From: Psychroflexus tropicus DSM 15496
GTDB taxonomy: Bacteria > Bacteroidota > Bacteroidia > Flavobacteriales > Flavobacteriaceae
Direction: 5' to 3'
DNA length: 64,000 nucleotides
Assembly (NCBI RefSeq): GCF_000378765.1
Contig: NZ_KB905342.1
Span: 62,001-126,000 of the forward strand
The position numbers and the translations under genes are program-made. Numbering within the stretch: position 1 is the first letter of the stretch; each line of letters starts with the position of its first letter. Below the pieces are notes generated by a model that saw nothing but the letters and a program-made list of their open reading frames with translations, made no database searches and was not told the DNA's origin. Positions 1-64,000 of the stretch are shown here, in pieces.

Positions 1-793
1 CACAAACCTCGGTAGTAATCTTTTTCTCGGTTAGTGGTTTGGAGTTATCAAACAAATGTGTTTCTGCTTCGGTGGTGAGGTGAAGAATATGTAATCTGGC
101 ATCATGCTTTTTAGCCAATTTGATGGCACGTTCTGTTGCTTCAAAACATGCCTTTTCACTTCTTATATAAGGGTGATGTTTAACTGAAAGATCGTCGCCA
201 TAACGACTCCTAAAAAGCTTTTCATTTTCTACAACCATCTCTTCTTTTTCAGAATGAATGGCGATGATAGATTTGCAATGAGCGAAAAGCTTTTCCATCA
301 TTTCCGGCCGGTCTGCGATTAAGTTACCTTTTTTCGTAAAATAAAGTCCGTCATCTGAGACTGCAAGTAGTCCTGACGTATCAAGCTTGATTATCTCTTC
401 GAGATTATCGGCATTGACTCCTAGAAAAAAACCAAAATTAGCCAGTGATTTTTGAGATGCCAATTCATACTTTTCATTAAGCTTGCCTAAGTCCATGACA
501 TTGGGAGAAGTGTTTGGCATATCGATAAACGAAGTAACTCCTCCGGCAATAGCAGCTTTGCTTTCAGTATACAGATCTGCTTTATAGGTAAAACCAGGAT
601 CTCTAAAATGAACCTGACCATCTAAAACTCCGGGGAGCACATAAAGCCCAGAACCATCGATCACCTTAATATCATTATCTTCTTCAATCTGGCCAATCTT
701 AGCAATCAATCCCTCACTGATTAGGATATCAGCAACTTTGACTTCATTTTCATTGACGATTTGAATGTTTTTAATCAACGTGTTTTGCATCAT
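1..793 (-). CDS. pyrC: Dihydroorotase, N-terminal part (cut by window edge)
   Basis: Only the first ~264 residues are present; the gene runs off the left edge. Dihydroorotase closes carbamoyl-aspartate to dihydroorotate in cytoplasmic pyrimidine synthesis. The amidohydrolase metal motif is visible as DGQVHFRDPG around residues 50-60, followed by GGVTSFIDMPNT and, further on, HSEKEE and LHILHLTTEAE, the pattern of Bacteroidota dihydroorotases. The first His of the usual HxH pair is Gln here, which from memory is the normal form in this phylum. Two adjacent ATG codons (793 and 790) could be the start. It lies 47 bp downstream of an SbtA-like bicarbonate transporter on the same strand and is probably cotranscribed with it. 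Confidence 0.9.
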   Translation of the reverse strand, partial: MMQNTLIKNIQIVNENEVKVADILISEGLIAKIGQIEEDNDIKVIDGSGLYVLPGVLDGQVHFRDPGFTYKADLYTESKAAIAGGVTSFIDMPNTSPNVMDLGKLNEKYELASQKSLANFGFFLGVNADNLEEIIKLDTSGLLAVSDDGLYFTKKGNLIADRPEMMEKLFAHCKSIIAIHSEKEEMVVENEKLFRSRYGDDLSVKHHPYIRSEKACFEATERAIKLAKKHDARLHILHLTTEAETHLFDNSKPLTEKKITTEVC

Positions 794-840
794 CTCAACT
801 GAATTAATATTTATGTTTTTCGACCATTGCAACTCAACTT

Positions 841-1809
841 TTAAAAGTAATTAATGATTCCAAGGTATACTGGTATCCCAAAAGTGATATTAAAGGGGAA
901 GGTAATTGCTAATGCCATAGGCAAGTAAAGCCCTGGGTTGGCTTTCGGGACTGCTAATTTCATTGCAGCAGGCACCGCGATATAAGAAGCACTAGCTACC
1001 AGTATAGCCAAAAGCAAGCTATTCCCTTCGCTTTCCAGGAAAAGTCCAGAAATTAGAGCAGTTAAGCATCCGTTAACTAGAGGAATCAGAACCGCAAACA
1101 AAAAAGCAGAAAGCCCATTACTTTTAAAAACTTTGAGATGTTTACCACTGGAAAGTCCCATATCTAGTAAAAACACAGCCAGAAACCCTTTAAAAATATC
1201 TGTCGTAAAAGGCTCGATACCTCTTGCCTGTTCATCACTAGCCATAAATCCTATGAACAAGCTACCTACTAATAAAACTACACTGCCGTTGCTCAAGGAG
1301 TGTTTTATAATTGAACTGAAATTAATTTTTGGTGCTCCTTTAGAAGATTTCGCAAAGACGGCTAGTAAGAGGACACCCATCACAATAGCAGGAGCTTCCA
1401 TGGAAGCCATTACCGCTACCATAAAACCATCGTATTCTATTCCCTGCAAGTCTAAAAAAGAAATAGTAGTTAGAAACGTGACCGCACTGATGGAACCATA
1501 GGCTGCAGCTACCGCCGCGGCATTATAGATTCCAAATTTTCTTTTTGCGATCCAAAATGTATAAAGCGGGATAAGAATTGCACTGAGCAATCCAATAGCA
1601 AACGCCCAGATAATTTCACCTCCAAACTCACTGTGAACTAACTCTTGTCCACCTTTAAAACCGATGGAAAACATTAAATACAAGGAGATGAATTTTGAAG
1701 AATTTGCAGGGATTTCTAAATCACTTTTTATAAAAGCAGCAAATATTCCCAAGCAAAAGAACAATAATGCAGGGTTGGTTAAATTATCCAGCAGCAGGTT
1801 CAAATCCAT
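841..1809 (-). CDS. SbtA-family sodium-dependent bicarbonate transporter
   Basis: A membrane protein of 322 residues with about ten hydrophobic segments, matching the SbtA (formerly DUF897) permease family, which imports bicarbonate with sodium. Typical features are the N-terminal LTNPALLFFCLGIFAA segment, SIGFKGG near residue 50, and two related half-repeats with conserved Gly/Ala-rich helices (YGSISAVTF, SASYIAVPAA). I start it at the ATG at 1809 (MDLNLLL), since family proteins begin right before this helix; an in-frame ATG at 1848 would add 13 residues and would overlap the promoter-like box. It precedes pyrC on the same strand. The substrate is inferred from the family only; no SbtB (PII-like) partner gene is visible next to it. 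Confidence 0.82.
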   Translation of the reverse strand: MDLNLLLDNLTNPALLFFCLGIFAAFIKSDLEIPANSSKFISLYLMFSIGFKGGQELVHSEFGGEIIWAFAIGLLSAILIPLYTFWIAKRKFGIYNAAAVAAAYGSISAVTFLTTISFLDLQGIEYDGFMVAVMASMEAPAIVMGVLLLAVFAKSSKGAPKINFSSIIKHSLSNGSVVLLVGSLFIGFMASDEQARGIEPFTTDIFKGFLAVFLLDMGLSSGKHLKVFKSNGLSAFLFAVLIPLVNGCLTALISGLFLESEGNSLLLAILVASASYIAVPAAMKLAVPKANPGLYLPMALAITFPFNITFGIPVYLGIINYF

Positions 1810-1834
1810 AAATCCTAATGTTAATATTTTGCTG

Positions 1835-1864
1835 CAAATATTTAACAAAAAAAGAAATGCAAAA
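1835..1864 (-). promoter_or_regulatory. Candidate Bacteroidota promoter for the sbtA-like/pyrC pair
   Basis: On the minus strand a TTTTG element (1860-1864) is followed after 17 bases by AATATTTG (1835-1842), one mismatch from the TAnnTTTG -7 consensus of Bacteroidota. It lies about 25 bases upstream of the ATG at 1809, which supports that start. Confidence 0.5.
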
Positions 1865-1935
1865 CATTTACTTTTTTAATGCTTCCCATAAAACATTTAT
1901 AAGTACGTAGGCATGTTAATTCTTAGGATTCAAAG

Positions 1936-2937
1936 TCAAACCTTAACCAACATTTTTCCCTTGTTTTTACCGTCGAAAAGATCGATAAAGGCTTGAGGAA
2001 TGGTCTCAAATCCTACTTGAATAGTTTCTTCGTATTGAAGTTTGCCTTCTTGAAGCCATTGCGCTAATTGTTGAATACCCTCGGGATGCCTTTCTTTATA
2101 ATCGAAAATGATAAAGCCTTGCATGGAAGAACTAGTTTTAATCAAAAAGGGTTGAACGCTTGTACTTTTTGGCAATTCAGTTTTATTATAAACAGAAATA
2201 GCCCCACAAACAATAGTTCTTGAGAATTTATTGATGTTGTACAACACCGCTTCAGAAATTTCTCCTCCCACATTATCATAGTAGACATCTACTCCATTAG
2301 GACATGCTTTTGCGATAGCCTGAACCATATTGTCTGTGGTTTTATAGTTGATACCTTCATCATAGCCATACTCAGATTTAATCAGTTCTATTTTTTCATC
2401 TGTTCCCGCTATTCCAACCACGCGCATGCCTAAGATTTTTCCTATTTGACCCACCACGGTTCCAACTGCACCAGCAGCACCAGAGACTAAAAGCGTCTCC
2501 CCTTTTTTAGGTTTTCCGATATCAGTTAGACCAAAATAGGCTGTTAATCCAGTCATCCCTAAAATTCCGAGATAAGCAGATAAAGGCGCTTTATCAGAAT
2601 CAACTTTCTTAAGGTTATCTGTATTCAACACCTGGTATTCCTTCCACTCCATCATTCCCGTCACAAAGTCGCCAGCTTTCAAATTGGAGGACTTAGATTC
2701 TAGGACTTCGGCCACACATCCTGATACAATAGGCTGGTCAAGTTCGAAGGGATCAATATAAGATTTAGCATCCATCATTCTCCCTCTTAAATAAGGATCC
2801 ACAGAAACATAGGTTATTTTAAGTAAAACTTCCCCTTCATTTAATTGTGGAAGTTCGGTCGTTGTAAATTCAAAATCAGATAACTTAGGTCTTCCTTGTG
2901 GTCTGTTTTTTAGGTTAATGGTATTAGTCGATTTCAT
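1936..2937 (-). CDS. NADP-dependent MDR-superfamily oxidoreductase
   Basis: A 333-residue zinc-independent medium-chain dehydrogenase/reductase of the leukotriene B4 dehydrogenase / CurA group. These enzymes reduce the double bond of alpha,beta-unsaturated ketones and aldehydes with NADPH. The N-terminal GroES-like part carries SVDPYLRGRM (residues 45-54). The Rossmann nucleotide motif AAGAVGTVVGQIGK sits near residues 154-167, and YYDNVGG near 220 is also typical. The Cys/His zinc ligands of alcohol dehydrogenases are absent, as expected for this branch. It appears to be a single-gene unit, and its physiological substrate cannot be told from the sequence. Confidence 0.85.
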   Translation of the reverse strand: MKSTNTINLKNRPQGRPKLSDFEFTTTELPQLNEGEVLLKITYVSVDPYLRGRMMDAKSYIDPFELDQPIVSGCVAEVLESKSSNLKAGDFVTGMMEWKEYQVLNTDNLKKVDSDKAPLSAYLGILGMTGLTAYFGLTDIGKPKKGETLLVSGAAGAVGTVVGQIGKILGMRVVGIAGTDEKIELIKSEYGYDEGINYKTTDNMVQAIAKACPNGVDVYYDNVGGEISEAVLYNINKFSRTIVCGAISVYNKTELPKSTSVQPFLIKTSSSMQGFIIFDYKERHPEGIQQLAQWLQEGKLQYEETIQVGFETIPQAFIDLFDGKNKGKMLVKV

Positions 2938-3029
2938 GATTTATTTTTTTTCTGATTCAAATTACAGGAACAATTTCTGGATTGGTATTAAAATTAGGCT
3001 AAAACTTAAGGTGATTTACCAGTTGACTC

Positions 3030-4760
3030 TCACTGTTTATCCGTTTGTATTCTTAATCTGGATAAGCCTACACCATTTTCTAGTTCGCAGATATAAGCGA
3101 TAAGTTGTTCACGTAGTTCACATTGTAAATCCCAGGCAGTGAAGGGATCTTTGGCACTGCAAAGTGCCCTTAGTTTAATTGCTTTTTCGGTAGATTCCAC
3201 GACCTGAACAGTAGGTTGTTTTGCTTTATCCCATTTATCTGAAGCTTCGGCAAGGATTTTGTATTTTTTCCTAACTTTCTCTACATCAATGCGGTAGTCT
3301 GTATAAATGTCAATCGACCGGATCTGACCTGCTCCTCTCATCGACCAGTTCTCAAAGGATTCAGAAATCACAGATTTTAATGGGATTACAATTCTTCTTT
3401 TGTCCCAGGTTTTTACCACCATGAAGACAAATCCAATATCTTCAACCTGCCCCCACTGACCTGAGAAAATTACAATATCCCCCACCTGAGCTGGTTTGGT
3501 GACAGCAATCTGGATTCCGGCAATTATATTTCCTAAGGTACTTTGGGCAGCAATACCTACGATTATAGTAGCTACTCCAGCTGAGGCAAATAGAGAGATG
3601 CCCAGATTCTTAAAAGCTTCAAACTGTGATAAAATAATACTAGCTCCTATAAGCACAACTATTGAGGTCACTATACGTCGACCTACTGAAAGATGCGTAA
3701 GAATTCGTCTTTCTTTTAGGCTTTTCTCTGTATAAATATCTTCAGTGCTGTTTTTGGCAATAAAGGACAAAAAGGCATCTGCAAAACGCATAAAAAACCA
3801 GGTCCCGAAGATCACAGCTAATATTAAAAGCAGTTTATAAAAGCTGTTTGCAAAGTCTCCATTGAAGGAAATAAAATTATTCAGCAGCACATAAAATAAA
3901 AGAGTTCCCACAAAGAGTGACGCTGGAAGTGCCAGCCTAAAAGATGTAGAAGATATCCAAACTATAGATGATTGACCAAAGACACGTTTCAAGATGAACA
4001 TGGTTAACCAGCCTAAAATAATGCTAAAGATCAGTGCGATAATTGTAGCTAAATATTTCCATATGGCTATATTCAGGAACGTTTCATCTACAGCCCAATC
4101 TGGCAAATTTTTTGAAATTTGTCTTGTTCCATATTTACTGTACAAGGCATCAATATTATCTACTGTATTGGAAGAAATCAACCAAAAGGGCGATTCATTT
4201 CTGTATTTGACGCGTTGCAATCGCAAATCGATTGTTCTATCATTAATTTTAAGACGACCAAAAGCAATACTTCGCCTGGGCTCACCAACCAAGGCATTGT
4301 TGGTTTGGAAAGCAATGTCCAGCTGTCCGTCTGGCCGGTCTGGTATTTTATCCCAGTCAATATTAAGATTTTGATTGATGACCGTGTAGAGTTTTTGTGC
4401 TAGAATAGCCACCTGTTCTTTGGTAGTTGACGATGGTAATAAGTTAAAATTGAACGATTTAGCTGCCTGAAGATAATCATCATTCCTGGCACTTAAAATG
4501 AAGTTTTCTAATGTAGCCTGGGGAGTAGACCGATTAACAGTGATTTCTCTTGGATTAAAAATTTCATTTTGACGTTCTAGGACAAAATAAGCTTCATTAT
4601 AAGATTCGATATTTCTATTGGAAAAATCTGTTGAATCTTTTATGGTACTCTCCTTGGTTATTCCTTTCTTCTGAAGAGTATCCTGGGCAAACGCAGGAGT
4701 CTTAAGTAAGGTAGCTAAGCCAATGAATAAGTAAAATAAAAAAATAGTTATTGATTTCAT
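3030..4760 (-). CDS. MscS-family mechanosensitive channel with long periplasmic N-terminus
   Basis: A 576-residue small-conductance mechanosensitive channel, which opens under membrane tension to release solutes in osmotic downshock. The first 25 residues form a signal peptide ending near AFAQD. About 200 residues of extracytoplasmic domain follow, and then roughly five membrane segments (about 235-410). The pore-lining helix and beta domain are clear: FASAGVATIIVGIAAQSTL, then KPAQVGDIVIF and NWSMRG. The N-terminal domain is larger than in E. coli MscS (286 aa), as is usual for flavobacterial members; its role is unknown. It stands alone, convergent with nothing and downstream of the tRNA-Leu region. 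Confidence 0.88.
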   Translation of the reverse strand: MKSITIFLFYLFIGLATLLKTPAFAQDTLQKKGITKESTIKDSTDFSNRNIESYNEAYFVLERQNEIFNPREITVNRSTPQATLENFILSARNDDYLQAAKSFNFNLLPSSTTKEQVAILAQKLYTVINQNLNIDWDKIPDRPDGQLDIAFQTNNALVGEPRRSIAFGRLKINDRTIDLRLQRVKYRNESPFWLISSNTVDNIDALYSKYGTRQISKNLPDWAVDETFLNIAIWKYLATIIALIFSIILGWLTMFILKRVFGQSSIVWISSTSFRLALPASLFVGTLLFYVLLNNFISFNGDFANSFYKLLLILAVIFGTWFFMRFADAFLSFIAKNSTEDIYTEKSLKERRILTHLSVGRRIVTSIVVLIGASIILSQFEAFKNLGISLFASAGVATIIVGIAAQSTLGNIIAGIQIAVTKPAQVGDIVIFSGQWGQVEDIGFVFMVVKTWDKRRIVIPLKSVISESFENWSMRGAGQIRSIDIYTDYRIDVEKVRKKYKILAEASDKWDKAKQPTVQVVESTEKAIKLRALCSAKDPFTAWDLQCELREQLIAYICELENGVGLSRLRIQTDKQ

Positions 4761-4951
4761 TATTAGTTCTTAAATACTGAATATCAGCAATATGATCCTT
4801 AAGATAATCAAGCAAAGCTGAAAAGTAATTATATTTAATTTGGTAGAATGAAAGATAGCATTATTTTAAGGTTTCTGATTGTACTTGCTATCTCTATTGA
4901 AGTTTGGCATAAGAGGTGTATTTAGGATGAACCTCATGACTTATTTATAAC

Positions 4952-5116
4952 CTATAACATCTTTATTTCCATAAAAACCTCCGAGAGAATCGGAGGCTTA
5001 GTGGTTTTATTTAATCCACTTTGGTGACTCCAGAATCTTTGTAGAAAGTTAGAAGTAAGGCCCACATAAATATAATTTCGCTCCAAACTTGATATAGCAT
5101 ATACGTAATAACTCAT
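4952..5116 (-). pseudogene. Truncated GIY-YIG endonuclease remnant
   Basis: A 54-codon open frame begins at ATG 5116 and encodes MSYYVYAISSLERNYIYVG followed by LTSNFLQRFWSHQSG and NKTTKP. This is the N-terminal half of the small UvrC-type GIY-YIG nucleases common in Bacteroidota: YVY and YVG form the signature and the R of QRF aligns with the usual conserved Arg. Intact family members run about 80-100 residues and have a conserved Glu in the second half. Here homology stops after KTTKP and is replaced by PPILSEVF..., which is the coding reading of a terminator hairpin. It lies just downstream of tRNA-Leu on the same strand. I read it as a decayed, non-functional copy, though a short peptide could still be made. 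Confidence 0.7.
4973..4996 (-). terminator. Rho-independent terminator, near-copy of the tRNA-Leu terminator
   Basis: On the minus strand CCTCCGA / TCGGAGG form a perfect 7-bp stem with a 5-base loop, followed by TTTTT. The hairpin lies inside the truncated GIY-YIG frame and shares the 13-base lead ACTAAGCCTCCGA with the tRNA-Leu terminator ~175 bp upstream. Confidence 0.7.
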
Positions 5117-5145
5117 AATAATAAGTATATGGTTTTCATTCGCAT

Positions 5146-5173
5146 AAAAAAAGCCCCCGAGTGTTTCGGAGGC
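5146..5173 (-). terminator. Rho-independent terminator of tRNA-Leu
   Basis: On the minus strand GCCTCCGA pairs with TCGGGGGC (one G-T wobble) around a 5-base loop and is followed by seven T. It begins four bases after the tRNA discriminator base, so the tRNA is a single-gene transcript ending here. Confidence 0.85.
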
Positions 5174-5177
5174 TTAG

Positions 5178-5259
5178 TACCTAGGGCGGGAATCGAACCC
5201 GCACATCGTAAGATACTGGGTTTTGAATCCAGCGCGTCTACCAATTCCGCCACCTAGGC
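5178..5259 (-). tRNA. tRNA-Leu (anticodon CAA)
   Basis: An 82-base class II tRNA. The acceptor stem is GCCTAGG with CCTAGGT (a G1-U72 pair), the discriminator is A73, the D arm contains TTGGTAGAC, and the T arm is GCGGG-TTCGATT-CCCGC. The anticodon loop TTCAAAA gives anticodon CAA. A 13-base variable region is present, as expected for tRNA-Leu. CCA is not encoded. The closing base pair of the anticodon stem (31-39) is A-C rather than a Watson-Crick pair. Confidence 0.95.
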
Positions 5260-5271
5260 ATTTTGGAGTTG

Positions 5272-5279
5272 CAAAAATA
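5272..5279 (-). promoter_or_regulatory. Candidate -7 box for tRNA-Leu
   Basis: The minus strand reads TATTTTTG, an exact TAnnTTTG match, ending 13 bases before the mature tRNA 5' end. No clear -33 TTG is seen at the usual spacing. Confidence 0.45.
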
Positions 5280-5343
5280 TAAAATTATTTCTTCTGTAAA
5301 GTAAAATATTGAAGTAAATTATATTCAACTTGATTTATTTATC

Positions 5344-5351
5344 TAAATTTG
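5344..5351 (+). promoter_or_regulatory. Candidate -7 box for the prs operon
   Basis: TAAATTTG is an exact match to TAnnTTTG, 41 bases upstream of the prs ATG. A TTG at 5330-5332 is closer than the usual -33 spacing, so only the -7 box is convincing. Confidence 0.5.
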
Positions 5352-5392
5352 CACTCCATAAAAATGAATATCCCTCAAAAGGTCAATAAGTT

Positions 5393-6334
5393 ATGGCAGA
5401 CGTAGAAAAGGTCGCGAAAATTTTTGCTTGTTCGCAAAGCACAGAATTAGCTAAAGCAATTGCTAAGTCTTACGGCATCCCTCTTGGAAATGTCAATACA
5501 CTGCATTTTAGCGATGGTGAGTTTCAACCTTCTTTTGAAGAAAGTGTAAGAGGTTCTCGTGTTTTCATCATTGGCTCTACGTTTCCAAACTCAGACAATT
5601 TGATGGAAATGCTGCTTATGCTGGATGCAGCTAAGCGGTCCTCAGCGAGACATATTACAGCAGTGATGCCGTATTTTGGCTGGGCCAGACAGGATAGAAA
5701 AGATAAACCCAGAGTTCCTATTGCTGCCAAGATGGTGGCTAAAATGCTGGAAACAGCAGGGGCGACACGGATTATTACTATGGATCTGCATGCCGACCAA
5801 ATACAAGGCTTTTTCGAAAAACCAGTCGATCATTTATTTGCCTCTACGGTCTTTTTACCTTATTTGAGAAGTTTGAATCTCGATGATTTAACCATAGCTT
5901 CACCAGACATGGGGGGTTCCAAAAGAGCCTACGCCTACTCTAAGTTTTTAGAAAGTGATGTGGTTATTTGCTACAAGCAACGAGCCAAGGCCAATAAAAT
6001 ATCACATATGGAATTGATTGGTGATGTGACTGGTAAGAATGTTGTTTTAGCCGACGACATGGTAGATACTGCAGGGACACTAACCCACGCCGCTAACCTC
6101 ATGATGGAGCGTGGCGCGAAAAGCGTAAGAGCGATTTGTTCTCACCCGGTATTATCTGGTGGTGCTTATCAAAAGCTCGAAGACTCTAAATTAGAAGAAT
6201 TGATTGTGACGGATAGTATTCCGTTAAAACAAAGCAGTCCTAAAATAAAAGTATTAAGCTGTGCAGATTTGTTTGCAGATGTGATGAAAGCCGTCCATTA
6301 TAACAAGTCTATCAGCGGTAAGTTTTTAATGTAG
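5393..6334 (+). CDS. prs: Ribose-phosphate pyrophosphokinase
   Basis: A 313-residue PRPP synthetase, which transfers pyrophosphate from ATP to ribose-5-phosphate and so supplies nucleotide, His and Trp synthesis. The length is normal for class I enzymes. The PRPP-binding loop appears as ADDMVDTAGT (about residues 220-229), the metal/ATP site as TMDLHADQIQGFF, and the flexible-loop region as FGWARQDRKDKPR. It is the first gene of a forward run prs-rplY-pth-ribF and is separated from rplY by only 22 bases, so the two are likely cotranscribed. This order is common in flavobacteria. Confidence 0.97.
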   Translation: MADVEKVAKIFACSQSTELAKAIAKSYGIPLGNVNTLHFSDGEFQPSFEESVRGSRVFIIGSTFPNSDNLMEMLLMLDAAKRSSARHITAVMPYFGWARQDRKDKPRVPIAAKMVAKMLETAGATRIITMDLHADQIQGFFEKPVDHLFASTVFLPYLRSLNLDDLTIASPDMGGSKRAYAYSKFLESDVVICYKQRAKANKISHMELIGDVTGKNVVLADDMVDTAGTLTHAANLMMERGAKSVRAICSHPVLSGGAYQKLEDSKLEELIVTDSIPLKQSSPKIKVLSCADLFADVMKAVHYNKSISGKFLM

Positions 6335-6356
6335 TTTAATTTAATTTAATTTTTTT

Positions 6357-7019
6357 ATGAAATCGATTACGATCAAAGGATCTAAAAGAGAAAGCGTAGG
6401 CAAGAAAGCTACGAAAGCCTTACGTAATGCTGGAGAGGTCCCTTGCGTTATTTACGGGGGGGATAATATCGTGCATTTTGCTGCGCCAGAAGTGTCTTTC
6501 AACAAGTTGATTTACACTCCCGATGTACACACTGTAATTGTTGACCTTGATGGCAACAAGACCAATGCTGTGCTTCAAGACATCCAATTCCACCCTGTGA
6601 CAGATGAAATTCTGCACATTGATTTCTATGAATTCCACGAAGGACAAGAAATTACTATGGAAATTCCTGTTCACTCTGAAGGTATTCCTAAAGGTGTTAA
6701 AAATGGTGGTGTCTTGAGATTCAACTTAAGACGTATGACTGTAAGAGGTCTTGCCAAAAACCTCCCAGATTATATTGTTGCTAACGTAACTCCACTTAAA
6801 ATTGGACAAAAGCTTTACGTTACTGCAGTTGCAAGTGAAGATTACAAAATCATGCACCCAGACAATACTGTAATTTGTCAGGTAAGAACTTCTAGAAATG
6901 TATCGCTTATCGGCGTTGATGAAGACGAAGATGAAGACGATGAAGCAACTGAAGGTGAAGAAGGAGAAGAAACTCCAGCTGAGGGTGGCGATGATGCTGC
7001 TGAAGAAAGCGAAGAGTAA
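6357..7019 (+). CDS. rplY: 50S ribosomal protein L25 (Ctc/TL5 form)
   Basis: A 220-residue long-form L25, which binds 5S rRNA in the large ribosomal subunit. The N-terminal L25 barrel (about 1-90) begins with [18 protein letters not shown] and contains [18 protein letters not shown]. The C-terminal TL5 domain (about 95-185) follows. The last ~35 residues are almost wholly Asp/Glu with some Gly/Ala, an acidic tail common in Bacteroidota homologues but absent from E. coli L25 (94 aa). It follows prs closely and is closed by a strong terminator at 7043. Confidence 0.96.
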
Positions 7020-7042
7020 ATCTCAGATTTATAATTTACTTA

Positions 7043-7073
7043 AAGCATCCTGTTTTTCAGGATGCTTTTTTAT
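7043..7073 (+). terminator. Terminator after rplY
   Basis: AAGCATCC and GGATGCTT form a perfect 8-bp stem around a 9-base loop, followed by TTTTTTATTTTT. It separates prs-rplY from pth. Confidence 0.85.
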
Positions 7074-7091
7074 TTTTATAAAAAATTCTAG

Positions 7092-7715
7092 ATGAGAGCT
7101 TTTTTTGCTAAACTTTTATCCAAATCAAAACCAGAAGAGATAGATCCTATGAAGAAGTTTTTGATTGTTGGCCTTGGAAATCCAGGACCGAAGTATGAGA
7201 ATACCAGACACAATATCGGTTTCAAAATTCTGGATACTCTGGCAGAAAAAAGAGAACTTACTTTTGAAGCAGATCGTTATGCAGATAAGGCAGAATTCAA
7301 TTTTAAAGGGAAAAAGTTTATTCTTATAAAACCTAGCACGTTTATGAACCTTAGCGGTAAAGCTGTTCGCTATTGGTTGGAGAAAGAGAAAATTTCTATT
7401 CAGAACCTCATGGTCATCACAGACGACCTGAATCTTTCATTTGGAACCTTGAGGCTTAAAGCTAAAGGAAGCCATGGAGGTCATAATGGTTTAAAGCATA
7501 TCCAAGATATTTTACAAACCACCGCCTATCCGAGATTTCGTTTTGGAATAAGCGATGAGTTTTCTAAGGGACAACAGGTCGATTATGTATTGAGCGAATG
7601 GACTTCTAAGGAGCAGGAACAACTTGAAGAGCGCTTGGACACCTCGTCAGAATTGATTCTTTCATTTGGAACAGCTGGAATTCATAATACGATGAACAGC
7701 TTTAACGGAAAATAG
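7092..7715 (+). CDS. pth: Peptidyl-tRNA hydrolase
   Basis: A 207-residue enzyme that frees tRNA from peptidyl-tRNA dropped by stalled ribosomes. Family motifs are all present: VGLGNPGPKYENTRHNIGF with the catalytic His in TRHNIG, KPSTFMNLSG, DDLNLSFGTLRLK and GSHGGHNGLKHI. The core starts at Met20 (7149). The 19-residue Lys-rich extension from ATG 7092 (MRAFFAKLLSKSKPEEIDP) resembles the extension seen in other flavobacterial Pth proteins, so I keep the longer start. It sits 18 bases after the rplY terminator and 6 bases before ribF. Confidence 0.95.
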   Translation: MRAFFAKLLSKSKPEEIDPMKKFLIVGLGNPGPKYENTRHNIGFKILDTLAEKRELTFEADRYADKAEFNFKGKKFILIKPSTFMNLSGKAVRYWLEKEKISIQNLMVITDDLNLSFGTLRLKAKGSHGGHNGLKHIQDILQTTAYPRFRFGISDEFSKGQQVDYVLSEWTSKEQEQLEERLDTSSELILSFGTAGIHNTMNSFNGK

Positions 7716-7721
7716 AAACGC

Positions 7722-8660
7722 GTGAAGATTTACAATAATGTTTCGGAATTTGACACTGCCACGCCTACGGTAGTTACTATTGGTACTTTTGACGGTATTC
7801 ACCTTGGGCATAGGAAGATCATCAAGCGATTAATCGATTCTGCAAAAAAAGACAAGCTGGAAACTGCTTTACTCACTTTTTATCCTCATCCCAGAATGGT
7901 TCTACAACAAAGCTCAGATTTAAAACTGATCAATACCATAGCTGAACGCAAGATGATTCTTAAAGAAACTGGGCTTGAACATCTAATTGTGCATCCTTTT
8001 ACGCTAGAATTCTCAAGATTAACCGCCAGAGAATACGTAGAAGATATTTTGGTAAAAGGTCTTAATGCCAAAAAAATTGTGATTGGTTACGATCATCATT
8101 TCGGCAGAAACAGAACCGCAGATATCAACGATTTAAAAGCCTATGGTGAAGAGTTTGGATTTGAAGTGGATGAGATTTCAAAACAGGATATTGAAGATGT
8201 GGCTGTGAGCTCAACCAAAATTAGAAGTGCTTTGGAAGAAGGTGTCCTGGAAAAGGCCAATGAATACCTGACTCAACCCTTTTTCTTGTCTGGTGAGGTC
8301 GTTAAAGGAAAAGGTTTAGGTAAAAACATGGGGTATCCTACTGCAAACCTCAAGGTTGAGGAATCTTATAAATTAATTCCCCGAGAAGGGGTTTATGTTG
8401 CCGCTTCTGTGATTGATGGAGAAAAACGTTTTGGAATGATGAACATTGGCACCAATCCTACTGTGGGAGGGCAAAAACAAAGCATAGAAACCTATTTCTT
8501 TGATCTGGACAAAAATCTTTATGGGATGCAGCTTCAGATTCAACTGTTGAAGCGAATCAGAAGTGAAGTTAAGTTTGATGGTCTAGAAGCATTGATCAAA
8601 GCCATGAAAGCTGATGAAATATTTGCCAGAAATTACATTAAGATTTTACAAAATGAATAA
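7722..8660 (+). CDS. ribF: Bifunctional riboflavin kinase / FAD synthetase
   Basis: A 312-residue cytoplasmic enzyme that phosphorylates riboflavin to FMN and adenylates FMN to FAD. The N-terminal nucleotidyltransferase domain (about 1-175) has TIGTFDGIHLGHRKI (residues 20-34) and STKIRSAL. The C-terminal riboflavin kinase domain (about 185-305) has GKGLGKNMGYPTANL and TYFFD. The start codon is GTG at 7722, the only sensible start for the first strand KIYNNV. It follows pth by 6 bases, and its last 8 bases overlap the start of the HTTM gene, so the three are translationally linked. Confidence 0.96.
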   Translation: MKIYNNVSEFDTATPTVVTIGTFDGIHLGHRKIIKRLIDSAKKDKLETALLTFYPHPRMVLQQSSDLKLINTIAERKMILKETGLEHLIVHPFTLEFSRLTAREYVEDILVKGLNAKKIVIGYDHHFGRNRTADINDLKAYGEEFGFEVDEISKQDIEDVAVSSTKIRSALEEGVLEKANEYLTQPFFLSGEVVKGKGLGKNMGYPTANLKVEESYKLIPREGVYVAASVIDGEKRFGMMNIGTNPTVGGQKQSIETYFFDLDKNLYGMQLQIQLLKRIRSEVKFDGLEALIKAMKADEIFARNYIKILQNE

Positions 8661-9972
8661 GCTTCTTTTTAAGCAAGTGGATAATTCTCCTCTGATTGTA
8701 TTTAGGGTCTTATTCGGTTTGCTTATTGCTTTAGAAGCCTGGGGTGCCATTGCAACAGGCTGGGTGAAACGTACCCTTATAGAACCTCAATTTACCTTCA
8801 ATTTTATTGGCTTCGAATTTTTACAGCCTCTACCTGGAAATGGGATGTATTTTTATTTTGCCATCATGGGGTTGTTTGGTGTTTTTGTAATGCTAGGTTT
8901 CAAATACAGATTGAGTATTATTGCTTACACTTTGCTTTGGACTAGCGTCTATCTTATGCAAAAGACATCCTACAATAATCATTATTACCTGCTTGTCCTT
9001 CTGCTCTTATTTATGAGTATAGTCCCTGCTCATCGAAATTTTTCACTAGATACTAAGCTTAATCCAAAGCTAAAATCGATTAAAATGCCAAATTGGGTAG
9101 TGGTATTTATTATTGTTCAGCTTTGGATCGTCTATAATTACGCAAGTCTGGCAAAGCTTTATCCTGATTGGTTAGACGGTACCTTTCCAAGAATATTGAT
9201 GAGTAGCCGACAGCATTTTTGGTTAGTCGGCGATCTTTTGCAAGATTACTGGGTCCATATGAGTATTAGCTACGTAGGGATTTTGTTTGACCTGCTCGTC
9301 ATACCATTTCTACTTTGGAAACGAACCAGAAAGGCGATGTTTATCTTCAGTATTTTTTTCCATCTGTTCAACAGCTTTATTCTCCACATTGGTATTTTTC
9401 CCTACATGTCTTTAGCCTTTACCGTTTTTTTCTTTCCTAAAGAGTACATCAACAGAAAGTTTTTGAAGTTTAAACCTTTTTACAAGGGCAACGAAATTAA
9501 TGCTCCTAAGCAGACTAAACTTTTTAAAATAGGCCTTGGTTTATGGTTCATAATACAATTGTTATTACCAGTAAGGCATCACTTCATCGAACGGAATGTA
9601 TTTTGGACTGAAGAAGGACATAGACTAAGTTGGAGAATGATGCTAAGATCCAAGGGAGGCTCTGTGAGTTTTAAAGTCAAAAACCTCATCACTGGTAAAA
9701 CTGATTACGTTAAACTAAACGAATACCTTACCGAAAAACAAAAAAGAACCCTTTTGAAACCTGACGGTATCTACCAATTTACACAGCATCTGAAAAAAGA
9801 ATATAAAGAGAAGGAGATCCCTGTTGAAATTTATGCTCGTGTGAGAGTAAGTTTAAATGGCAGAAAGCCAAGCTATCTTGTTGACCCTCAACTCGATCTT
9901 ACCACCATTGAATGGGATTATTTCTTTCATAATGATTGGATTGAACCTACGCCCGATAGTATTGATTTTTGA
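8653..9972 (+). CDS. HTTM / vitamin K-dependent gamma-carboxylase-like membrane protein
   Basis: A 439-residue protein with about seven to eight membrane segments in its first 290 residues, matching the HTTM/VKG_Carbox family. Signs are FRVLFGLLIALEAW at the N-terminus, KTSYNNHYYLLVLL, YASLAKLYPDWLDG around 163-176 and FHLFNSFILHIGIFPYM. The C-terminal part holds a carboxylase-like TEEGHRLSWRMML. From memory, Lys168 aligns with the catalytic base of human gamma-glutamyl carboxylase; the substrate of bacterial homologues is unknown. I chose ATG 8653, which overlaps the end of ribF by 8 bases, over an ATG 39 bases further upstream that lies inside ribF. No partner peptide with a Glu-rich Gla-like region is evident nearby. 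Confidence 0.82.
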   Translation: MNKLLFKQVDNSPLIVFRVLFGLLIALEAWGAIATGWVKRTLIEPQFTFNFIGFEFLQPLPGNGMYFYFAIMGLFGVFVMLGFKYRLSIIAYTLLWTSVYLMQKTSYNNHYYLLVLLLLFMSIVPAHRNFSLDTKLNPKLKSIKMPNWVVVFIIVQLWIVYNYASLAKLYPDWLDGTFPRILMSSRQHFWLVGDLLQDYWVHMSISYVGILFDLLVIPFLLWKRTRKAMFIFSIFFHLFNSFILHIGIFPYMSLAFTVFFFPKEYINRKFLKFKPFYKGNEINAPKQTKLFKIGLGLWFIIQLLLPVRHHFIERNVFWTEEGHRLSWRMMLRSKGGSVSFKVKNLITGKTDYVKLNEYLTEKQKRTLLKPDGIYQFTQHLKKEYKEKEIPVEIYARVRVSLNGRKPSYLVDPQLDLTTIEWDYFFHNDWIEPTPDSIDF

Positions 9973-10092
9973 TTTGTGAAACTGCCTGTAATACCTTTAA
10001 AGGAAGGTTTGAAAGGTAAGAATGGCTCTAGCACTTTCTAAGCAAATGCTGGTCTTAACTATAGTCTAATGCATTTGTTGTAGGCTTTGCTC

Positions 10093-10902
10093 TCAGACCA
10101 TTTTCTTGAGACTCAAACCCAACTCTTTTTCCGTCCATCCCATGTGGATACACTTACCTACTGTAGATTCTGAATTATCAAATTCTGGTGAAGATAAATT
10201 CATTTCTTTAGCTCTTAGGGAATAATACTCTTCTTTTGAAAGTTGAACATCTTCAACTCCATGAAATACCATTCCAAATTTCTGCTGAGAGATAATTTCA
10301 GAAATCATTAGAATGCAATTATTCAAATGAATCAGATTGACGGGAGCTTCATTGTTTTTAAGGTTTGTCTTCCCTGCGAGGTATTTTACAGGATACCTGT
10401 CTTTGCCTATTAAGCCACCAAATCTTATGATAGTAGTTGTAAAACTTTTTTCTTTTGAAATTAAATCCTCTGACTGAATAAGCTGACTTTGTTCTTGCTC
10501 CTGAGAAGTAAACCTGTAATGCTCTGTATAAGTGGGTATCGATTCATGATCCTTAAAAACTCCTGTTGAGCTAACATATATCACCCTTAAAACTGAAGTA
10601 TTCTTAATAGCCTCTATCAAAAATTCAAGTTTAGCCACGTAATCACTCTCTGGATCCTTTCTTAAACCTGGAGGGATATTAATTATCAACAATTCAGATC
10701 CATTCAAAAACTCTTGGATATCCCCAATTATTTGATTTTCTTCAAGCTCAATCTTATACGCAATAATCCCAGCAGCATTAAGCTTTTTTAATTTGGATGT
10801 CGAAGTCGTAGAACCTTTTACAGTCCAGCCCTCATTTATCAAATTCGTTGCTAAAGGAAACCCTAACCATCCGCAGCCTAAGATAGAAACTTGCTTTCCC
10901 AT
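10093..10902 (-). CDS. NAD(P)-binding dehydrogenase/epimerase-like protein
   Basis: A 269-residue Rossmann-fold protein of the extended SDR/YeeZ type. The N-terminal nucleotide motif is LGCGWLGFPLA (residues 8-18) with VKGSTTS for the second strand. IYVSSTGVFKDHE is the Ser/Thr-containing active-site strand, and TEHYRFTSQEQ takes the place of the usual YxxxK. Such proteins are annotated as NAD-dependent epimerases but the substrate is unknown. It is the last gene of a three-gene operon; its ATG overlaps the stop codon of the M28 peptidase by one base. Confidence 0.78.
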   Translation of the reverse strand: MGKQVSILGCGWLGFPLATNLINEGWTVKGSTTSTSKLKKLNAAGIIAYKIELEENQIIGDIQEFLNGSELLIINIPPGLRKDPESDYVAKLEFLIEAIKNTSVLRVIYVSSTGVFKDHESIPTYTEHYRFTSQEQEQSQLIQSEDLISKEKSFTTTIIRFGGLIGKDRYPVKYLAGKTNLKNNEAPVNLIHLNNCILMISEIISQQKFGMVFHGVEDVQLSKEEYYSLRAKEMNLSSPEFDNSESTVGKCIHMGWTEKELGLSLKKMV

Positions 10903-13223
10903 TATAAGCTTAGTTTTTGCTTTACGATGATAGCATCATTGACTACAAAAGGTTTGGGGATCATCTCCTTAGGTCTCTGTTTTACTGAAAATTTAGGATG
11001 AGATAAAAGGTCAAAACTGATCTCATTAATAATAAATTCAACCGATTGATTTTTGTCAACCTCAAATTCAAAGAACAGAGGTTCCTGGTTAACGACATAA
11101 TAATCTATCAAATTATTTTTATATCGGTTTGTATGAACATGGTAAGCATTTTCGGCATCAGATAAGGCGTCGGCCTGTTTAGTATTTACAGTAAATGATT
11201 TGAAATTAATCCTGGAGGTTTCTGAGACGACGATACGATTTAAATTTCTTCTGTAATTTAGTTTTACCCGAAACTTCTTCAATCCCTGAGCTGAAGCATT
11301 TAGTGTATCTACACTAATTCGTGAAGCAGGTATTTCTGTTACTGGAGCCTCTGAGGATTTGGAATAGGCAGTACTATATTTACTTTGGTAATCTGAAGCA
11401 TCGCTTAAATCATCATAGGTCGCAAAATAAGGAGAGCTCCAAGGGTCCAACGTCTGGTCGTATGTGTTCCATCGAGCTGTATTGGAGGCTGCATCTAAAG
11501 TATACACTAAACTATTAGGCCGAGGGCTTTCTGAATCAAATTCAGCATTGAAATGGGCTTTGATAAAAAATGCAATAGCAATTACAAGAGCCAATGCAGA
11601 TACCCCTTTTTTAACTGAGAAGTAACCAAATACTGGAAGTAGGTTTCCAAAAAGTAAAACTGTAAAAATAGCGCTTACATAACTCATTTTTAGCCCAAGC
11701 CCAACGGGAAAAAATTTAATAAAAGGGGCAATCATACTTAAGGAAGGTAGGATCAAAATCAGCAAAAAGAGATAAGATGGAATTTGAAATCTTATCATAA
11801 AGAAAAAGGCTAATAAAACAAAAACCAATGGCACAAGAAAGAACGCAGCTCCTGTGAGATAAATATTGAGTATAAACAAGATGATGAACCATGTTATTAA
11901 TGGTGCGATCATCGCATTTTTAGGATTGAGCTTTTCCTCGAAAAATTGATAAATACCAAATGAAAAAAACAGAGTGAGAGCGACAAAAACAACAATGTAG
12001 TCATGACCATTATAGGTAAATCCTTGTAAAATAGAAGTATATTCAGGATATAATCTTAAAATAAGCTGCCATCCAAAATAAGTAAATAGCCCAGATATAA
12101 TCAAGCTTAAGAACCAGGGCACAAAACCAAGAAAAACCTCTTTTCTTGAAAGCGAATCGATTTTGAAACCATAAGTTGTAATGCCTAAAAAAACTAGAAA
12201 AGCCAAACCATAAAGTATCCAAATCCAAGAAAAAGGGTAGTAAAACAAGCCTAAACCTGTAACTGTAAAGTATACTTGGTCCTGTTTGGATGTCAAGTCT
12301 GTTAAGTCGGCATTAGAAAACTTCGCTAATGCAGAAGTCAAGTAATCCCCTTGATGGGCCAAAGATCGTTTGTCCAGTCGCTCTGGAATATCCTTAGCGG
12401 TATGATAATCGAAGTGATCATCTATAAAAGCAAAGAAAAAGCTTGGTACATCTGCAATTTCTCTGAAGACCGTAGAATCTGTATCGTTAGGCAAAAGTTT
12501 ATAAACGCTGTACATTAATGAATTGGCAAGAGGATGCTCACCTTGCGCGTTGCCAAAGAGCTCGATGAGACTGGAATTGCCATAATTGGTTTCAACAATC
12601 ATATTGCTGGGTCCTCCACTCCCTCTTGATTCAAAATTAAGTACCAACCCAACCTCATCTATCCAGGGGTGTTCCCTCGCAAAAAGTTCTGCACCAGTAA
12701 GCCCTACTTCTTCACCATCTGAAAACAGAATAATAATGTCATTTTGAAATGAAGAACCAGCGGCTTTAAACGCTCTTACAGCTTCCAGAATCGTAGCCAC
12801 TCCAGATGCTGCATCTGCTGCTCCAAAGCTGGAATGAACCGCTGAATCATAATGGGCCAGCAGCAATAAGACCTTAGAATTTGGGGCTGGGTCTGAAGCT
12901 GGTATTCTGGTAATGATGTTTTCTGGTATAGTGAGAGCTCCGTCCTGATTGAAAACAAATCCTTGTTGGGTTTGCACTTCCAGATCCAAAGCTTCCAAGG
13001 CCTCAACAATATAATTTCGTTTTCTGTTATGAGCTTCAGAACCTATATAATGTGGCTCGTCGGCTATATTCTTAACATGGTCAAATGCTCTTAAAGTAGA
13101 AAACTCTGTAGATTGAGTGGATTTATCTGTAATTTCTGAGGGGTATAAATCGTAAAATATATACCATACGGCAACTGCTATAACTAGTGAGCTAACAATG
13201 GCTTTATAAGCGCTTTTTCTCAT
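10902..13223 (-). CDS. M28-family zinc metallopeptidase with membrane domain
   Basis: A 773-residue membrane-anchored aminopeptidase-type protein. An N-terminal helix (about 8-25) is followed by an M28 domain (about 45-300) with the metal ligands in LLAHYDS (His124), GAADAASG (Asp137), SDGEEVGL (Glu171/172), NFESRGSGG and DHFDYHT. About eight membrane helices follow (roughly 325-560), then an extracytoplasmic C-terminal domain. The layout resembles ER metallopeptidase 1-type M28 proteins. By topology the peptidase domain should face the periplasm. It sits between a Zn-ribbon gene (4-base overlap) and the dehydrogenase-like gene (1-base overlap). Confidence 0.88.
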   Translation of the reverse strand: MRKSAYKAIVSSLVIAVAVWYIFYDLYPSEITDKSTQSTEFSTLRAFDHVKNIADEPHYIGSEAHNRKRNYIVEALEALDLEVQTQQGFVFNQDGALTIPENIITRIPASDPAPNSKVLLLLAHYDSAVHSSFGAADAASGVATILEAVRAFKAAGSSFQNDIIILFSDGEEVGLTGAELFAREHPWIDEVGLVLNFESRGSGGPSNMIVETNYGNSSLIELFGNAQGEHPLANSLMYSVYKLLPNDTDSTVFREIADVPSFFFAFIDDHFDYHTAKDIPERLDKRSLAHQGDYLTSALAKFSNADLTDLTSKQDQVYFTVTGLGLFYYPFSWIWILYGLAFLVFLGITTYGFKIDSLSRKEVFLGFVPWFLSLIISGLFTYFGWQLILRLYPEYTSILQGFTYNGHDYIVVFVALTLFFSFGIYQFFEEKLNPKNAMIAPLITWFIILFILNIYLTGAAFFLVPLVFVLLAFFFMIRFQIPSYLFLLILILPSLSMIAPFIKFFPVGLGLKMSYVSAIFTVLLFGNLLPVFGYFSVKKGVSALALVIAIAFFIKAHFNAEFDSESPRPNSLVYTLDAASNTARWNTYDQTLDPWSSPYFATYDDLSDASDYQSKYSTAYSKSSEAPVTEIPASRISVDTLNASAQGLKKFRVKLNYRRNLNRIVVSETSRINFKSFTVNTKQADALSDAENAYHVHTNRYKNNLIDYYVVNQEPLFFEFEVDKNQSVEFIINEISFDLLSHPKFSVKQRPKEMIPKPFVVNDAIIVKQKLSL

Positions 13224-13573
13224 TTATCTCGTTTTACTAAGGCATAAAAATCATCTTCGAGTGGTAAGTAGCCTTGATCGTAGACGAAGTAATATACACG
13301 ACCATTTTTGGTGGTGTAAAGGTTGGTTATATATTTAAAATCAAAGCCTTTTTCAATTAATTTTTCTCTGGTCGTTTTTGTTTTTTGATCGGTATTGATG
13401 CTTTTTAAAATTCTATAGTTTTTTTTCAATTTGTTGTTGATGTTCCTAACGATTTTATTGGACTGACTATTCAACCTATTGTTGTAGGTGCTCCTGCAAT
13501 AGTCTGAACAAAACTTCTTATCAATTCGTCCGGATACCGGTTCTCCGCAAGAAAGGCATTTTGTTTTTTCCAT
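13220..13573 (-). CDS. Small zinc-ribbon protein
   Basis: A 117-residue basic protein. Residues 5-26 hold a four-Cys zinc ribbon (CLSCGEPV ... KKFCSDYCR) like DUF2116-type ribbons. It is followed by Asn/Lys-rich helices and a short C-terminal domain ending in DDFYALVKRDK. The function is unknown; the ribbon and basic helices suggest nucleic acid or ribosome contact. It is the first gene of the operon with the M28 peptidase, and its TGA overlaps that ATG by four bases. The coupling of a soluble ribbon protein to an exported peptidase is conserved in other flavobacteria as far as I recall, but unexplained. Confidence 0.75.
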   Translation of the reverse strand: MEKTKCLSCGEPVSGRIDKKFCSDYCRSTYNNRLNSQSNKIVRNINNKLKKNYRILKSINTDQKTKTTREKLIEKGFDFKYITNLYTTKNGRVYYFVYDQGYLPLEDDFYALVKRDK

Positions 13574-13601
13574 AATTGGTTATTTACGGTCTAGTAAATA
13601 T

Positions 13602-13638
13602 AAAAAAATCCCTTAACAAAAGTTGAAGGGATTTTTTT
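13602..13638 (-). terminator. Terminator of the PorP/OmpA operon
   Basis: AAAAAAATCCCTT and AAGGGATTTTTTT pair perfectly over 13 bp; on the minus strand the stem ends in a T-run. It lies 16 bases downstream of the OmpA-family stop codon and just upstream of the Zn-ribbon gene. Confidence 0.85.
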
Positions 13639-13653
13639 AGTCAATTTAGAATT

Positions 13654-15549
13654 CTAGTCTACCACCTTAAATTCAGATCTCCTGTTCTCCTCGTGTTTTT
13701 CATCTGTACATCCAAATTCACAATCGTTTATAGGTTCAGTTTTACCTCTGCCTTCTGCTGATAATCTGGAAGACTCTACTCCATTTTCAACAAGATAATT
13801 CAATGTACTTTCTGCTCTATCTTCAGATAATTTCATATTGTAAGCTTTAGAACCCCTTTCATCGGTGTGACTCACAATAGCTATGTTCAACTCTGGATTT
13901 TCATTTAGAATACTTATTAATTTGTCGAGTTCTAGTGCGGCTTCTGGTGTTATTGATGACTTATCATAATCGAAGAAAATGCGTTCCTGCAGAATTAGCA
14001 TTTCGGCTTCTGCCGCTGTCATTTCTGGCTCCAAAGCTACTTTCATATACATTTGAGTGTCAGGAATTACCAATGAACTAGAATAGCTCTCATAATCGGT
14101 CATGTTTACCTGTAAATCAAAGGCCTGCCCAGTGGGTAAGAATTGACTACTCAATCCATTTGAGTCAGTTCTAGTTCGAGAAGCCTCCTTTTGATCATTT
14201 CCATAAAATAAAACCTGAGCATTTCCCAGTGGTCTATCGGTTTTAGCGTCGACTACTTCCACCACAATCGAAGTTTGTTCCAATGGATAGATTAGACTCG
14301 CTCTATAAATGTTATCTGTTCGTTCTCCCTTCTTTTTAGTTCTGTTGGAAGATACATATCCCTTTTCTACGTTCCCATTGTAGGTGAACGCAAAATCGTC
14401 TGCATTACTATTTAGCGGAGTTCCTAAGTTTTGTGGTGGTAAGAAATCTCCATCACTTCTTTTAGAATAATAAACATCTAAACCACCGAAACCAAGGTGG
14501 CCATCACTGGAAAAATAGAGAGTTCCTTCATCATCTATAAAAGGAAAATTTTCTCTTTCTTCTGTATTAACGATGCCTCCTAGATTTTTTGGATTGCCTA
14601 AAGTCCCATCATCGTTAAGGTCTACTACATATAAATCTGAAGAGCCATAGCCTCCGGGTCTGTCACTAGAGAAGTATAACTGGCTTTCATCAGGACTTAA
14701 GGCTGGGTTAGCATTAGAAAACGACACGTCGTTTATAGAGAGGTCCTGCACATCTTGAAACATCCCATTTACCAAGGTCGCTTTGTAAATTTTTAAATGA
14801 TTAACCCCTTCATCATCTTTTCGATAGTTGCCATTGAGAAAATCGTTCCTTGTAAAGTAAATGGTAGACTTATCCTTGGTAATTGCTATAGTACCTTCAT
14901 GAAACTGAGTATTGATATCTCCTGTGATTTCTTTTTCATCTTTGAATGTTCCACCAACATTCTCTGCTACAAAAATATCAAGTGACGGCTCGTTGTCCCA
15001 GCCATAAGTTTTTCCAGACTCGTTTCTAGCGGAAACAAAGTATAGCCTCCCATCATTTTCATAAGCTCCAAAATCTGAATAATCTGAATTTAAGCTCATT
15101 TTATTCAATTGAAATCTTGGAGGGACTGCTTGTAAGTCTTCTAGGTAATCTGGATTTTCCATGAAAGCTTTAGCTCTTGGATTTTGTGGGGCCTTTTCTA
15201 CAAAATCGAGCATTGCCTGTTTATAATCATCAATATCTTCGTTAATTAAAAGTGTTTGAGCATAATTATAATAATCTAAAGCTTCTGGATTTCTGTTGCT
15301 TCTGAGATAGCGTCTGTAGAATTGCTCTGCTTTTTCGAAATTTGATGTTTTGTAATTTGCTAGAGCAAGTTGTTTATAGACGTAGCTATTCCCTTTCCCT
15401 TTTTGAATTAATTTTTCGTAGGCTTCAATAGCATCTACATAGTCAAAACGATTAAAAAGCTGATCTGCCTTCTTGGTATCGCTATTCTGAGACAAGGCGC
15501 TCATCGATAACACCAAAGAAAGGATAGTAAGAATATATATTTTTTTCAT
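13654..15549 (-). CDS. OmpA-family protein with TPR and PD40 repeats (T9SS/gliding-associated)
   Basis: A 631-residue exported protein. It has a signal peptide (1-20), TPR-like helices (about 25-130), a run of WD40-like PD40 strands (about 155-420, with repeats such as NPALSPDESQLYFSSDRPGG and FPFIDDEGTLYFSSDG), a carboxypeptidase-regulatory-like strand domain (about 425-500) and a C-terminal OmpA domain (about 515-631) with YDKSSITPEA, SHTDERGS and NRRSEF for peptidoglycan binding. This architecture is typical of genes that follow porP/sprF in Bacteroidota and is believed to link outer-membrane T9SS-related complexes to the cell wall. It is 17 bases downstream of the PorP/SprF gene in one operon. 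Confidence 0.93.
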   Translation of the reverse strand: MKKIYILTILSLVLSMSALSQNSDTKKADQLFNRFDYVDAIEAYEKLIQKGKGNSYVYKQLALANYKTSNFEKAEQFYRRYLRSNRNPEALDYYNYAQTLLINEDIDDYKQAMLDFVEKAPQNPRAKAFMENPDYLEDLQAVPPRFQLNKMSLNSDYSDFGAYENDGRLYFVSARNESGKTYGWDNEPSLDIFVAENVGGTFKDEKEITGDINTQFHEGTIAITKDKSTIYFTRNDFLNGNYRKDDEGVNHLKIYKATLVNGMFQDVQDLSINDVSFSNANPALSPDESQLYFSSDRPGGYGSSDLYVVDLNDDGTLGNPKNLGGIVNTEERENFPFIDDEGTLYFSSDGHLGFGGLDVYYSKRSDGDFLPPQNLGTPLNSNADDFAFTYNGNVEKGYVSSNRTKKKGERTDNIYRASLIYPLEQTSIVVEVVDAKTDRPLGNAQVLFYGNDQKEASRTRTDSNGLSSQFLPTGQAFDLQVNMTDYESYSSSLVIPDTQMYMKVALEPEMTAAEAEMLILQERIFFDYDKSSITPEAALELDKLISILNENPELNIAIVSHTDERGSKAYNMKLSEDRAESTLNYLVENGVESSRLSAEGRGKTEPINDCEFGCTDEKHEENRRSEFKVVD

Positions 15550-15566
15550 TTTAAGATGATTTCAAA

Positions 15567-16475
15567 TTAGAAATAACGAGGTGATACATAAGTCTTTTTC
15601 TTAAAGAATATATCCAGAATAATGAATGCTTCATAAGAAGGCTCATTAAGGTTGGATTGTGTTGCGTCGTAGGCAAAACCAACCTGCATCCAATCAGTCG
15701 CTCTCACACTTGCTAAACCACTTATGGCATCTTCATATCTATAAGAAGCACCAACCTCGTACCTATCGTAAAATAAGACGTTTGCATTCAAATCAAATGA
15801 AATCGCTGAACCAAATTCTGATTTTACAAACGTTGAAGGTTTCAATTTGATATTGTCGTTCACATTGAATACGTAGCCTGCTGTAAAAAAGAAATGTCTT
15901 TCCTGAGAGCCAAATTCTGTATTATTAACCTCTAGGTGGGTAGATTTTAAAAAATTGGGGACCGATAAGCCCACGTAAAATTTATCAGTATAATACAACA
16001 AACCAGCGCCAACACTAGCGTAGGTTTCGTCCACATCATCTTGAAAAGCAGGATCCATATCGTCTTGAAAAAAACGATCTGAAAATCCTATACTTTGAAA
16101 TGTAGCCCCAGCCTTAATCCCAAAAGCAAGTTTACTTTCTTTACCAACCTCAATAGTGTAGGACAAATCCGCAAACACGTTTGTTTGATCTACGGGTCCA
16201 ATTTGATCATTGATACCTGAAAGACCAACTCCAAAATTCTCATCCAACGGAGTATGGGCATTAAAAGTTAGGGTTTGTGGTGAACCATTAAGGCCAGACC
16301 ATTGATTACGGTATAAGGCCCCTACAGATAAATTTTCTTTAGAACCTGCATAAGCTGGATTGACCACATTCATATTATACATATACTGGGTGTATTGAGG
16401 GTCTTGCTGTGCCGATAAATCAAAACTCGCAAGCATCAATAGAGCAGCAAATAAAAATAAGTATCTCGTTTTCAT
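15567..16475 (-). CDS. PorP/SprF family type IX secretion-associated outer-membrane protein
   Basis: A 302-residue outer-membrane barrel protein. The signal peptide (1-22) ends at SAQQDPQ. The hallmark QDPQYTQYMYNMNVVNPAYAG starts right after it, and LYRNQWSGLNGSPQT follows near residues 51-65. PorP/SprF proteins capture secreted type B T9SS substrates at the cell surface; SprF serves SprB in gliding. Many paralogues exist per genome, each paired with its own substrate gene. Here the upstream neighbour is a short CHU_C-type lipoprotein rather than a large adhesin, and the downstream one is the OmpA-PD40 protein. Confidence 0.95.
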   Translation of the reverse strand: MKTRYLFLFAALLMLASFDLSAQQDPQYTQYMYNMNVVNPAYAGSKENLSVGALYRNQWSGLNGSPQTLTFNAHTPLDENFGVGLSGINDQIGPVDQTNVFADLSYTIEVGKESKLAFGIKAGATFQSIGFSDRFFQDDMDPAFQDDVDETYASVGAGLLYYTDKFYVGLSVPNFLKSTHLEVNNTEFGSQERHFFFTAGYVFNVNDNIKLKPSTFVKSEFGSAISFDLNANVLFYDRYEVGASYRYEDAISGLASVRATDWMQVGFAYDATQSNLNEPSYEAFIILDIFFKKKTYVSPRYF

Positions 16476-16503
16476 AGAAAAATTTCTTTGTTCACTATTT
16501 CAA

Positions 16504-16887
16504 TTATTGTTCGACGTTTATGTAAAGCGAGCCTTCTGTTGACGTACCGTACTCGGGATCTTCGGCTTCAAAAGTAATAGCATAGAAATAGGTGCCCGTT
16601 ACCAAATCTTCTCCATCATCAGTCTGGCCAATGAATTCATCTCTATAGTCATTTTGCTCATAAATTTTAATACCGTTCCTATCAAAAATTTCCAGTATGG
16701 ATATTCCGGAGCGATCGGCAAGACAAGACAAATCAAAATTATCATTTAGTCCATCCTGATTTGGAGAAATACCTTGGGTGATTCTGCAATCATTTTGCAA
16801 AATCTCATCCCTATTTAAGTCATCTGAACTGCAGGATAGGCAAAGTAACAGACAACTAAAGGCCATAAAGTATGGTTTGAGTTTCAT
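16504..16887 (-). CDS. Small lipoprotein consisting of a CHU_C / T9SS type B C-terminal-like domain
   Basis: A 127-residue protein with a lipoprotein signal peptide (LLLCLSC, Cys19). Nearly all of the mature part looks like the gliding motility-associated C-terminal domain (CHU_C): GISPNQDGLNDNF, then ILEIFDRNGIKIYE, and GTYFYAITFE near the end. That domain normally sits at the end of very large secreted adhesins as their type B sorting signal. Here it stands alone behind a lipid anchor. It is 28 bases upstream of the PorP/SprF gene and is probably its dedicated partner. It could be a remnant of a longer substrate or a free-standing cap for the barrel. Confidence 0.8.
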   Translation of the reverse strand: MKLKPYFMAFSCLLLCLSCSSDDLNRDEILQNDCRITQGISPNQDGLNDNFDLSCLADRSGISILEIFDRNGIKIYEQNDYRDEFIGQTDDGEDLVTGTYFYAITFEAEDPEYGTSTEGSLYINVEQ

Positions 16888-17074
16888 AAAAACTTAATTT
16901 AATAGAATAAACGACTTAAAGAATTATTTAGTATTAACTATTCAAACATAGGTATAAAAGTTAAAATAAAAAACCTTGCTTTACTAATGCTTTTCTTATG
17001 GAGGTCTTCGTTAATACTCTGTGAGATGTAGTATTTGAAATCTTAAAGTAAGAATAGAACTGAAGTATTTTTCA

Positions 17075-17082
17075 TAATTTTG
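17075..17082 (+). promoter_or_regulatory. Candidate -7 box for hflX
   Basis: TAATTTTG matches TAnnTTTG exactly, 16 bases before the hflX ATG. No TTG is seen at the -33 position, so this is only a candidate. Confidence 0.4.
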
Positions 17083-17098
17083 AACTTTAAACTATTAT

Positions 17099-18340
17099 AT
17101 GCTAGACGCTAAAACTACTACCTACGAATCTGCAGTTCTAATTGGAATCATCAATCAATATCAAGATGAAGAAAAGTCCAAGGAATACTTAGATGAGTTA
17201 GAATTTCTTACCTACACAGCAGGCGGTGAAGTCAAAAAAAGATTTCAGCAAAAGCTTGATGTTCCCCATCCAAAGACTTTTATTGGAAAAGGGAAATTGG
17301 AGCAGGTTCGAGATTATGTAGAAGAACATGAAATTGGCACCGCTATATTTGATGATGAATTATCTCCTGCGCAGCAAAAAAACATAGAAAAGATCTTGAG
17401 GTGTAAAGTAGTAGACAGGACCTACCTCATCTTAGATATCTTTGCACAACGGGCCAAGACGAGTTACGCTAGTACACAGGTGGAACTCGCACAATATGAG
17501 TACTTACTCCCAAGACTGGCTGGGCTCTGGACTCACCTAGAAAGACAACGTGGAGGTATAGGAATGCGTGGACCAGGTGAAACCGAAATTGAGACCGATA
17601 GACGTATTGTAAGAGATAAAATTACCCTGCTCAAAAAAAAGCTTAAAACTATTGATAAGCAAATGGCCGTCCAACGTGGAAATAGAGGCAGCTTGGTCAG
17701 GGTTGCCTTGGTAGGATACACCAATGTTGGAAAATCGACGCTAATGAACGTCATCAGTAAAAGTGAAGTTTTTGCTGAAAATAAGCTTTTTGCGACTCTA
17801 GACACTACGGTAAGGAAAGTTGTAATTAGAAATCTTCCATTTTTACTCACAGATACTGTAGGTTTTATTAGAAAACTTCCTACTCAATTGGTAGAATCCT
17901 TCAAATCGACCTTAGATGAAGTGCGTGAGGCAGATTTACTTTTGCATGTCGTGGATATTTCTCACGAAAATTTTGAGGATCACATAGAGTCTGTTAATTC
18001 AATATTAGATGACATAGATGCTAGAGATAAGCCTTGTATAATGGTTTTCAATAAAATTGATAGCTATGAACCAGAACACTACGACAAGGAAGATTTGATG
18101 ACAGAACGATCTTATGAGCACTACAGTTTAGAAGAATGGAAAAAAACCTGGATGCAGAGAGAAGGCGATAATGTTTTATTCATTTCTGCTACAGAGAAAG
18201 AGAACATTGAAGAATTCAGAAAAAAAGTTTATGACACAGTGAGAGATATACACATCACTCGATTTCCTTACAACAACTTTTTATATCCAGAATATGATGC
18301 CTATACAGGTGAGGTAGAAAACGATGAGAAATTCAATTAA
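17099..18340 (+). CDS. hflX: GTPase HflX
   Basis: A 413-residue ribosome-associated GTPase that splits stalled or heat-damaged 70S ribosomes. The N-terminal HflX domain (about 1-195) includes FIGKGKLEQ and the Gly-rich GIGMRGPGETEIETDRR, which is the family signature. The G domain shows GYTNVGKSTL (G1), DTVGFIRKLP (G3) and FNKID (G4). Length and motifs are normal. The last 8 bases overlap the end of the convergent receiver gene. Confidence 0.96.
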   Translation: MLDAKTTTYESAVLIGIINQYQDEEKSKEYLDELEFLTYTAGGEVKKRFQQKLDVPHPKTFIGKGKLEQVRDYVEEHEIGTAIFDDELSPAQQKNIEKILRCKVVDRTYLILDIFAQRAKTSYASTQVELAQYEYLLPRLAGLWTHLERQRGGIGMRGPGETEIETDRRIVRDKITLLKKKLKTIDKQMAVQRGNRGSLVRVALVGYTNVGKSTLMNVISKSEVFAENKLFATLDTTVRKVVIRNLPFLLTDTVGFIRKLPTQLVESFKSTLDEVREADLLLHVVDISHENFEDHIESVNSILDDIDARDKPCIMVFNKIDSYEPEHYDKEDLMTERSYEHYSLEEWKKTWMQREGDNVLFISATEKENIEEFRKKVYDTVRDIHITRFPYNNFLYPEYDAYTGEVENDEKFN

Positions 18341-18746
18341 AAAAAGGCTTTAGCTTTTCAATTGTTTTTAAATTCTTAAGTTTTTCTATGCTCAATGGCT
18401 TTTCCACAAAACCTATTACAGCAGGATAAGTTTCAGCTTTATCCTGATCGGTGTGATCTATTGAGGATGTAATGACGAATACATAGCAATAACTTGATAG
18501 CCCTTTATTTCCTAATAATTCCAAAAACGCCCAACCATCAAGTTTTGGCATATTCACGTCTAAAAATATGATGAAATGTTTGTTATTATTTTTTTCTTTC
18601 TCAATATAGGCTAAACTTTCATACCCATCTTCAAAAGATTTTGGTGAATCACAAAATTGAGCGTTGACCATCATTTTTTGATGAATAAAAAGTACCATTT
18701 TATCATCATCTACATTTAAAACTTCTACGTTCATATCTGGTCGCAT
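18333..18746 (-). CDS. Single-domain response regulator (receiver only)
   Basis: A 137-residue CheY-like receiver domain without an output domain. The acidic pocket is VDDD (residues 12-15), the phosphoacceptor is Asp63 in FLDVNMPKLDGW, the Thr/Ser switch lies in VITSS, and the conserved Lys is in GFVEKPLS. This is the Rcp1-like type that relays phosphate or regulates by binding. An internal ATG (18734, MNVEVL) may be the true start. It lies downstream of a GAF histidine kinase on the same strand, with a 103-base gap, and the two are likely partners. Confidence 0.88.
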   Translation of the reverse strand: MRPDMNVEVLNVDDDKMVLFIHQKMMVNAQFCDSPKSFEDGYESLAYIEKEKNNNKHFIIFLDVNMPKLDGWAFLELLGNKGLSSYCYVFVITSSIDHTDQDKAETYPAVIGFVEKPLSIEKLKNLKTIEKLKPFFN

Positions 18747-18849
18747 TTAAAAATTTATTGCTTACGGTCGGTCTTCTGTGCTTATGATTGCTAGACGAAA
18801 TAGTTTAACGCCATAGGGCTCAAAAGTTTCATTATTCTATTCTTTAAAG

Positions 18850-20055
18850 TTATTTTGGTATAGTAAAACTAAAACAACTTCCTTTTCCATACTCAGACTT
18901 AACATCAAAGTTTCCCTCCAAATTGAGGACGGCCTTTTTGCAAGTGGCTAATCCCATACCTACGCCATCAGTTTTACTCTTATCTTCTTTGTAAAACGGT
19001 CTAAATATCTTTGTAAGACTTTGCTCCTGTATGCCTATACCATTATCACTTACGCTAACCGTCCAATCATTGTTGCTTTCTTTCACATCTATCGTAATGA
19101 CAAGGTTTCGCTCTGGTGATCTAAATTTTATTGCATTACCAACAAGATTTCGCAAAATGACGGAGAACAAAAGTTTTGAGGTCCTTACGTTTGGTAAATC
19201 TTTATACTTCAAGCTAATATTTTCAGACTTTATAATAGGGAGGTTCAAATCAATAATATTTTGAATAATAGGCTCCACTTCAACCATTTCCTTTTCGATG
19301 GTCGTATTAGATAATTTTGCAAAGGCTAAGATTTCATAAATCAAGCCAGTCATTTTCTGAGTACTCTGTTTAGCGTAATTGATATACTCCATAGCTTCCT
19401 TTCCTAGTTTAGTAGCACTTTCATGCTGAAGAAGCTCCAAAAACCCTTGAATACTATCTAAAGGATTTTTAAGGTCATGTGCGATAGAATAAGCTATTTC
19501 ATCGGCCTGGCTTTTATGCAGGTCTAGCTGCTCTTTAGTTTGCTCAAGCTCTAAGGCTTGTTTTCTCGACTCAAAGAGCTTTTGAACCAATTTTGACAAG
19601 CTCTTCAAGGCATTTATTTGTGAGGTAGATAAAACTTTAGGCTTAGAATCAATCACACATAAAGTTCCAAGTGCATATCCACCTTTGGAGGAAATTGGCA
19701 TACCTGCATAAAAAGCAATATTGGGTTGTCCAGTGACTAGTGGATTATTTTTGAATCGTTCATCCTCTCTTGCATCATTCACAATTAGCATTTTATCAGG
19801 ATCATTTATAGCATGAGCACAAAAAGCAACGTCTCTACTGGTGTGGTCTAACTCTATTCCATATTTAGATTTAAATAATTGATGTTTTGCATCAATGAGG
19901 GTCACCAATGATACCTTGGTACCACAAATGTCTGAGGCAAGCTTAGTAATCAAATCTAAATCTTCGTCTGGAAGATTATCAAAAAGCTTAAAACTATTTA
20001 GCTCTTTTAGCCTTTCCAGCTCATTTGGAGGAATAGGTGGTTTTTTCATAAGCAA
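18850..20055 (-). CDS. GAF-domain sensor histidine kinase, cytoplasmic
   Basis: A 401-residue soluble kinase without membrane segments. A GAF domain (about 25-165) contains RDVAFCAHAI and FYAGMPI, typical of GAF kinases in this phylum. A short coiled coil follows, then the HisKA domain with IAHDLKNPLDSI (His193) and an ATPase domain with RNLVGNAIKF (N box), VSDNGIGI (G1) and GVGMGLATCK (G2). All catalytic residues are present. Neighbours on the same strand are a multi-PAS protein that lacks a kinase (upstream) and a lone receiver (downstream), so the three may form a split phosphorelay. The signal is unknown. Confidence 0.92.
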   Translation of the reverse strand: MLMKKPPIPPNELERLKELNSFKLFDNLPDEDLDLITKLASDICGTKVSLVTLIDAKHQLFKSKYGIELDHTSRDVAFCAHAINDPDKMLIVNDAREDERFKNNPLVTGQPNIAFYAGMPISSKGGYALGTLCVIDSKPKVLSTSQINALKSLSKLVQKLFESRKQALELEQTKEQLDLHKSQADEIAYSIAHDLKNPLDSIQGFLELLQHESATKLGKEAMEYINYAKQSTQKMTGLIYEILAFAKLSNTTIEKEMVEVEPIIQNIIDLNLPIIKSENISLKYKDLPNVRTSKLLFSVILRNLVGNAIKFRSPERNLVITIDVKESNNDWTVSVSDNGIGIQEQSLTKIFRPFYKEDKSKTDGVGMGLATCKKAVLNLEGNFDVKSEYGKGSCFSFTIPK

Positions 20056-20222
20056 GTTTACTTTGCATTTGTCTTCAAATCTGTTTTCGCATCAGAAATG
20101 CGCCTTTCAATTGTTTTTAATTTATAATAGCTTCATTTAATTAGCAAATAGATCGCGTTTTTAAACTCTTTAGGATATTGGCAAACCTAAAATTCTGAAA
20201 TATAATATTCACATGTAACCTT

Positions 20223-22970
20223 CTATTTTTTATAATTTTTCAATTCAGAAATATCTTGCATACTCCCTACCATTCTAATAGCTTTTCCGTTTTCATCTCT
20301 TATGATGGTCCCTCTGTCGAGGACATTGACATAGGTCCCATCGTTTTTTTGGAAGCTGTATTCTTCTCTCCAGTTATTCTCTTTTTTATTCAAAATTAAG
20401 GATTTGAACGATTTCAAGACTTTTGCTCTATCCTTCTCATGCACCTTTCCAGCCCAAACCTCACCTGCCACTCCAAAATTATCGGGATCATAACCAAAGG
20501 ACTTTTGAAGCCCATCTCCCCATTCTATCTCATTTTTTATCAAATCAAAATCCCAAATCGCATCCTTCACAGTCTTATTGATGATTTGAAATTTTTGGTT
20601 TTGAGTTTTCAAACTTCTAAGATTTGCTTTGTACTCACTAATATTGCGCGCGACGCAAAAGATCTCGTTGCTACCTTTTAGACTAAAAGCTGTCCAGTCC
20701 ATATCAATTCTATTCCCACTTTTAGCTTTCATGATTATTTCTTCTGAAAAATACTCCTCACTTTCTCTTGCTTTATCAATAATTTCTATGGACTTCTCTT
20801 TATGCTTCTCAATCACAAAATTCGTGAAGTCAAGTTCGAAAAATTCTTCTTTTTTATAGCCTAGTATATCGCTTGCACGTTGATTGATCCTTCTGATGTG
20901 ATTATCTTTTTTGATGATAAACAAGATATCTGGCGTATGGGTAAAGAAAGAACTTATCCTGAATTCCGTAAGTTTTCTCGATAATTCCGTGCCAAGCTGG
21001 ATGGAAAATTCATTAAAGATTTTATCCAAAGTTGACTTTTCAGAGTAAGTGTCTGGAAAACATAAAATAGCTATGCCAATAGCCTTAGACTGATCTTGAA
21101 CTTTAAAGCCGTAGCTCAATTTTACACTTGCTTCATTTTCAAGTTCATGTAAGGACACGAGAGGGTTTTCACTTTTTAATATAGAGGACAAGAAATGTTT
21201 ATGCGCTGTGTTTTCCTTTTGGATATCTACATCGAGCCGCTTACCATTTTTGAATCTAAAGCATTTTTCTAATTTTTCTGAATTTGTATCCTTTAACCAG
21301 AATTCAGTCAAATTATTTCTAAAAAGGTTTTCCATCTTTAATGCCAGTTTGCAGAAAGAATTTTCTAAAGGACCTTCATCTTGAAAAGCTTTATGGGTGA
21401 AGGTAATCAGCTCTTGCTTTTCTACATTGGTACGCTCTATGTTCACATTACGGTTCACAACCATCCAATGGGTGTACCATCCTTCATCGTCCATAATTGG
21501 TGAAATGAATACATTATTCCAAAATTCCGTATTATTTCTTGTAAGACTTAACACATCTTTATCTACAGATTCCCACAGACTTAAATGCTGCTCCATTTCC
21601 ACAAACTCAGGCTCATTTTTGGGGGTTACCAAAAAAGACTTCGCTGTTCTTCCAACAAGTTCTGACACATCAAAACCAAAAAGAGATTTTGTACTCGGGT
21701 TGGCATATATAATTTCGGACTCTAAAAAACTATTACTTTCTACTTTTGTGACCAAAATAGCATCTCTGGCATTTGCAACTAATTTTTCTAAAAGGTTAAG
21801 ATGATTCTCTCGCTTTATTGCTTTGGTTATGTCCTGTAATGCTCCGATAAGACGAATAGGCTCACCATTATCATCTCTTATGATGATCACATTTTCTCGA
21901 ACATTAGCATATTCATTCTCAGAATCTAAAAACCTATAGACAAAAGACCATTTGCTAGTATTCTTATCTTCTAAGGCAGCATTTAAACTATTGAAAAAAG
22001 GATCGAAGTCACCAGGATGAATTTTAGATTCCCAGAATGCCTTTGAGACTTTATTACCCTTAACATCATATCCAAACAAACGATCATAACCGTCCCCCCA
22101 ATATAACTCATCTTCACTAAGTTCCCATTCCCAAAGTGCATCCGAAGTAGCCTTGAAGGCTTTATCCAATCTTTCATTTGCAATCTGTAAATCTTTCTGA
22201 GCTATAAAAGAATCGGTCATATCTAAGACTGTAGAAATCATTAAATTCTCATCATAAAGCGGAATATTTTTGGCGTTCACAACTTTTTGCTTACCCCCTT
22301 TTGTGGTGATAGTAATATTTTTCCAATTCATTCGTTCAGGTTCTCCTGAGGCAATATCCTCAAGAATCATTTTGGATATTTTTTCCCGATAGTCTTTATC
22401 TGGATAAACCCTTTTAAAAAACGAAGAAACATTTTTCATATCTTCAATAGGCCATCCGTATATTTCTTCAAGTCTTCGATTTGCAAAAACTATAGAATCG
22501 TCATCAATTCTGGTAACGCCTAAACCTATGGGTAAGGATTCAAAAAGCTTTTTGTAAAAACTAATTTGACTGGAGTCGCTTTGAAAGTCTTTGTCTTCCT
22601 TTTGAAGAGTACGGAGATGAAAAAGATATAAATTGACACCCCCTGAAGTAAGATTCATTATTTTAAAATGAGCTCTTGGACTTTGATCAGAACCATTAAA
22701 ATCGAAGCTAAAGGTCGAGGACTGATCTTTCTGAGTTATGTTTAAATGCTTTTTTACTTTTTTACTTAAGACATCACTTTTTGACGAAAACGTTGCAAAA
22801 AACTCGTTTAACTTTATCGGCATTTCAGCCTCAATATCCGTCGAAATGTAATCCTTAAACTTTAAATTACACCCTTGTACCAATAACTCACTGTTGAAAT
22901 ATGACACTAAAAAAGTAGGCATTTCATAGCAATCCAGTACTTGAAGTAACTTTGAAATTCCTTGTGACAT
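20223..22970 (-). CDS. Multi-PAS/GAF-like sensor protein lacking a kinase domain
   Basis: A 915-residue cytoplasmic protein. I can see PAS domains at about 140-255, 265-385, 390-510, 680-790 and 795-912, each closing with an S-box/PAC-type segment such as IRLIGALQDITK and IRMVGSMQDISE. A GAF-like region lies at about 520-675. The second and last PAS are alike (EWGDG/YWGDG ... IIRDENG). There is no HisKA, ATPase, GGDEF or other output; the protein ends eight residues after the last PAC segment. Either it signals through partner binding, for example with the GAF kinase encoded 167 bases downstream, or it has lost its output domain. Confidence 0.85.
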   Translation of the reverse strand: MSQGISKLLQVLDCYEMPTFLVSYFNSELLVQGCNLKFKDYISTDIEAEMPIKLNEFFATFSSKSDVLSKKVKKHLNITQKDQSSTFSFDFNGSDQSPRAHFKIMNLTSGGVNLYLFHLRTLQKEDKDFQSDSSQISFYKKLFESLPIGLGVTRIDDDSIVFANRRLEEIYGWPIEDMKNVSSFFKRVYPDKDYREKISKMILEDIASGEPERMNWKNITITTKGGKQKVVNAKNIPLYDENLMISTVLDMTDSFIAQKDLQIANERLDKAFKATSDALWEWELSEDELYWGDGYDRLFGYDVKGNKVSKAFWESKIHPGDFDPFFNSLNAALEDKNTSKWSFVYRFLDSENEYANVRENVIIIRDDNGEPIRLIGALQDITKAIKRENHLNLLEKLVANARDAILVTKVESNSFLESEIIYANPSTKSLFGFDVSELVGRTAKSFLVTPKNEPEFVEMEQHLSLWESVDKDVLSLTRNNTEFWNNVFISPIMDDEGWYTHWMVVNRNVNIERTNVEKQELITFTHKAFQDEGPLENSFCKLALKMENLFRNNLTEFWLKDTNSEKLEKCFRFKNGKRLDVDIQKENTAHKHFLSSILKSENPLVSLHELENEASVKLSYGFKVQDQSKAIGIAILCFPDTYSEKSTLDKIFNEFSIQLGTELSRKLTEFRISSFFTHTPDILFIIKKDNHIRRINQRASDILGYKKEEFFELDFTNFVIEKHKEKSIEIIDKARESEEYFSEEIIMKAKSGNRIDMDWTAFSLKGSNEIFCVARNISEYKANLRSLKTQNQKFQIINKTVKDAIWDFDLIKNEIEWGDGLQKSFGYDPDNFGVAGEVWAGKVHEKDRAKVLKSFKSLILNKKENNWREEYSFQKNDGTYVNVLDRGTIIRDENGKAIRMVGSMQDISELKNYKK

Positions 22971-23075
22971 GTGTTGAGTTTTTAGATTAGTTTTACCTTA
23001 GCAGGAAAGAACTTAAATTTAAAGTTAAAAACCAAAAAGTTTTCAAATCTTTACCCTCTAATATAAAGAATAAAT

Positions 23076-24062
23076 ATGAAATACTCTTACCTATTACTGC
23101 TCTCATTATTCTTTAGTGCCACAAATTTTGCTCAAAAACCTGGTAATGCTAAAGACTTTGCTCATACCTTTTCCATTATCGCTAAAGATCCAAAGACAGG
23201 AGACATGGCAGTTGGCGTACAAAGCCATTGGTTTTCGGTTGGCACGTCTGTGCCCTGGGGAGAATCTGGAGTTGGTGTCGTGGCTACGCAATCCTTTGTG
23301 AACCAAGCATATGGGTATGAAGGCCTTAAACTCATGAAAAAAGGCTTATCTGCAGAAGAAACTTTAAAACAACTCAAAAGCCAAGATTCTGGTGCTGCTT
23401 ACAGACAAGTCGCTATGTTGTCTCATGATGGATCAATTGCTGCCTTCACAGGTGATAAATGTGTAGAAGCAGCTTTACATCTTATTGAAAGGGACTACAG
23501 TATTCAAGCCAATATGATGGAAAATAAAAATGTAGTATATGCGATGAGAAAAGCTTACGAAGAAAATGAACACCTCGACTTAGCAGAACGTGTGGTAGCA
23601 GCTATGAAAGCCGCACAGGAAAGTGGTGGCGATATAAGAGGAAAACAATCTGCTGCACTTATTGTTGTAGGTGATGAAACTCCAGAGCACCCTTGGGAAG
23701 ATAAAAAAATTGATTTAAGAATTGAAGACCATAACACTCCCGTAGAAGAATTATCCAGGCTCCTCAATAGCCATAGAGCTTATAAGTTGATGGAAAAAGG
23801 AGACATCGCTATGGAAAACAAAAATGCAGAAGCAGCCTTAGAAGCTTATAATGCTGCAGAACAACTTTTACCAGATAACAATGAAATAAAATTTTGGAAA
23901 GCTGTAGCTTTAGTGAATTCTGATCAGGTAAAATTATCAGTTCCTATTTTTGAGCGCTTGTTCAGGAATGATCAACGCTGGCAAAGGCTTTTAAAACGAC
24001 TCCCTGACTCAGAATTAATAACTTTAGATAAATCCTCTCTAGACTATCTTTTAAACCTATAA
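23076..24062 (+). CDS. Exported DUF1028 (Ntn-hydrolase-like) protein
   Basis: A 328-residue protein with a Sec signal peptide (1-19, cut near NFAQ). The mature N-terminal domain (about 28-225) is DUF1028: HTFSIIAKDPKTGDMAVGVQS, then GVGVVATQSFVNQAYG and GDIRGKQSAALIVV. DUF1028 has the Ntn-hydrolase fold; its reaction is not established. The C-terminal 100 residues are TPR-like helices (AALEAYNAAEQLLPDN). It is followed after two bases by an exported isoaspartyl peptidase, another Ntn hydrolase, which suggests work on peptides or isopeptides outside the cytoplasm. Confidence 0.85.
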   Translation: MKYSYLLLLSLFFSATNFAQKPGNAKDFAHTFSIIAKDPKTGDMAVGVQSHWFSVGTSVPWGESGVGVVATQSFVNQAYGYEGLKLMKKGLSAEETLKQLKSQDSGAAYRQVAMLSHDGSIAAFTGDKCVEAALHLIERDYSIQANMMENKNVVYAMRKAYEENEHLDLAERVVAAMKAAQESGGDIRGKQSAALIVVGDETPEHPWEDKKIDLRIEDHNTPVEELSRLLNSHRAYKLMEKGDIAMENKNAEAALEAYNAAEQLLPDNNEIKFWKAVALVNSDQVKLSVPIFERLFRNDQRWQRLLKRLPDSELITLDKSSLDYLLNL

Positions 24063-24064
24063 CT

Positions 24065-25090
24065 ATGAAACCTATTACCTTATTTTTAATCAGTTTACTG
24101 TTCGTTGCTTGTCATGATTCTCCAAAACTAAGCAAGGAAAAAAACTTACCTAAAACTCCAAAATTTGGAATTGTAATTCATGGTGGCGCAGGAGTCATCA
24201 AAAAAGAGAACATGACCGATTCTCTTCAAAAGGCCTATGAAGAGAAACTACAAGAAGCAATTGATGTTGGTCACAAAATATTATCTGAAGGAGGAACAGC
24301 CTTGGAAGCTGTTCAAAAAACCATCAACGTCATGGAAAATTCGCCATTATTCAATTCCGGAAAAGGAGCTGTATTGAATGCTGAAGGTATTGCAGAGCTA
24401 GATGCTTCGATTATGGATGGAAAAACAAAGAATGCTGGAGCCATTTCCGGAGTTCAACACATCAAGAATCCAATTAATTTGGCTTATAAAGTCATGAAAG
24501 AATCGGAACATGTGATGTTAAGTGCCAAAGGTGCTGAAGAATTTGCCATGCTTCACGATTTAGAATTTGTAGAGAATTCCTACTTTATGACTAAAAGGAG
24601 AAAAAGAGCCTTGGAGGCTTCTAAAGCCAGAGAAAAAGGTATCTCTTCCAGTGAGTTCTTTCTAAGTAATGAAAAGTATGGAACCGTGGGCTGTGCTGCT
24701 TTAGATCAGGATGGAAATTTAGCTGCAGGCACCTCAACAGGGGGAATGACCAATAAAAAGTACGGTAGAATTGGCGACTCTCCAATCATAGGCGCTGGGA
24801 CTTACGCCAATAATAAAACTTGTGCGATTTCAGCTACAGGTCACGGCGAATATTTTATAAGAAACGTAGTTGCTCACGATATTTCTGCAATGATGGAATA
24901 CCAGGGCATAAGCTTAGAACAGGCGGCTAAGAGGGTGATCCAAAAAAAGCTAACCGATTTAGGCGGTACCGGTGGTATTGTAGGTATAGATAAGAACGGA
25001 AAAGTGATTATGGAATTTAATACCCCTGGGATGTTTAGGGCTACTAAAAATGTAAAAGGCGAAACTGAAATTAAAATGTATAAAGACTGA
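24065..25090 (+). CDS. Isoaspartyl peptidase / plant-type L-asparaginase, predicted lipoprotein
   Basis: A 341-residue Ntn hydrolase that splits beta-aspartyl dipeptides and asparagine. It is made as a precursor that cuts itself before a catalytic Thr, here Thr207 in KYGTVGCAALD. Other motifs are IHGGAGV (about 38-44), FNSGKGAVLNAEG and STGGMTNKKYGRIGDSPIIGAG. The signal peptide ends in a lipobox (LLFVAC, Cys16), so the enzyme should be periplasmic and lipid-anchored, unlike cytoplasmic E. coli IaaA. It is translated two bases after the DUF1028 gene. Confidence 0.93.
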   Translation: MKPITLFLISLLFVACHDSPKLSKEKNLPKTPKFGIVIHGGAGVIKKENMTDSLQKAYEEKLQEAIDVGHKILSEGGTALEAVQKTINVMENSPLFNSGKGAVLNAEGIAELDASIMDGKTKNAGAISGVQHIKNPINLAYKVMKESEHVMLSAKGAEEFAMLHDLEFVENSYFMTKRRKRALEASKAREKGISSSEFFLSNEKYGTVGCAALDQDGNLAAGTSTGGMTNKKYGRIGDSPIIGAGTYANNKTCAISATGHGEYFIRNVVAHDISAMMEYQGISLEQAAKRVIQKKLTDLGGTGGIVGIDKNGKVIMEFNTPGMFRATKNVKGETEIKMYKD

Positions 25091-25137
25091 TATAATACTA
25101 GTAGACTCTGTTTACTATATATGTTGTAAGATAAAAC

Positions 25138-25174
25138 AGACCTCTAAAGTTCTTTATGTGAATTTTAGAGGTCT
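25138..25174. terminator. Bidirectional terminator between iaaA-like and DUF255 genes
   Basis: AGACCTCTAAA and TTTAGAGGTCT form a perfect 11-bp stem around a 15-base loop between two convergent genes. AT-rich tails lie on both sides, though neither has a long unbroken T-run. Confidence 0.75.
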
Positions 25175-25198
25175 AATTATTTTCTAAAGATGTATTAA

Positions 25199-27229
25199 TT
25201 AAGTATGACTAACTTTCATTAGATTTCTTGCCTGTTCAACATTCTGAGTTGGACGTTGGCAAGTTTTATTCTCACAAACGTAAATCCAGGTTTCTGAACT
25301 CTTCTTCGGTGATTTCTGCTTTAATAATTCTAGATTTTCTTCTTTTCCTCCCAGGAATATACAGTTGTTTTTAGATTTAGATTGCAGCTGAAGCCCTTTG
25401 GTTTGAGCTTCTGCACCCATAATGGCAACCTCGAAAAAAGGATAGGTCAACCAACCATATAAGATTTGCCAATTCGCAAAATAAGGTCCTGACTTGTAGA
25501 GTTTGGTCTCGACCTGGAGTAGCATCATTTTAGAGGCATTGAGGTAGCGCTCTTCATCAAATAATTTACCTAATTGAAATAAAGATTTTGCCAGAGAAGA
25601 GTTGGAGGCTGGAATTACATTATCGTTAGTTTCAAAAGTTTTAGAAATTAGAGTTTCCCCCTGTTTTGAAGAATACTGGAACATTACCATATCTTCATCT
25701 TTAAAATCATCAAAACAAATTTCTATCAATAGTTTGGCATTATTAAGATAATCCAGCTTAAAAGTAGCTTGGTATAAATCAATGAGAGCTTCAATCATAA
25801 AGGCATAATCATCTAAAAACCCATCGATTGATTTTCCATTTTTAATCGTTCTATAAAGTTTTTTATCTCGGGTTAGACGGGTCCTCAGGAGAAATTCTAT
25901 AGCTTCCTCTGCTTGGACTAAATAGTCTTGACGTTGCAATGCTATATAGGCATTCACTAAACCGGAAATCATCATAGCGTTCCATGCTGTTATTATTTTA
26001 TCGTCTAAAGCTGGTCTGATTCGCTCTTCTCTGTACCTAAATAGTTTCGACTTTAAGTTATCTAGCTTTGACTCAAATACACTCACCTCTAGATCATTAT
26101 CTTCTGCGTGCTCAACTGGTGTTTTTTTAGCGTATAGAATATTTTTAGATGGCTCCCAGTTTCCTTTTTCTGTGCAGTGGTAATATTCCTTCACTATCAG
26201 TAATTCTTTTTTAGAAAGCAATTGAGATAACTCTTCGTACGTCCAAACGTAATATTTGCCTTCTTCACCTTCACTATCGGCATCTAATGCTGCATAAAAC
26301 CCTCCTTGAGGGTCTGAAAGCTCTCTATTTACAAACTCTATAGTCTCATGAATTACTTTTTTATAAAGAGAATAACGAAATGATTTATAAGCCCTAGCAT
26401 ATAATTTCACCAACAAAGCATTATCGTAGAGCATTTTCTCAAAATGAGGTGCAAACCACTGATCGTCTACAGCGTACCTTGAAAATCCACCTCCTATCTG
26501 GTCGTAAATTCCACCTAATGCCATTTCCTTTAAAGTAATAGTTACTGCTTCTGCTGCAAAAGGATTTGACGTCAAGTCATAAAATTGGAGGAGGAATTGC
26601 CAAGAATTAGACATTGGAAATTTTGGAGCTCCTTTCAATCCGCCAGATTTTAAATCGATGTACTTCTGCCAGGATACAATAAAATCTTGGTAATTTGAAG
26701 TTTTAAAGTCCGTGTCTAATTCTAAAGAAGAAAATTCCTGAGCATTTTGTATTCCTGCGGTTAGTTTTTCTGCAGTTTCTTCAAGCTGATCATAACTATT
26801 GGAGAAAGCTTTGGAAACATTGGTTAACACTTTCTTCCAGTTATCTTTTGGAAAATAAGTAGCTGCATAAAATGGCCTGCCATCGGGCAGGGCGAAAGCA
26901 TTAAGTGGCCAGCCTCCCCTACCGGTCAACATTTGAGCGGCCTCCATATAAATATGATCAATGTCTGGTCGTTCTTCCCGATCGATTTTAATACAAATAA
27001 AACTTTTATTCATAATTTCCGCAACCTCTTCATCTTCAAAGGATTCGTGGGCCATTACATGGCACCAATGGCAGGCTGCATATCCAATACTTATCAATAT
27101 TGGTTTTTGTTCAAGCTTTGCTTTATCTAGAATCTCTGGACTCCACTCCATCCAATGCACAGGATTATCTGCATGCTGAAGCAAGTAAGGGCTGGTTGCA
27201 TGTTGAAGTTGGTTCTTATTCTCTTCCAT
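25199..27229 (-). CDS. DUF255 thioredoxin-domain protein (YyaL/SPATA20 family)
   Basis: A 676-residue cytoplasmic protein. The N-terminal thioredoxin-like DUF255 domain (about 5-165) has HWMEWSPE and the redox pair Cys53/Cys56 in AACHWCHVM, followed by [11 protein letters not shown] and GGWPLNAF. The rest (about 180-660) is an alpha/alpha-barrel like those of glycan epimerases, with [17 protein letters not shown] and [10 protein letters not shown]. The family is widespread and highly conserved but its reaction is not firmly known. It is a single-gene unit, convergent with the asparaginase gene. Confidence 0.92.
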
Positions 27230-27395
27230 AACTAATCATTTTCTCGAAAATAGGTCTTTAGTAATCTATGTCGTATAAATTCCCTCTTAAAAGTAAAAAA
27301 ATGAATGATGATGGCAATCTAATATGTGTTTTACCTTATTGATAAAATTGGAAAGCGTTTCAAAATTCAGTATTTTCAACCTAAATTAAAAGATA

Positions 27396-28091
27396 ATGAT
27401 TAATAAGACTGTAAATAATGTGTCAGAAGCCTTAGATGGCGTTGAAGATGGGATGACCTTTATGCTTGGTGGCTTTGGCCTCAGCGGAATCCCAGAGAAT
27501 TCTATACAAGAGCTGGTCAGACGTAATGTCAAAGACGTTACTTGTATTTCTAATAATGCTGGAGTTGATGATTTTGGTTTGGGTCTTTTACTTAAGAAAA
27601 AGCAAATCAAAAAAATGATCTCTTCCTATGTTGGAGAAAATGCTGAATTTGAACGACAAATGCTCAGCGGTGAACTCGAAGTTGACCTTATTCCACAAGG
27701 GACCTTAGCAGAACGTTGCAGAGCTGCTCAAAACGGGATTCCAGCTTTTTTTACCCCAGCTGGCTATGGAACAGAAATAGCCGAAGGTAAGGAAGTAAGA
27801 GACTTTGATGGAAAGCCACATATAATGGAAAAGGCCTTTGAAGCTGATTTTGCTTTTGTAAAAGCCTGGAAAGGTGATGAAGCGGGAAATCTCATTTTTA
27901 AAGGAACTGCCAGGAATTTCAATCCTCTGATGTGTGGAGCTGCAAGAGTTACAGTTGTTGAAGTAGAAGAATTGGTAAAACCAGGAGAGCTTGATCCAAA
28001 TTTTATCCATATTCCAGGCATATTTGTGCAACGCATATTTAAAGGGGAAAAATTTGAAAAACGAATTGAACAACGAACTGTAAAGTCATAG
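27396..28091 (+). CDS. scoA: 3-oxoacid CoA-transferase subunit A
   Basis: A 231-residue alpha subunit of a SCOT-type family I CoA-transferase, which moves CoA from succinyl-CoA to acetoacetate (or related acids). Motifs include [10 protein letters not shown] (residues 25-34), [31 protein letters not shown]-like [14 protein letters not shown] and [12 protein letters not shown]. The start at ATG 27396 gives the usual N-terminus (MINKTV). It is followed after 26 bases by subunit B. The pair allows growth on ketone bodies or supplies acetoacetyl-CoA. Confidence 0.95.
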
Positions 28092-28117
28092 GTGTTGACT
28101 TTCGAAATAAAAAAATT

Positions 28118-28771
28118 ATGTTAGATAAAAACGGAATAGCAAAACGCATTGCGCAAGAAGTAGAAGATGGATTTTATGTGAATCTTGGTATTGGCATCCC
28201 AACACTTGTAGCCAATTATGTTCGTGACGATATAGAATTAGAATTTCAAAGTGAAAACGGTATATTAGGTATGGGACCCTTCCCTTCTGAAGAGGAAGTA
28301 GATGCCGACTTGATTAATGCAGGAAAACAAACTATAACTGCCTTGCCAGGCGCCAGTTTTTTTGATTCCTCCATGAGTTTCGGAATGATACGTGGACAAC
28401 ATGTAGATTTAACCATCTTAGGAGCTATGGAAGTAGCTCAGAATGGAAACATAGCTAACTGGAAGATACCAGGTAAAATGGTAAAAGGAATGGGTGGAGC
28501 AATGGATTTGGTTGGATCTGCTAAAAATATTATTGTAGCAATGATGCATACTAATAAAGTTGGAGACTCCAAACTTCTAAAATCTTGTTCGCTACCACTT
28601 ACAGGTGTGGAATGTGTAACCAAAATTGTTACCAATATGGCTGTACTCGATATTGTGAATAAAAAGTTTAGGCTTCTAGAAAGAGCTCCTGGAGTAAGTG
28701 TTGAAGAGATACAAAAAGCTACAGAAGGTGATCTCATTATTGAAGGTGATATCCCCGAAATGAAGATTTAA
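28118..28771 (+). CDS. scoB: 3-oxoacid CoA-transferase subunit B
   Basis: A 217-residue beta subunit, paired with scoA. The catalytic glutamate, which forms the CoA thioester, lies in QSENGILGMGPFP (about residues 46-58). Further family signs are NLGIGIPTLVANY, GQHVDLTILGAMEV and KGMGGAMDLV. Length is normal. Transcription probably ends at the hairpin at 28799. Confidence 0.95.
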   Translation: MLDKNGIAKRIAQEVEDGFYVNLGIGIPTLVANYVRDDIELEFQSENGILGMGPFPSEEEVDADLINAGKQTITALPGASFFDSSMSFGMIRGQHVDLTILGAMEVAQNGNIANWKIPGKMVKGMGGAMDLVGSAKNIIVAMMHTNKVGDSKLLKSCSLPLTGVECVTKIVTNMAVLDIVNKKFRLLERAPGVSVEEIQKATEGDLIIEGDIPEMKI

Positions 28772-28798
28772 TCAATACCTATCTATATAAAACAAAAA

Positions 28799-28820
28799 GG
28801 GCAAATCAGTAGATTTGCCC
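28799..28820. terminator. Bidirectional terminator between scoB and atpC
   Basis: GGGCAAATC and GATTTGCCC form a perfect 9-bp stem with a 4-base loop. TTTTTATTT follows on the plus strand and TTTTTGTTTT on the minus strand, so both convergent operons can end here. Confidence 0.88.
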
Positions 28821-28844
28821 TTTTTATTTATATGAAAATGCTAA

Positions 28845-29120
28845 TTAATCGATTAAAATTACCACTTTATTATCTTTCAGTTCAATAACACCTCCTGTAA
28901 TATCAAAATTAAGCTTAGCTTCTTTTTCATAAAACAAGTCCTTTGATGTTTTTGGTAAGTCAACTGTTTTATCAAGCTTTATTGCACCATTCTTAAGGAC
29001 TGAGACTACTGGTGCGTGATGATCCAACATTTGAAATTCACCATTAATGCCTGGAACACTCACGGAGCTAACTTCGTCACTAAGAATAATTTGTTCTGGA
29101 CTTACTATTTCTAAATGCAT
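28845..29120 (-). CDS. atpC: ATP synthase F1 epsilon subunit, short form
   Basis: A 91-residue subunit that joins the central stalk of F1. The beta-sandwich domain is complete (LEIVSPEQIIL, then GINGEFQMLDHHAPVVSVLKNG). The C-terminal two-helix domain of E. coli epsilon (138 aa), which can inhibit ATP hydrolysis, is missing. This short form appears usual in Bacteroidota. It follows atpD by 17 bases. Confidence 0.93.
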   Translation of the reverse strand: MHLEIVSPEQIILSDEVSSVSVPGINGEFQMLDHHAPVVSVLKNGAIKLDKTVDLPKTSKDLFYEKEAKLNFDITGGVIELKDNKVVILID

Positions 29121-29137
29121 AAACTTTTATTTATTGA

Positions 29138-30661
<1,524 letters not shown>

Positions 30662-30703
30662 TTAATTGGATTTTCTAAAAAAAATTCTATTTCAAAATTT
30701 TTG

Positions 30704-30711
30704 CAAATATA
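30704..30711 (-). promoter_or_regulatory. Candidate -7 box for atpD-atpC
   Basis: The minus strand reads TATATTTG followed by C, an exact TAnnTTTG match, 57 bases before the atpD start. A TTG lies 25 bases further upstream, somewhat beyond the usual spacing. Confidence 0.5.
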
Positions 30712-30768
30712 CATTATTTAAATAAATCTTTTATTGCAATATGCTTTTTTATAGATAATTGATTTTAA

Positions 30769-32616
30769 CTATTCAACCGTTACCGACTTGGCAAGGTTTC
30801 TTGGTTGATCTACATTTTTTCCTAACATCACTGCGATATGATAAGAAAATAATTGTAATGGAATAGTCGTAAGGAGTGGCGTTAGGGCCTCAAAAGTTTC
30901 AGGAATTTCAAACACATGGTCTGCCATACCTTTAACGGATGTATCACCTTGTGTTACTACCGCAATGATTTTACCTTTTCTTGATTTGATCTCCTGGATG
31001 TTACTCACTACCTTTTCGTAGTGGCCTTTCTTGGTGGCAATCACGACAACAGGCATCTGTTCATCAATGAGTGCAATAGGACCGTGCTTCATTTCTGCAG
31101 CGGGATAACCTTCGGCATGGATGTAGGAAATTTCTTTCAACTTTAAGGCTCCTTCCAGAGCGACTGGAAAATTATATCCTCTACCTAAATAAAGACAATT
31201 TTTTGCATTTTTATAGACTTCTGCAACCTGGATAATGTGCTTATTAGACTCCAGGGCTTTTTCAATTTTAGAAGGAATCAATTCCATTTCATTCAAATAT
31301 AAATGGTAATCAGAATTTGAAATGGATCCTTTAGCTTTACCAAGTTTCAAAGCGATTAAGCTTAGAATAGTAATCTGAGTCGTAAAGGCTTTCGTCGAAG
31401 CAACACCTATTTCTGGCCCAGCGTGTGTATAGGCTCCTGCATGAGTTTCTCTGGAAATAGATGAGCCAACTACATTACAAACTCCAAAGACAAATGCGCC
31501 ATTTTCTTTAGCAAGCTTTATTGCCGCCATCGTATCTGCCGTTTCTCCACTCTGAGAAATGGCGATAACTACGTCATCTTTATTAATAACTGGATTCCTG
31601 TATCTGAATTCTGAAGCATATTCTACCTCCACTGGAATTCTGGCAAGATCTTCAAAAATATATTCAGAAACGAGGCCTGCATGCCAGGAAGTTCCACAAG
31701 CCACTACAATTATTCGCTTAGCATTCAGGAACTTTTGCAAGTTATCATCGACCCCAGACATTCTAATAATGCCTTGATCGGCCAACATTCTTCCTCTGTA
31801 AGTGTCTTTGATGGCACTGGGTTGTTCGTAAATTTCTTTAAGCATGAAATGCTCATAACCCGCTTTTTCAATCTGATCTAAGTTCAGTTGTAATTTCTGG
31901 ACGTAGGGATCGACTAGTGAATCGTCCTTAATCTTCCTTACTTTTACATCTTTACCAAGTCTAACTACGGCCATTTCACCATCTTCTAGATAAATAGCTT
32001 TTTTAGTATATTCAATAAATGGGGATGCATCTGAAGCAATATAATATTCATTATCACCTACACCAATAGCTAATGGGCTCCCTAGTCTAGCGACAACAAT
32101 TTCATTGGGCTTTGTTTTGTCAAAAACAGCAATAGCATAAGCACCAACTGTTTGGTTTAAAGCAATTTGAACAGCTTTACCTAACTTTACTTCTTCATTG
32201 GTCTTAATATCTTCTATAAGGTTGACTAAGACTTCCGTATCTGTATCTGAAGTGAAGGAATAACCCCTATTTTGAAGCTCCTGCTTTAGAGACTCGTAAT
32301 TTTCTATAATCCCATTATGGATAATTGCTAAATTTCCAGAATTGGAATAATGTGGATGAGAATTAATATCATTGGGCTCGCCATGTGTTGCCCATCTTGT
32401 ATGACCTATACCTACTGTTCCTTGAAGCGCAATTTCAGATTCGCACTTTTTTTGCAAATCATCAACCTTACCTTTTGTTTTACAAATATTGAGCTCACTA
32501 CCATTATATATGGCTATACCTGCACTATCATAGCCTCTGTACTCCAGACGCTTTAACCCTTTTAGCACTATTGGATAAGCCTCTTGCTTACCAATATATC
32601 CAACAATTCCACACAT
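30769..32616 (-). CDS. glmS: Glutamine-fructose-6-phosphate aminotransferase (isomerizing)
   Basis: A 615-residue enzyme that makes glucosamine-6-phosphate for peptidoglycan and LPS. The N-terminal glutaminase begins with the catalytic Cys (MCGIVGYIG), followed by RLEYRGYDSAG and HTRWATHGEPN. The two SIS domains (about 290-600) carry CGTSWHAG, SQSGETADT, STKAFTTQ and the terminal NLAKSVTVE. It lies 9 bases downstream of the DUF4270 gene. No glmS ribozyme is visible upstream, as expected outside Firmicutes. Confidence 0.98.
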   Translation of the reverse strand: MCGIVGYIGKQEAYPIVLKGLKRLEYRGYDSAGIAIYNGSELNICKTKGKVDDLQKKCESEIALQGTVGIGHTRWATHGEPNDINSHPHYSNSGNLAIIHNGIIENYESLKQELQNRGYSFTSDTDTEVLVNLIEDIKTNEEVKLGKAVQIALNQTVGAYAIAVFDKTKPNEIVVARLGSPLAIGVGDNEYYIASDASPFIEYTKKAIYLEDGEMAVVRLGKDVKVRKIKDDSLVDPYVQKLQLNLDQIEKAGYEHFMLKEIYEQPSAIKDTYRGRMLADQGIIRMSGVDDNLQKFLNAKRIIVVACGTSWHAGLVSEYIFEDLARIPVEVEYASEFRYRNPVINKDDVVIAISQSGETADTMAAIKLAKENGAFVFGVCNVVGSSISRETHAGAYTHAGPEIGVASTKAFTTQITILSLIALKLGKAKGSISNSDYHLYLNEMELIPSKIEKALESNKHIIQVAEVYKNAKNCLYLGRGYNFPVALEGALKLKEISYIHAEGYPAAEMKHGPIALIDEQMPVVVIATKKGHYEKVVSNIQEIKSRKGKIIAVVTQGDTSVKGMADHVFEIPETFEALTPLLTTIPLQLFSYHIAVMLGKNVDQPRNLAKSVTVE

Positions 32617-32625
32617 AATAAAGTA

Positions 32626-34194
32626 TTAGTTAGTTTCAGTATAAATAATTTTTAACTTCATCTTTTTCGTTTCTGTTGCCGAACGATTCCCGTGGATTAC
32701 AATTCCACGTGGCGTTTCCAGCATACTTTGAGGAACATTTTCAGAAAGACCAAGTTCAGGATCTCTTGTTTTTACTAATGTTGATGCGTCAACATTAGTA
32801 GTAACATAAACTCCTAACTTCACATTGGTACTATCCGTTGAATTCTCATTATTGAGTATCGAATTGATATGAGAGGTTAATCGAATTCTATAAAACGGAT
32901 CTCCGTTTTCGTCCTCACTCAAGGGACCTAAATGAATTACCCTCGAAACCGATGGGTTTCCTTGAACCGCAGATGGATCTCTAACGAAATCTTCTAACAC
33001 CTGCTCATTCTCGAGATCAAATAAAAATATCCTGTTAATTCTGTTTTTGGAAGATGGCGCTATCTGCTCATTGATGTAAAGGTCTAAACTAGCTTCATTG
33101 ATGAGCCAATTATTTTCTCTTAATTCTTCAAGTTCATCGGAGACACCATCTCCATCTGAATCTGGTCCAGCAAAAAGCTCGATAACTCCCGAAGAACCCT
33201 CTCCTCCTTTTAAGTAAATATTTTCTTCTCCAGCAATAGTATCCTGATTGGTAAGGTCTACATTAAAATTATTTTCATACAAATTAAGCTTAATGCCGTT
33301 GAAGTTCAGATTATATTGATTGTAAAGCGTGTCCGATGGGTTTCCAATTGAATCCACCTCTATATTCCTGTAATACATTGTAATGTTTGCATCCTCATTT
33401 TGCATATTGAATAAGCTCATGCTAGATACAGGCTGCTGTTGTTCCGCTTCAATTAGAAAGCCTCGCAAAAAGTTATTGAAAGCAGAATTACTTGCTAGAA
33501 CTTCAGATCCTTCTAGGTCAATAATTTTTTCTTGAAAATAGTCATTAGGCAATTTCAATCTTAACCTTGGTGAAAGGCTTAAAGTGTCTACCTCACCCTG
33601 TGAGTTTCTGTCATAAACTGTTACAGGCTCTGTAAGCTCTGTAGGCTTTATTACATCTGAAGTATAAAAAGGAACTGAAGAGATATTAGGCCTGAATTCG
33701 TCTAATTGATTACTATAGTAAAGTTGAGCACTATCAAAATCTCCATTTTCACCAGGATCAATATCCCTTAAAAGTTGATTGGATTCATAAAGCTTAACTT
33801 TAAAACTTCCTTCTCCATAAACAGAGTCTAGAGCAAATTCATCTTCATTAACAGGGCTACTGTAAAAAGGAAGTGTCATCACCACAGAATCTAAAATGGG
33901 GTCCTCACCAAAGCTGGGATTGGTTTGTGATAAATTGACTTGAGTCAGAATCTTGGTTTCAGATAAACCAAAAACAGGATCAGCGTAACGACCTAAAAAG
34001 TAATTAGTTCCACCATTAGTTCTTATGGAGTTATGTTTTTCACTATAAGCTATAATATTTTCACTTTCATAAGTAGGTTGTGATTCTATACTGTTGATAA
34101 AGTCTGTACCAACTTCAGAAAAATCATTTTCACAAGAAAACAGTAAGACAAGGAGGATCAAAGAAGCCAGGCTTCTTAGTGCGAATTTTGACAT
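32626..34194 (-). CDS. DUF4270 lipoprotein
   Basis: A 522-residue lipoprotein (signal peptide with LLFSCEN, Cys21). It matches DUF4270, a Bacteroidota family of mostly beta-strand, outer-membrane-associated proteins of unknown role. Features are an N-terminal NDFSEVGTDFI segment, LGRYADPVFG near 70, a Ca-binding-like DSDGDGVSDELEEL stretch around 345-360, and a C-terminal IIYTETN. It lies 4 bases after the GT5-like gene and 9 bases before glmS on the same strand; this neighbourhood recurs in other members of the phylum. Confidence 0.87.
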   Translation of the reverse strand: MSKFALRSLASLILLVLLFSCENDFSEVGTDFINSIESQPTYESENIIAYSEKHNSIRTNGGTNYFLGRYADPVFGLSETKILTQVNLSQTNPSFGEDPILDSVVMTLPFYSSPVNEDEFALDSVYGEGSFKVKLYESNQLLRDIDPGENGDFDSAQLYYSNQLDEFRPNISSVPFYTSDVIKPTELTEPVTVYDRNSQGEVDTLSLSPRLRLKLPNDYFQEKIIDLEGSEVLASNSAFNNFLRGFLIEAEQQQPVSSMSLFNMQNEDANITMYYRNIEVDSIGNPSDTLYNQYNLNFNGIKLNLYENNFNVDLTNQDTIAGEENIYLKGGEGSSGVIELFAGPDSDGDGVSDELEELRENNWLINEASLDLYINEQIAPSSKNRINRIFLFDLENEQVLEDFVRDPSAVQGNPSVSRVIHLGPLSEDENGDPFYRIRLTSHINSILNNENSTDSTNVKLGVYVTTNVDASTLVKTRDPELGLSENVPQSMLETPRGIVIHGNRSATETKKMKLKIIYTETN

Positions 34195-34198
34195 AAAA

Positions 34199-35020
34199 TT
34201 ATTCTTCTTCTTCGTTTAAAATATCTCTTAGATAGAATGTTTGGTACGCATTGGCCATTTCTTCACGCTTAACATGAGGAAGTGTGGGTAGTTTAGAATT
34301 TTCCATGTAGACTTTTAAATCCTCAGAAATTTCTTCACTTCCTATCACTAATCCATCAGAGTTGTCTATAGCAACTTTCAAGATGTTGTCGTGAGTAGGA
34401 TGATCTAGATGAGCTACAGCATCATCTTCAATCCCATCAAACAAAACTTTCTTTTTCATTTCCTCATCTAACGTTCCTTCAAAACTTTGATTGTATAATG
34501 ACGTCACAATTTTAGCTTCAGAAAATAATGGTTCGTTACCATAATAATGCCTTAAATACATAGGTAACAGAGAAGACATCCAACCATGAACATGAATGAT
34601 GTCTGGCGACCAGTTTAATTTCTTAACGGTCTCTATAACTCCCTTAGCAAAGAAAATAGCTCTTTCATCATTATCATCAAACAACTCTCCATCTTCATCA
34701 GAAAAAGTGGCCTTTCTCTTAAAATAATCTTCATTATCTATAAAATAAACCTGCATTCGCTCTTTTGGAATGGAAGCTACTTTTATGATAAGTGGCATAT
34801 CTAAATCGTTTATAACGAGATTCATTCCAGACAGTCTTATAACTTCATGAAGTTGATGTCTGCGCTCGTTTATATTACCAAAACGAGGCATAAAAATACG
34901 GGTTTGTCCACCCGCTGTATTAATCAATTTTGGAGCCTCAAAGGCCGCTGAAGAAATGTCGTTTTCTGGTAAATAAGGAACTACCTCAGATGAAACGTAT
35001 AGTATGCGCTTATCTTTCAT
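34199..35020 (-). CDS. Glycogen-synthase-like (GT5) N-terminal domain protein
   Basis: A 273-residue protein like the N-terminal Rossmann half of glycogen synthase: ILYVSSEVVPYL (5-16), INTAGGQTRIFMPRFG, FFAKGVIETVKKLNWSPDIIHVHGWMSS. Full glycogen synthases are about 470-500 residues; the C-terminal half, which holds most ADP-glucose contacts, is absent. The KxGGL motif that binds ADP-glucose in true GT5 enzymes has become INTAGGQ, so synthase activity is unlikely. Short forms next to panC are conserved in Bacteroidota, so this is not a recent truncation. Role unknown. It starts the GT5-DUF4270-glmS run and is divergent from panC. Confidence 0.8.
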   Translation of the reverse strand: MKDKRILYVSSEVVPYLPENDISSAAFEAPKLINTAGGQTRIFMPRFGNINERRHQLHEVIRLSGMNLVINDLDMPLIIKVASIPKERMQVYFIDNEDYFKRKATFSDEDGELFDDNDERAIFFAKGVIETVKKLNWSPDIIHVHGWMSSLLPMYLRHYYGNEPLFSEAKIVTSLYNQSFEGTLDEEMKKKVLFDGIEDDAVAHLDHPTHDNILKVAIDNSDGLVIGSEEISEDLKVYMENSKLPTLPHVKREEMANAYQTFYLRDILNEEEE

Positions 35021-35056
35021 AAATTTTTACATTAAGTATTAATGGCAAAAAGTTCG

Positions 35057-35064
35057 CAAATTTA
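35057..35064 (-). promoter_or_regulatory. Candidate -7 box for the GT5-like/DUF4270/glmS run
   Basis: The minus strand reads TAAATTTG followed by C, an exact TAnnTTTG match, 36 bases upstream of the GT5-like start and within the divergent region with panC. Confidence 0.45.
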
Positions 35065-35128
35065 TAAAAATTTATGCGGATTCCCGTGAAAATATTAATA
35101 TTGCAATTTCAAATTAGATACGCAACAC

Positions 35129-35974
35129 GTGGTTATAGATTCAAAATTATCTCTCCAGCAAAGATTAGATGAATTTAGGAAAGAGGGAAAAACAATAGGA
35201 TTGGTACCCACGATGGGAGCTCTTCATGATGGTCATCTTTCCTTAATAGATTTCGCTTATTCCTATTGTGATAAGGTTGTAGTTAGCATTTTTGTAAATC
35301 CTACTCAATTCAATAATGCCTCAGACCTTGAAAAATATCCAAGGGATATAGAAGGGGATGCTAAGTTTTTAACTAACCATCAGCCGGAAACTATCATTTT
35401 TACTCCAGAAGTTTCTGAAATATATAATGATAAAGTAGAATCTGAATCTTTTGAATTTGGATCTATTATTCAATATATGGAAGGAGAGTTTAGAACAGGA
35501 CATTTTGACGGAGTGGGTAGCGTACTGAAGAGACTATTTACTATCACAAAGCCAGACAAGGCATTTTTTGGAGAAAAGGATTTCCAGCAGCTCCAGGTTG
35601 TTAAATCCCTGGTCAATATCACAGGACAAGATGTAGAAATCATAGGTTGTCCAACAAGCAGAAATGAATTTGGCTTAGCTCAAAGCTCTAGAAATTTCAG
35701 GCTGACCAAACAAGAACTTAAGGAAGCTGAACTAATTCACGAAGCGCTTTCAAAAGCAAAAAACATGTTTGCCTCCAACTCGATAGAAAACATCGAAAAC
35801 CAAGTCAAAACGATGTTTCAAGAGCATGCTTCCTTTGATTTAGAATACTTTAGTATTGCTAAAGTAAGCGATCTCATTCCTACAAAAACCAAGGAAAGCG
35901 GGCAAAAATATAGAGCATTTATAGCAGCCTACCTTGGTGAGGTAAGGTTAATAGACAACATAGCTATCAATTAA
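35129..35974 (+). CDS. panC: Pantothenate synthetase
   Basis: A 281-residue enzyme that joins pantoate and beta-alanine with ATP, for coenzyme A. Motifs are GLVPTMGALHDGHLSL (residues 24-39), FVNPTQFN, FGEKDFQQLQVVKSLV and the SSRNFRL that replaces the usual SSRN. The frame opens with GTG at 35129 (MVIDSKL); there is no upstream ATG in frame. It is followed after 6 bases by panD, which makes its substrate beta-alanine. Confidence 0.96.
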   Translation: MVIDSKLSLQQRLDEFRKEGKTIGLVPTMGALHDGHLSLIDFAYSYCDKVVVSIFVNPTQFNNASDLEKYPRDIEGDAKFLTNHQPETIIFTPEVSEIYNDKVESESFEFGSIIQYMEGEFRTGHFDGVGSVLKRLFTITKPDKAFFGEKDFQQLQVVKSLVNITGQDVEIIGCPTSRNEFGLAQSSRNFRLTKQELKEAELIHEALSKAKNMFASNSIENIENQVKTMFQEHASFDLEYFSIAKVSDLIPTKTKESGQKYRAFIAAYLGEVRLIDNIAIN

Positions 35975-35980
35975 TTCAAC

Positions 35981-36328
35981 ATGCAAATACATCTCGTAAA
36001 ATCAAAAATTCACCGGGTTACCGTAACAGGTGCAGATCTTAATTATATCGGTAGCATTACCATAGATCAAGATCTGATGGATGCTGCAAACCTTATTGAA
36101 GGTGAAAAAATCCAAGTAGTAAATAACTCTAACGGTGAGCGCTTGGAAACTTATGCTATTCCTGGCGAAAGAGGGAGTGGTGAAATCACGCTTAATGGTG
36201 CGGCCGCGAGAAAGGTATCTCCAGGCGATATATTAATTTTAATGGCCTATGCGGTCATGACACCCGAAGAAGCAAAAACCTTCAAGCCGAAACTCGTATT
36301 TCCTAACGAGAAAAACTTACTTAAGTAA
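35981..36328 (+). CDS. panD: Aspartate 1-decarboxylase
   Basis: A 115-residue pyruvoyl enzyme that converts aspartate to beta-alanine. The proenzyme cleaves itself at Gly24-Ser25 in NYIGSITID to form the pyruvoyl group. The conserved [14 protein letters not shown] lies near residues 65-80. Length is normal. It is cotranscribed with panC, and the flippase-like gene follows after 9 bases. Confidence 0.97.
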
Positions 36329-36337
36329 AATCTTCTT

Positions 36338-37300
36338 ATGAATAAAAGCCTGAAAAAATGGATACGTCTTTTAGGGCCAATGGGGTTAGGTATCTTTTTT
36401 ATCTGGTTTTCACTCTCTAAATTTTCTTCTGAAGAGCTCCAACAATTATGGTTCAATATCAAGAATGTAGATCTCGTTTGGGTCATCATATCCTTTGCCA
36501 TGGGCATTGCTTCTCACTTATCCAGAGCTTATCGATGGAGGTTTTTACTGGAGCCTGTAGGGATTTTTCCAAAGTTTTATAATGGCTTTTTTTCTTTGAT
36601 GCTGGGCTATTTAGCCAATTTAGGTATTCCACGCTCTGGGGAGGTTTTAAGAGGAGCTACTCTAGCATCTTATGAGGACGTCAAGTTTGAAAACACCTTT
36701 GGTACAATTATAACAGAACGCCTGGTTGACTTAAGTATGCTGCTGATAGTGCTTGGGCTTGCGTCAATCTCACAAAGCGATAAGATTTTTGATTTTTTAA
36801 AGGACCAGGATATCAACCCCTTTTTTGGAGGCTTAATTATACTTTGTCTGATTCTACTGCTTATCATCGGCTTTAGAATAGTAAGAAGAAGTCAACTTCC
36901 TTTTTTTATGAAAATTAAAAACTTCATGGAAGAGCTTTTTAAAGGCATGAAGAGTGTTTTCACAATGAAAAAAAAAATTTATTTTCTATTGCACTCATTA
37001 TTGATTTGGGGGCTTTACATCGGAATGTTTTACATTCTCAAATTTGCATTTCCAGACACTCATACCTTAGGCTTTGAAGCCATGATAGTAGCCTTCATCT
37101 TTGGAGCTTTCGCCATGTCGGTAACCAACGGTGGAATTGGACTATATCCTGTAGCCATCGGTCTTGCCTTTAATGCTTTTGGTGTTTCTTCCTCAACAGG
37201 CGAAGCCTTTGGCTGGGTCATGTGGGGTACACAAACCGGATTAGTGATCATACTAGGAGGCCTGTCTTTCCTTGTATTACCCTTGCTTAACAAAAGATAA
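36338..37300 (+). CDS. Lysylphosphatidylglycerol synthase TM region (UPF0104) membrane protein
   Basis: A 320-residue inner-membrane protein with about eight helices. The family signature is clear: GYLANLGIPRSGEVLRGATL (residues 90-109) and TIITERLVDLSML (about 124-136). These proteins share the flippase domain of MprF but lack its aminoacyl-transferase domain, so they are thought to move lipids or polyprenyl-linked precursors. Nothing in the sequence gives the substrate. It follows panD closely and probably belongs to that operon. Confidence 0.87.
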   Translation: MNKSLKKWIRLLGPMGLGIFFIWFSLSKFSSEELQQLWFNIKNVDLVWVIISFAMGIASHLSRAYRWRFLLEPVGIFPKFYNGFFSLMLGYLANLGIPRSGEVLRGATLASYEDVKFENTFGTIITERLVDLSMLLIVLGLASISQSDKIFDFLKDQDINPFFGGLIILCLILLLIIGFRIVRRSQLPFFMKIKNFMEELFKGMKSVFTMKKKIYFLLHSLLIWGLYIGMFYILKFAFPDTHTLGFEAMIVAFIFGAFAMSVTNGGIGLYPVAIGLAFNAFGVSSSTGEAFGWVMWGTQTGLVIILGGLSFLVLPLLNKR

Positions 37301-37334
37301 TAATTTTAGTACATTAGCAAGAAAATCAAAAACT

Positions 37335-38480
37335 ATGAGGTTATTTTTACTTAGCTTTTTATGCCTTTACTTAAGCCAACTTGAAGGTTTTTCCCAGACC
37401 CAATACATTGAAGTCAACTCAAAAATTCTAAAACAAACGAGGCAGATTAAGGTTCAGCTGCCCAGAAATTACGACTCTAGCGAAAAAGAATATCCAGTAA
37501 TTATTGTCTTAGATGGAGATTATTTATTTGAACCTTTTGCTGGGAATACTGACTATTTAAGCTATTGGGAAATCATTCCAGAGTCTATTGTTGTCGGGAT
37601 AAATCAAGCTGGATACAGAGAGAAAGATGGAAAAATAGACCCTGATAGCGAGCTGCCTGATGCCAGCGGAGCGGATTTTTTTGAATTTATCGGCTATGAG
37701 GTCCTAAGCTATATCGAAAATAATTACAGAACGACCCCTTTCGCTATTATCTCAGGTCTCGATTATATGGCTAATTTTTCTAACTTCTTTTTACTTAAAG
37801 AAAACCCGCTTTTTAGTGGATATATCAATTTAAGTCCAGATGTGACACCTAAGCTCCCAGAGCGGGTTAAACGAAAATTGGATAAAGTCAATCAAAAAAT
37901 TTGGTACTATCTAGCTACCGCAGAACGTGATATCCCTGAATTGAAAAACAAAATTAAGACTTTAGATTCTTATCTTTCGATTTGCAATAATCCTAATGTG
38001 AGTTATCGTTTTGAGACTTTTGAAAACAAAGATCATTTTAGTTTTGTTTCCAGTGCTATCCCCAACGGACTGCTTTCTATTTTTGAAACCTACGGCCCTA
38101 TTTCGGATTCTGAATATGAGAATAAATTTCTTTCATCAACCTCACCATCAAACACACTTGAGGATAAATACCTTACCATACAGGAACTTTACGCCATCAA
38201 AATTCCTATTCGAAACATCGACTTTTTAAAAACAGCAGATGCTATCGAAGAAAAAGAGCTGTGGGAAGACTATAAAAACCTGAGTAAGCTGGCAAGAAAA
38301 GAATCCCCAAACACGGTTTTACACCACTATTTCCTTGGTATGTATTATGAAAAGCTAGGTCAACCTAAACGCGCTATCAAAGAATACCAATCTGCTTACG
38401 GCCTCGAGAGTGCAGGTTATTTAAATAGTGATGTATTGCTAGGAAAAGCAGATGAACTCAATGCAACATTCGGATACTAA
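37335..38480 (+). CDS. Exported esterase-fold protein with apparently degenerate active site
   Basis: A 381-residue protein with a signal peptide (MRLFLLSFLCLYLSQ, cut near GFSQ). It shows the alpha/beta-hydrolase esterase (PF00756-type) pattern: KVQLPRNYDSSEKEYPVIIVLDG, then ESIVVGINQAGYREKDG, and a C-terminal TPR-like pair (HHYFLGMYYEKLGQ). The segment that should hold the GxSxG nucleophile elbow reads FAIISGLDYMANF, so the serine is not in place. It may be non-catalytic. I use ATG 37335 because the upstream in-frame ATG (37272) lies inside the previous gene and precedes no signal peptide. Confidence 0.72.
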   Translation: MRLFLLSFLCLYLSQLEGFSQTQYIEVNSKILKQTRQIKVQLPRNYDSSEKEYPVIIVLDGDYLFEPFAGNTDYLSYWEIIPESIVVGINQAGYREKDGKIDPDSELPDASGADFFEFIGYEVLSYIENNYRTTPFAIISGLDYMANFSNFFLLKENPLFSGYINLSPDVTPKLPERVKRKLDKVNQKIWYYLATAERDIPELKNKIKTLDSYLSICNNPNVSYRFETFENKDHFSFVSSAIPNGLLSIFETYGPISDSEYENKFLSSTSPSNTLEDKYLTIQELYAIKIPIRNIDFLKTADAIEEKELWEDYKNLSKLARKESPNTVLHHYFLGMYYEKLGQPKRAIKEYQSAYGLESAGYLNSDVLLGKADELNATFGY

Positions 38481-38485
38481 AATTT

Positions 38486-39847
38486 ATGGCTAAAACTAAA
38501 ACTACATTTTTCTGTCAAAATTGTGGCGCTCAATATGCTAAGTGGCAAGGCCAATGCAATGCCTGCAAAGAATGGAACACTCTGGTAGAAGAAGTGATAG
38601 ACACAAAGCCGGAAAAAACATGGAAACCTGCTAGCTCTAATTCACCAAAACGCATATCCAAACCTCAACGCATTAATGAGATCAAAATCGGAAAGGAAAT
38701 TAGAATTCCTACCTCCAATCAGGAATTCAATCGTGTGCTTGGTGGTGGTATTGTACCAGGAAGTATAACTCTTTTAGGTGGCGAACCAGGGGTAGGAAAA
38801 AGTACCCTTCTACTTCAGTTGTCGCTCAGTTTTAAGCACAAAGTGTTGTATGTTTCTGGTGAAGAAAGTCAGCAACAAATCAAGATGCGGGCAGAACGCA
38901 TCCAAAAGGAAGAATCCAATTGCTATATTCTATCAGAAACTAAAACTCAGCTTATTTTTTCGCAAATCGAATCGCTGGAGCCTGAGATATTAATTGTAGA
39001 CTCTATTCAAACCCTACATACCGATTATGTGGAAAGTTCTCCTGGTAGCGTCTCCCAAATTCGGGAATGTACCTCAGAGCTCATCAAATATGCCAAAGAA
39101 ACCAATGTACCGATTATACTTATAGGTCACATCAATAAAGAAGGAAGTATTGCTGGCCCCAAAGTTTTGGAACATATGGTGGATACGGTTCTTCAGTTTG
39201 AGGGTGACAAAAACTACGCCTATAGAATTTTAAGAGCGCATAAAAATAGATTTGGGTCCACCCACGAACTCGGCATTTATGAAATGCAGGAAGGAGGTCT
39301 GGTAGAAGTTTCCAACCCGTCAGATTTATTGATTTCCAAAACCGACACTCACTTAAGTGGAACTGCCATTGCGGCCACTTTGGAAGGGATGCGCCCCATG
39401 ATGATAGAGATTCAAGCTTTAGTAAGCTCAGCGGTGTATGGTACCCCTCAGCGCTCTGCCACAGGCTATAACCTCAAGCGGCTTAACATGATTCTGGCGG
39501 TACTGGAGAAACGCGCAGGTTTTCGCTTGGGTGCCAAAGATGTATTCCTCAACATCACGGGAGGCATTAGTATAGACGATCCTGCCATCGATTTAGCTGT
39601 GGTGGCTGCCATCCTTTCCTCTAGCGAAGATGCATCTATTCCCAAGGACATTTGTTTTGCAGCAGAAGTAGGTTTAGCAGGCGAAATACGACCTGTAACA
39701 CGGGTAGAACAACGGGTAATGGAAGCCGAAAAACTGGGCTTTGCCAGCATACTCATTTCCAAGCAAAGCAAATTACCCAAAGAGAACTATAAGATCAATG
39801 TGATTCGCGTTGCCAAAATTGAAGATGTCGTGGATGCTCTCTTTTAG
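38486..39847 (+). CDS. radA: DNA repair protein RadA
   Basis: A 453-residue RecA-like ATPase/helicase that helps branch migration in recombination repair. It has an N-terminal four-Cys zinc finger (CQNCGAQYAKWQGQC, then CKEW), Walker A GGEPGVGKSTLL (about 96-107), the RadA-specific KNRFG (in AHKNRFGSTHE) and a C-terminal Lon-like domain with DVFLNITGGI. Length is normal (E. coli 460). It follows the esterase-like gene by 5 bases. Confidence 0.97.
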   Translation: MAKTKTTFFCQNCGAQYAKWQGQCNACKEWNTLVEEVIDTKPEKTWKPASSNSPKRISKPQRINEIKIGKEIRIPTSNQEFNRVLGGGIVPGSITLLGGEPGVGKSTLLLQLSLSFKHKVLYVSGEESQQQIKMRAERIQKEESNCYILSETKTQLIFSQIESLEPEILIVDSIQTLHTDYVESSPGSVSQIRECTSELIKYAKETNVPIILIGHINKEGSIAGPKVLEHMVDTVLQFEGDKNYAYRILRAHKNRFGSTHELGIYEMQEGGLVEVSNPSDLLISKTDTHLSGTAIAATLEGMRPMMIEIQALVSSAVYGTPQRSATGYNLKRLNMILAVLEKRAGFRLGAKDVFLNITGGISIDDPAIDLAVVAAILSSSEDASIPKDICFAAEVGLAGEIRPVTRVEQRVMEAEKLGFASILISKQSKLPKENYKINVIRVAKIEDVVDALF

Positions 39848-40461
39848 GTTTTTGTTGAATTTGCTCCCGTTTCCTTTTAAGTTTAACGATACATTGCTTA
39901 ACGGTATAAGTTAGTTTAATGAGCAGGGACGGGTTTTCGTTGGAAATACTGAAGGTTTTGGAGAAGATTTTAAATTAAGATGAAATATAGATCTCTTGTC
40001 TCTGTATTTCCTTAGAGATCACCAGCATAACATTGTCATTCTACTCGTAGCGCAGAGGAGTGAAGAATCTCTTTCCTGCAAAATCTATTGACTTATAGTT
40101 AAAAACAACCTACCAGTCCCAATCTACATCATCGACTTCAGTTGGTGTTCAAAACCAAAGTGGATGCTTAAGAGTGCCAAAAAGCTTTAAGAAATGTATC
40201 TTGAGGCATTAAGTTTAGCGAACACATATTCAACGTAAAATTGTTCACTACCAATAGATAAGCCATTTTTTAAATTGTACTGAAGACCTCACAGTCCCCA
40301 AAGCTTTGGGAATTTTAAGATCTAAAATTTAATTTAAACCAAAGGCAAAAAACAACTTTTCTTTAAGAATTTAACGCTAAGTTCATTCCAGATTTTCATG
40401 AGACTAGAGGTCAATTTAGATAAATTACTTATTTTCGCAAATCATTTGAAAAATAGCAAAA
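39848..40461. other. Gene-free region between radA and ileS with repeat-like segments
   Basis: No open frame with coding character is visible on either strand over 614 bases. Several segments look like dispersed intergenic elements of this phylum: GTCATTCTACTCGTAGCGC with GAGTGAAGAATCTC (about 40036-40072), and GACCTCACAGTCC leading to the perfect 14-bp palindrome CCCAAAGCTTTGGG (40297-40310). A TATTTTCG box at 40430-40437, 24 bases before the ileS ATG, is a weak promoter candidate. Repeat status cannot be proved from one copy. Confidence 0.4.
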
Positions 40462-43400
40462 ATGAGCAAGAAATTTCCTGAATATAAGGGACTTGACCTC
40501 CCAAAGGTAGCAGAAGACATCATGAGTTTTTGGGATGAAAATGCCATTTTCGATAAAAGTATGGATGAGCGCGAAGGGGCAGAGCCTTTCATTTTCTTCG
40601 AAGGCCCGCCATCTGCTAATGGAATGCCAGGGATTCACCATGTCATGGCTCGAAGCATCAAGGATATTTTTTGTCGCTATAAAACTCAAAAGGGATTTCA
40701 AGTGAAGCGTAAAGCAGGCTGGGATACTCACGGCCTACCGGTAGAGCTAAAAGTTGAAAAAGAACTCGGCATTACCAAAGAAGACATCGGGACCAAAATC
40801 TCCATAGAAGATTATAATAAAGCCTGTAAAGAGGCCGTCATGCGTTACACCGATGTATGGAACGATCTGACCAAAAAAATAGGCTATTGGGTGGATATGG
40901 AAAATCCTTATATCACCTACAAGTCCAAATACATGGAAACCGTTTGGTGGCTATTGTCTGAAATCTATAAAAAAGATTTAGTTTATAAAGGCTACACTAT
41001 ACAACCTTACTCTCCAAAGGCCGGCACGGGATTGAGCTCTCATGAGTTAAATCAGCCTGGAACCTACCAGGATGTTTCAGACACAACGGTGACTGCTCAG
41101 TTTAAAGCCATCAAAGAGACGCTTCCAGAACAGCTTCAGTCCATCGATGGTGAGGTGTTCTTTTTAGCCTGGACCACTACGCCGTGGACCTTGCCTAGTA
41201 ACACCGCTTTAACCGTTGGTAAAAAGATAGATTATGTCGTAGTTAAAACTTACAACCAGTACACTTTCGAACCTATCAATGTCATTGCTGCTAAAGTTTT
41301 AATTCCTTCTTTGTTCAAAAAGAAGTTTGTGAAAACAGAGTCTGAAGAAGAGCTTAAGGCTTATCAAGAAGGTGATAAAAAGATCCCATACTTCATAAAA
41401 GATGAATTTATGGGAGAGAGCCTTATCGAGTCCAGATATGAACAACTCTTTCAGTTTGCTCAACCCTATCATACTCCAGAAAATGCCTTTAGAGTGATTG
41501 CTGGAGATTTTGTCACGACAGAAGATGGAACAGGAATTGTACACACGGCTCCCACTTTTGGAGCAGACGATGCTATGGTCTGTAAACAGGCTCAACCTGA
41601 AGTTCCCGGTCTGCTTGTAAAAGATGACAATGATAACCTTGTGCCTCTTGTTGATCTAAAAGGTAGATTTAGAAAGGAAGTAGGCCCTTATGCTGGCAAA
41701 TACGTCAAGAACGAGTACTACGAAGAGGGCGAAGCTCCAGAAAAATCTGTAGATGTAGAACTGGCGATTCAGCTTAAAGAAGAAAACAGAGCCTTTTTGG
41801 TAGAAAAATACGTTCATTCCTACCCTAACTGCTGGAGAACAGACAAACCGATTTTATATTATCCATTAGACTCATGGTTTATCAAAGTCACTGAGTTTAA
41901 GGACAGAATGCATGAACTTAACAAAACCATCAACTGGAAGCCTGCGGCAACCGGTGAAGGACGCTTTGGCAACTGGCTGGCCAATGCCAATGACTGGAAC
42001 CTGTCCAGATCCCGCTATTGGGGTATCCCCTTACCAATTTGGCGAACTGAAGATGGTAAAGAAGAAATTATTATAGGCTCAATTAAAGAGCTGAAACATG
42101 AAATACATAAAGCTGTAGAAGCTGGAGTCATGACTCAAGACCCCTTTGAAAGTTTTGAAGTGGATAACTACAGTGAAGAGAATTATGATAAGGTCGATCT
42201 TCATAAGAACACTGTTGATCAGATCACCTTAGTCTCAGCTACAGGTCAACCCATGAAACGTGAAGCAGACCTGATTGATGTTTGGTTTGATTCTGGCTCT
42301 ATGCCCTATGCCCAATGGCACTATCCTTTTGAGAATAAGGAAAAAGTCGAAACTACCTGGAGGTCTGCCGACTTTATTGCAGAGGGTGTCGACCAGACCA
42401 GAGGATGGTTTTACACGCTTCATGCCATAGCGACTATGACTTTTGACGATGTCGCCTATAAAAACGTGGTCTCCAATGGACTGGTTTTAGATAAAAACGG
42501 TCAAAAGATGTCTAAACGTTTGGGCAATGCAGCCGATCCATTTGAAACTTTAAAAACCTATGGACCTGATGCTACTCGATGGTATATGATCTCGAATGCT
42601 AACCCGTGGGATAATTTAAAGTTTGATCTGGAAGGTATTGGCGAGGTTCAACGAAAATTTTTTGGGACTCTTTACAATACCTATTCATTCTTTTCGATGT
42701 ATGCCAATCTGGATCAGTTTCAGTACAGAGAAGCTGATATTGAAAAAGAAAAGCGACCTGAAATCGATAGATGGATTCTTTCAGAGCTAAACACTTTAAT
42801 TAAATCAGTAGATGAGTTTTACGCTAGTTATGAGCCAACAAAGGCAACTAGAGCAATCTCCGATTTTGTTCAGGAAAATATGAGTAATTGGTACGTGAGA
42901 TTAAGCAGAAGACGATTTTGGAAAGGCGATTACAAAACCGATAAAATATCGGCATACCAGACCTTATTCACCTGCCTTAAGACCATAGCGCAACTTTCTG
43001 CTCCTGTAGCGCCTTTTTTCTCGGACCGTCTTTTTAGAGATTTAACATCAACCAGTGTGGGGGATCAAAAAGAGAGCGTACATTTGGCCGATTTCCCAGA
43101 GCAAAATGCAGCTTTAATCGATAAAGAGCTGGAGCATAAGATGCAGATGGCACAAACTATCTCATCGCTAGCTTTATCATTAAGGAAAAAAGAAATGATA
43201 AAAGTTAGACAGCCGCTGGAGCGCATAATGATTCCAGTTTTGGATAACTCTATAAAGGAACAAATTGCAGAGGTGGCAGAATTGATAAAATCTGAGATCA
43301 ACGTTAAAGGAATCGAATTTATTGATGACACCTCTGGAATTCTTGTGAAGGACATCAAACCTAATTTTAAAGTTTTAGGACCGAGGTTTGGGAAAAATAT

Positions 43401-43869
43401 GAAGTATGTTGCTCAAGCCATTCAAAAGATGGAACCAAAAGATATTGCAGAACTTGAAAAAAACAATTCTATATCCTTAGAAGTTGATGGGGAATCTATC
43501 CAAATCAGTCTAAAAGAAGTAGAAATTTTATCTCAAGACATTGAAGGCTGGCTCGTGGCTACTGGAAATGGTTTAACTGTAGCTTTAGATGTGACGCTCA
43601 ACGAGGAGCTAGTTAACGAAGGAATCGCCAGAGAGCTTGTGAACAGAATACAGAATCTAAGAAAAGATTCTGATTTGGAGGTCACCGATAGAATTAATGT
43701 GGAACTGCAAGAAAGTGATGTGCTATCTAAGGCTGTTCTTCAGAATCTTGACTATATTAAAACAGAAACACTAACTAATACTATTAATTTAACTTCGAAC
43801 GTTAAAGACGGAATACAGATAGAATTTGATGATGTTAATACCGTCTTAGCAATTGAAAAACAAAACTAA
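40462..43869 (+). CDS. ileS: Isoleucyl-tRNA synthetase, type 2-like, with GIHH signature
   Basis: A 1135-residue class I synthetase that charges tRNA-Ile. The catalytic core has FFEGPPSANGMPGIHH (residues 45-60) and KMSKR (682-686); the editing domain contains AWTTTPWTLPSNTAL. The length, KMSKR and C-terminal region fit the eukaryote-like IleRS2 branch. The first signature motif, normally HxGH, is G57-I58-H59-H60, i.e. GxHH. From published work that I recall on IleRS2, this swap goes with very strong mupirocin resistance. It stands after the 614-bp gap; the DksA-like gene follows directly. Confidence 0.96.
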   Translation: MSKKFPEYKGLDLPKVAEDIMSFWDENAIFDKSMDEREGAEPFIFFEGPPSANGMPGIHHVMARSIKDIFCRYKTQKGFQVKRKAGWDTHGLPVELKVEKELGITKEDIGTKISIEDYNKACKEAVMRYTDVWNDLTKKIGYWVDMENPYITYKSKYMETVWWLLSEIYKKDLVYKGYTIQPYSPKAGTGLSSHELNQPGTYQDVSDTTVTAQFKAIKETLPEQLQSIDGEVFFLAWTTTPWTLPSNTALTVGKKIDYVVVKTYNQYTFEPINVIAAKVLIPSLFKKKFVKTESEEELKAYQEGDKKIPYFIKDEFMGESLIESRYEQLFQFAQPYHTPENAFRVIAGDFVTTEDGTGIVHTAPTFGADDAMVCKQAQPEVPGLLVKDDNDNLVPLVDLKGRFRKEVGPYAGKYVKNEYYEEGEAPEKSVDVELAIQLKEENRAFLVEKYVHSYPNCWRTDKPILYYPLDSWFIKVTEFKDRMHELNKTINWKPAATGEGRFGNWLANANDWNLSRSRYWGIPLPIWRTEDGKEEIIIGSIKELKHEIHKAVEAGVMTQDPFESFEVDNYSEENYDKVDLHKNTVDQITLVSATGQPMKREADLIDVWFDSGSMPYAQWHYPFENKEKVETTWRSADFIAEGVDQTRGWFYTLHAIATMTFDDVAYKNVVSNGLVLDKNGQKMSKRLGNAADPFETLKTYGPDATRWYMISNANPWDNLKFDLEGIGEVQRKFFGTLYNTYSFFSMYANLDQFQYREADIEKEKRPEIDRWILSELNTLIKSVDEFYASYEPTKATRAISDFVQENMSNWYVRLSRRRFWKGDYKTDKISAYQTLFTCLKTIAQLSAPVAPFFSDRLFRDLTSTSVGDQKESVHLADFPEQNAALIDKELEHKMQMAQTISSLALSLRKKEMIKVRQPLERIMIPVLDNSIKEQIAEVAELIKSEINVKGIEFIDDTSGILVKDIKPNFKVLGPRFGKNMKYVAQAIQKMEPKDIAELEKNNSISLEVDGESIQISLKEVEILSQDIEGWLVATGNGLTVALDVTLNEELVNEGIARELVNRIQNLRKDSDLEVTDRINVELQESDVLSKAVLQNLDYIKTETLTNTINLTSNVKDGIQIEFDDVNTVLAIEKQN

Positions 43870-43870
43870 A

Positions 43871-44263
43871 ATGACAGACAAAACAACAACTAGTAAAGAA
43901 CGTTACTCTGATGAAGATTTAGCTGAGTTCAAAAAATTGATTCTTGATAAAATTGAAAAGGCTCAAAAACAATTAGAACTTTATGAGGATGCTTACAGGA
44001 ATGGAAGCAGTAACGACACAGAAGATACAGCTCCTACGTTTAAGTCTTTTGATGATGGTAGCAACACCTTAAGTAAGGAAGCTAATTCACAATTAGCCAT
44101 TAGACAAGGTAAATTTATACGTGATCTTAAAAATGCTTTAATAAGAATCGAGAATAAAACCTATGGAATATGTCGTGATACAGGCAAACTTATTCGTAAA
44201 GAAAGGTTGATCCTTGTTCCTCATGCTACTCTGAGTATTGAAGCTAAAAACAAACAGAAATAA
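43871..44263 (+). CDS. TraR/DksA-family protein with degenerate zinc finger
   Basis: A 130-residue DksA-like protein, a family that binds in the RNA polymerase secondary channel. Residues 10-85 form the coiled-coil part, and the C-terminus YGICRDTGKLIRKERLILVPHA has the shape of the DksA zinc finger region. Only one of the four Cys remains, so it cannot bind zinc in the usual way. I chose ATG 43871 (MTDKTTT), one base after the ileS stop codon; the ATG at 43853 lies inside ileS. The usual lspA neighbour of this gene in Bacteroidota is not present. Confidence 0.86.
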   Translation: MTDKTTTSKERYSDEDLAEFKKLILDKIEKAQKQLELYEDAYRNGSSNDTEDTAPTFKSFDDGSNTLSKEANSQLAIRQGKFIRDLKNALIRIENKTYGICRDTGKLIRKERLILVPHATLSIEAKNKQK

Positions 44264-44269
44264 AATTTA

Positions 44270-44293
44270 AACTCCCTTTTGAGGGAGTTTTTT
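44270..44293 (+). terminator. Terminator after ileS/dksA-like operon
   Basis: AACTCCC and GGGAGTT form a 7-bp stem around TTTTGA, followed by TTTTG. It lies 7 bases after the stop codon of the DksA-like gene. Confidence 0.8.
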
Positions 44294-44428
44294 GATTAAT
44301 CAATAGCTCTAAAACTTCTAAATCATTTACAGAAGCTTTTTGTGACTATGCCTTTTATGTTGGGTTTAAAGCAGATTTTACAAACTGTTTAAATAGTGAT
44401 GGTCTTGTAATAGGTTATGTTTGCCAAG

Positions 44429-45364
44429 ATGAAAAAAATTGAAAGCTGTCCGATTTGCGACTCAAGTAAGATTAAACACTTTATAACCACCTCAGCTCAG
44501 ATGCATCCTGATAAGGAGGCTTTTAAGTTTGACCAATGTGAAAATTGTAAGTATGTTTTTCTAAATCCAAAAGTCGATCCTAATCAATTAGAAGCCTACT
44601 ACACAGAATATTATCTTCCTTACCGTGGTCCAGAAGCCTGGGGGAAATTTAAAAAGCTTGTCGATGGAAGCTTTAAGAAATTAGATTCTAGAAAACTGAA
44701 CACAGTAAAACATTCTCAACCTCTAACCCAAGATTCTTTGGTCTTAGATATTGGCTGTGGTCAACCCAGTTTTTTGAAGCTGTGCCAAGAGAAAGAAGGT
44801 TGCAGGACCTTAGGTCTTGATTTTTCTGATAATGGCTGGAGAAAGCATAATGGAAAATACGAATCATTAAGTCTTCAAGTAGGCGAAATTTCAGATCTGT
44901 CCCAAAATCTAAAGCCAGATGTCATTACCATGTGGCATTATTTAGAACACGATTACACTCCTCTTGAAAACTTGAAATATTTAAGGTCTATATCTAAATC
45001 TACCACCAAGCTTATCATTGAGGTTCCTAATTTTGATTCCTCCAGTAGAAAGAAATTTGGCCAGCATTGGGCAGGATGGCATACTCCGAGACATCCTTCA
45101 TTATTCTCTCACTACAACCTTGAATTACTACTCAAAAAAAGTAATTGGAAAGTAGAACAGAATCTCAATTACGGAACTATGGACCCATACCTTATCTACT
45201 GGATGAGTAAAATGGAAAAAAGAGGAATAGAATGGGATAAAAACATGGAAAAAGAAATTGTACCATTCATCACCGGAATGATAAGCTTTTTGCCTAAACG
45301 AATCTTAGAAAAAAAATTGTCTCTTGGCGTAATGACCATTATAGCTACTCCAATTGCTTCATAA
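44429..45364 (+). CDS. Class I SAM-dependent methyltransferase with N-terminal zinc site
   Basis: A protein of about 311 residues. Near the N-terminus two Cys pairs (CPICDSS and CENCKYVF) form a probable zinc site, followed by LNPKVDPNQLEAYY, the pattern of methyltransferases that act on sugars or small metabolites. The SAM site is VLDIGCGQPSFLKLC. It then has TMWHYLEHDYTPLENL and a membrane-prone C-terminus. The target is unknown. ATG 44429 is preferred (MKKIESCPIC); ATG 44417 would add four residues. It converges on the CYTH gene with 7 bases between the stops. Confidence 0.83.
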   Translation: MKKIESCPICDSSKIKHFITTSAQMHPDKEAFKFDQCENCKYVFLNPKVDPNQLEAYYTEYYLPYRGPEAWGKFKKLVDGSFKKLDSRKLNTVKHSQPLTQDSLVLDIGCGQPSFLKLCQEKEGCRTLGLDFSDNGWRKHNGKYESLSLQVGEISDLSQNLKPDVITMWHYLEHDYTPLENLKYLRSISKSTTKLIIEVPNFDSSSRKKFGQHWAGWHTPRHPSLFSHYNLELLLKKSNWKVEQNLNYGTMDPYLIYWMSKMEKRGIEWDKNMEKEIVPFITGMISFLPKRILEKKLSLGVMTIIATPIAS

Positions 45365-45371
45365 ATAGTTT

Positions 45372-45839
45372 TTACCACTTGGTAAAAGAATTTCTGGAGA
45401 GCATCGCATTATAATACTTTACCTGTCCGGTAACTTCCTCTCCCAGCCAATCGGGTTTAGTGAAGTGTTCGTCTTCAGAATTGAGTTCGATTTCAGCGAT
45501 GATTAAGCCTTCATTTTCTCCATAGAACTCATCGACTTCATAAGTATGTTTATCTACAGATACATAATATCTTGTCTTTAGGATTTTCCCAGGCTCACAT
45601 AGCCTTAATAAGTCTAGAGCTTCTTGCGTTGAAATTTCTTTTTCCCATTCGAATCTGGAAGTCCCAGAAGCTGAACTTTTACCTTTAATAGTTAAAAAAC
45701 CCTGTTCATCAGTAAGACGAACTCTCACCGTTCTCATTTTATCCGAATTCAAAAAACCCTGAGATATTTTTGATTGCTTAAATGCTTGCTTTTTGAAGTC
45801 CTTCGAATTAACCAAAAATTTCCGTTCAATTTCAAGCAT
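45372..45839 (-). CDS. CYTH-domain protein
   Basis: A 155-residue cytoplasmic protein of the CYTH/triphosphate tunnel metalloenzyme family. The N-terminal ExExK signature is present (EIERK, residues 3-7), with RTVRVRL and IKGKSS for the phosphate-binding tunnel and EVDEFYGENEGLIIAEIEL for the acidic metal side. Bacterial members hydrolyse tripolyphosphate or thiamine triphosphate; the exact substrate cannot be told. Its ATG overlaps the end of the HIT gene by one base, so the two are coupled. Confidence 0.9.
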   Translation of the reverse strand: MLEIERKFLVNSKDFKKQAFKQSKISQGFLNSDKMRTVRVRLTDEQGFLTIKGKSSASGTSRFEWEKEISTQEALDLLRLCEPGKILKTRYYVSVDKHTYEVDEFYGENEGLIIAEIELNSEDEHFTKPDWLGEEVTGQVKYYNAMLSRNSFTKW

Positions 45840-46234
45840 TACAAAGACACCTTATTACTTATAGTTTTGGCGAGAGCTTTAAACTCTTCTTCAGTAAAAG
45901 ATTCTTTTTTTTCAAAACGCATATCGTCCATACTTTGTAAAGGAATGAGGTGTACATGCACGTGAGGCACTTCCAAACCAACTACTGCCATTCCAATTCG
46001 TTTACAATCTATAGAAGACTCAAGGCCATGAGCTACCTTTTTGGAGAAACTCATCAATTCCAGATAGGTTTCCTCATCTAAATCGAATAGTTTATTTTCT
46101 TCTTTCTTAGGGATGCATAAGGTGTGACCTTTAGCATTAGGATTTATGTCTAGAAACGCTAGAAAATTATCGGTTTCAGCGACTTTATAAGAAGGAATTT
46201 CTCCTGAAATAATTTTAGTAAAAAGGGTAGCCAT
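45839..46234 (-). CDS. HIT-family nucleotide hydrolase/transferase
   Basis: A 131-residue histidine triad protein of the Hint branch. The triad reads HVHVHLIPL (about residues 98-106); NPNAKGHTLCIPK and FLDINP are further family marks. Hint proteins hydrolyse AMP-lysine-type adducts and related phosphoramidates. In other Bacteroidota the gene often follows greA; here it sits between the acyltransferase (3-base gap) and the CYTH gene (1-base overlap). Confidence 0.93.
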   Translation of the reverse strand: MATLFTKIISGEIPSYKVAETDNFLAFLDINPNAKGHTLCIPKKEENKLFDLDEETYLELMSFSKKVAHGLESSIDCKRIGMAVVGLEVPHVHVHLIPLQSMDDMRFEKKESFTEEEFKALAKTISNKVSL

Positions 46235-46237
46235 AGT

Positions 46238-48040
46238 TTAGAATTTATTTTGTTGTTCGAGTTCAGTCTGGAATTCTTCCATCACTGGTCTTACTGTACT
46301 TTCTGGAATATCTTCAATTCGAATGTACATCAATCCATCTACAGAATTATTGAAAAGCGGATCTACATTAAAGGCCACCACTTTGGCATTTTGCTTGATA
46401 TATTTTTTGATCAGCACTGGTAACCTTAGATTATCGGGCTCAATTTCATCGATGATCTTATCAAATTTAGTGAGGTCTGCTTTAGTGGCATCAAAAACAA
46501 AGTCTTTATCCGAATCTTTGAGTTTTATTTTAAATTCCTTTTTCGGTCTTACAAACTGTGCGACATAAGGATCATAGTAATTGGATTTCATAAATTCAAT
46601 CATCATCGATTTAGAAAAATTTGAAAACTTATTACTAATACTTACTCCCCCAATAAGATACTTGTGCTCAGGATACCTTAGCGTACAATGTACAATGCCT
46701 TTCCAGAGTAAAAACAATGGCATTGGTTTTTGTTGATAGTCTGTGGTGATAAACGCACGTCCCATTTCAATAGATTCACTTAGCATTTTATTGAGTTCTG
46801 GTTCAAAACGAAACAATTCGTTTAAATAAAACCCTTCAATACCGTGCGCCTTAAAAATATTTTGGCCTAGACCCATTCGGTAAGCACCAGCAATTTTATT
46901 AGCCTGATTATCCCAAAGAAACATATGTTGATAGTAATCATCATAGGTATCTAAGTCCAGTGATTTGTTAGTGCCTTCGCCCACGGATCTAAAGGTTATT
47001 TCTCGGAGCCTGCCAAGCTCAAGAACGATATTAGGGATATGTTTTCGCTCAGCAATGAATACTTCATAGTTATTACTTACCAGAAGCCGTCTACTTTCAT
47101 CCCGACATCCTTGTACTTCCTTTTGGAGTGCCTCTGTTGAGATTTCGTCTGCTATGGATTTGGGTTGCCTTTTAATCGGAAACTTAATCTGCTTAGGGAA
47201 ATGTTCTAAAAGCTTCTTTGTCTCATAAGAATTGGCCAGGAAATAGGTCTTTTGCCTTAAAAAATTGGAATACTCTTCCAAATTATCATACGCATCTTGA
47301 TCTTTTAAGGGGATTGAATTTCCAATTCTGACCCCAATTGTTCTATGCCCTTGTTTTAACATCTCCCCGGGAAGCTTTGCCGTCCTCAAGGTCTCATTTA
47401 GTTTAGCCAATCTATAAAATGAAGCTGAGTTTTTAGCATGAAAATAGACGGGAATTACAGGCACCTTTACTTTTTTGATTAGGCGAATTGCTTCTAAAGA
47501 CCAGGGGCGATCTACTACCTTTCTGTTCTCCACATGGGTAGATACCTCTCCTGCAGGAAATACTCCAAAAGGAGAGCCTGATTTAATATGAGACAAAGCC
47601 TGTTTAATCCCACCAACACTTGACTTTGCATCCTTTCTGGTTTCAAAAGGGTTTACTGGCATAACATAAGGCTTCAAGGGCTCGAGCCGATGCAACAGAA
47701 AATTAGCCACCACTTTATAATCTGGGCGCTGCTCTATAAGAAGTTTCAAAAGTATTAGGCCGTCAACAGCTCCCAGTGGGTGGTTAGAAACAGTCACAAA
47801 GGGGCCAGACTTTGGAATACGTTTGAAGTCTTTTTCAGGAATTTCAAAATGAACATCAAGATGCAGTAATACAGCATTGATAAACTCTAAACCGTCCAGA
47901 TGAGCATATTGATCATAGATGTCATTAAGCTCAGAAATTCTGGTAGTTTGCATGATGAAACTTCCCATAACATTACCCAGAATACCAAATTTTGATAAAT
48001 TGAGACCGTTGGCAATTTCAGCAGCCGTGATAAACCCCAT
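46238..48040 (-). CDS. Bifunctional acyltransferase (OlsF-like: PlsC-type plus GNAT N-acyltransferase)
   Basis: A 600-residue protein with two acyltransferase parts. Residues about 60-270 form a PlsC/LPLAT domain with SNHPLGAVDGLILL (HxxxxD) and GVFPAGEVS. Residues about 315-560 form a GNAT/hemolysin-type N-acyltransferase with LRYPEHKYLIGGVSISNKF. This order matches OlsF, described in Serratia and Flavobacterium, which makes ornithine lipid in one protein: N-acylation by the C-terminal part, O-acylation by the N-terminal part. Glycine or Gly-Ser lipids are other possible products in this phylum. It lies just upstream of the HIT and CYTH genes on the same strand. Confidence 0.8.
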   Translation of the reverse strand: MGFITAAEIANGLNLSKFGILGNVMGSFIMQTTRISELNDIYDQYAHLDGLEFINAVLLHLDVHFEIPEKDFKRIPKSGPFVTVSNHPLGAVDGLILLKLLIEQRPDYKVVANFLLHRLEPLKPYVMPVNPFETRKDAKSSVGGIKQALSHIKSGSPFGVFPAGEVSTHVENRKVVDRPWSLEAIRLIKKVKVPVIPVYFHAKNSASFYRLAKLNETLRTAKLPGEMLKQGHRTIGVRIGNSIPLKDQDAYDNLEEYSNFLRQKTYFLANSYETKKLLEHFPKQIKFPIKRQPKSIADEISTEALQKEVQGCRDESRRLLVSNNYEVFIAERKHIPNIVLELGRLREITFRSVGEGTNKSLDLDTYDDYYQHMFLWDNQANKIAGAYRMGLGQNIFKAHGIEGFYLNELFRFEPELNKMLSESIEMGRAFITTDYQQKPMPLFLLWKGIVHCTLRYPEHKYLIGGVSISNKFSNFSKSMMIEFMKSNYYDPYVAQFVRPKKEFKIKLKDSDKDFVFDATKADLTKFDKIIDEIEPDNLRLPVLIKKYIKQNAKVVAFNVDPLFNNSVDGLMYIRIEDIPESTVRPVMEEFQTELEQQNKF

Positions 48041-48125
48041 ACTAGTATTTTAAGGAGTAAATATACTAAAGTTTAGGATTTTGTTTCAAATTGTAGAAGT
48101 AAGTCTGCAAGAGATATTTTTAAAC

Positions 48126-48533
48126 CTAAGATTGATTTTGCTTCAAAAGATCTCTAATTTCAGCAAGCAACTGTATGTCTTTAGGCGTCACTTCTGTGGG
48201 ATTGGTTTCGTCTTCAGCCTTACTTCGAAGTTTATTGATGGCCTTAATTACTAAGAAAATAGTAAGCGCAATCACTATAAAATCGATAGTATGTTTCAGG
48301 AAGGATCCAAAACCTAATACAACTGAAGTTTGATTTGCTGTTTCTGGTCTCATTACAACCACTAAATCTTCAAAGTTGATAGAGCCTGTGACATAGCTAA
48401 AAAGTGGCATTAAGAGATCGCCTACCAATGAATCAACAATGGTACTGAAAGCTGTTCCAATAATGATTCCAATGGCCATATCGAACATATTGCCTTTAAC
48501 GGCAAACTCTTTGAATTCTTTGATTATTTTCAT
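48126..48533 (-). CDS. mscL: Large-conductance mechanosensitive channel
   Basis: A 135-residue inner-membrane channel that opens at high tension in osmotic downshock. The first helix is typical (EFKEFAVKGNMFDMAIGIIIGTAF, residues 5-28 in parts), a periplasmic loop follows (about 46-75), then TM2 (FIVIALTIFLVIKAINKL) and a charged C-terminal helix. Length is normal. It lies 26 bases downstream of the lacI gene on the same strand, but a functional link to the glucan locus is unlikely. Confidence 0.95.
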   Translation of the reverse strand: MKIIKEFKEFAVKGNMFDMAIGIIIGTAFSTIVDSLVGDLLMPLFSYVTGSINFEDLVVVMRPETANQTSVVLGFGSFLKHTIDFIVIALTIFLVIKAINKLRSKAEDETNPTEVTPKDIQLLAEIRDLLKQNQS

Positions 48534-48559
48534 CGTATTTGGATTAGTTTATCCATGTT

Positions 48560-49555
48560 CTAGGCAATATGAATTTCAAAAGGCATTTCGAACGTTTGAG
48601 GCTTATTGTTCGAATCTTTATTCTCTAAACGTTGAATAAGTAATTCTGCTGCCTTCTCACCAATTTTCATGGCTTTTTGATCGATGTAATTGATTCTAGG
48701 ATAGCTCAGTAAGGCATTTTTTTCATCTGAAAACCCAATGAGCATGATATCTTTCATCAGTTGTGGGCTTTCTGACTTGACTATGCTTTGAAACATCAAT
48801 GATGAGGTATTATCTGCAGAGATGACGGCATCAAATTCGTGTAAAGATATAAAGGTCTTGATCAAATCATGAGGATGTTGAGAACCCGTTAAGTTCAAAA
48901 CAAGTTCCGGGTCTGGTTCCAGCCCGTGTTCAATAAGCGCTTGTTGGTAACCTTCTTTACGAAGTTGACCGATGGAAAGGTCTTCAATATTACTTACAAA
49001 GGCAATATTAGTTTTTTGTTTGGATATCAAAATGCGAGTGGCATCGTAAATGGATTTTTGATCATTAATTACGACTTTATCACAATCGATTTCTGAAGTC
49101 GTTCTATCAAATAATACCAGTCCTTTTTTATTAAGATTGATTTGATCTAAATGTGAATATTCCTGTGTAGAGAGCGTTTCTGATGATAAAGAAATGATAA
49201 ATCCGTCAACACGACCCTGAAGCATCAATTCAACACTTTTAGCTTCTTTTTTAAGCTGTTCATGACTTACGCAAATAATGGTATCGTAACCTTTAGTTGT
49301 GGCATACTCTTCAATCCCATGCAATACTTTAGCAAAAAAAGAATTCAAAATATCGGGGACCACAACACCTATCGTATTAGTCTTATTTACTTTTAAAGCC
49401 AGAGCCGTTTTATTAGGCCTGTAATTGTATAGCTCTGCAGCTTCTTTGATACGCTTTTTGGTATCTTCTCCAATATCTTTAGCATCATGAAGAGCTTTGG
49501 AAACCGTAGAGACCGAAACATTGAGTTGCTTAGCAAGTTCTTTTAATGTAATCAT
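48560..49555 (-). CDS. LacI-family regulator of the beta-glucan locus
   Basis: A 331-residue LacI/GalR repressor. The N-terminal HTH is MITLKELAKQLNVSVSTVSKAL with hinge YRPNKTALAL; the periplasmic-binding-like effector domain starts at NTIGVVVPDI (about residue 62). It follows the last gene of the glucan cluster on the same strand and is its only visible regulator. LacI control together with a sugar symporter and a phosphorylase resembles the maltodextrin loci of flavobacteria; SusR or HTCS regulators are more usual for polysaccharide loci. The effector is probably a sugar or sugar phosphate from beta-glucan breakdown (inference). Confidence 0.92.
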   Translation of the reverse strand: MITLKELAKQLNVSVSTVSKALHDAKDIGEDTKKRIKEAAELYNYRPNKTALALKVNKTNTIGVVVPDILNSFFAKVLHGIEEYATTKGYDTIICVSHEQLKKEAKSVELMLQGRVDGFIISLSSETLSTQEYSHLDQINLNKKGLVLFDRTTSEIDCDKVVINDQKSIYDATRILISKQKTNIAFVSNIEDLSIGQLRKEGYQQALIEHGLEPDPELVLNLTGSQHPHDLIKTFISLHEFDAVISADNTSSLMFQSIVKSESPQLMKDIMLIGFSDEKNALLSYPRINYIDQKAMKIGEKAAELLIQRLENKDSNNKPQTFEMPFEIHIA

Positions 49556-49562
49556 AGTAATT

Positions 49563-49598
49563 AAAAAAGCGTATGCTTGAATAACTCAAACATACGCT
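49563..49598 (-). terminator. Terminator of the glucan operon, directly upstream of lacI
   Basis: On the minus strand AGCGTATGTTTGA pairs with TCAAGCATACGCT (13 bp, one G-T) and is followed by TTTTTTAATT. It starts 21 bases after the T9SS-protein stop codon, and its T-run ends only 7 bases before the lacI ATG, so it also forms the lacI leader. Confidence 0.82.
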
Positions 49599-49618
49599 AT
49601 TTGTATAAAGATTAAAAT

Positions 49619-50962
49619 TTATTCCTTGATTAATTTGATCGTTCTGGTTTGATCAAATTCATTAGAAATTTTGGCTAAATAAACACCACTTGATAAATCA
49701 TTAGCGTTGATTGATGCTTCAGAAGCGTTAACATTGACTTCTTTTACCAAACGTCCGGTAATGTTATAAACTTCAACCTTCTGAATGTTCTCAGAGGTTC
49801 TGATGTTCCAAACATCTTGAGTTGGGTTAGGGTAAGCTTTAAATTCTGCTTGACTAAATGAATCGTTGCTTAAAGTAGAATTCTGAGTTAAAAGAATATT
49901 GTCTATGTATACTGTTCCAGCATTATCGACACTTTGTTGAAATGGATCAACTTTCCATTGGAATAGAACTGTATCGTCAAAACCTAGATTAGTAAAATAA
50001 GACATTGGAATTTCAACTTTAGTCCATTCTCCTGATACTAAAGCTTCATTAGTTCCAATTTCATAATTAAATTCTTCAATAGCACCAGATTGATTGTCAA
50101 TTAAAACAAATCTAAATCCAGTTAATGTAGCATTATCTTCAGCCCAATAATCAAATGATACAAAATCATAAGCTGAAACATCATCTGGACCTCCTTCACC
50201 CTGACCATATCCACCAGCTCCAAAATTGAATTGATATGCAATATTTTCTGCTGCAGACTCATCTAAATCTGGCTGATTTACTAGACCTCCTCCAAAGTCA
50301 TAAGCGATAGGAAAAACCGTGCTGTAGCCGTTTGTATCGTTGTAAATACTATAAGTTTCTGCATCAGGAGCTGTTGGTACAGGGGCAGGTCCATCTGGTA
50401 CAGGAGTTACTGGAGCTTCTACAGAGATTCCTGATATATTATCCACATAAAACACCCTGTCATCTGGTGTTCCGAATCCATTTGTATTGGAATCCCAATT
50501 GTAATAGATTACAAAAGCACCATATTCACCGTCTGCAGTTGTAGTATTATCAAAACCATCATCAAATGTGAATGATAAAGTTTCCCAACCACTACCAGAA
50601 TGACTTGCGGAAGTAGTTGAATCTGGAGCACCATCAACACCAGCAACCACTTTCGGTGCTATTGTTATTGGTTCCAAAGAATATACATCCATTTCCATAC
50701 TTTTATCAGTGGTCAATTCCACCTGAATACCAGAGAAAAAGAAAATGTTGATACCTTGAAAAACTTGGCCTCCAGGATCTGAAGTCAATTCTGCTACTTG
50801 TCCTCTAGTTCCTCCTGTCTCAGGATCGGGAACAAGTGCTGCAGAAGCACCACCAAAAGGACCACCTAACCCATCTTCTTCAAAATCTTGAATAATCTCT
50901 TGTTGAGCAAATCCAAATGTCACCATTAGCAACATCATAAATAAAGTAGTAATTTTTGTCAT
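49619..50962 (-). CDS. T9SS-secreted protein with two jelly-roll (CBM-like) domains
   Basis: A 447-residue secreted protein. It has a signal peptide (MTKITTLFMMLLMVTFGFAQ), a first jelly-roll domain (about 22-185, IIQDFEEDG... VFYVDNISGI), a Pro/Ala linker (TPVPDGPAPVPTAPDA), a second jelly-roll (about 205-365, ending TVYIDNILLTQNS) and a type A T9SS sorting domain (about 373-447: FKAYPNPTQD ... GVYLAKI). No glycosidase motif is present, so it is probably a surface or released glucan-binding protein. ATG 50962 is chosen because it begins the signal peptide; 32 upstream in-frame residues are dismissed. A 221-base gap from the GH17 gene suggests its own promoter. Confidence 0.87.
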   Translation of the reverse strand: MTKITTLFMMLLMVTFGFAQQEIIQDFEEDGLGGPFGGASAALVPDPETGGTRGQVAELTSDPGGQVFQGINIFFFSGIQVELTTDKSMEMDVYSLEPITIAPKVVAGVDGAPDSTTSASHSGSGWETLSFTFDDGFDNTTTADGEYGAFVIYYNWDSNTNGFGTPDDRVFYVDNISGISVEAPVTPVPDGPAPVPTAPDAETYSIYNDTNGYSTVFPIAYDFGGGLVNQPDLDESAAENIAYQFNFGAGGYGQGEGGPDDVSAYDFVSFDYWAEDNATLTGFRFVLIDNQSGAIEEFNYEIGTNEALVSGEWTKVEIPMSYFTNLGFDDTVLFQWKVDPFQQSVDNAGTVYIDNILLTQNSTLSNDSFSQAEFKAYPNPTQDVWNIRTSENIQKVEVYNITGRLVKEVNVNASEASINANDLSSGVYLAKISNEFDQTRTIKLIKE

Positions 50963-51183
50963 AATATTAATTTTAAGGTTACAAATTTTAATTACTGATA
51001 AAAATAAATATAAATTTCTATTAATTTGACAAATAATACCAATACAAAAAACATACAAAAATGTAAAAGCAGATCTTAACTATTAATTTCGCTTTAAGAC
51101 GGAGAGTATCAATAAAATAAGGCCTGTGCAAAAAATAGTGTATGGGTGATGTATTGTTTGTTGAAATAACATATTACCAGTGT

Positions 51184-52104
51184 CTAGTATTTCAATTTTT
51201 CGTTTTTATCCCAAATTCCCCAATAAGCGCCAACAATACCTTCATCTCCAACCTTCCAGGATTCATCAAACGATGAAAAATAGAAACTTTCAATGCCTGC
51301 CTTTTTACACCAGTTTTGTGTATTAATAAAAAACTTTAAGAAATTCTCATCTGAAGGCTGGGCAGCTCCTAAATTTTCACCCTTACTCGGCCAGCCAGTT
51401 TCTGTAATAATTACTTTTTTACCATTAGCTGCACTGAGAGCTTGTCCATACATCTGCTGCATATGAGCTAGGGAGTAATCAATATGACAACTTTCCCAAA
51501 AGGGATAACAATTAGAAAGTATAACGTCGCATAATTCTGTAAGGTCGGGATGAACGGTAAATTCGTAATAGGCGTCAACATACCCAACTGGAATATGGTT
51601 TGGAACTTCAGTTCTTACCTCTCTTAAATGGTCTTTCAAGTCTTCTAAAGGAATGTCATCTCTATACAGTACTTCATTTCCTACTGCTGCAATATCTACC
51701 AGTCCTTTGTTGGCTAATTCAATAAGAGCGTTGAGTTCCTCTCTGTTCTTTTCAGGGTCATCTCCTATCCAGGCTCCAACAAGTGTTTTAATGCCTAGTT
51801 CTTTAGCCACTTTTGGTACAAATTCATTTCCTTCAATACAAGAAAAAGAACGCACCCATTTGATATGAGGTTTTAAGATGTTCAACCGTCTTCTTACTTG
51901 CTCTTCTGTGATATGATCTCCAGGTTCTTGTCCATCTTCATACATACTAAAGCAAATACCATGAATGCTCTCTTTAAGAATGGCATTAAGCATGGCTGCC
52001 AAATCTTCTTTACTAGCTTGTCCTGGGATAAAATCATGATGTTCCAGGGAGGCCAAGAAATCTTGTTGACGTTCAGTTAAAAGTTGTTCTTTTCTATAAG
52101 ACAT
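51184..52104 (-). CDS. Cytoplasmic GH17 beta-1,3-glucan hydrolase/transglycosidase
   Basis: A 306-residue GH17 enzyme without a signal peptide. The acid/base is Glu144 (AAVGNEVLYR) and the nucleophile Glu235 (IITETGWPS); FYFSSFDESWK completes the barrel's eighth strand. GH17 members cut beta-1,3-glucan with retention, and some transfer the glycosyl group to make new beta-1,3 or beta-1,6 bonds. It closely resembles the GH17 half of the symporter fusion just upstream, including the shared last nine residues (WDKNEKLKY), so they are duplicates. It should act on imported oligosaccharides in the cytoplasm. Confidence 0.88.
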   Translation of the reverse strand: MSYRKEQLLTERQQDFLASLEHHDFIPGQASKEDLAAMLNAILKESIHGICFSMYEDGQEPGDHITEEQVRRRLNILKPHIKWVRSFSCIEGNEFVPKVAKELGIKTLVGAWIGDDPEKNREELNALIELANKGLVDIAAVGNEVLYRDDIPLEDLKDHLREVRTEVPNHIPVGYVDAYYEFTVHPDLTELCDVILSNCYPFWESCHIDYSLAHMQQMYGQALSAANGKKVIITETGWPSKGENLGAAQPSDENFLKFFINTQNWCKKAGIESFYFSSFDESWKVGDEGIVGAYWGIWDKNEKLKY

Positions 52105-52113
52105 AGTAATTAG

Positions 52114-54609
52114 TTAATATTTTAATTTTTCATTTTTATCCCATAACCCCCAACGCTGCCCTACATCACCTTCATGATGAATTTTCCAGGACTCGTCGAA
52201 AGATGAAAAGTAGAATACATTTATATTTTCCTTATCAGCCCAATGATTCACATTGATGAAGTACTTCATGGCATTTGTTTTTGAGGGTTTGGCATCCTCT
52301 GTAGATTCGCCATCATTTGGCCATCCTGTTTCAGAAATGATCACTGGTTTTCCATCAGCTTGCTGAAGTACAAGATTATACATATAACGCAGATAAGCTG
52401 TAGCTACTTCAATATCTGCCCCTTCCCAGAACGGATAACAATTAATCAAGAGCAAATCGCAGGCTTTGATAAGTTCCGGATACTGATCAAAAATATAGTA
52501 GGAATCGATGTAGGTAACCGGTATATGAGAAGGAAGTTTTTCTTTGACGGTTTGAATGAAGGCTAGAACTTCAGCTTCTGATAATTCATTTCTCAAAAGA
52601 ACTTCATTTCCAACAACAGCAATATCCACCATACCTTCATTAGCTAGTTTAACTAAGTTGTTGACCTCTGCGTTGTTTTTAGACTTATCATTGCTAATCC
52701 AAGCTCCAACTACAGTCTTTAGGCCATACTGCTTTGCAATTTTTGGAATGTATTCATTTCCATTAGTACAGGAAAATGATCTCACCCATTTGGTATAGGG
52801 TTCTATGATTTTCATCCTTCTGCTTATCTGTTTTTCAGAAAGGACATCATTGAGATCTTGTCCCTCTTCATAAGGGCTAAAACAAATGCCATGCAAGCCT
52901 TTGTTTAAATAGGATTTAAACAATTTCGAAATATCATGATTAGATTTAGTTGAAAAATCTAAATCGTATTTCAAGTCAGGTTTAAGACCTAAAGATGCCA
53001 TTGGGAAGGACGCCTGGCCCAAATATCCACTTGAAGATAAAACTTTTGGTTTTACTTTTCTTCGTTCTAGTTCTTTGCCAATCTCACGGACTCGATCCTC
53101 GTCTAATTTATATCCCCACATCACCATAAAAGCTAAAGCGGCTGTTCCAGCAGGAACAATAATATCGGCGATTCTCAGATTATTCATAGTCTCTAACGTC
53201 TGTATTGGGGCATCTGGATTAAAGCCAACAATGCTTAAAATCACACCTCCCAAAACCAAAGCGATAGATTGACCGATTTTTACCATCAACCAGTAAATAG
53301 CTCCAAAAGTCCCTTCTTTCCTAGGCAATCCATTTTCAAGTTCATCCAAATCACAAACATCTGCAGTCATAGACATCATCAATGTGAATAAACCACCCAT
53401 ACCAAAGGCAAACAATGGAATAGGAACGAAGATGAGCCAGGGTACTCCATCCTCTATATTAATGGTAAACCAGGAGGCTCCTATGCTATCCAAATATGGA
53501 TTTAGAAAATTAAACACCTTCCCAAGACCAGCAGTTAAGGATTCACCAAGGGCTGTCTCGTTAAATTTTGCATTTAATTCTAAATCAAACCCCCACCACT
53601 TCAATACATAACCAACAATCGATAAAAAAGTGGATAACAAAAAGGCCTTACGCTTACCGATTTTAGTAGCAATTTTTGAGATTATCGGTATGACAATGAA
53701 GGCTGTAATAATAGCGTTTATAGTATTGAACCAGGCAGGCCAAGTTCCTGCGGTATCATAACTACCATTGTACATGTAAAAGACAATGATGAAGACACCA
53801 AAGGCCGCCACCAATTGAAATCCATTAAATACTAAAAATGTAGCCCCGCAAAGTTTCATGAAAGGCTTGTTTTTGGAGACCTGAACAATACCTTGGTATA
53901 ATTTTTTTAGATTTTTTGCTAAGGCTTTGAAACTGATACGTTCCCTGTTCTCCATATTCCCAGCATCCATTCCTTTGCAGAACAAGGCTGGTAATACTCC
54001 AAAAAGAATGGTCATTGCTCCTACTATAAGCGCCATCGTCCGGACACCTTCTTGTTTAGTGTTAAACGTTTCAGCGTCTGGAATAATCACATACAACCAG
54101 GGTACGATCATCCATGCGATTTGACCCATTGTATTGGAAAAAGCCATCAATCGGGTACGCTCGTGATAGTCTGGGGTCATTTCATAACCCAAACCAACTA
54201 AAGGAGTTGCAAACATGGTATTACCGATCAAAAATAAAAGTTGAAGGACCATGACATGCCAGATGATATAAGTCTGAGAAGCATTATCATCGAGTTGCCA
54301 CATCAAGAAGAATAGTATACCACTTAGAATAGAGCCAAAGAAAATATAAGGCCGTCGTCTCCCATATTTGGATTTTGTATTATCGGTAATAAATCCCATG
54401 ATGGGATCCGTAAAGGCGTCAAATATTCTCGGTAATCCGCCTAATAAACCAGCCCATAAAGGATCAACTCCCCAGGCCGTAAGTAAAAAAAACTGAATAA
54501 AAACGCCAAGTGTACCTGGCAATACATTTAAAATAAAATGTCCTGCACCAAAGGCCGCTTTTTGACCTACTGGTACTTTATCTTTTTCTGGAGTTTTAAT
54601 ATCAGCCAT
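52114..54609 (-). CDS. GPH-family sugar:cation symporter fused to a GH17 domain
   Basis: An 831-residue two-domain protein in one uninterrupted frame. Residues 1 to about 505 form a 12-helix GPH (MelB-type) symporter with DAFTDPIMGFITDNTKSKY and GRRRPY in the first cytoplasmic loop and a second-half MFS repeat. A ~45-residue soluble linker follows (ERRKVKPKVLSSSGYLGQ). Residues about 550-831 form a GH17 domain with acid/base Glu669 (VGNEVLLR) and nucleophile Glu760 (ISETGWPND). GPH proteins have both ends in the cytoplasm, so the glycosidase should face inward. The gene sits between GH30 (10-base gap) and the stand-alone GH17 (9-base gap). It probably imports beta-1,3-gluco-oligosaccharides and processes them at the exit of the carrier. 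Confidence 0.9.
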   Translation of the reverse strand: MADIKTPEKDKVPVGQKAAFGAGHFILNVLPGTLGVFIQFFLLTAWGVDPLWAGLLGGLPRIFDAFTDPIMGFITDNTKSKYGRRRPYIFFGSILSGILFFLMWQLDDNASQTYIIWHVMVLQLLFLIGNTMFATPLVGLGYEMTPDYHERTRLMAFSNTMGQIAWMIVPWLYVIIPDAETFNTKQEGVRTMALIVGAMTILFGVLPALFCKGMDAGNMENRERISFKALAKNLKKLYQGIVQVSKNKPFMKLCGATFLVFNGFQLVAAFGVFIIVFYMYNGSYDTAGTWPAWFNTINAIITAFIVIPIISKIATKIGKRKAFLLSTFLSIVGYVLKWWGFDLELNAKFNETALGESLTAGLGKVFNFLNPYLDSIGASWFTINIEDGVPWLIFVPIPLFAFGMGGLFTLMMSMTADVCDLDELENGLPRKEGTFGAIYWLMVKIGQSIALVLGGVILSIVGFNPDAPIQTLETMNNLRIADIIVPAGTAALAFMVMWGYKLDEDRVREIGKELERRKVKPKVLSSSGYLGQASFPMASLGLKPDLKYDLDFSTKSNHDISKLFKSYLNKGLHGICFSPYEEGQDLNDVLSEKQISRRMKIIEPYTKWVRSFSCTNGNEYIPKIAKQYGLKTVVGAWISNDKSKNNAEVNNLVKLANEGMVDIAVVGNEVLLRNELSEAEVLAFIQTVKEKLPSHIPVTYIDSYYIFDQYPELIKACDLLLINCYPFWEGADIEVATAYLRYMYNLVLQQADGKPVIISETGWPNDGESTEDAKPSKTNAMKYFINVNHWADKENINVFYFSSFDESWKIHHEGDVGQRWGLWDKNEKLKY

Positions 54610-54619
54610 ACATATTCAG

Positions 54620-56122
54620 TTATTTAGCTATAGTGATGGTTTGAATAGCCTGTGGATTTATAGATATCTGCTGAGATGTTTCTTCGATATCCAACTCAAA
54701 AACCTTTTCAGTTTCCGATGGGTTAAAAACAATCAACACATGACTTCCGTCTGGATTGGTAGCGGCACTCACCTGTAACTCCTCATCAGTAGAGTTGAAA
54801 TCTATACGTTTCGCTCCAGGTCTGATAAACTTACTAAAGTGAGCCATAGTATAATAAATAGGCGTATAATAAACCTCATCTGCTTCTGGATCTACAATGA
54901 CAGGGGCTACACACCAGTTTTCGAACCAGTTGGGCCCTCCTTGCCTGTTTAATACCATATTCCAGTCGACCCAACCATCGACCCAGTTATTCATACAGCC
55001 GATTATATCTCTGGCATATCGGTATACAGGACGGTATTTTGGATGCAGGTGTTTCTGGTCTTCTGGAGCCCAGTCCCAGCCCCAGTCTGTAGCTTCTTTT
55101 TGCCAATACCAGTCGTCATCTTTCCATTTTGGCACCTCAGCATCAACACAGGCTTCTGTTTGGATTAAGTATTTATCGGGTGCTTTTTCATGAGCGTATT
55201 GAAGAGCTTCTTCGTAAACTTTAAAGGTGCTTTCGTACCAGTGGATGGCGGTACCATCATAATACTTGGCATTGGCCTCATTCTTATACATTTCGTCCAC
55301 CCATTCCTTGATGCCTCCTCGATTTTGGTCGTATCCTAAAATTTTTAAGTCTCCTTTTCCATCCTTTTCTAATTGTGGGCCGAGATGCTCTCTTACAAAA
55401 TCGGTCATTTGCTCTGGAGTATAGTGCATACTTTCCCAGTTATTGCCATTACCATGAGGTTCATTTTCAACGGTAAAGCCCCAAATATCAATTCCTTCTT
55501 TTGAGTAAGCTTCTGCATACTTAGAAAAGAAAAAAGCCCATGTATCATAATACTCTGGCTTCAGTTCACCGCCTACCCAATCATTGTTGGTTTTCATCCA
55601 GGGTGGGGCTGTCCATGGTGAAGCAATAATATTGAAACCTTCTGAAGAAGCCTGCATTGCGTCTTTGATCATAGGAATAATATCATCTTTATCTTCCTCT
55701 ATACTAAAATTTTTCAAAAGCGTATCTCCTTCCACCGGGGCATAGGAATATTGACCAAGTGAGAAATCACTTGAATTCATATGTGTCCTGGTTAAAGAAT
55801 ATCGTGCTCCAGCATCAGAAAAATAAGCCTCGATAACCTCTTTTCGTTTCTCTGGGCTTAACTGATTCAGTAAATAAGCTGAAGCCTCTGTAAAAGATCC
55901 GCCAAAACCCGTAAACGTTTGAAAAGTTTTCTTTGGGTTAAGTATGATTTTAGATGTAGATTCCTTTTGACTAAAACTATCTACCTTAGTCAATTGATTT
56001 CCACTTCTGGACGTTTCAAAAACATCGATTTGAGTTTCAGCAGTGGTCTGCTTTTGAGCGCAAGAGCTAATGATCATAAGTAGTATCAAATTTGCGATTA
56101 TCAGTTTCATAGGCTGTTTCAT
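54620..56122 (-). CDS. GH30 glucosidase/glucanase lipoprotein
   Basis: A 500-residue GH30 enzyme with a lipoprotein signal peptide (LLMIISSCAQ, Cys21). The acid/base is Glu221 (TVENEPHGNG) and the nucleophile Glu323 (LIQTEACVDAE); TGFGGSFTEASA and SPWTAPPWMK are family marks. A beta-sandwich follows at the C-terminus. In laminarin loci of marine Bacteroidota, GH30 enzymes remove beta-1,6-linked glucose branches, and I infer that role here; the subfamily was not determined. It is anchored to a membrane, facing the periplasm or the cell surface. It lies 23 bases after the GH17 lipoprotein gene. Confidence 0.92.
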   Translation of the reverse strand: MKQPMKLIIANLILLMIISSCAQKQTTAETQIDVFETSRSGNQLTKVDSFSQKESTSKIILNPKKTFQTFTGFGGSFTEASAYLLNQLSPEKRKEVIEAYFSDAGARYSLTRTHMNSSDFSLGQYSYAPVEGDTLLKNFSIEEDKDDIIPMIKDAMQASSEGFNIIASPWTAPPWMKTNNDWVGGELKPEYYDTWAFFFSKYAEAYSKEGIDIWGFTVENEPHGNGNNWESMHYTPEQMTDFVREHLGPQLEKDGKGDLKILGYDQNRGGIKEWVDEMYKNEANAKYYDGTAIHWYESTFKVYEEALQYAHEKAPDKYLIQTEACVDAEVPKWKDDDWYWQKEATDWGWDWAPEDQKHLHPKYRPVYRYARDIIGCMNNWVDGWVDWNMVLNRQGGPNWFENWCVAPVIVDPEADEVYYTPIYYTMAHFSKFIRPGAKRIDFNSTDEELQVSAATNPDGSHVLIVFNPSETEKVFELDIEETSQQISINPQAIQTITIAK

Positions 56123-56145
56123 AAGGTTTGCTTTTCATGATTAGT

Positions 56146-57429
56146 CTAATGATTAAGCGTAATCTCTTTTTTAACGGGTGGCATATCCACATCTAATAGA
56201 AGGTCATTAAGTTTTCCGTCATAGGTTTTTTTAATGCTTTTCTTTCCACGTTTTAATCCTTTGAAGGTTCCTTCGTTTACCTCATCCCAAAGTGCGTATT
56301 TGGCTTGACCATCTACAGTGAAAAGGCCGAAAAAATTCTCGGAGCCGTTTGGGTATTGAGCATCTTTCCAAGGCTCATCAAAAGCTTCAAAATAGAAGCA
56401 TTTGATCTTATTTTCTGTAGCCCATTCTCTCATTTTATGATAATAAAGTGCCTGCTTATATTCGTCTGTAGCTTTAGAGCCCTTAGGACCATAATGACGG
56501 TCTGAAAAACTAGCCCATCCGGTTTCACCAATATGAATAGGTTTTTCTACATCTAAAGACTTCACGTAACTCGCCACACTATCATATTGCGAAATAGCGT
56601 ATCCTAAGGCACGATTCATAGCTTTATCAATTTTTACAGTATTGCTTAACTCTTGCTCTTTATGGAGCACTCCCCAGAAAATCGGATTGTAATGCGTATC
56701 GTGCATAGGATAAGTATGAATAGACAGGTAGTCTACACTTTTCACCAATTCTTCTAGTTCTGGTGTATGATATTCATGCTCTCCTCCTCCCCATGATGCA
56801 AAATTATCGGAACTGGTGATCCATAAATCTTTATTCAATTTACCTTCTTTTTTAAGCTCCTGAAGGTGCTTCACCCACTTTAAAATAATATGAGGCTGAA
56901 CGTAATATGCCGTAGCCCATTTCACCATAGCTTCATTACCAACCGCGATGATTTTCACGATATCAGGATATTTGTTCGCCAGCTCTACAGCACGGCTAAT
57001 TTCTGAAGCGTTGTATTCACTTTCTTCATTGTGGTTTAAAGGAAGTTCGGTCCACGCATTTTTACAATCGATCCACACTCCAAGCATCACATACATTTCA
57101 AATTCTGGATCTTCTTCTTTAAGCTGTTTTATCGATTCCAAAACGTTTGCGGCATGTGGTAGACGAACATTATAGGTTCTTAAGATCTTAATATTTATAG
57201 CCTGCAATATTTTTAAATCTTGTTTCAATTGGCTTACCGTGGGTTGCACATTTCGAGTATTTTCTCTATATCCACCGTAAGATATGGCGAGGTAATCTGG
57301 CTTCTTAAGGATTTCCTCTGCAGTTAAATTGCGTTTATTTTGCATAGATTTTTTCTCTTTTTGAGATGGTTCACATGAAGCCAATAAGGCAAGGCTTAGA
57401 AGTAGAATACTTTGGATTATCAGCTTCAT
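56146..57429 (-). CDS. GH17 lipoprotein
   Basis: A 427-residue GH17-like enzyme with a lipoprotein signal peptide (LALLASCEP, Cys19). The acid/base is Glu166 (IAVGNEAMVK) and the nucleophile Glu302 (HIGETGWASF); YLAISYGGYRE begins the barrel and CFYFEAFDEPWKD closes it. It is much diverged from the two cytoplasmic GH17 copies, with longer loops and a basic C-terminal extension. It most likely cuts beta-1,3-glucan oligosaccharides in the periplasm or on the surface; transglycosylation is also possible. It begins 6 bases after the phosphorylase stop codon. Confidence 0.88.
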   Translation of the reverse strand: MKLIIQSILLLSLALLASCEPSQKEKKSMQNKRNLTAEEILKKPDYLAISYGGYRENTRNVQPTVSQLKQDLKILQAINIKILRTYNVRLPHAANVLESIKQLKEEDPEFEMYVMLGVWIDCKNAWTELPLNHNEESEYNASEISRAVELANKYPDIVKIIAVGNEAMVKWATAYYVQPHIILKWVKHLQELKKEGKLNKDLWITSSDNFASWGGGEHEYHTPELEELVKSVDYLSIHTYPMHDTHYNPIFWGVLHKEQELSNTVKIDKAMNRALGYAISQYDSVASYVKSLDVEKPIHIGETGWASFSDRHYGPKGSKATDEYKQALYYHKMREWATENKIKCFYFEAFDEPWKDAQYPNGSENFFGLFTVDGQAKYALWDEVNEGTFKGLKRGKKSIKKTYDGKLNDLLLDVDMPPVKKEITLNH

Positions 57430-57435
57430 ATGATT

Positions 57436-60400
57436 TTATTTTAAAATGGAATTTTCTATGGAAACTTGGATACGTTTAATTTTCCCAGATCTTTTAAACA
57501 CCTCCTTGCTTATTGAGTCAGGCAATTGAAGGCCTTCAAACAGTTGTTGATCAGTATCCTTAAAAATAACTTCAATCTGGCTGTGATCTGATTTGTTATA
57601 GATAATAGGAACCTGACAGAAGGTAAAACCTAGGCTGTCTTTTTCCAACTCTAGCTGTTGTTTTTGATTATCTAAATCTACGAATCTAAACACCTGAGTT
57701 TTATCTAAAAATTCCAAACGCCTTAACAGATGTGGTTGAAACTCTAATTTTCCTTCTTTGATAAAAACTCCTAATTCACCAAATCGACTCAGGATGTCTT
57801 CTTTAACTTGTCCAGTCATCCCTGGTTGCTGAGCACCCTTACCTAATGGCGTATGCGAATAGGGGTCGGTTGGAAATGCTCCATAAAGTTTTGGGGATTT
57901 ATGAACACCAATACCTTCATTGATTTCATAATAATGCTCGAGCAAGCGGCCTAAAGTTTCATCAGATACATCTTCTTCAATAGCTTTTAAACAAGTTTCT
58001 AAGACAGCTAATTGTAGCTTGGATACCATATGCCAATAGATCGATCCTAAACCTTCATAACCGTAAAAGGTGCCAGAACGTCCAGTAAACGATTTATGAT
58101 TGAAGACCTCTTCGTAGACTTTAAGCACAAGACTCTTTTCTTTTTTTGCTAAAATAGAATAGGGTTCATCTTCTAAAGCCTCTAAAGCCTCACTAAGTTT
58201 TTTCGCGTTGTTGAATTTTGCATTAAAATGATACTGGCCTTCCACATCTTTTTCGATGATACCCGTTCGTCCAGCTTTGACCAATTCTGTGAGTAACTTT
58301 GAACTTTTTACCGAAGCCTCAGGGACATGATTTCTCTCCAGGAATCCTTTCAATTCTTTATTAGGATACAGCAAATAACTATATTGATCGGACCTAAACA
58401 ATTCACTGTTTTTTAAAGCATCAAGCGTGCTTAACGCTTGCTCTGAATTTAAATATCCTGAGCTTAAAACAGCCACCTGCCCTTCGAGCATTTCAGAAAG
58501 GTAATCTATAGATACTTTATCATCATCTAAAGTCATCAAATTGTAAGCATGGTATAAATTGTCCGTACGCTTATTGGCGTCGATGGCTTGTTCTAAATAA
58601 GGCAAGCTGCAATCGATAAACTGGTTGATATCCTGAGCAGAAACTGTAGACTTTATTCCAGAAAATCCACCAGTATATACTTGAGTTCTAAAAGTACTAG
58701 CTGCTTCACCTAATTGATCTAAAATCTCTTTACGTTGATGATCACTAAAACTCGACTTAACTAAGTGTTGATGAGCTTCGAAAGTTTTATTGATCTTATG
58801 AAACAGCTCAACAAGTTCTTCTGAAATTTCATAAGTTTCTGATGCATCTATATCCTTGAAAATAGACTTAAAAAAAGACAGGAATCGTCTTAAGTAAGAT
58901 AAGGTTACCATGGACACGCCATTCCCTACCAAAGCATTGTTGGCATCATTCCATTCTGGACGTTGCGTATTCATCCAGATACCAGCCTCAGGGATAAAAT
59001 TAGAAAGCTTTGCCAAGGTTGTTGCTAAAATCTTTTCGATAAAGTTGACGTGAAGAATTTCACCAGATTTTGAGAAAAGCAGTGCACCGTCGGCTCCAAT
59101 TTCTTTTCTTTTCTTTCGAATTTCAGCATCAGCCTCATGATCAAAGTCGATGGTGTCCTTAGGATCATCTAGGATGTCTTGATAAGGCTTGATTTTGTAA
59201 GGAACATTAGCGTAAACAAATTCTGACTTATGAAATAGTTTTGATAAACTATTGGGTTTGTAATCCTCACAAAATTCTAAAAACTTTAGCAAGTAGATAA
59301 TTTGGTGATCACCCCAGTAACCGATATAAGACCAGGGATCGTCTGGTTCTATGGTTTCCCAATCGAACCCGTCTTTAGTGACACGATAAGGATTATAACC
59401 ATCAAAAGTGGTAGCATTTAAAAATTTATAGATCATACTCTCTATAAACTCCGGGTAAGAGTGAGCTAAACTTTCCCAGTTTTGAAAAATATCACGCCAA
59501 TTACCTTCATAATCTAAAATCTTAGACCCATCATCGTCTTTGGTATTGATAGAAAATTGATTCCAAGGTCGGCTAGGGTCCCCGTGTCTACGGCTAAATT
59601 TCAGAGGTAAATATTCTAGAGACAATCTTGTAAAATCATCATTGTTGATGGTCAAACAGAGTTCTTGAAGCTTAAAAAGTGTAAAAACTTCTGGTAAGGC
59701 ATCAATTTTTGAAGAGACCTTTTTAAAAAGTGAAGTATTTGCTTTCTTGATGTATTTTTTGAAATCCCAGCATTCAATTTGATAGTTATCATCGAAAATA
59801 CCTCCCCGCATGATATTAAACATCGCATTGGAGTAATGCCGGATATCCCTTAAATTATCATTTGTACGTTGAAGACCATCTGCTGCACCTACAAAACGTT
59901 TTAGTTTTTCGGTTCCCTGCTTGATATCTTCCTGGATCAAATTAAGAACCTTCTTGTCTTTGATCTGATGTTGAAGTTTCACAACGGCTGATTGGTTATA
60001 ATTGACATCAGCTATAATATGCCATGTTTTAGTCTCTTCAGCATCCAGTTGAAGCTGAGTATTGATAAAATAGGCTCCTTTTTCGGCTTTGATATCTTCC
60101 TCCTGACTGATGGGTTTACCGCTTCTAAAGTTTTCTAATTGTAAAGAAGATAGCAAATAGGTAGGGTTTTCGAATCCCAAAGACCAAACCACGTTGGCTT
60201 TGAGTGCCTCGCTTGGCTCTGCCTTATCTACAGGAACAGCACTAAGCGCAAAAATACCAAGGCCATGTGGTTTATCGAGCTCGCTTCTTTTATATGCATC
60301 TACCAAGTTGCTACTTTGTGTTTGCAAATCACTAACGACTCCTGCAGGAAGTACGTTTTGAAGCCCATCCAGCATTTCAACATTCAGCTTAGTATCGTTT

Positions 60401-60876
60401 AGGTTATGGAGTTGAGCTTCTTTGACAAAACCAAACTGATCGCTGGTAGACCAGCGGTAAGTGAATTTAAGGTTCAGAGAATGATTAACTTCTTCAAAAA
60501 TCAGTTTATCTCCATAGATATTTTTGTAAAGGTTTCTTGTAATTTGATACTGTTCTACAAACCGATTAGAGAAAGGTTCCCAGTAATGAATATTGTCTGT
60601 AGAATGCACTTTAAATATAGTCTTACTTCCTGTATAGTGTGCAGACTCAGTTATCTTATCATCTGTATAATAAGGAAATAAAGTAAATTCAGCATTTCTT
60701 CTACCTGCTGTTAAGCCGCCGTTGCTAGAAATAAACATCCAGTGATTAGAATCACTGACGATGCTCATAAAAAAAGGCCTCATCGCATCATTATTGGTGA
60801 TTTTTAAAAATTTTTCACCATTGATTTTCATTATTTCTAATTGTTCCTCTGCTGAACTTTTAGTCGTATTAATCAT
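57436..60876 (-). CDS. Beta-1,3-glucan phosphorylase-like protein (GH149 type)
   Basis: An 1146-residue cytoplasmic protein without a signal peptide. The N-terminus (about 30-300) is a beta-sandwich like that of GH94 enzymes (GGLTAGRRNAEFTLFPYYTDD). The long central alpha/alpha barrel contains RHGDPSRPWNQF, GYNPYRVTKDGFDWE, DPWSYIGYWGDHQ and EWNDANNALVGNGVSM. Asp644 in WND matches the catalytic acid of GH94 phosphorylases by position in the motif. Size and context fit GH149 (or the related GH161), which split beta-1,3-oligoglucosides with phosphate to glucose-1-phosphate. It lies between surface proteins and the GH17 lipoprotein in the operon. Confidence 0.8.
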   Translation of the reverse strand: MINTTKSSAEEQLEIMKINGEKFLKITNNDAMRPFFMSIVSDSNHWMFISSNGGLTAGRRNAEFTLFPYYTDDKITESAHYTGSKTIFKVHSTDNIHYWEPFSNRFVEQYQITRNLYKNIYGDKLIFEEVNHSLNLKFTYRWSTSDQFGFVKEAQLHNLNDTKLNVEMLDGLQNVLPAGVVSDLQTQSSNLVDAYKRSELDKPHGLGIFALSAVPVDKAEPSEALKANVVWSLGFENPTYLLSSLQLENFRSGKPISQEEDIKAEKGAYFINTQLQLDAEETKTWHIIADVNYNQSAVVKLQHQIKDKKVLNLIQEDIKQGTEKLKRFVGAADGLQRTNDNLRDIRHYSNAMFNIMRGGIFDDNYQIECWDFKKYIKKANTSLFKKVSSKIDALPEVFTLFKLQELCLTINNDDFTRLSLEYLPLKFSRRHGDPSRPWNQFSINTKDDDGSKILDYEGNWRDIFQNWESLAHSYPEFIESMIYKFLNATTFDGYNPYRVTKDGFDWETIEPDDPWSYIGYWGDHQIIYLLKFLEFCEDYKPNSLSKLFHKSEFVYANVPYKIKPYQDILDDPKDTIDFDHEADAEIRKKRKEIGADGALLFSKSGEILHVNFIEKILATTLAKLSNFIPEAGIWMNTQRPEWNDANNALVGNGVSMVTLSYLRRFLSFFKSIFKDIDASETYEISEELVELFHKINKTFEAHQHLVKSSFSDHQRKEILDQLGEAASTFRTQVYTGGFSGIKSTVSAQDINQFIDCSLPYLEQAIDANKRTDNLYHAYNLMTLDDDKVSIDYLSEMLEGQVAVLSSGYLNSEQALSTLDALKNSELFRSDQYSYLLYPNKELKGFLERNHVPEASVKSSKLLTELVKAGRTGIIEKDVEGQYHFNAKFNNAKKLSEALEALEDEPYSILAKKEKSLVLKVYEEVFNHKSFTGRSGTFYGYEGLGSIYWHMVSKLQLAVLETCLKAIEEDVSDETLGRLLEHYYEINEGIGVHKSPKLYGAFPTDPYSHTPLGKGAQQPGMTGQVKEDILSRFGELGVFIKEGKLEFQPHLLRRLEFLDKTQVFRFVDLDNQKQQLELEKDSLGFTFCQVPIIYNKSDHSQIEVIFKDTDQQLFEGLQLPDSISKEVFKRSGKIKRIQVSIENSILK

Positions 60877-60946
60877 ATAAATATTTAGTTCGTTTCTATT
60901 CGTTGTAACTTATTAATTGAGATGAGTTTTTAAAAAAATATAAAGG

Positions 60947-61711
60947 TTATAGTAATTCTAGAGACACATTATCGATTCTTACCAGACCGGCATCTCCATT
61001 AGAGTCAAATAGAACTCTGGCATCTGGGGCACCAAATTCCTGCGAACTTAAAGTCAATTCAAATACCTGAGGAGTATCGGTTAAATTGACGGTTCGTACA
61101 TCATTGGAAAAATCCCCTCCGCTAAGACCGATCCCAGCAATCAATGTTCTATTGGTATCGGACCAAGCTTCAAAAGTAAGGATATAAGTTTCTCCCTGAG
61201 TAATCGGTAATTTCTGACTTAGATTCACCAAAAAAGGTTGGTTAGGATCTGGATTGGTAATGTTGACCTGATAAAATGAATTTCCATTTTCGGTCACCAC
61301 TGGTGCTGGGGCATTATCATTCACCCCTACAATCCATCCTTCTGAACCATTTTCAAAATCACCATTGGTGATCAAGATAAGTTCCACTTCCACATCGGCC
61401 TGAAATGTATCGGTTTGTCCATTAGCATTAGTTGCGGTAAGAGTCACGGTATAAGTTCCGTCTTCTTCATAGGTATAAGTCGGATTTTGATCTGATGATA
61501 ACGATACGCCCATGTCACCAAAGTCCCATTGAAAAGAAGAGGCTTCAGTAGACAAGTTGGTAAAGGTGACTGTTCTATTATCGATATCAGAAATAAACCT
61601 GGCTTCGAAACCCACAAAGTCAATTCCGCTATCGTTGTCTTCACAGGACAGTTGGATAAAAGAAAAGACTATAGCTACTATGATAAAAAAAACTGATTTA
61701 AGTAGTTTCAT
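60947..61711 (-). CDS. PKD-CBM lipoprotein (surface glycan-binding)
   Basis: A 254-residue lipoprotein (FSFIQLSCEDN, Cys23). A PKD domain (about 33-107) shows FTNLSTEASSFQWDFGD and PTYTYEEDGTYTVTLTATN. A CBM4-like jelly-roll follows (about 112-254): NGDFENGSEGW, then GETYILTFEAWSDTNRT and a final VRIDNVSLELL. CBM4 modules often bind beta-1,3-glucan. It has no catalytic motif and probably acts as a surface glycan-binding protein next to the GH16 enzyme, 15 bases downstream of that gene. A 70-base gap then separates it from the phosphorylase gene. Confidence 0.88.
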   Translation of the reverse strand: MKLLKSVFFIIVAIVFSFIQLSCEDNDSGIDFVGFEARFISDIDNRTVTFTNLSTEASSFQWDFGDMGVSLSSDQNPTYTYEEDGTYTVTLTATNANGQTDTFQADVEVELILITNGDFENGSEGWIVGVNDNAPAPVVTENGNSFYQVNITNPDPNQPFLVNLSQKLPITQGETYILTFEAWSDTNRTLIAGIGLSGGDFSNDVRTVNLTDTPQVFELTLSSQEFGAPDARVLFDSNGDAGLVRIDNVSLELL

Positions 61712-61726
61712 TTTAATGCGTTTTAG

Positions 61727-62587
61727 TTATTCGTAAACTCTTACATAATCTACAATCATCCTCTGTGGAAATTCAGTTTCTGGGGTAGGATTCCCCGGTA
61801 GATTCCCTCCTATAGCCACGTTTAGGATGATGTAAAAAGGTCTGTCGTTAAACACCCATTCACCTTCACCATCGGTTTCTTCGTCGACATCTTCAGGAGT
61901 TAGAGAGTGGTATAATACGTCATCCACATAATAATTGACACGGTTTGGCGACCATTCGATTCCGAAGACATGAAAATCTTCGTCAAACCTGTCATTTTCT
62001 AAACTAAAATCTTTGGAAATAGATTCTGCTCCGGAAAAATTTGGACCATGAAGGGTTCCAAATACAGTTGTTGGCTCATCACCCAGGTATTCCATGATAT
62101 CGATTTCACCAACAGCAGGCCACTCTTCCAGTACTTGTTCGCCATCTACATTGATAGTTTTAGGTACACCTAGTAGCCAAAATGCCGGCCAGTAACCTTT
62201 GCCAAAAGGCAACTTAATGCGAGCTTCGAAGCGTCCGTACTCCTTTTCAAACAAGCCTTGAGTGGTTAACCTTGCAGAGGTATAGTTATTTCCCTGAAAA
62301 GTTTCCTGTCTTGCTGTGATGACTAAAACCCCGTTTTCCACTTTGGCATTTTCTGGTCTATCGGTATAAAACTGAAGTTCGTTATTACCCCACCCAGGTA
62401 TGCCTTGCTCTGTACCGTCTCCTATATCAAATTTCCAGTTTTCTGGATTTGGGGCACCATCTTGATCAAATTCATCAGACCAGACCAGGTTATTTTTGGT
62501 AACTACTTCTTGAGTTTCGTCGAGATCACAACTGAAAAAACTTAAGGTAAGTAAACCTAATATCAGCTTATATTTTACTTTTTTCAT
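61727..62587 (-). CDS. GH16 laminarinase lipoprotein
   Basis: A 286-residue GH16 endo-beta-1,3-glucanase-type lipoprotein (LLTLSFFSCDL, Cys20). The catalytic motif is EIDIMEYLG with nucleophile Glu161 and acid/base Glu166, the laminarinase form. NNELQFYTDR, GRFEARIKLPFGKGYWPAFWLL and ILNVAIGGNLPG are further GH16_3-like marks. There is no extra module. It should start laminarin breakdown on the outside of the outer membrane. It follows the glycan-binding lipoprotein by 16 bases. Confidence 0.95.
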   Translation of the reverse strand: MKKVKYKLILGLLTLSFFSCDLDETQEVVTKNNLVWSDEFDQDGAPNPENWKFDIGDGTEQGIPGWGNNELQFYTDRPENAKVENGVLVITARQETFQGNNYTSARLTTQGLFEKEYGRFEARIKLPFGKGYWPAFWLLGVPKTINVDGEQVLEEWPAVGEIDIMEYLGDEPTTVFGTLHGPNFSGAESISKDFSLENDRFDEDFHVFGIEWSPNRVNYYVDDVLYHSLTPEDVDEETDGEGEWVFNDRPFYIILNVAIGGNLPGNPTPETEFPQRMIVDYVRVYE

Positions 62588-62603
62588 GATTTATGTTTTA
62601 GAA

Positions 62604-64000
62604 TTACTCTGTATAGAAATAAATATTATCTAAAAAAATAGTCGAGATTGTTGGATTATTGGCTCCGACCTCAGAATTAAAAAGCAATAGTCCTATGCGA
62701 TTTCTATCTGTTAAGCCGGAAAAATCTGAAAGAGGAATATCAAAACTAGCCCAATCATCAGACACTAAATCATCTGTTGTTATAGTGAATGAGCCAACAG
62801 TTTCAGTTGCTCCATAGTTGGTCAATTCTAGTTTTATTTGATCACCAGGCTGTAACTCCTCTTGAACATTAATATCAAGATGCAAGTGGGTTAATCCAGT
62901 TGCATTTACAGGTTGTACAGCTTCTGCAGGAAATGTCACATCATTAAACACAATACCAACAAAGTTTAAATCTGTATACCGAATAATTGATTCGGGACCA
63001 ACTTGTACCACACCTCCTAAAGTGGTTTGAAATGGTTCAAAGAAAGAATTATATCTTGAAACAGGTATATCATCATAAGCATCACTAAATAGAGAAACTA
63101 CATCTTCTGCAGGTCTTGTAGGACCTGGGGCAAAGTTAAAGCCCCCATCAACGTTTAGTGTCAAAGATCCCGCTGCCACATCGTTTCCAATACTTGCAGT
63201 TATTTCTACTTCACCAATACCAACTACAGACACAAGGCCAGTTTCATTTATAGTGGCAACTTCTGAGTTTGAAGTTTCAAAATTAAAATAAGAAGGGGAA
63301 GCTAACACAGTAATATCTTCGCCAGACTCTGAATTGACTGTTTGAGTTAATCCCGACAGTTGAAAAGGAACCTCCAAAAAACCCTCTTGTGTTATATCAT
63401 CCCCGTCAAGAATTGCTGGTCTATATTGACCAAGCGTTCCCAAGCTTTCAAATTTAATTTCATCAATCCAAATCGTAAAGCCAACACCACCAGTACTTTC
63501 TGAACCAGTAATAAATGAAAATAATCCGCTTTCCTGGGTGAGTTTGGAAGGATCTGGTATAGGAATTATAATTTTTCTCCATTGAGTAGACAATGGCACT
63601 CCAAATCGTTTAGTTGCAAATCTCTCTCCTGTAAAAGTAGTTCCAAATCCTACTTCATCAAATACTGCAGTTCGAGAAGCTTTAATCCAAAAGGTTAACG
63701 CATCATATCCAGAAAGGTCTCTTCCTTCGCCTCGATCTGAAAAAACACCTCCAACAAAACCACCGTCTGGGTCATTTGGAGCTGGTATATCTAAACGAAT
63801 TGAAGATGATCCTAAATAAGCTTCAGTATCGTCTGTATCAAAAGCTTCGGGATTATACCCTTCAGCAGGATTGAAGGATTCAAAAAATTGATCAGTAAGC
63901 CCAACCGGGTTATCTGTATACACTTCTGCTGTATTAGGAAAAGTGGCTAAAACAGCATCATCAGACACTTCTCTTTCGCAACTTATAGCGACCATTGCAA
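62604..64000 (-). CDS. Surface glycan-binding lipoprotein (5' end outside window)
   Basis: At least 464 residues; the frame continues beyond the right edge, so the signal peptide is cut, but AISCEREV at the start is a lipobox and lipidated Cys. A jelly-roll domain (about 25-180) contains VFSDRGEGRDLSGYDALTFWIKA and FTIWIDEIKFE. A Big_2/Ig-like domain (about 215-283) has NSEVATINETGLVSVVGIGEVEITAS. A second jelly-roll (about 310-463) ends in TISTIFLDNIYFYTE. Proteins of this build follow susD in laminarin loci and act as SusE-like glycan-binding proteins. susC and susD are expected just outside the window. Confidence 0.82.
   Translation of the reverse strand, partial: AMVAISCEREVSDDAVLATFPNTAEVYTDNPVGLTDQFFESFNPAEGYNPEAFDTDDTEAYLGSSSIRLDIPAPNDPDGGFVGGVFSDRGEGRDLSGYDALTFWIKASRTAVFDEVGFGTTFTGERFATKRFGVPLSTQWRKIIIPIPDPSKLTQESGLFSFITGSESTGGVGFTIWIDEIKFESLGTLGQYRPAILDGDDITQEGFLEVPFQLSGLTQTVNSESGEDITVLASPSYFNFETSNSEVATINETGLVSVVGIGEVEITASIGNDVAAGSLTLNVDGGFNFAPGPTRPAEDVVSLFSDAYDDIPVSRYNSFFEPFQTTLGGVVQVGPESIIRYTDLNFVGIVFNDVTFPAEAVQPVNATGLTHLHLDINVQEELQPGDQIKLELTNYGATETVGSFTITTDDLVSDDWASFDIPLSDFSGLTDRNRIGLLLFNSEVGANNPTISTIFLDNIYFYTE

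Follow-up and report, generated by a model that had tools for sequence, protein, structure and literature searches.

Among marine sugar pools, that of laminarin is one of the largest. The closest described counterpart of the protein examined here is FORMB_24740 of Formosa sp. Hel1_33_131, in which Unfried et al. (2018; PMC6246565) recognized a 12-helix MFS carrier fused to FbGH17b (hereafter FbGH17B). According to that paper, the enzyme acts only on debranched laminarin, for which kinetics are given, and converts oligosaccharides to glucose. BLAST searches reported there indicate that the fusion is common among marine Flavobacteriia. The authors speak of simultaneous cleavage and transport and suggest a possible coupling of uptake to hydrolysis, a proposal for which the portions of the paper drawn on here report no test. 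The Formosa findings are repeated in PMC11005184. A preliminary description of the gene analyzed below, made from its letters alone, knew of no characterized example; the 2018 publication supplies one.

A free-standing relative, MlGH17B of Muricauda lutaonensis, is a beta-1,3-glucanosyltransglycosylase that makes beta-1,6 links (PMC11005184), and its locus contains a separate MFS neighbor (PMC13188888). The GH17-GT2 fusions of Proteobacteria (Glt1, Glt3 and Glt7; PMC11005184) also combine GH17 with a second module and concern beta-1,3-glucan. However, their partner is a glycosyltransferase and their GH17 module is N-terminal, whereas the module described here is C-terminal. Within the open-licence literature, a scope that leaves most subscription papers outside, we recognized no work on MFS-GH17 fusions that goes beyond the 2018 study and those on MlGH17B. 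Relative to this literature, the fusion itself is already published, whereas the apparent exchange of carriers, the pairing with a downstream free GH17 and the contrast at the acceptor Tyr, all described below, are new.

The window, a stretch of 64,000 nucleotides from Psychroflexus tropicus DSM 15496, encodes within a laminarin locus a protein of the FORMB_24740 arrangement, with an N-terminal 12-helix carrier and a C-terminal GH17 domain in a single frame (Table 1). The reading frame begins with ATG and runs for 831 codons without interruption on the minus strand, whereas translation of the plus strand over the same interval meets stops throughout. The preliminary description had reported an uninterrupted symporter-GH17 frame, and its coordinates and length hold, with agreement among the open reading frame, Pfam and the predicted fold; it gave no strand, which is minus. 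It had also raised the possibility of a missing stop codon. Chance or misassembly can be excluded because the same fusion is present in nine relatives, namely six Psychroflexus, Flavobacteriaceae bacterium 14752 and two further genomes of the window's genus. At the level of sequence, this domain architecture is demonstrated.

Table 1. Features of the laminarin locus and of the fusion gene, listed in the direction of transcription (window coordinates)
Feature	Position	Strand	Basis
Putative surface glycan-binding protein; Big_2; CBM11 match under cut-off; start lies past window end	62604..64000	-	
GH16; lipoprotein-like N-terminal signal by eye	61727..62587	-	Pfam
Small lipoprotein-like protein with PKD-like stretch, by eye	60947..61711	-	
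GH149 beta-1,3-glucan phosphorylase	57436..60876	-	NF058639, 1822 bits (cut-off 1150)
GH17; lipoprotein-like N-terminus by eye	56146..57429	-	Pfam GH17, 26.9 bits (cut-off 28.2); 28.3 bits in genome search
GH30; lipoprotein-like N-terminal signal by eye	54620..56122	-	Pfam
Fusion gene (831 aa) made up of GPH symporter, linker and GH17	52114..54609	-	ORF, Pfam, AlphaFold2
Carrier half (residues 1-498); GPH carrier of type I; 12 transmembrane helices, TM9-TM10 loop long	53116..54609	-	
Linker (residues 499-556), predicted cytoplasmic, with a helix at 504-518 and disorder at 519-531	52942..53115	-	
GH17 domain, residues 557-831	52117..52941	-	Pfam; sequence and fold match to RmBgt17A
Glu669 codon; acid/base, motif NEV	52603..52605	-	invariant, 152/152
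Leu672 codon; replaces acceptor-subsite Tyr136 of MlGH17B	52594..52596	-	
Glu760 codon; nucleophile, motif ETGWP	52330..52332	-	invariant, 152/152
Free-standing GH17; acceptor Tyr kept; signal peptide absent by eye	51184..52104	-	
Secreted protein; type IX secretion C-terminal signal	49619..51058	-	
LacI-family regulator	48560..49555	-	

All locus genes, from the surface glycan-binding candidate through the LacI-family regulator, share one strand, and the LacI-family protein perhaps regulates the cluster. The locus resembles laminarin loci known from marine flavobacteria (variant B of PMC6298971; PMC13188888), and its gene order is like that of the Formosa laminarin PUL, in which the locus tag of FORMB_24740 directly follows those of GH17A and GH30 (PMC6246565). 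From its position among these genes, the lipoprotein-like GH17 probably corresponds to the endo-laminarinases FbGH17A and MlGH17A. The beta-1,3-glucan context assumed in the preliminary description is borne out by the presence of GH149, GH30, GH16 and two GH17 genes besides the fusion. The phosphorylase is a constant companion: GH149 is found in all 33 of the loci, from the window and named genomes, that have at least 8 kb upstream of the carrier.

In the N-terminal half, Pfam MFS_2 scores 201.7 bits over residues 20-504, against a cut-off of 27; NCBIfam TIGR00792 scores 181.5 bits, below that profile's own cut-off of 231. AlphaFold2 modeling and fold comparison yield 12 helices in the fold of MelB (TM 0.83-0.86 against the best four MelB chains; 0.67 and 0.78 against two more), a fold shared with the GPH family and MFSD2A. 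D55, D59, T121 and K377 of MelB correspond to D64, D68, T131 and K444 and are kept in 79 of 79 aligned carriers (98 distinct carriers in total). The cation site of MelB (D55, D59 and T121), with its Asp pair, is thereby retained, whereas the sugar-site Asp19 and Asp124 of MelB are replaced by Asn28 and Ala134. Profile, fold and cation-site aspartates all agree with the complete GPH/MelB-type symporter of the preliminary description. Import coupled to a cation would be in keeping with these features. Unlike MelB, however, the window carrier additionally bears an enzyme.

The side of the membrane on which this enzyme lies can be predicted from the model, which was computed from 113 aligned proteins (44 fusions, 35 separate carriers and 34 free GH17s) and has a mean pLDDT of 89.5, with a GH17 barrel preceded by 12 long helices of transmembrane type. 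When helix borders are taken from the model, Lys and Arg residues number 25 in the predicted inner loops (including residues 499-520) and 2 in the outer loops. Because of this asymmetry and the MelB-like fold, topology rules place the GH17 domain in the cytoplasm, as the preliminary description had supposed for the C-terminus. A periplasmic GH17 that supplies the carrier with cleaved sugar would suit the simultaneous cleavage and transport mentioned in PMC6246565, where the passages drawn on do not plainly name the side of the membrane. We consider this arrangement highly improbable, given the charge distribution and a MelB-like fold of 12 helices with both termini inside. Furthermore, the sole long helix between TM12 and the GH17 domain is that of residues 504-518, which has only 15 residues and is highly charged, and the adjoining free paralogue has no signal peptide by eye.

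The preliminary description put the enzyme at the carrier's inner mouth and proposed that uptake is thereby coupled to cleavage. The model has a pTM of 0.65, with each domain well predicted and their mutual placement not fixed, so that it establishes tethering only. Part of the linker (519-531) falls below pLDDT 50. The fusion might do nothing beyond setting a 1:1 ratio and anchoring GH17 at the inner membrane, with the two halves working independently and the sugar passing between them by diffusion. We regard this as having only slightly less than an even chance, and the long, partly disordered linker and the unfixed domain placement speak for it. The stretch aligned with residues 505-569, which covers most of the linker, can be read both ways: it spans 61-71 residues in 43 of 44 fusions, a near-constant length that, together with the distinct sequence of the fused paralogue, hints at more than anchoring, yet it spans 97 residues in the fusion of locus L146. 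A pump that carries its own enzyme offers a simple natural test of substrate channeling through a membrane.

The C-terminal half is recognized by Pfam GH17 only over residues 756-831 (47.7 bits; cut-off 28.2), the remainder of the barrel being too divergent for detection by this profile. Residues 594-813 align to the GH17 transferase RmBgt17A (PDB 4wtp and 4wtr; E values of 5e-31 and 3e-30), which is also the best fold match (TM 0.87-0.88). Both catalytic glutamates named in the preliminary description, Glu669 and Glu760, are where it had placed them and are invariant in the 152 aligned GH17 domains. Among 16 active-site positions chosen from the longer list given for MlGH17B (PMC11005184; Pro50, Phe76, Trp101 and Tyr168 are others on it), seven of them (F264 to W283) mapped via an assumed fixed offset, 14 are invariant across all 152 fused and free domains. 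The Ser275 position (MlGH17B numbering) varies in fused and in free domains. The acceptor Tyr136 position, in contrast, separates the two groups for the most part: 38 of 45 fused domains (37 of 44 without L136_S1) have Leu, Met or His there, whereas 94 of 107 free ones have Tyr. The window protein has Leu672 there and FbGH17B has Met (PMC11005184), whereas MlGH17B, which is unfused and a transglycosylase, has Tyr. The fused GH17, judged by these residues, is a specialized paralogue of the free one in which the catalytic machinery is kept and the acceptor Tyr is lost.

These residues bear on what the fused domain does with imported sugar. By analogy, the window protein should hydrolyze beta-1,3-glucan. 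The preliminary description had also allowed for transglycosylation, and in that case the fused GH17 might be mainly a glucanosyltransferase that turns short imported oligosaccharides into longer or branched cytosolic beta-glucan, as a store or buffer for GH149. The MalQ and MalP pair is an analogue of such a glucanosyltransferase/GH149 pairing. Consistent with transfer are the activity of the free relative MlGH17B, the best fold match to RmBgt17A, and the conservation in 152 of 152 domains of Trp728 and Glu729, whose counterparts are required for transfer in RmBgt17A (PMC11005184). Nevertheless, we judge it unlikely that transfer is the main activity, since Leu672 takes the place of the very Tyr whose change to Ala left RmBgt17A unable to transfer (cited in PMC11005184), and since FbGH17B, which is likewise fused and has Met at this position, yields glucose (PMC6246565). 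A route of the MalQ/MalP kind, with transfer before phosphorolysis, is further weakened in that known GH149 enzymes, which degrade oligosaccharides down to glucose, need no lengthened substrate. By the same token, a tethered hydrolase would add no essential step, because GH149 enzymes already reach glucose.

The fused domain is accompanied almost everywhere by a second, unfused GH17. A free GH17 lies directly downstream of the fusion in 41 of 44 distinct fusions; the three others are L143 (at a contig edge), L146 (an odd fusion, discussed below) and L121. In the window, this free GH17 is a paralogue of the fused domain (47-51% identity). It appears to be the counterpart of MlGH17B, which is predicted to be cytoplasmic and belongs to the same type of laminarin locus (PMC11005184, PMC13188888), an assignment made via the free GH17s of Muricauda and Flagellimonas loci. 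Most likely, the tethered copy hydrolyzes and the free copy transfers. This division of labor is suggested because the fused copies have mostly lost the acceptor Tyr while the free ones mostly keep it, because the Tyr-to-Ala variant of RmBgt17A loses transfer, and because FbGH17B has Met at the same position. However, Tyr is present in 7 fused domains and Leu in 13 free ones, and therefore the equation of a fused domain with a hydrolase is not a strict rule.

Taken with the locus, these features lead us to a reading that we consider probable. The protein would be a cation-coupled importer of laminari-oligosaccharides with a tethered cytoplasmic exo-type beta-1,3-glucanase, its GH17 having been inherited and its carriers exchanged. 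In such a pathway, the periplasmic or surface enzymes GH17A, GH16 and GH30 would release short, unbranched beta-1,3-glucan pieces, whose passage over the inner membrane the carrier would couple to Na+ or H+. The C-terminally tethered GH17 would then hydrolyze these pieces on arrival, and the GH149 phosphorylase and the free GH17 may handle the remainder in the cytosol. An inward direction of transport and some benefit from the fusion are presumed in this scheme.

The preliminary description had proposed a search for the same two-domain order in other Bacteroidota, and fusions were found in both samples that we searched. In a family sample of 397 genomes, 114 have a GH17 match at an E value of 1e-20 or better, at least 26 of them in frames of 780 aa or more. 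A phylum sample of 395 genomes, searched at 1e-10 or better, gave matches in 43, some with distant GH17 only, and in 15 of these the match lies in a frame of at least 780 aa; fused forms occur in three further families (f8, f24 and f43). Four genomes, that of the window included, are counted in both samples. Among 46 loci from named genomes, 7 have the fusion, 34 have separate neighboring genes, 2 are cut by contig ends and 3 have lone carriers with no such GH17 adjoining. A query coverage of 1-831 in most of these loci had suggested 46 fusions, but it had merged neighboring genes; open reading frame analysis leaves 7. Three other candidates for GPH carrier-enzyme fusions also proved to be separate genes: in G410 the carrier frame stops at 470 aa and is followed by a separate frame, and G420 and G491 have separate neighboring genes. 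The 34 loci with separate genes imply that the fusion is dispensable for the pathway. The frequency of such unfused neighbors, and the service of two carrier types to one GH17 module, are also points in favor of the tether acting as an anchor alone.

Fused carriers fall into two types that are about 40% identical to each other. Type I comprises the window carrier and those of its nine relatives, which are 65-91% identical to it. All ten have a TM9-TM10 loop about 44 residues longer than that of type II, and L27, N28, A134 and N159 at the positions of MelB K18, D19, D124 and R149. Type II accounts for the remaining 34 fused rows; these are 36-41% identical to the window carrier and have N27 and Q28, mostly S134, and Q159. 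The window carrier thus departs from the type borne by most fusions. Since the other 34 sampled fusions have type II carriers, the Formosa carrier is presumably also of type II, in contrast to that of the window. Carrier type is absent from the published description of the fusion, and we treat type I as a variant of it.

Trees of the two halves give discordant groupings. Of the 59 type I rows in the carrier tree, 49 lack a fusion; of the 38 type II rows, 34 have one. A single clade of all 44 fused carriers is rejected (p-AU 9e-66), and so is a clade of the ten fused type I carriers (p-AU 4.5e-9, for a group tested only after it had been seen in the tree). The carrier of L101 groups with an unfused carrier (support 100), and the ten fused type I loci derive from two type I carrier branches. 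In the GH17 tree, by contrast, 44 of the 45 fused domains lie on one side of a branch that separates them from 106 others, with a support of 98 when two long rows (L157_S1 and L159_S1) are left out and 78 when both are included. The window GH17, with its non-Tyr acceptor residue Leu672, falls within this fused clade; FbGH17B is not in the tree by name. The domains of the ten type I fusions form a clade (99) nested among type II fusions, within a fused set of 38 rows (97) and with intermediate sets supported at 90 and 88.

The trees are quick ones of about 310 and 540 columns, and the weaker nodes (88 and 90) are those above the ten-row clade. Identical rows were dropped (carriers, 102 to 98; GH17 domains, 156 to 152), as were carriers truncated at contig ends, carriers no longer than 430 aa and GH17 frames no longer than 250 aa, and long-branch rows were omitted from the tests (L157_S1 for carriers; L157_S1 and L159_S1 for GH17). 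Sampling is uneven, in that most type I rows come from one contig scan, for which short stretches of the window protein served as exact-match queries, and part of the loci were hand-picked from match lists.

Because the fused GH17 domains form one clade while their carriers divide between two types, the simplest account of these trees is that the carrier was exchanged, at least twice, under a retained GH17 module. Alternatively, a free GH17 paralogue lying between the carrier and a second GH17 might have fused independently to type I and to type II carriers, an event for which loss of one stop between neighbors suffices. We think this rather unlikely, because the clade of fused GH17s contains not one of the 107 free domains. 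The apparent free member of that clade, L136_S1, is cut by a contig end and is probably itself a fusion; the 44 domains of the clade are L136_S1 and those of 43 fusions. Some encouragement for repeated fusion comes from L146_F, whose GH17 groups with free domains and which appears to represent an independent fusion involving a free-type GH17, although a single origin of fused GH17s that includes it is not rejected (p-AU 0.136).

If carriers were indeed exchanged, then GH17 might be viewed as an inheritable receiving enzyme for which pumps were swapped at least twice in Psychroflexus-type bacteria, with duplication having produced a tethered hydrolase at the gate and a free transglycosylase. 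We offer this fuller account tentatively, as one more apt to fail than to hold. Should it be correct, natural carrier-swapped fusions would allow one to ask whether tethering of an enzyme speeds uptake whatever the carrier. Two carrier types, unfused relatives and a paired free paralogue are natural comparisons of the kind that make channeling testable. The closest named relatives of the window protein are from Psychroflexus, and that of P. montanilacus is 91% identical in the carrier and 79% identical in GH17.

Fused and free GH17 domains (the latter encoded by genes of their own) also differ elsewhere in the alignment. At fusion residue 811, the fused domains mostly carry His or Arg, whereas the free ones have Gly; residue 812 is His in most fused domains and Ala or Asp in free ones, and residue 819 is mostly Arg or Ser as opposed to Tyr. 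Judged from sequence, these positions are further fused-specific differences close to the GH17 active site. Residues 811-812 and 819 adjoin the conserved Glu813 and Trp820.

The acceptor Tyr, equivalent to Tyr136 of the transglycosylase MlGH17B, is kept in seven fused domains (loci L119, L121-L124, L146 and L147). Six of these form one clade (99* in the GH17 tree), with L146 falling outside. This clade may show the state that preceded loss of the Tyr.

In L162 (G000:C1:124000-138000), a stretch reaching past the right end of the window, a Pfam scan of four of the six ORFs of at least 150 aa recognized no SusC or SusD gene next to the cluster.

Pfam-scanned ORFs of L162
ORF	Product	Position in L162	Position in G000:C1	Strand	Remark
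1	Glycan-binding protein
2	1056-aa protein	2062-5232	126061-129231	minus	Same gene run as fusion, just past right end of window
3	Hybrid regulator				Reg_prop, Y_Y_Y; GerE match weak
4	MFS transporter				Sugar_tr

The 1056-aa protein has no Pfam match at 1e-3 (best Glyco_hydro_cc, 0.023), and relatives occur in 57 of 249 family genomes (E 1e-30 or better). An N-terminal signal, identified by eye, is followed by a TIM-barrel glycosidase-like part and then by ∼450 residues of long paired strands. This last part resembles an outer-membrane barrel; since AlphaFold2 gave a poor model (pLDDT 48.8), support for that reading comes only from the strand pattern. If the barrel is real, this gene run would contain a second fusion of an enzyme with a transporter.

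In two genomes (L137 and L139), carriers of type I and type II, both unfused, adjoin one another, and a free GH17 gene follows each. This arrangement is a possible setting for carrier exchange.
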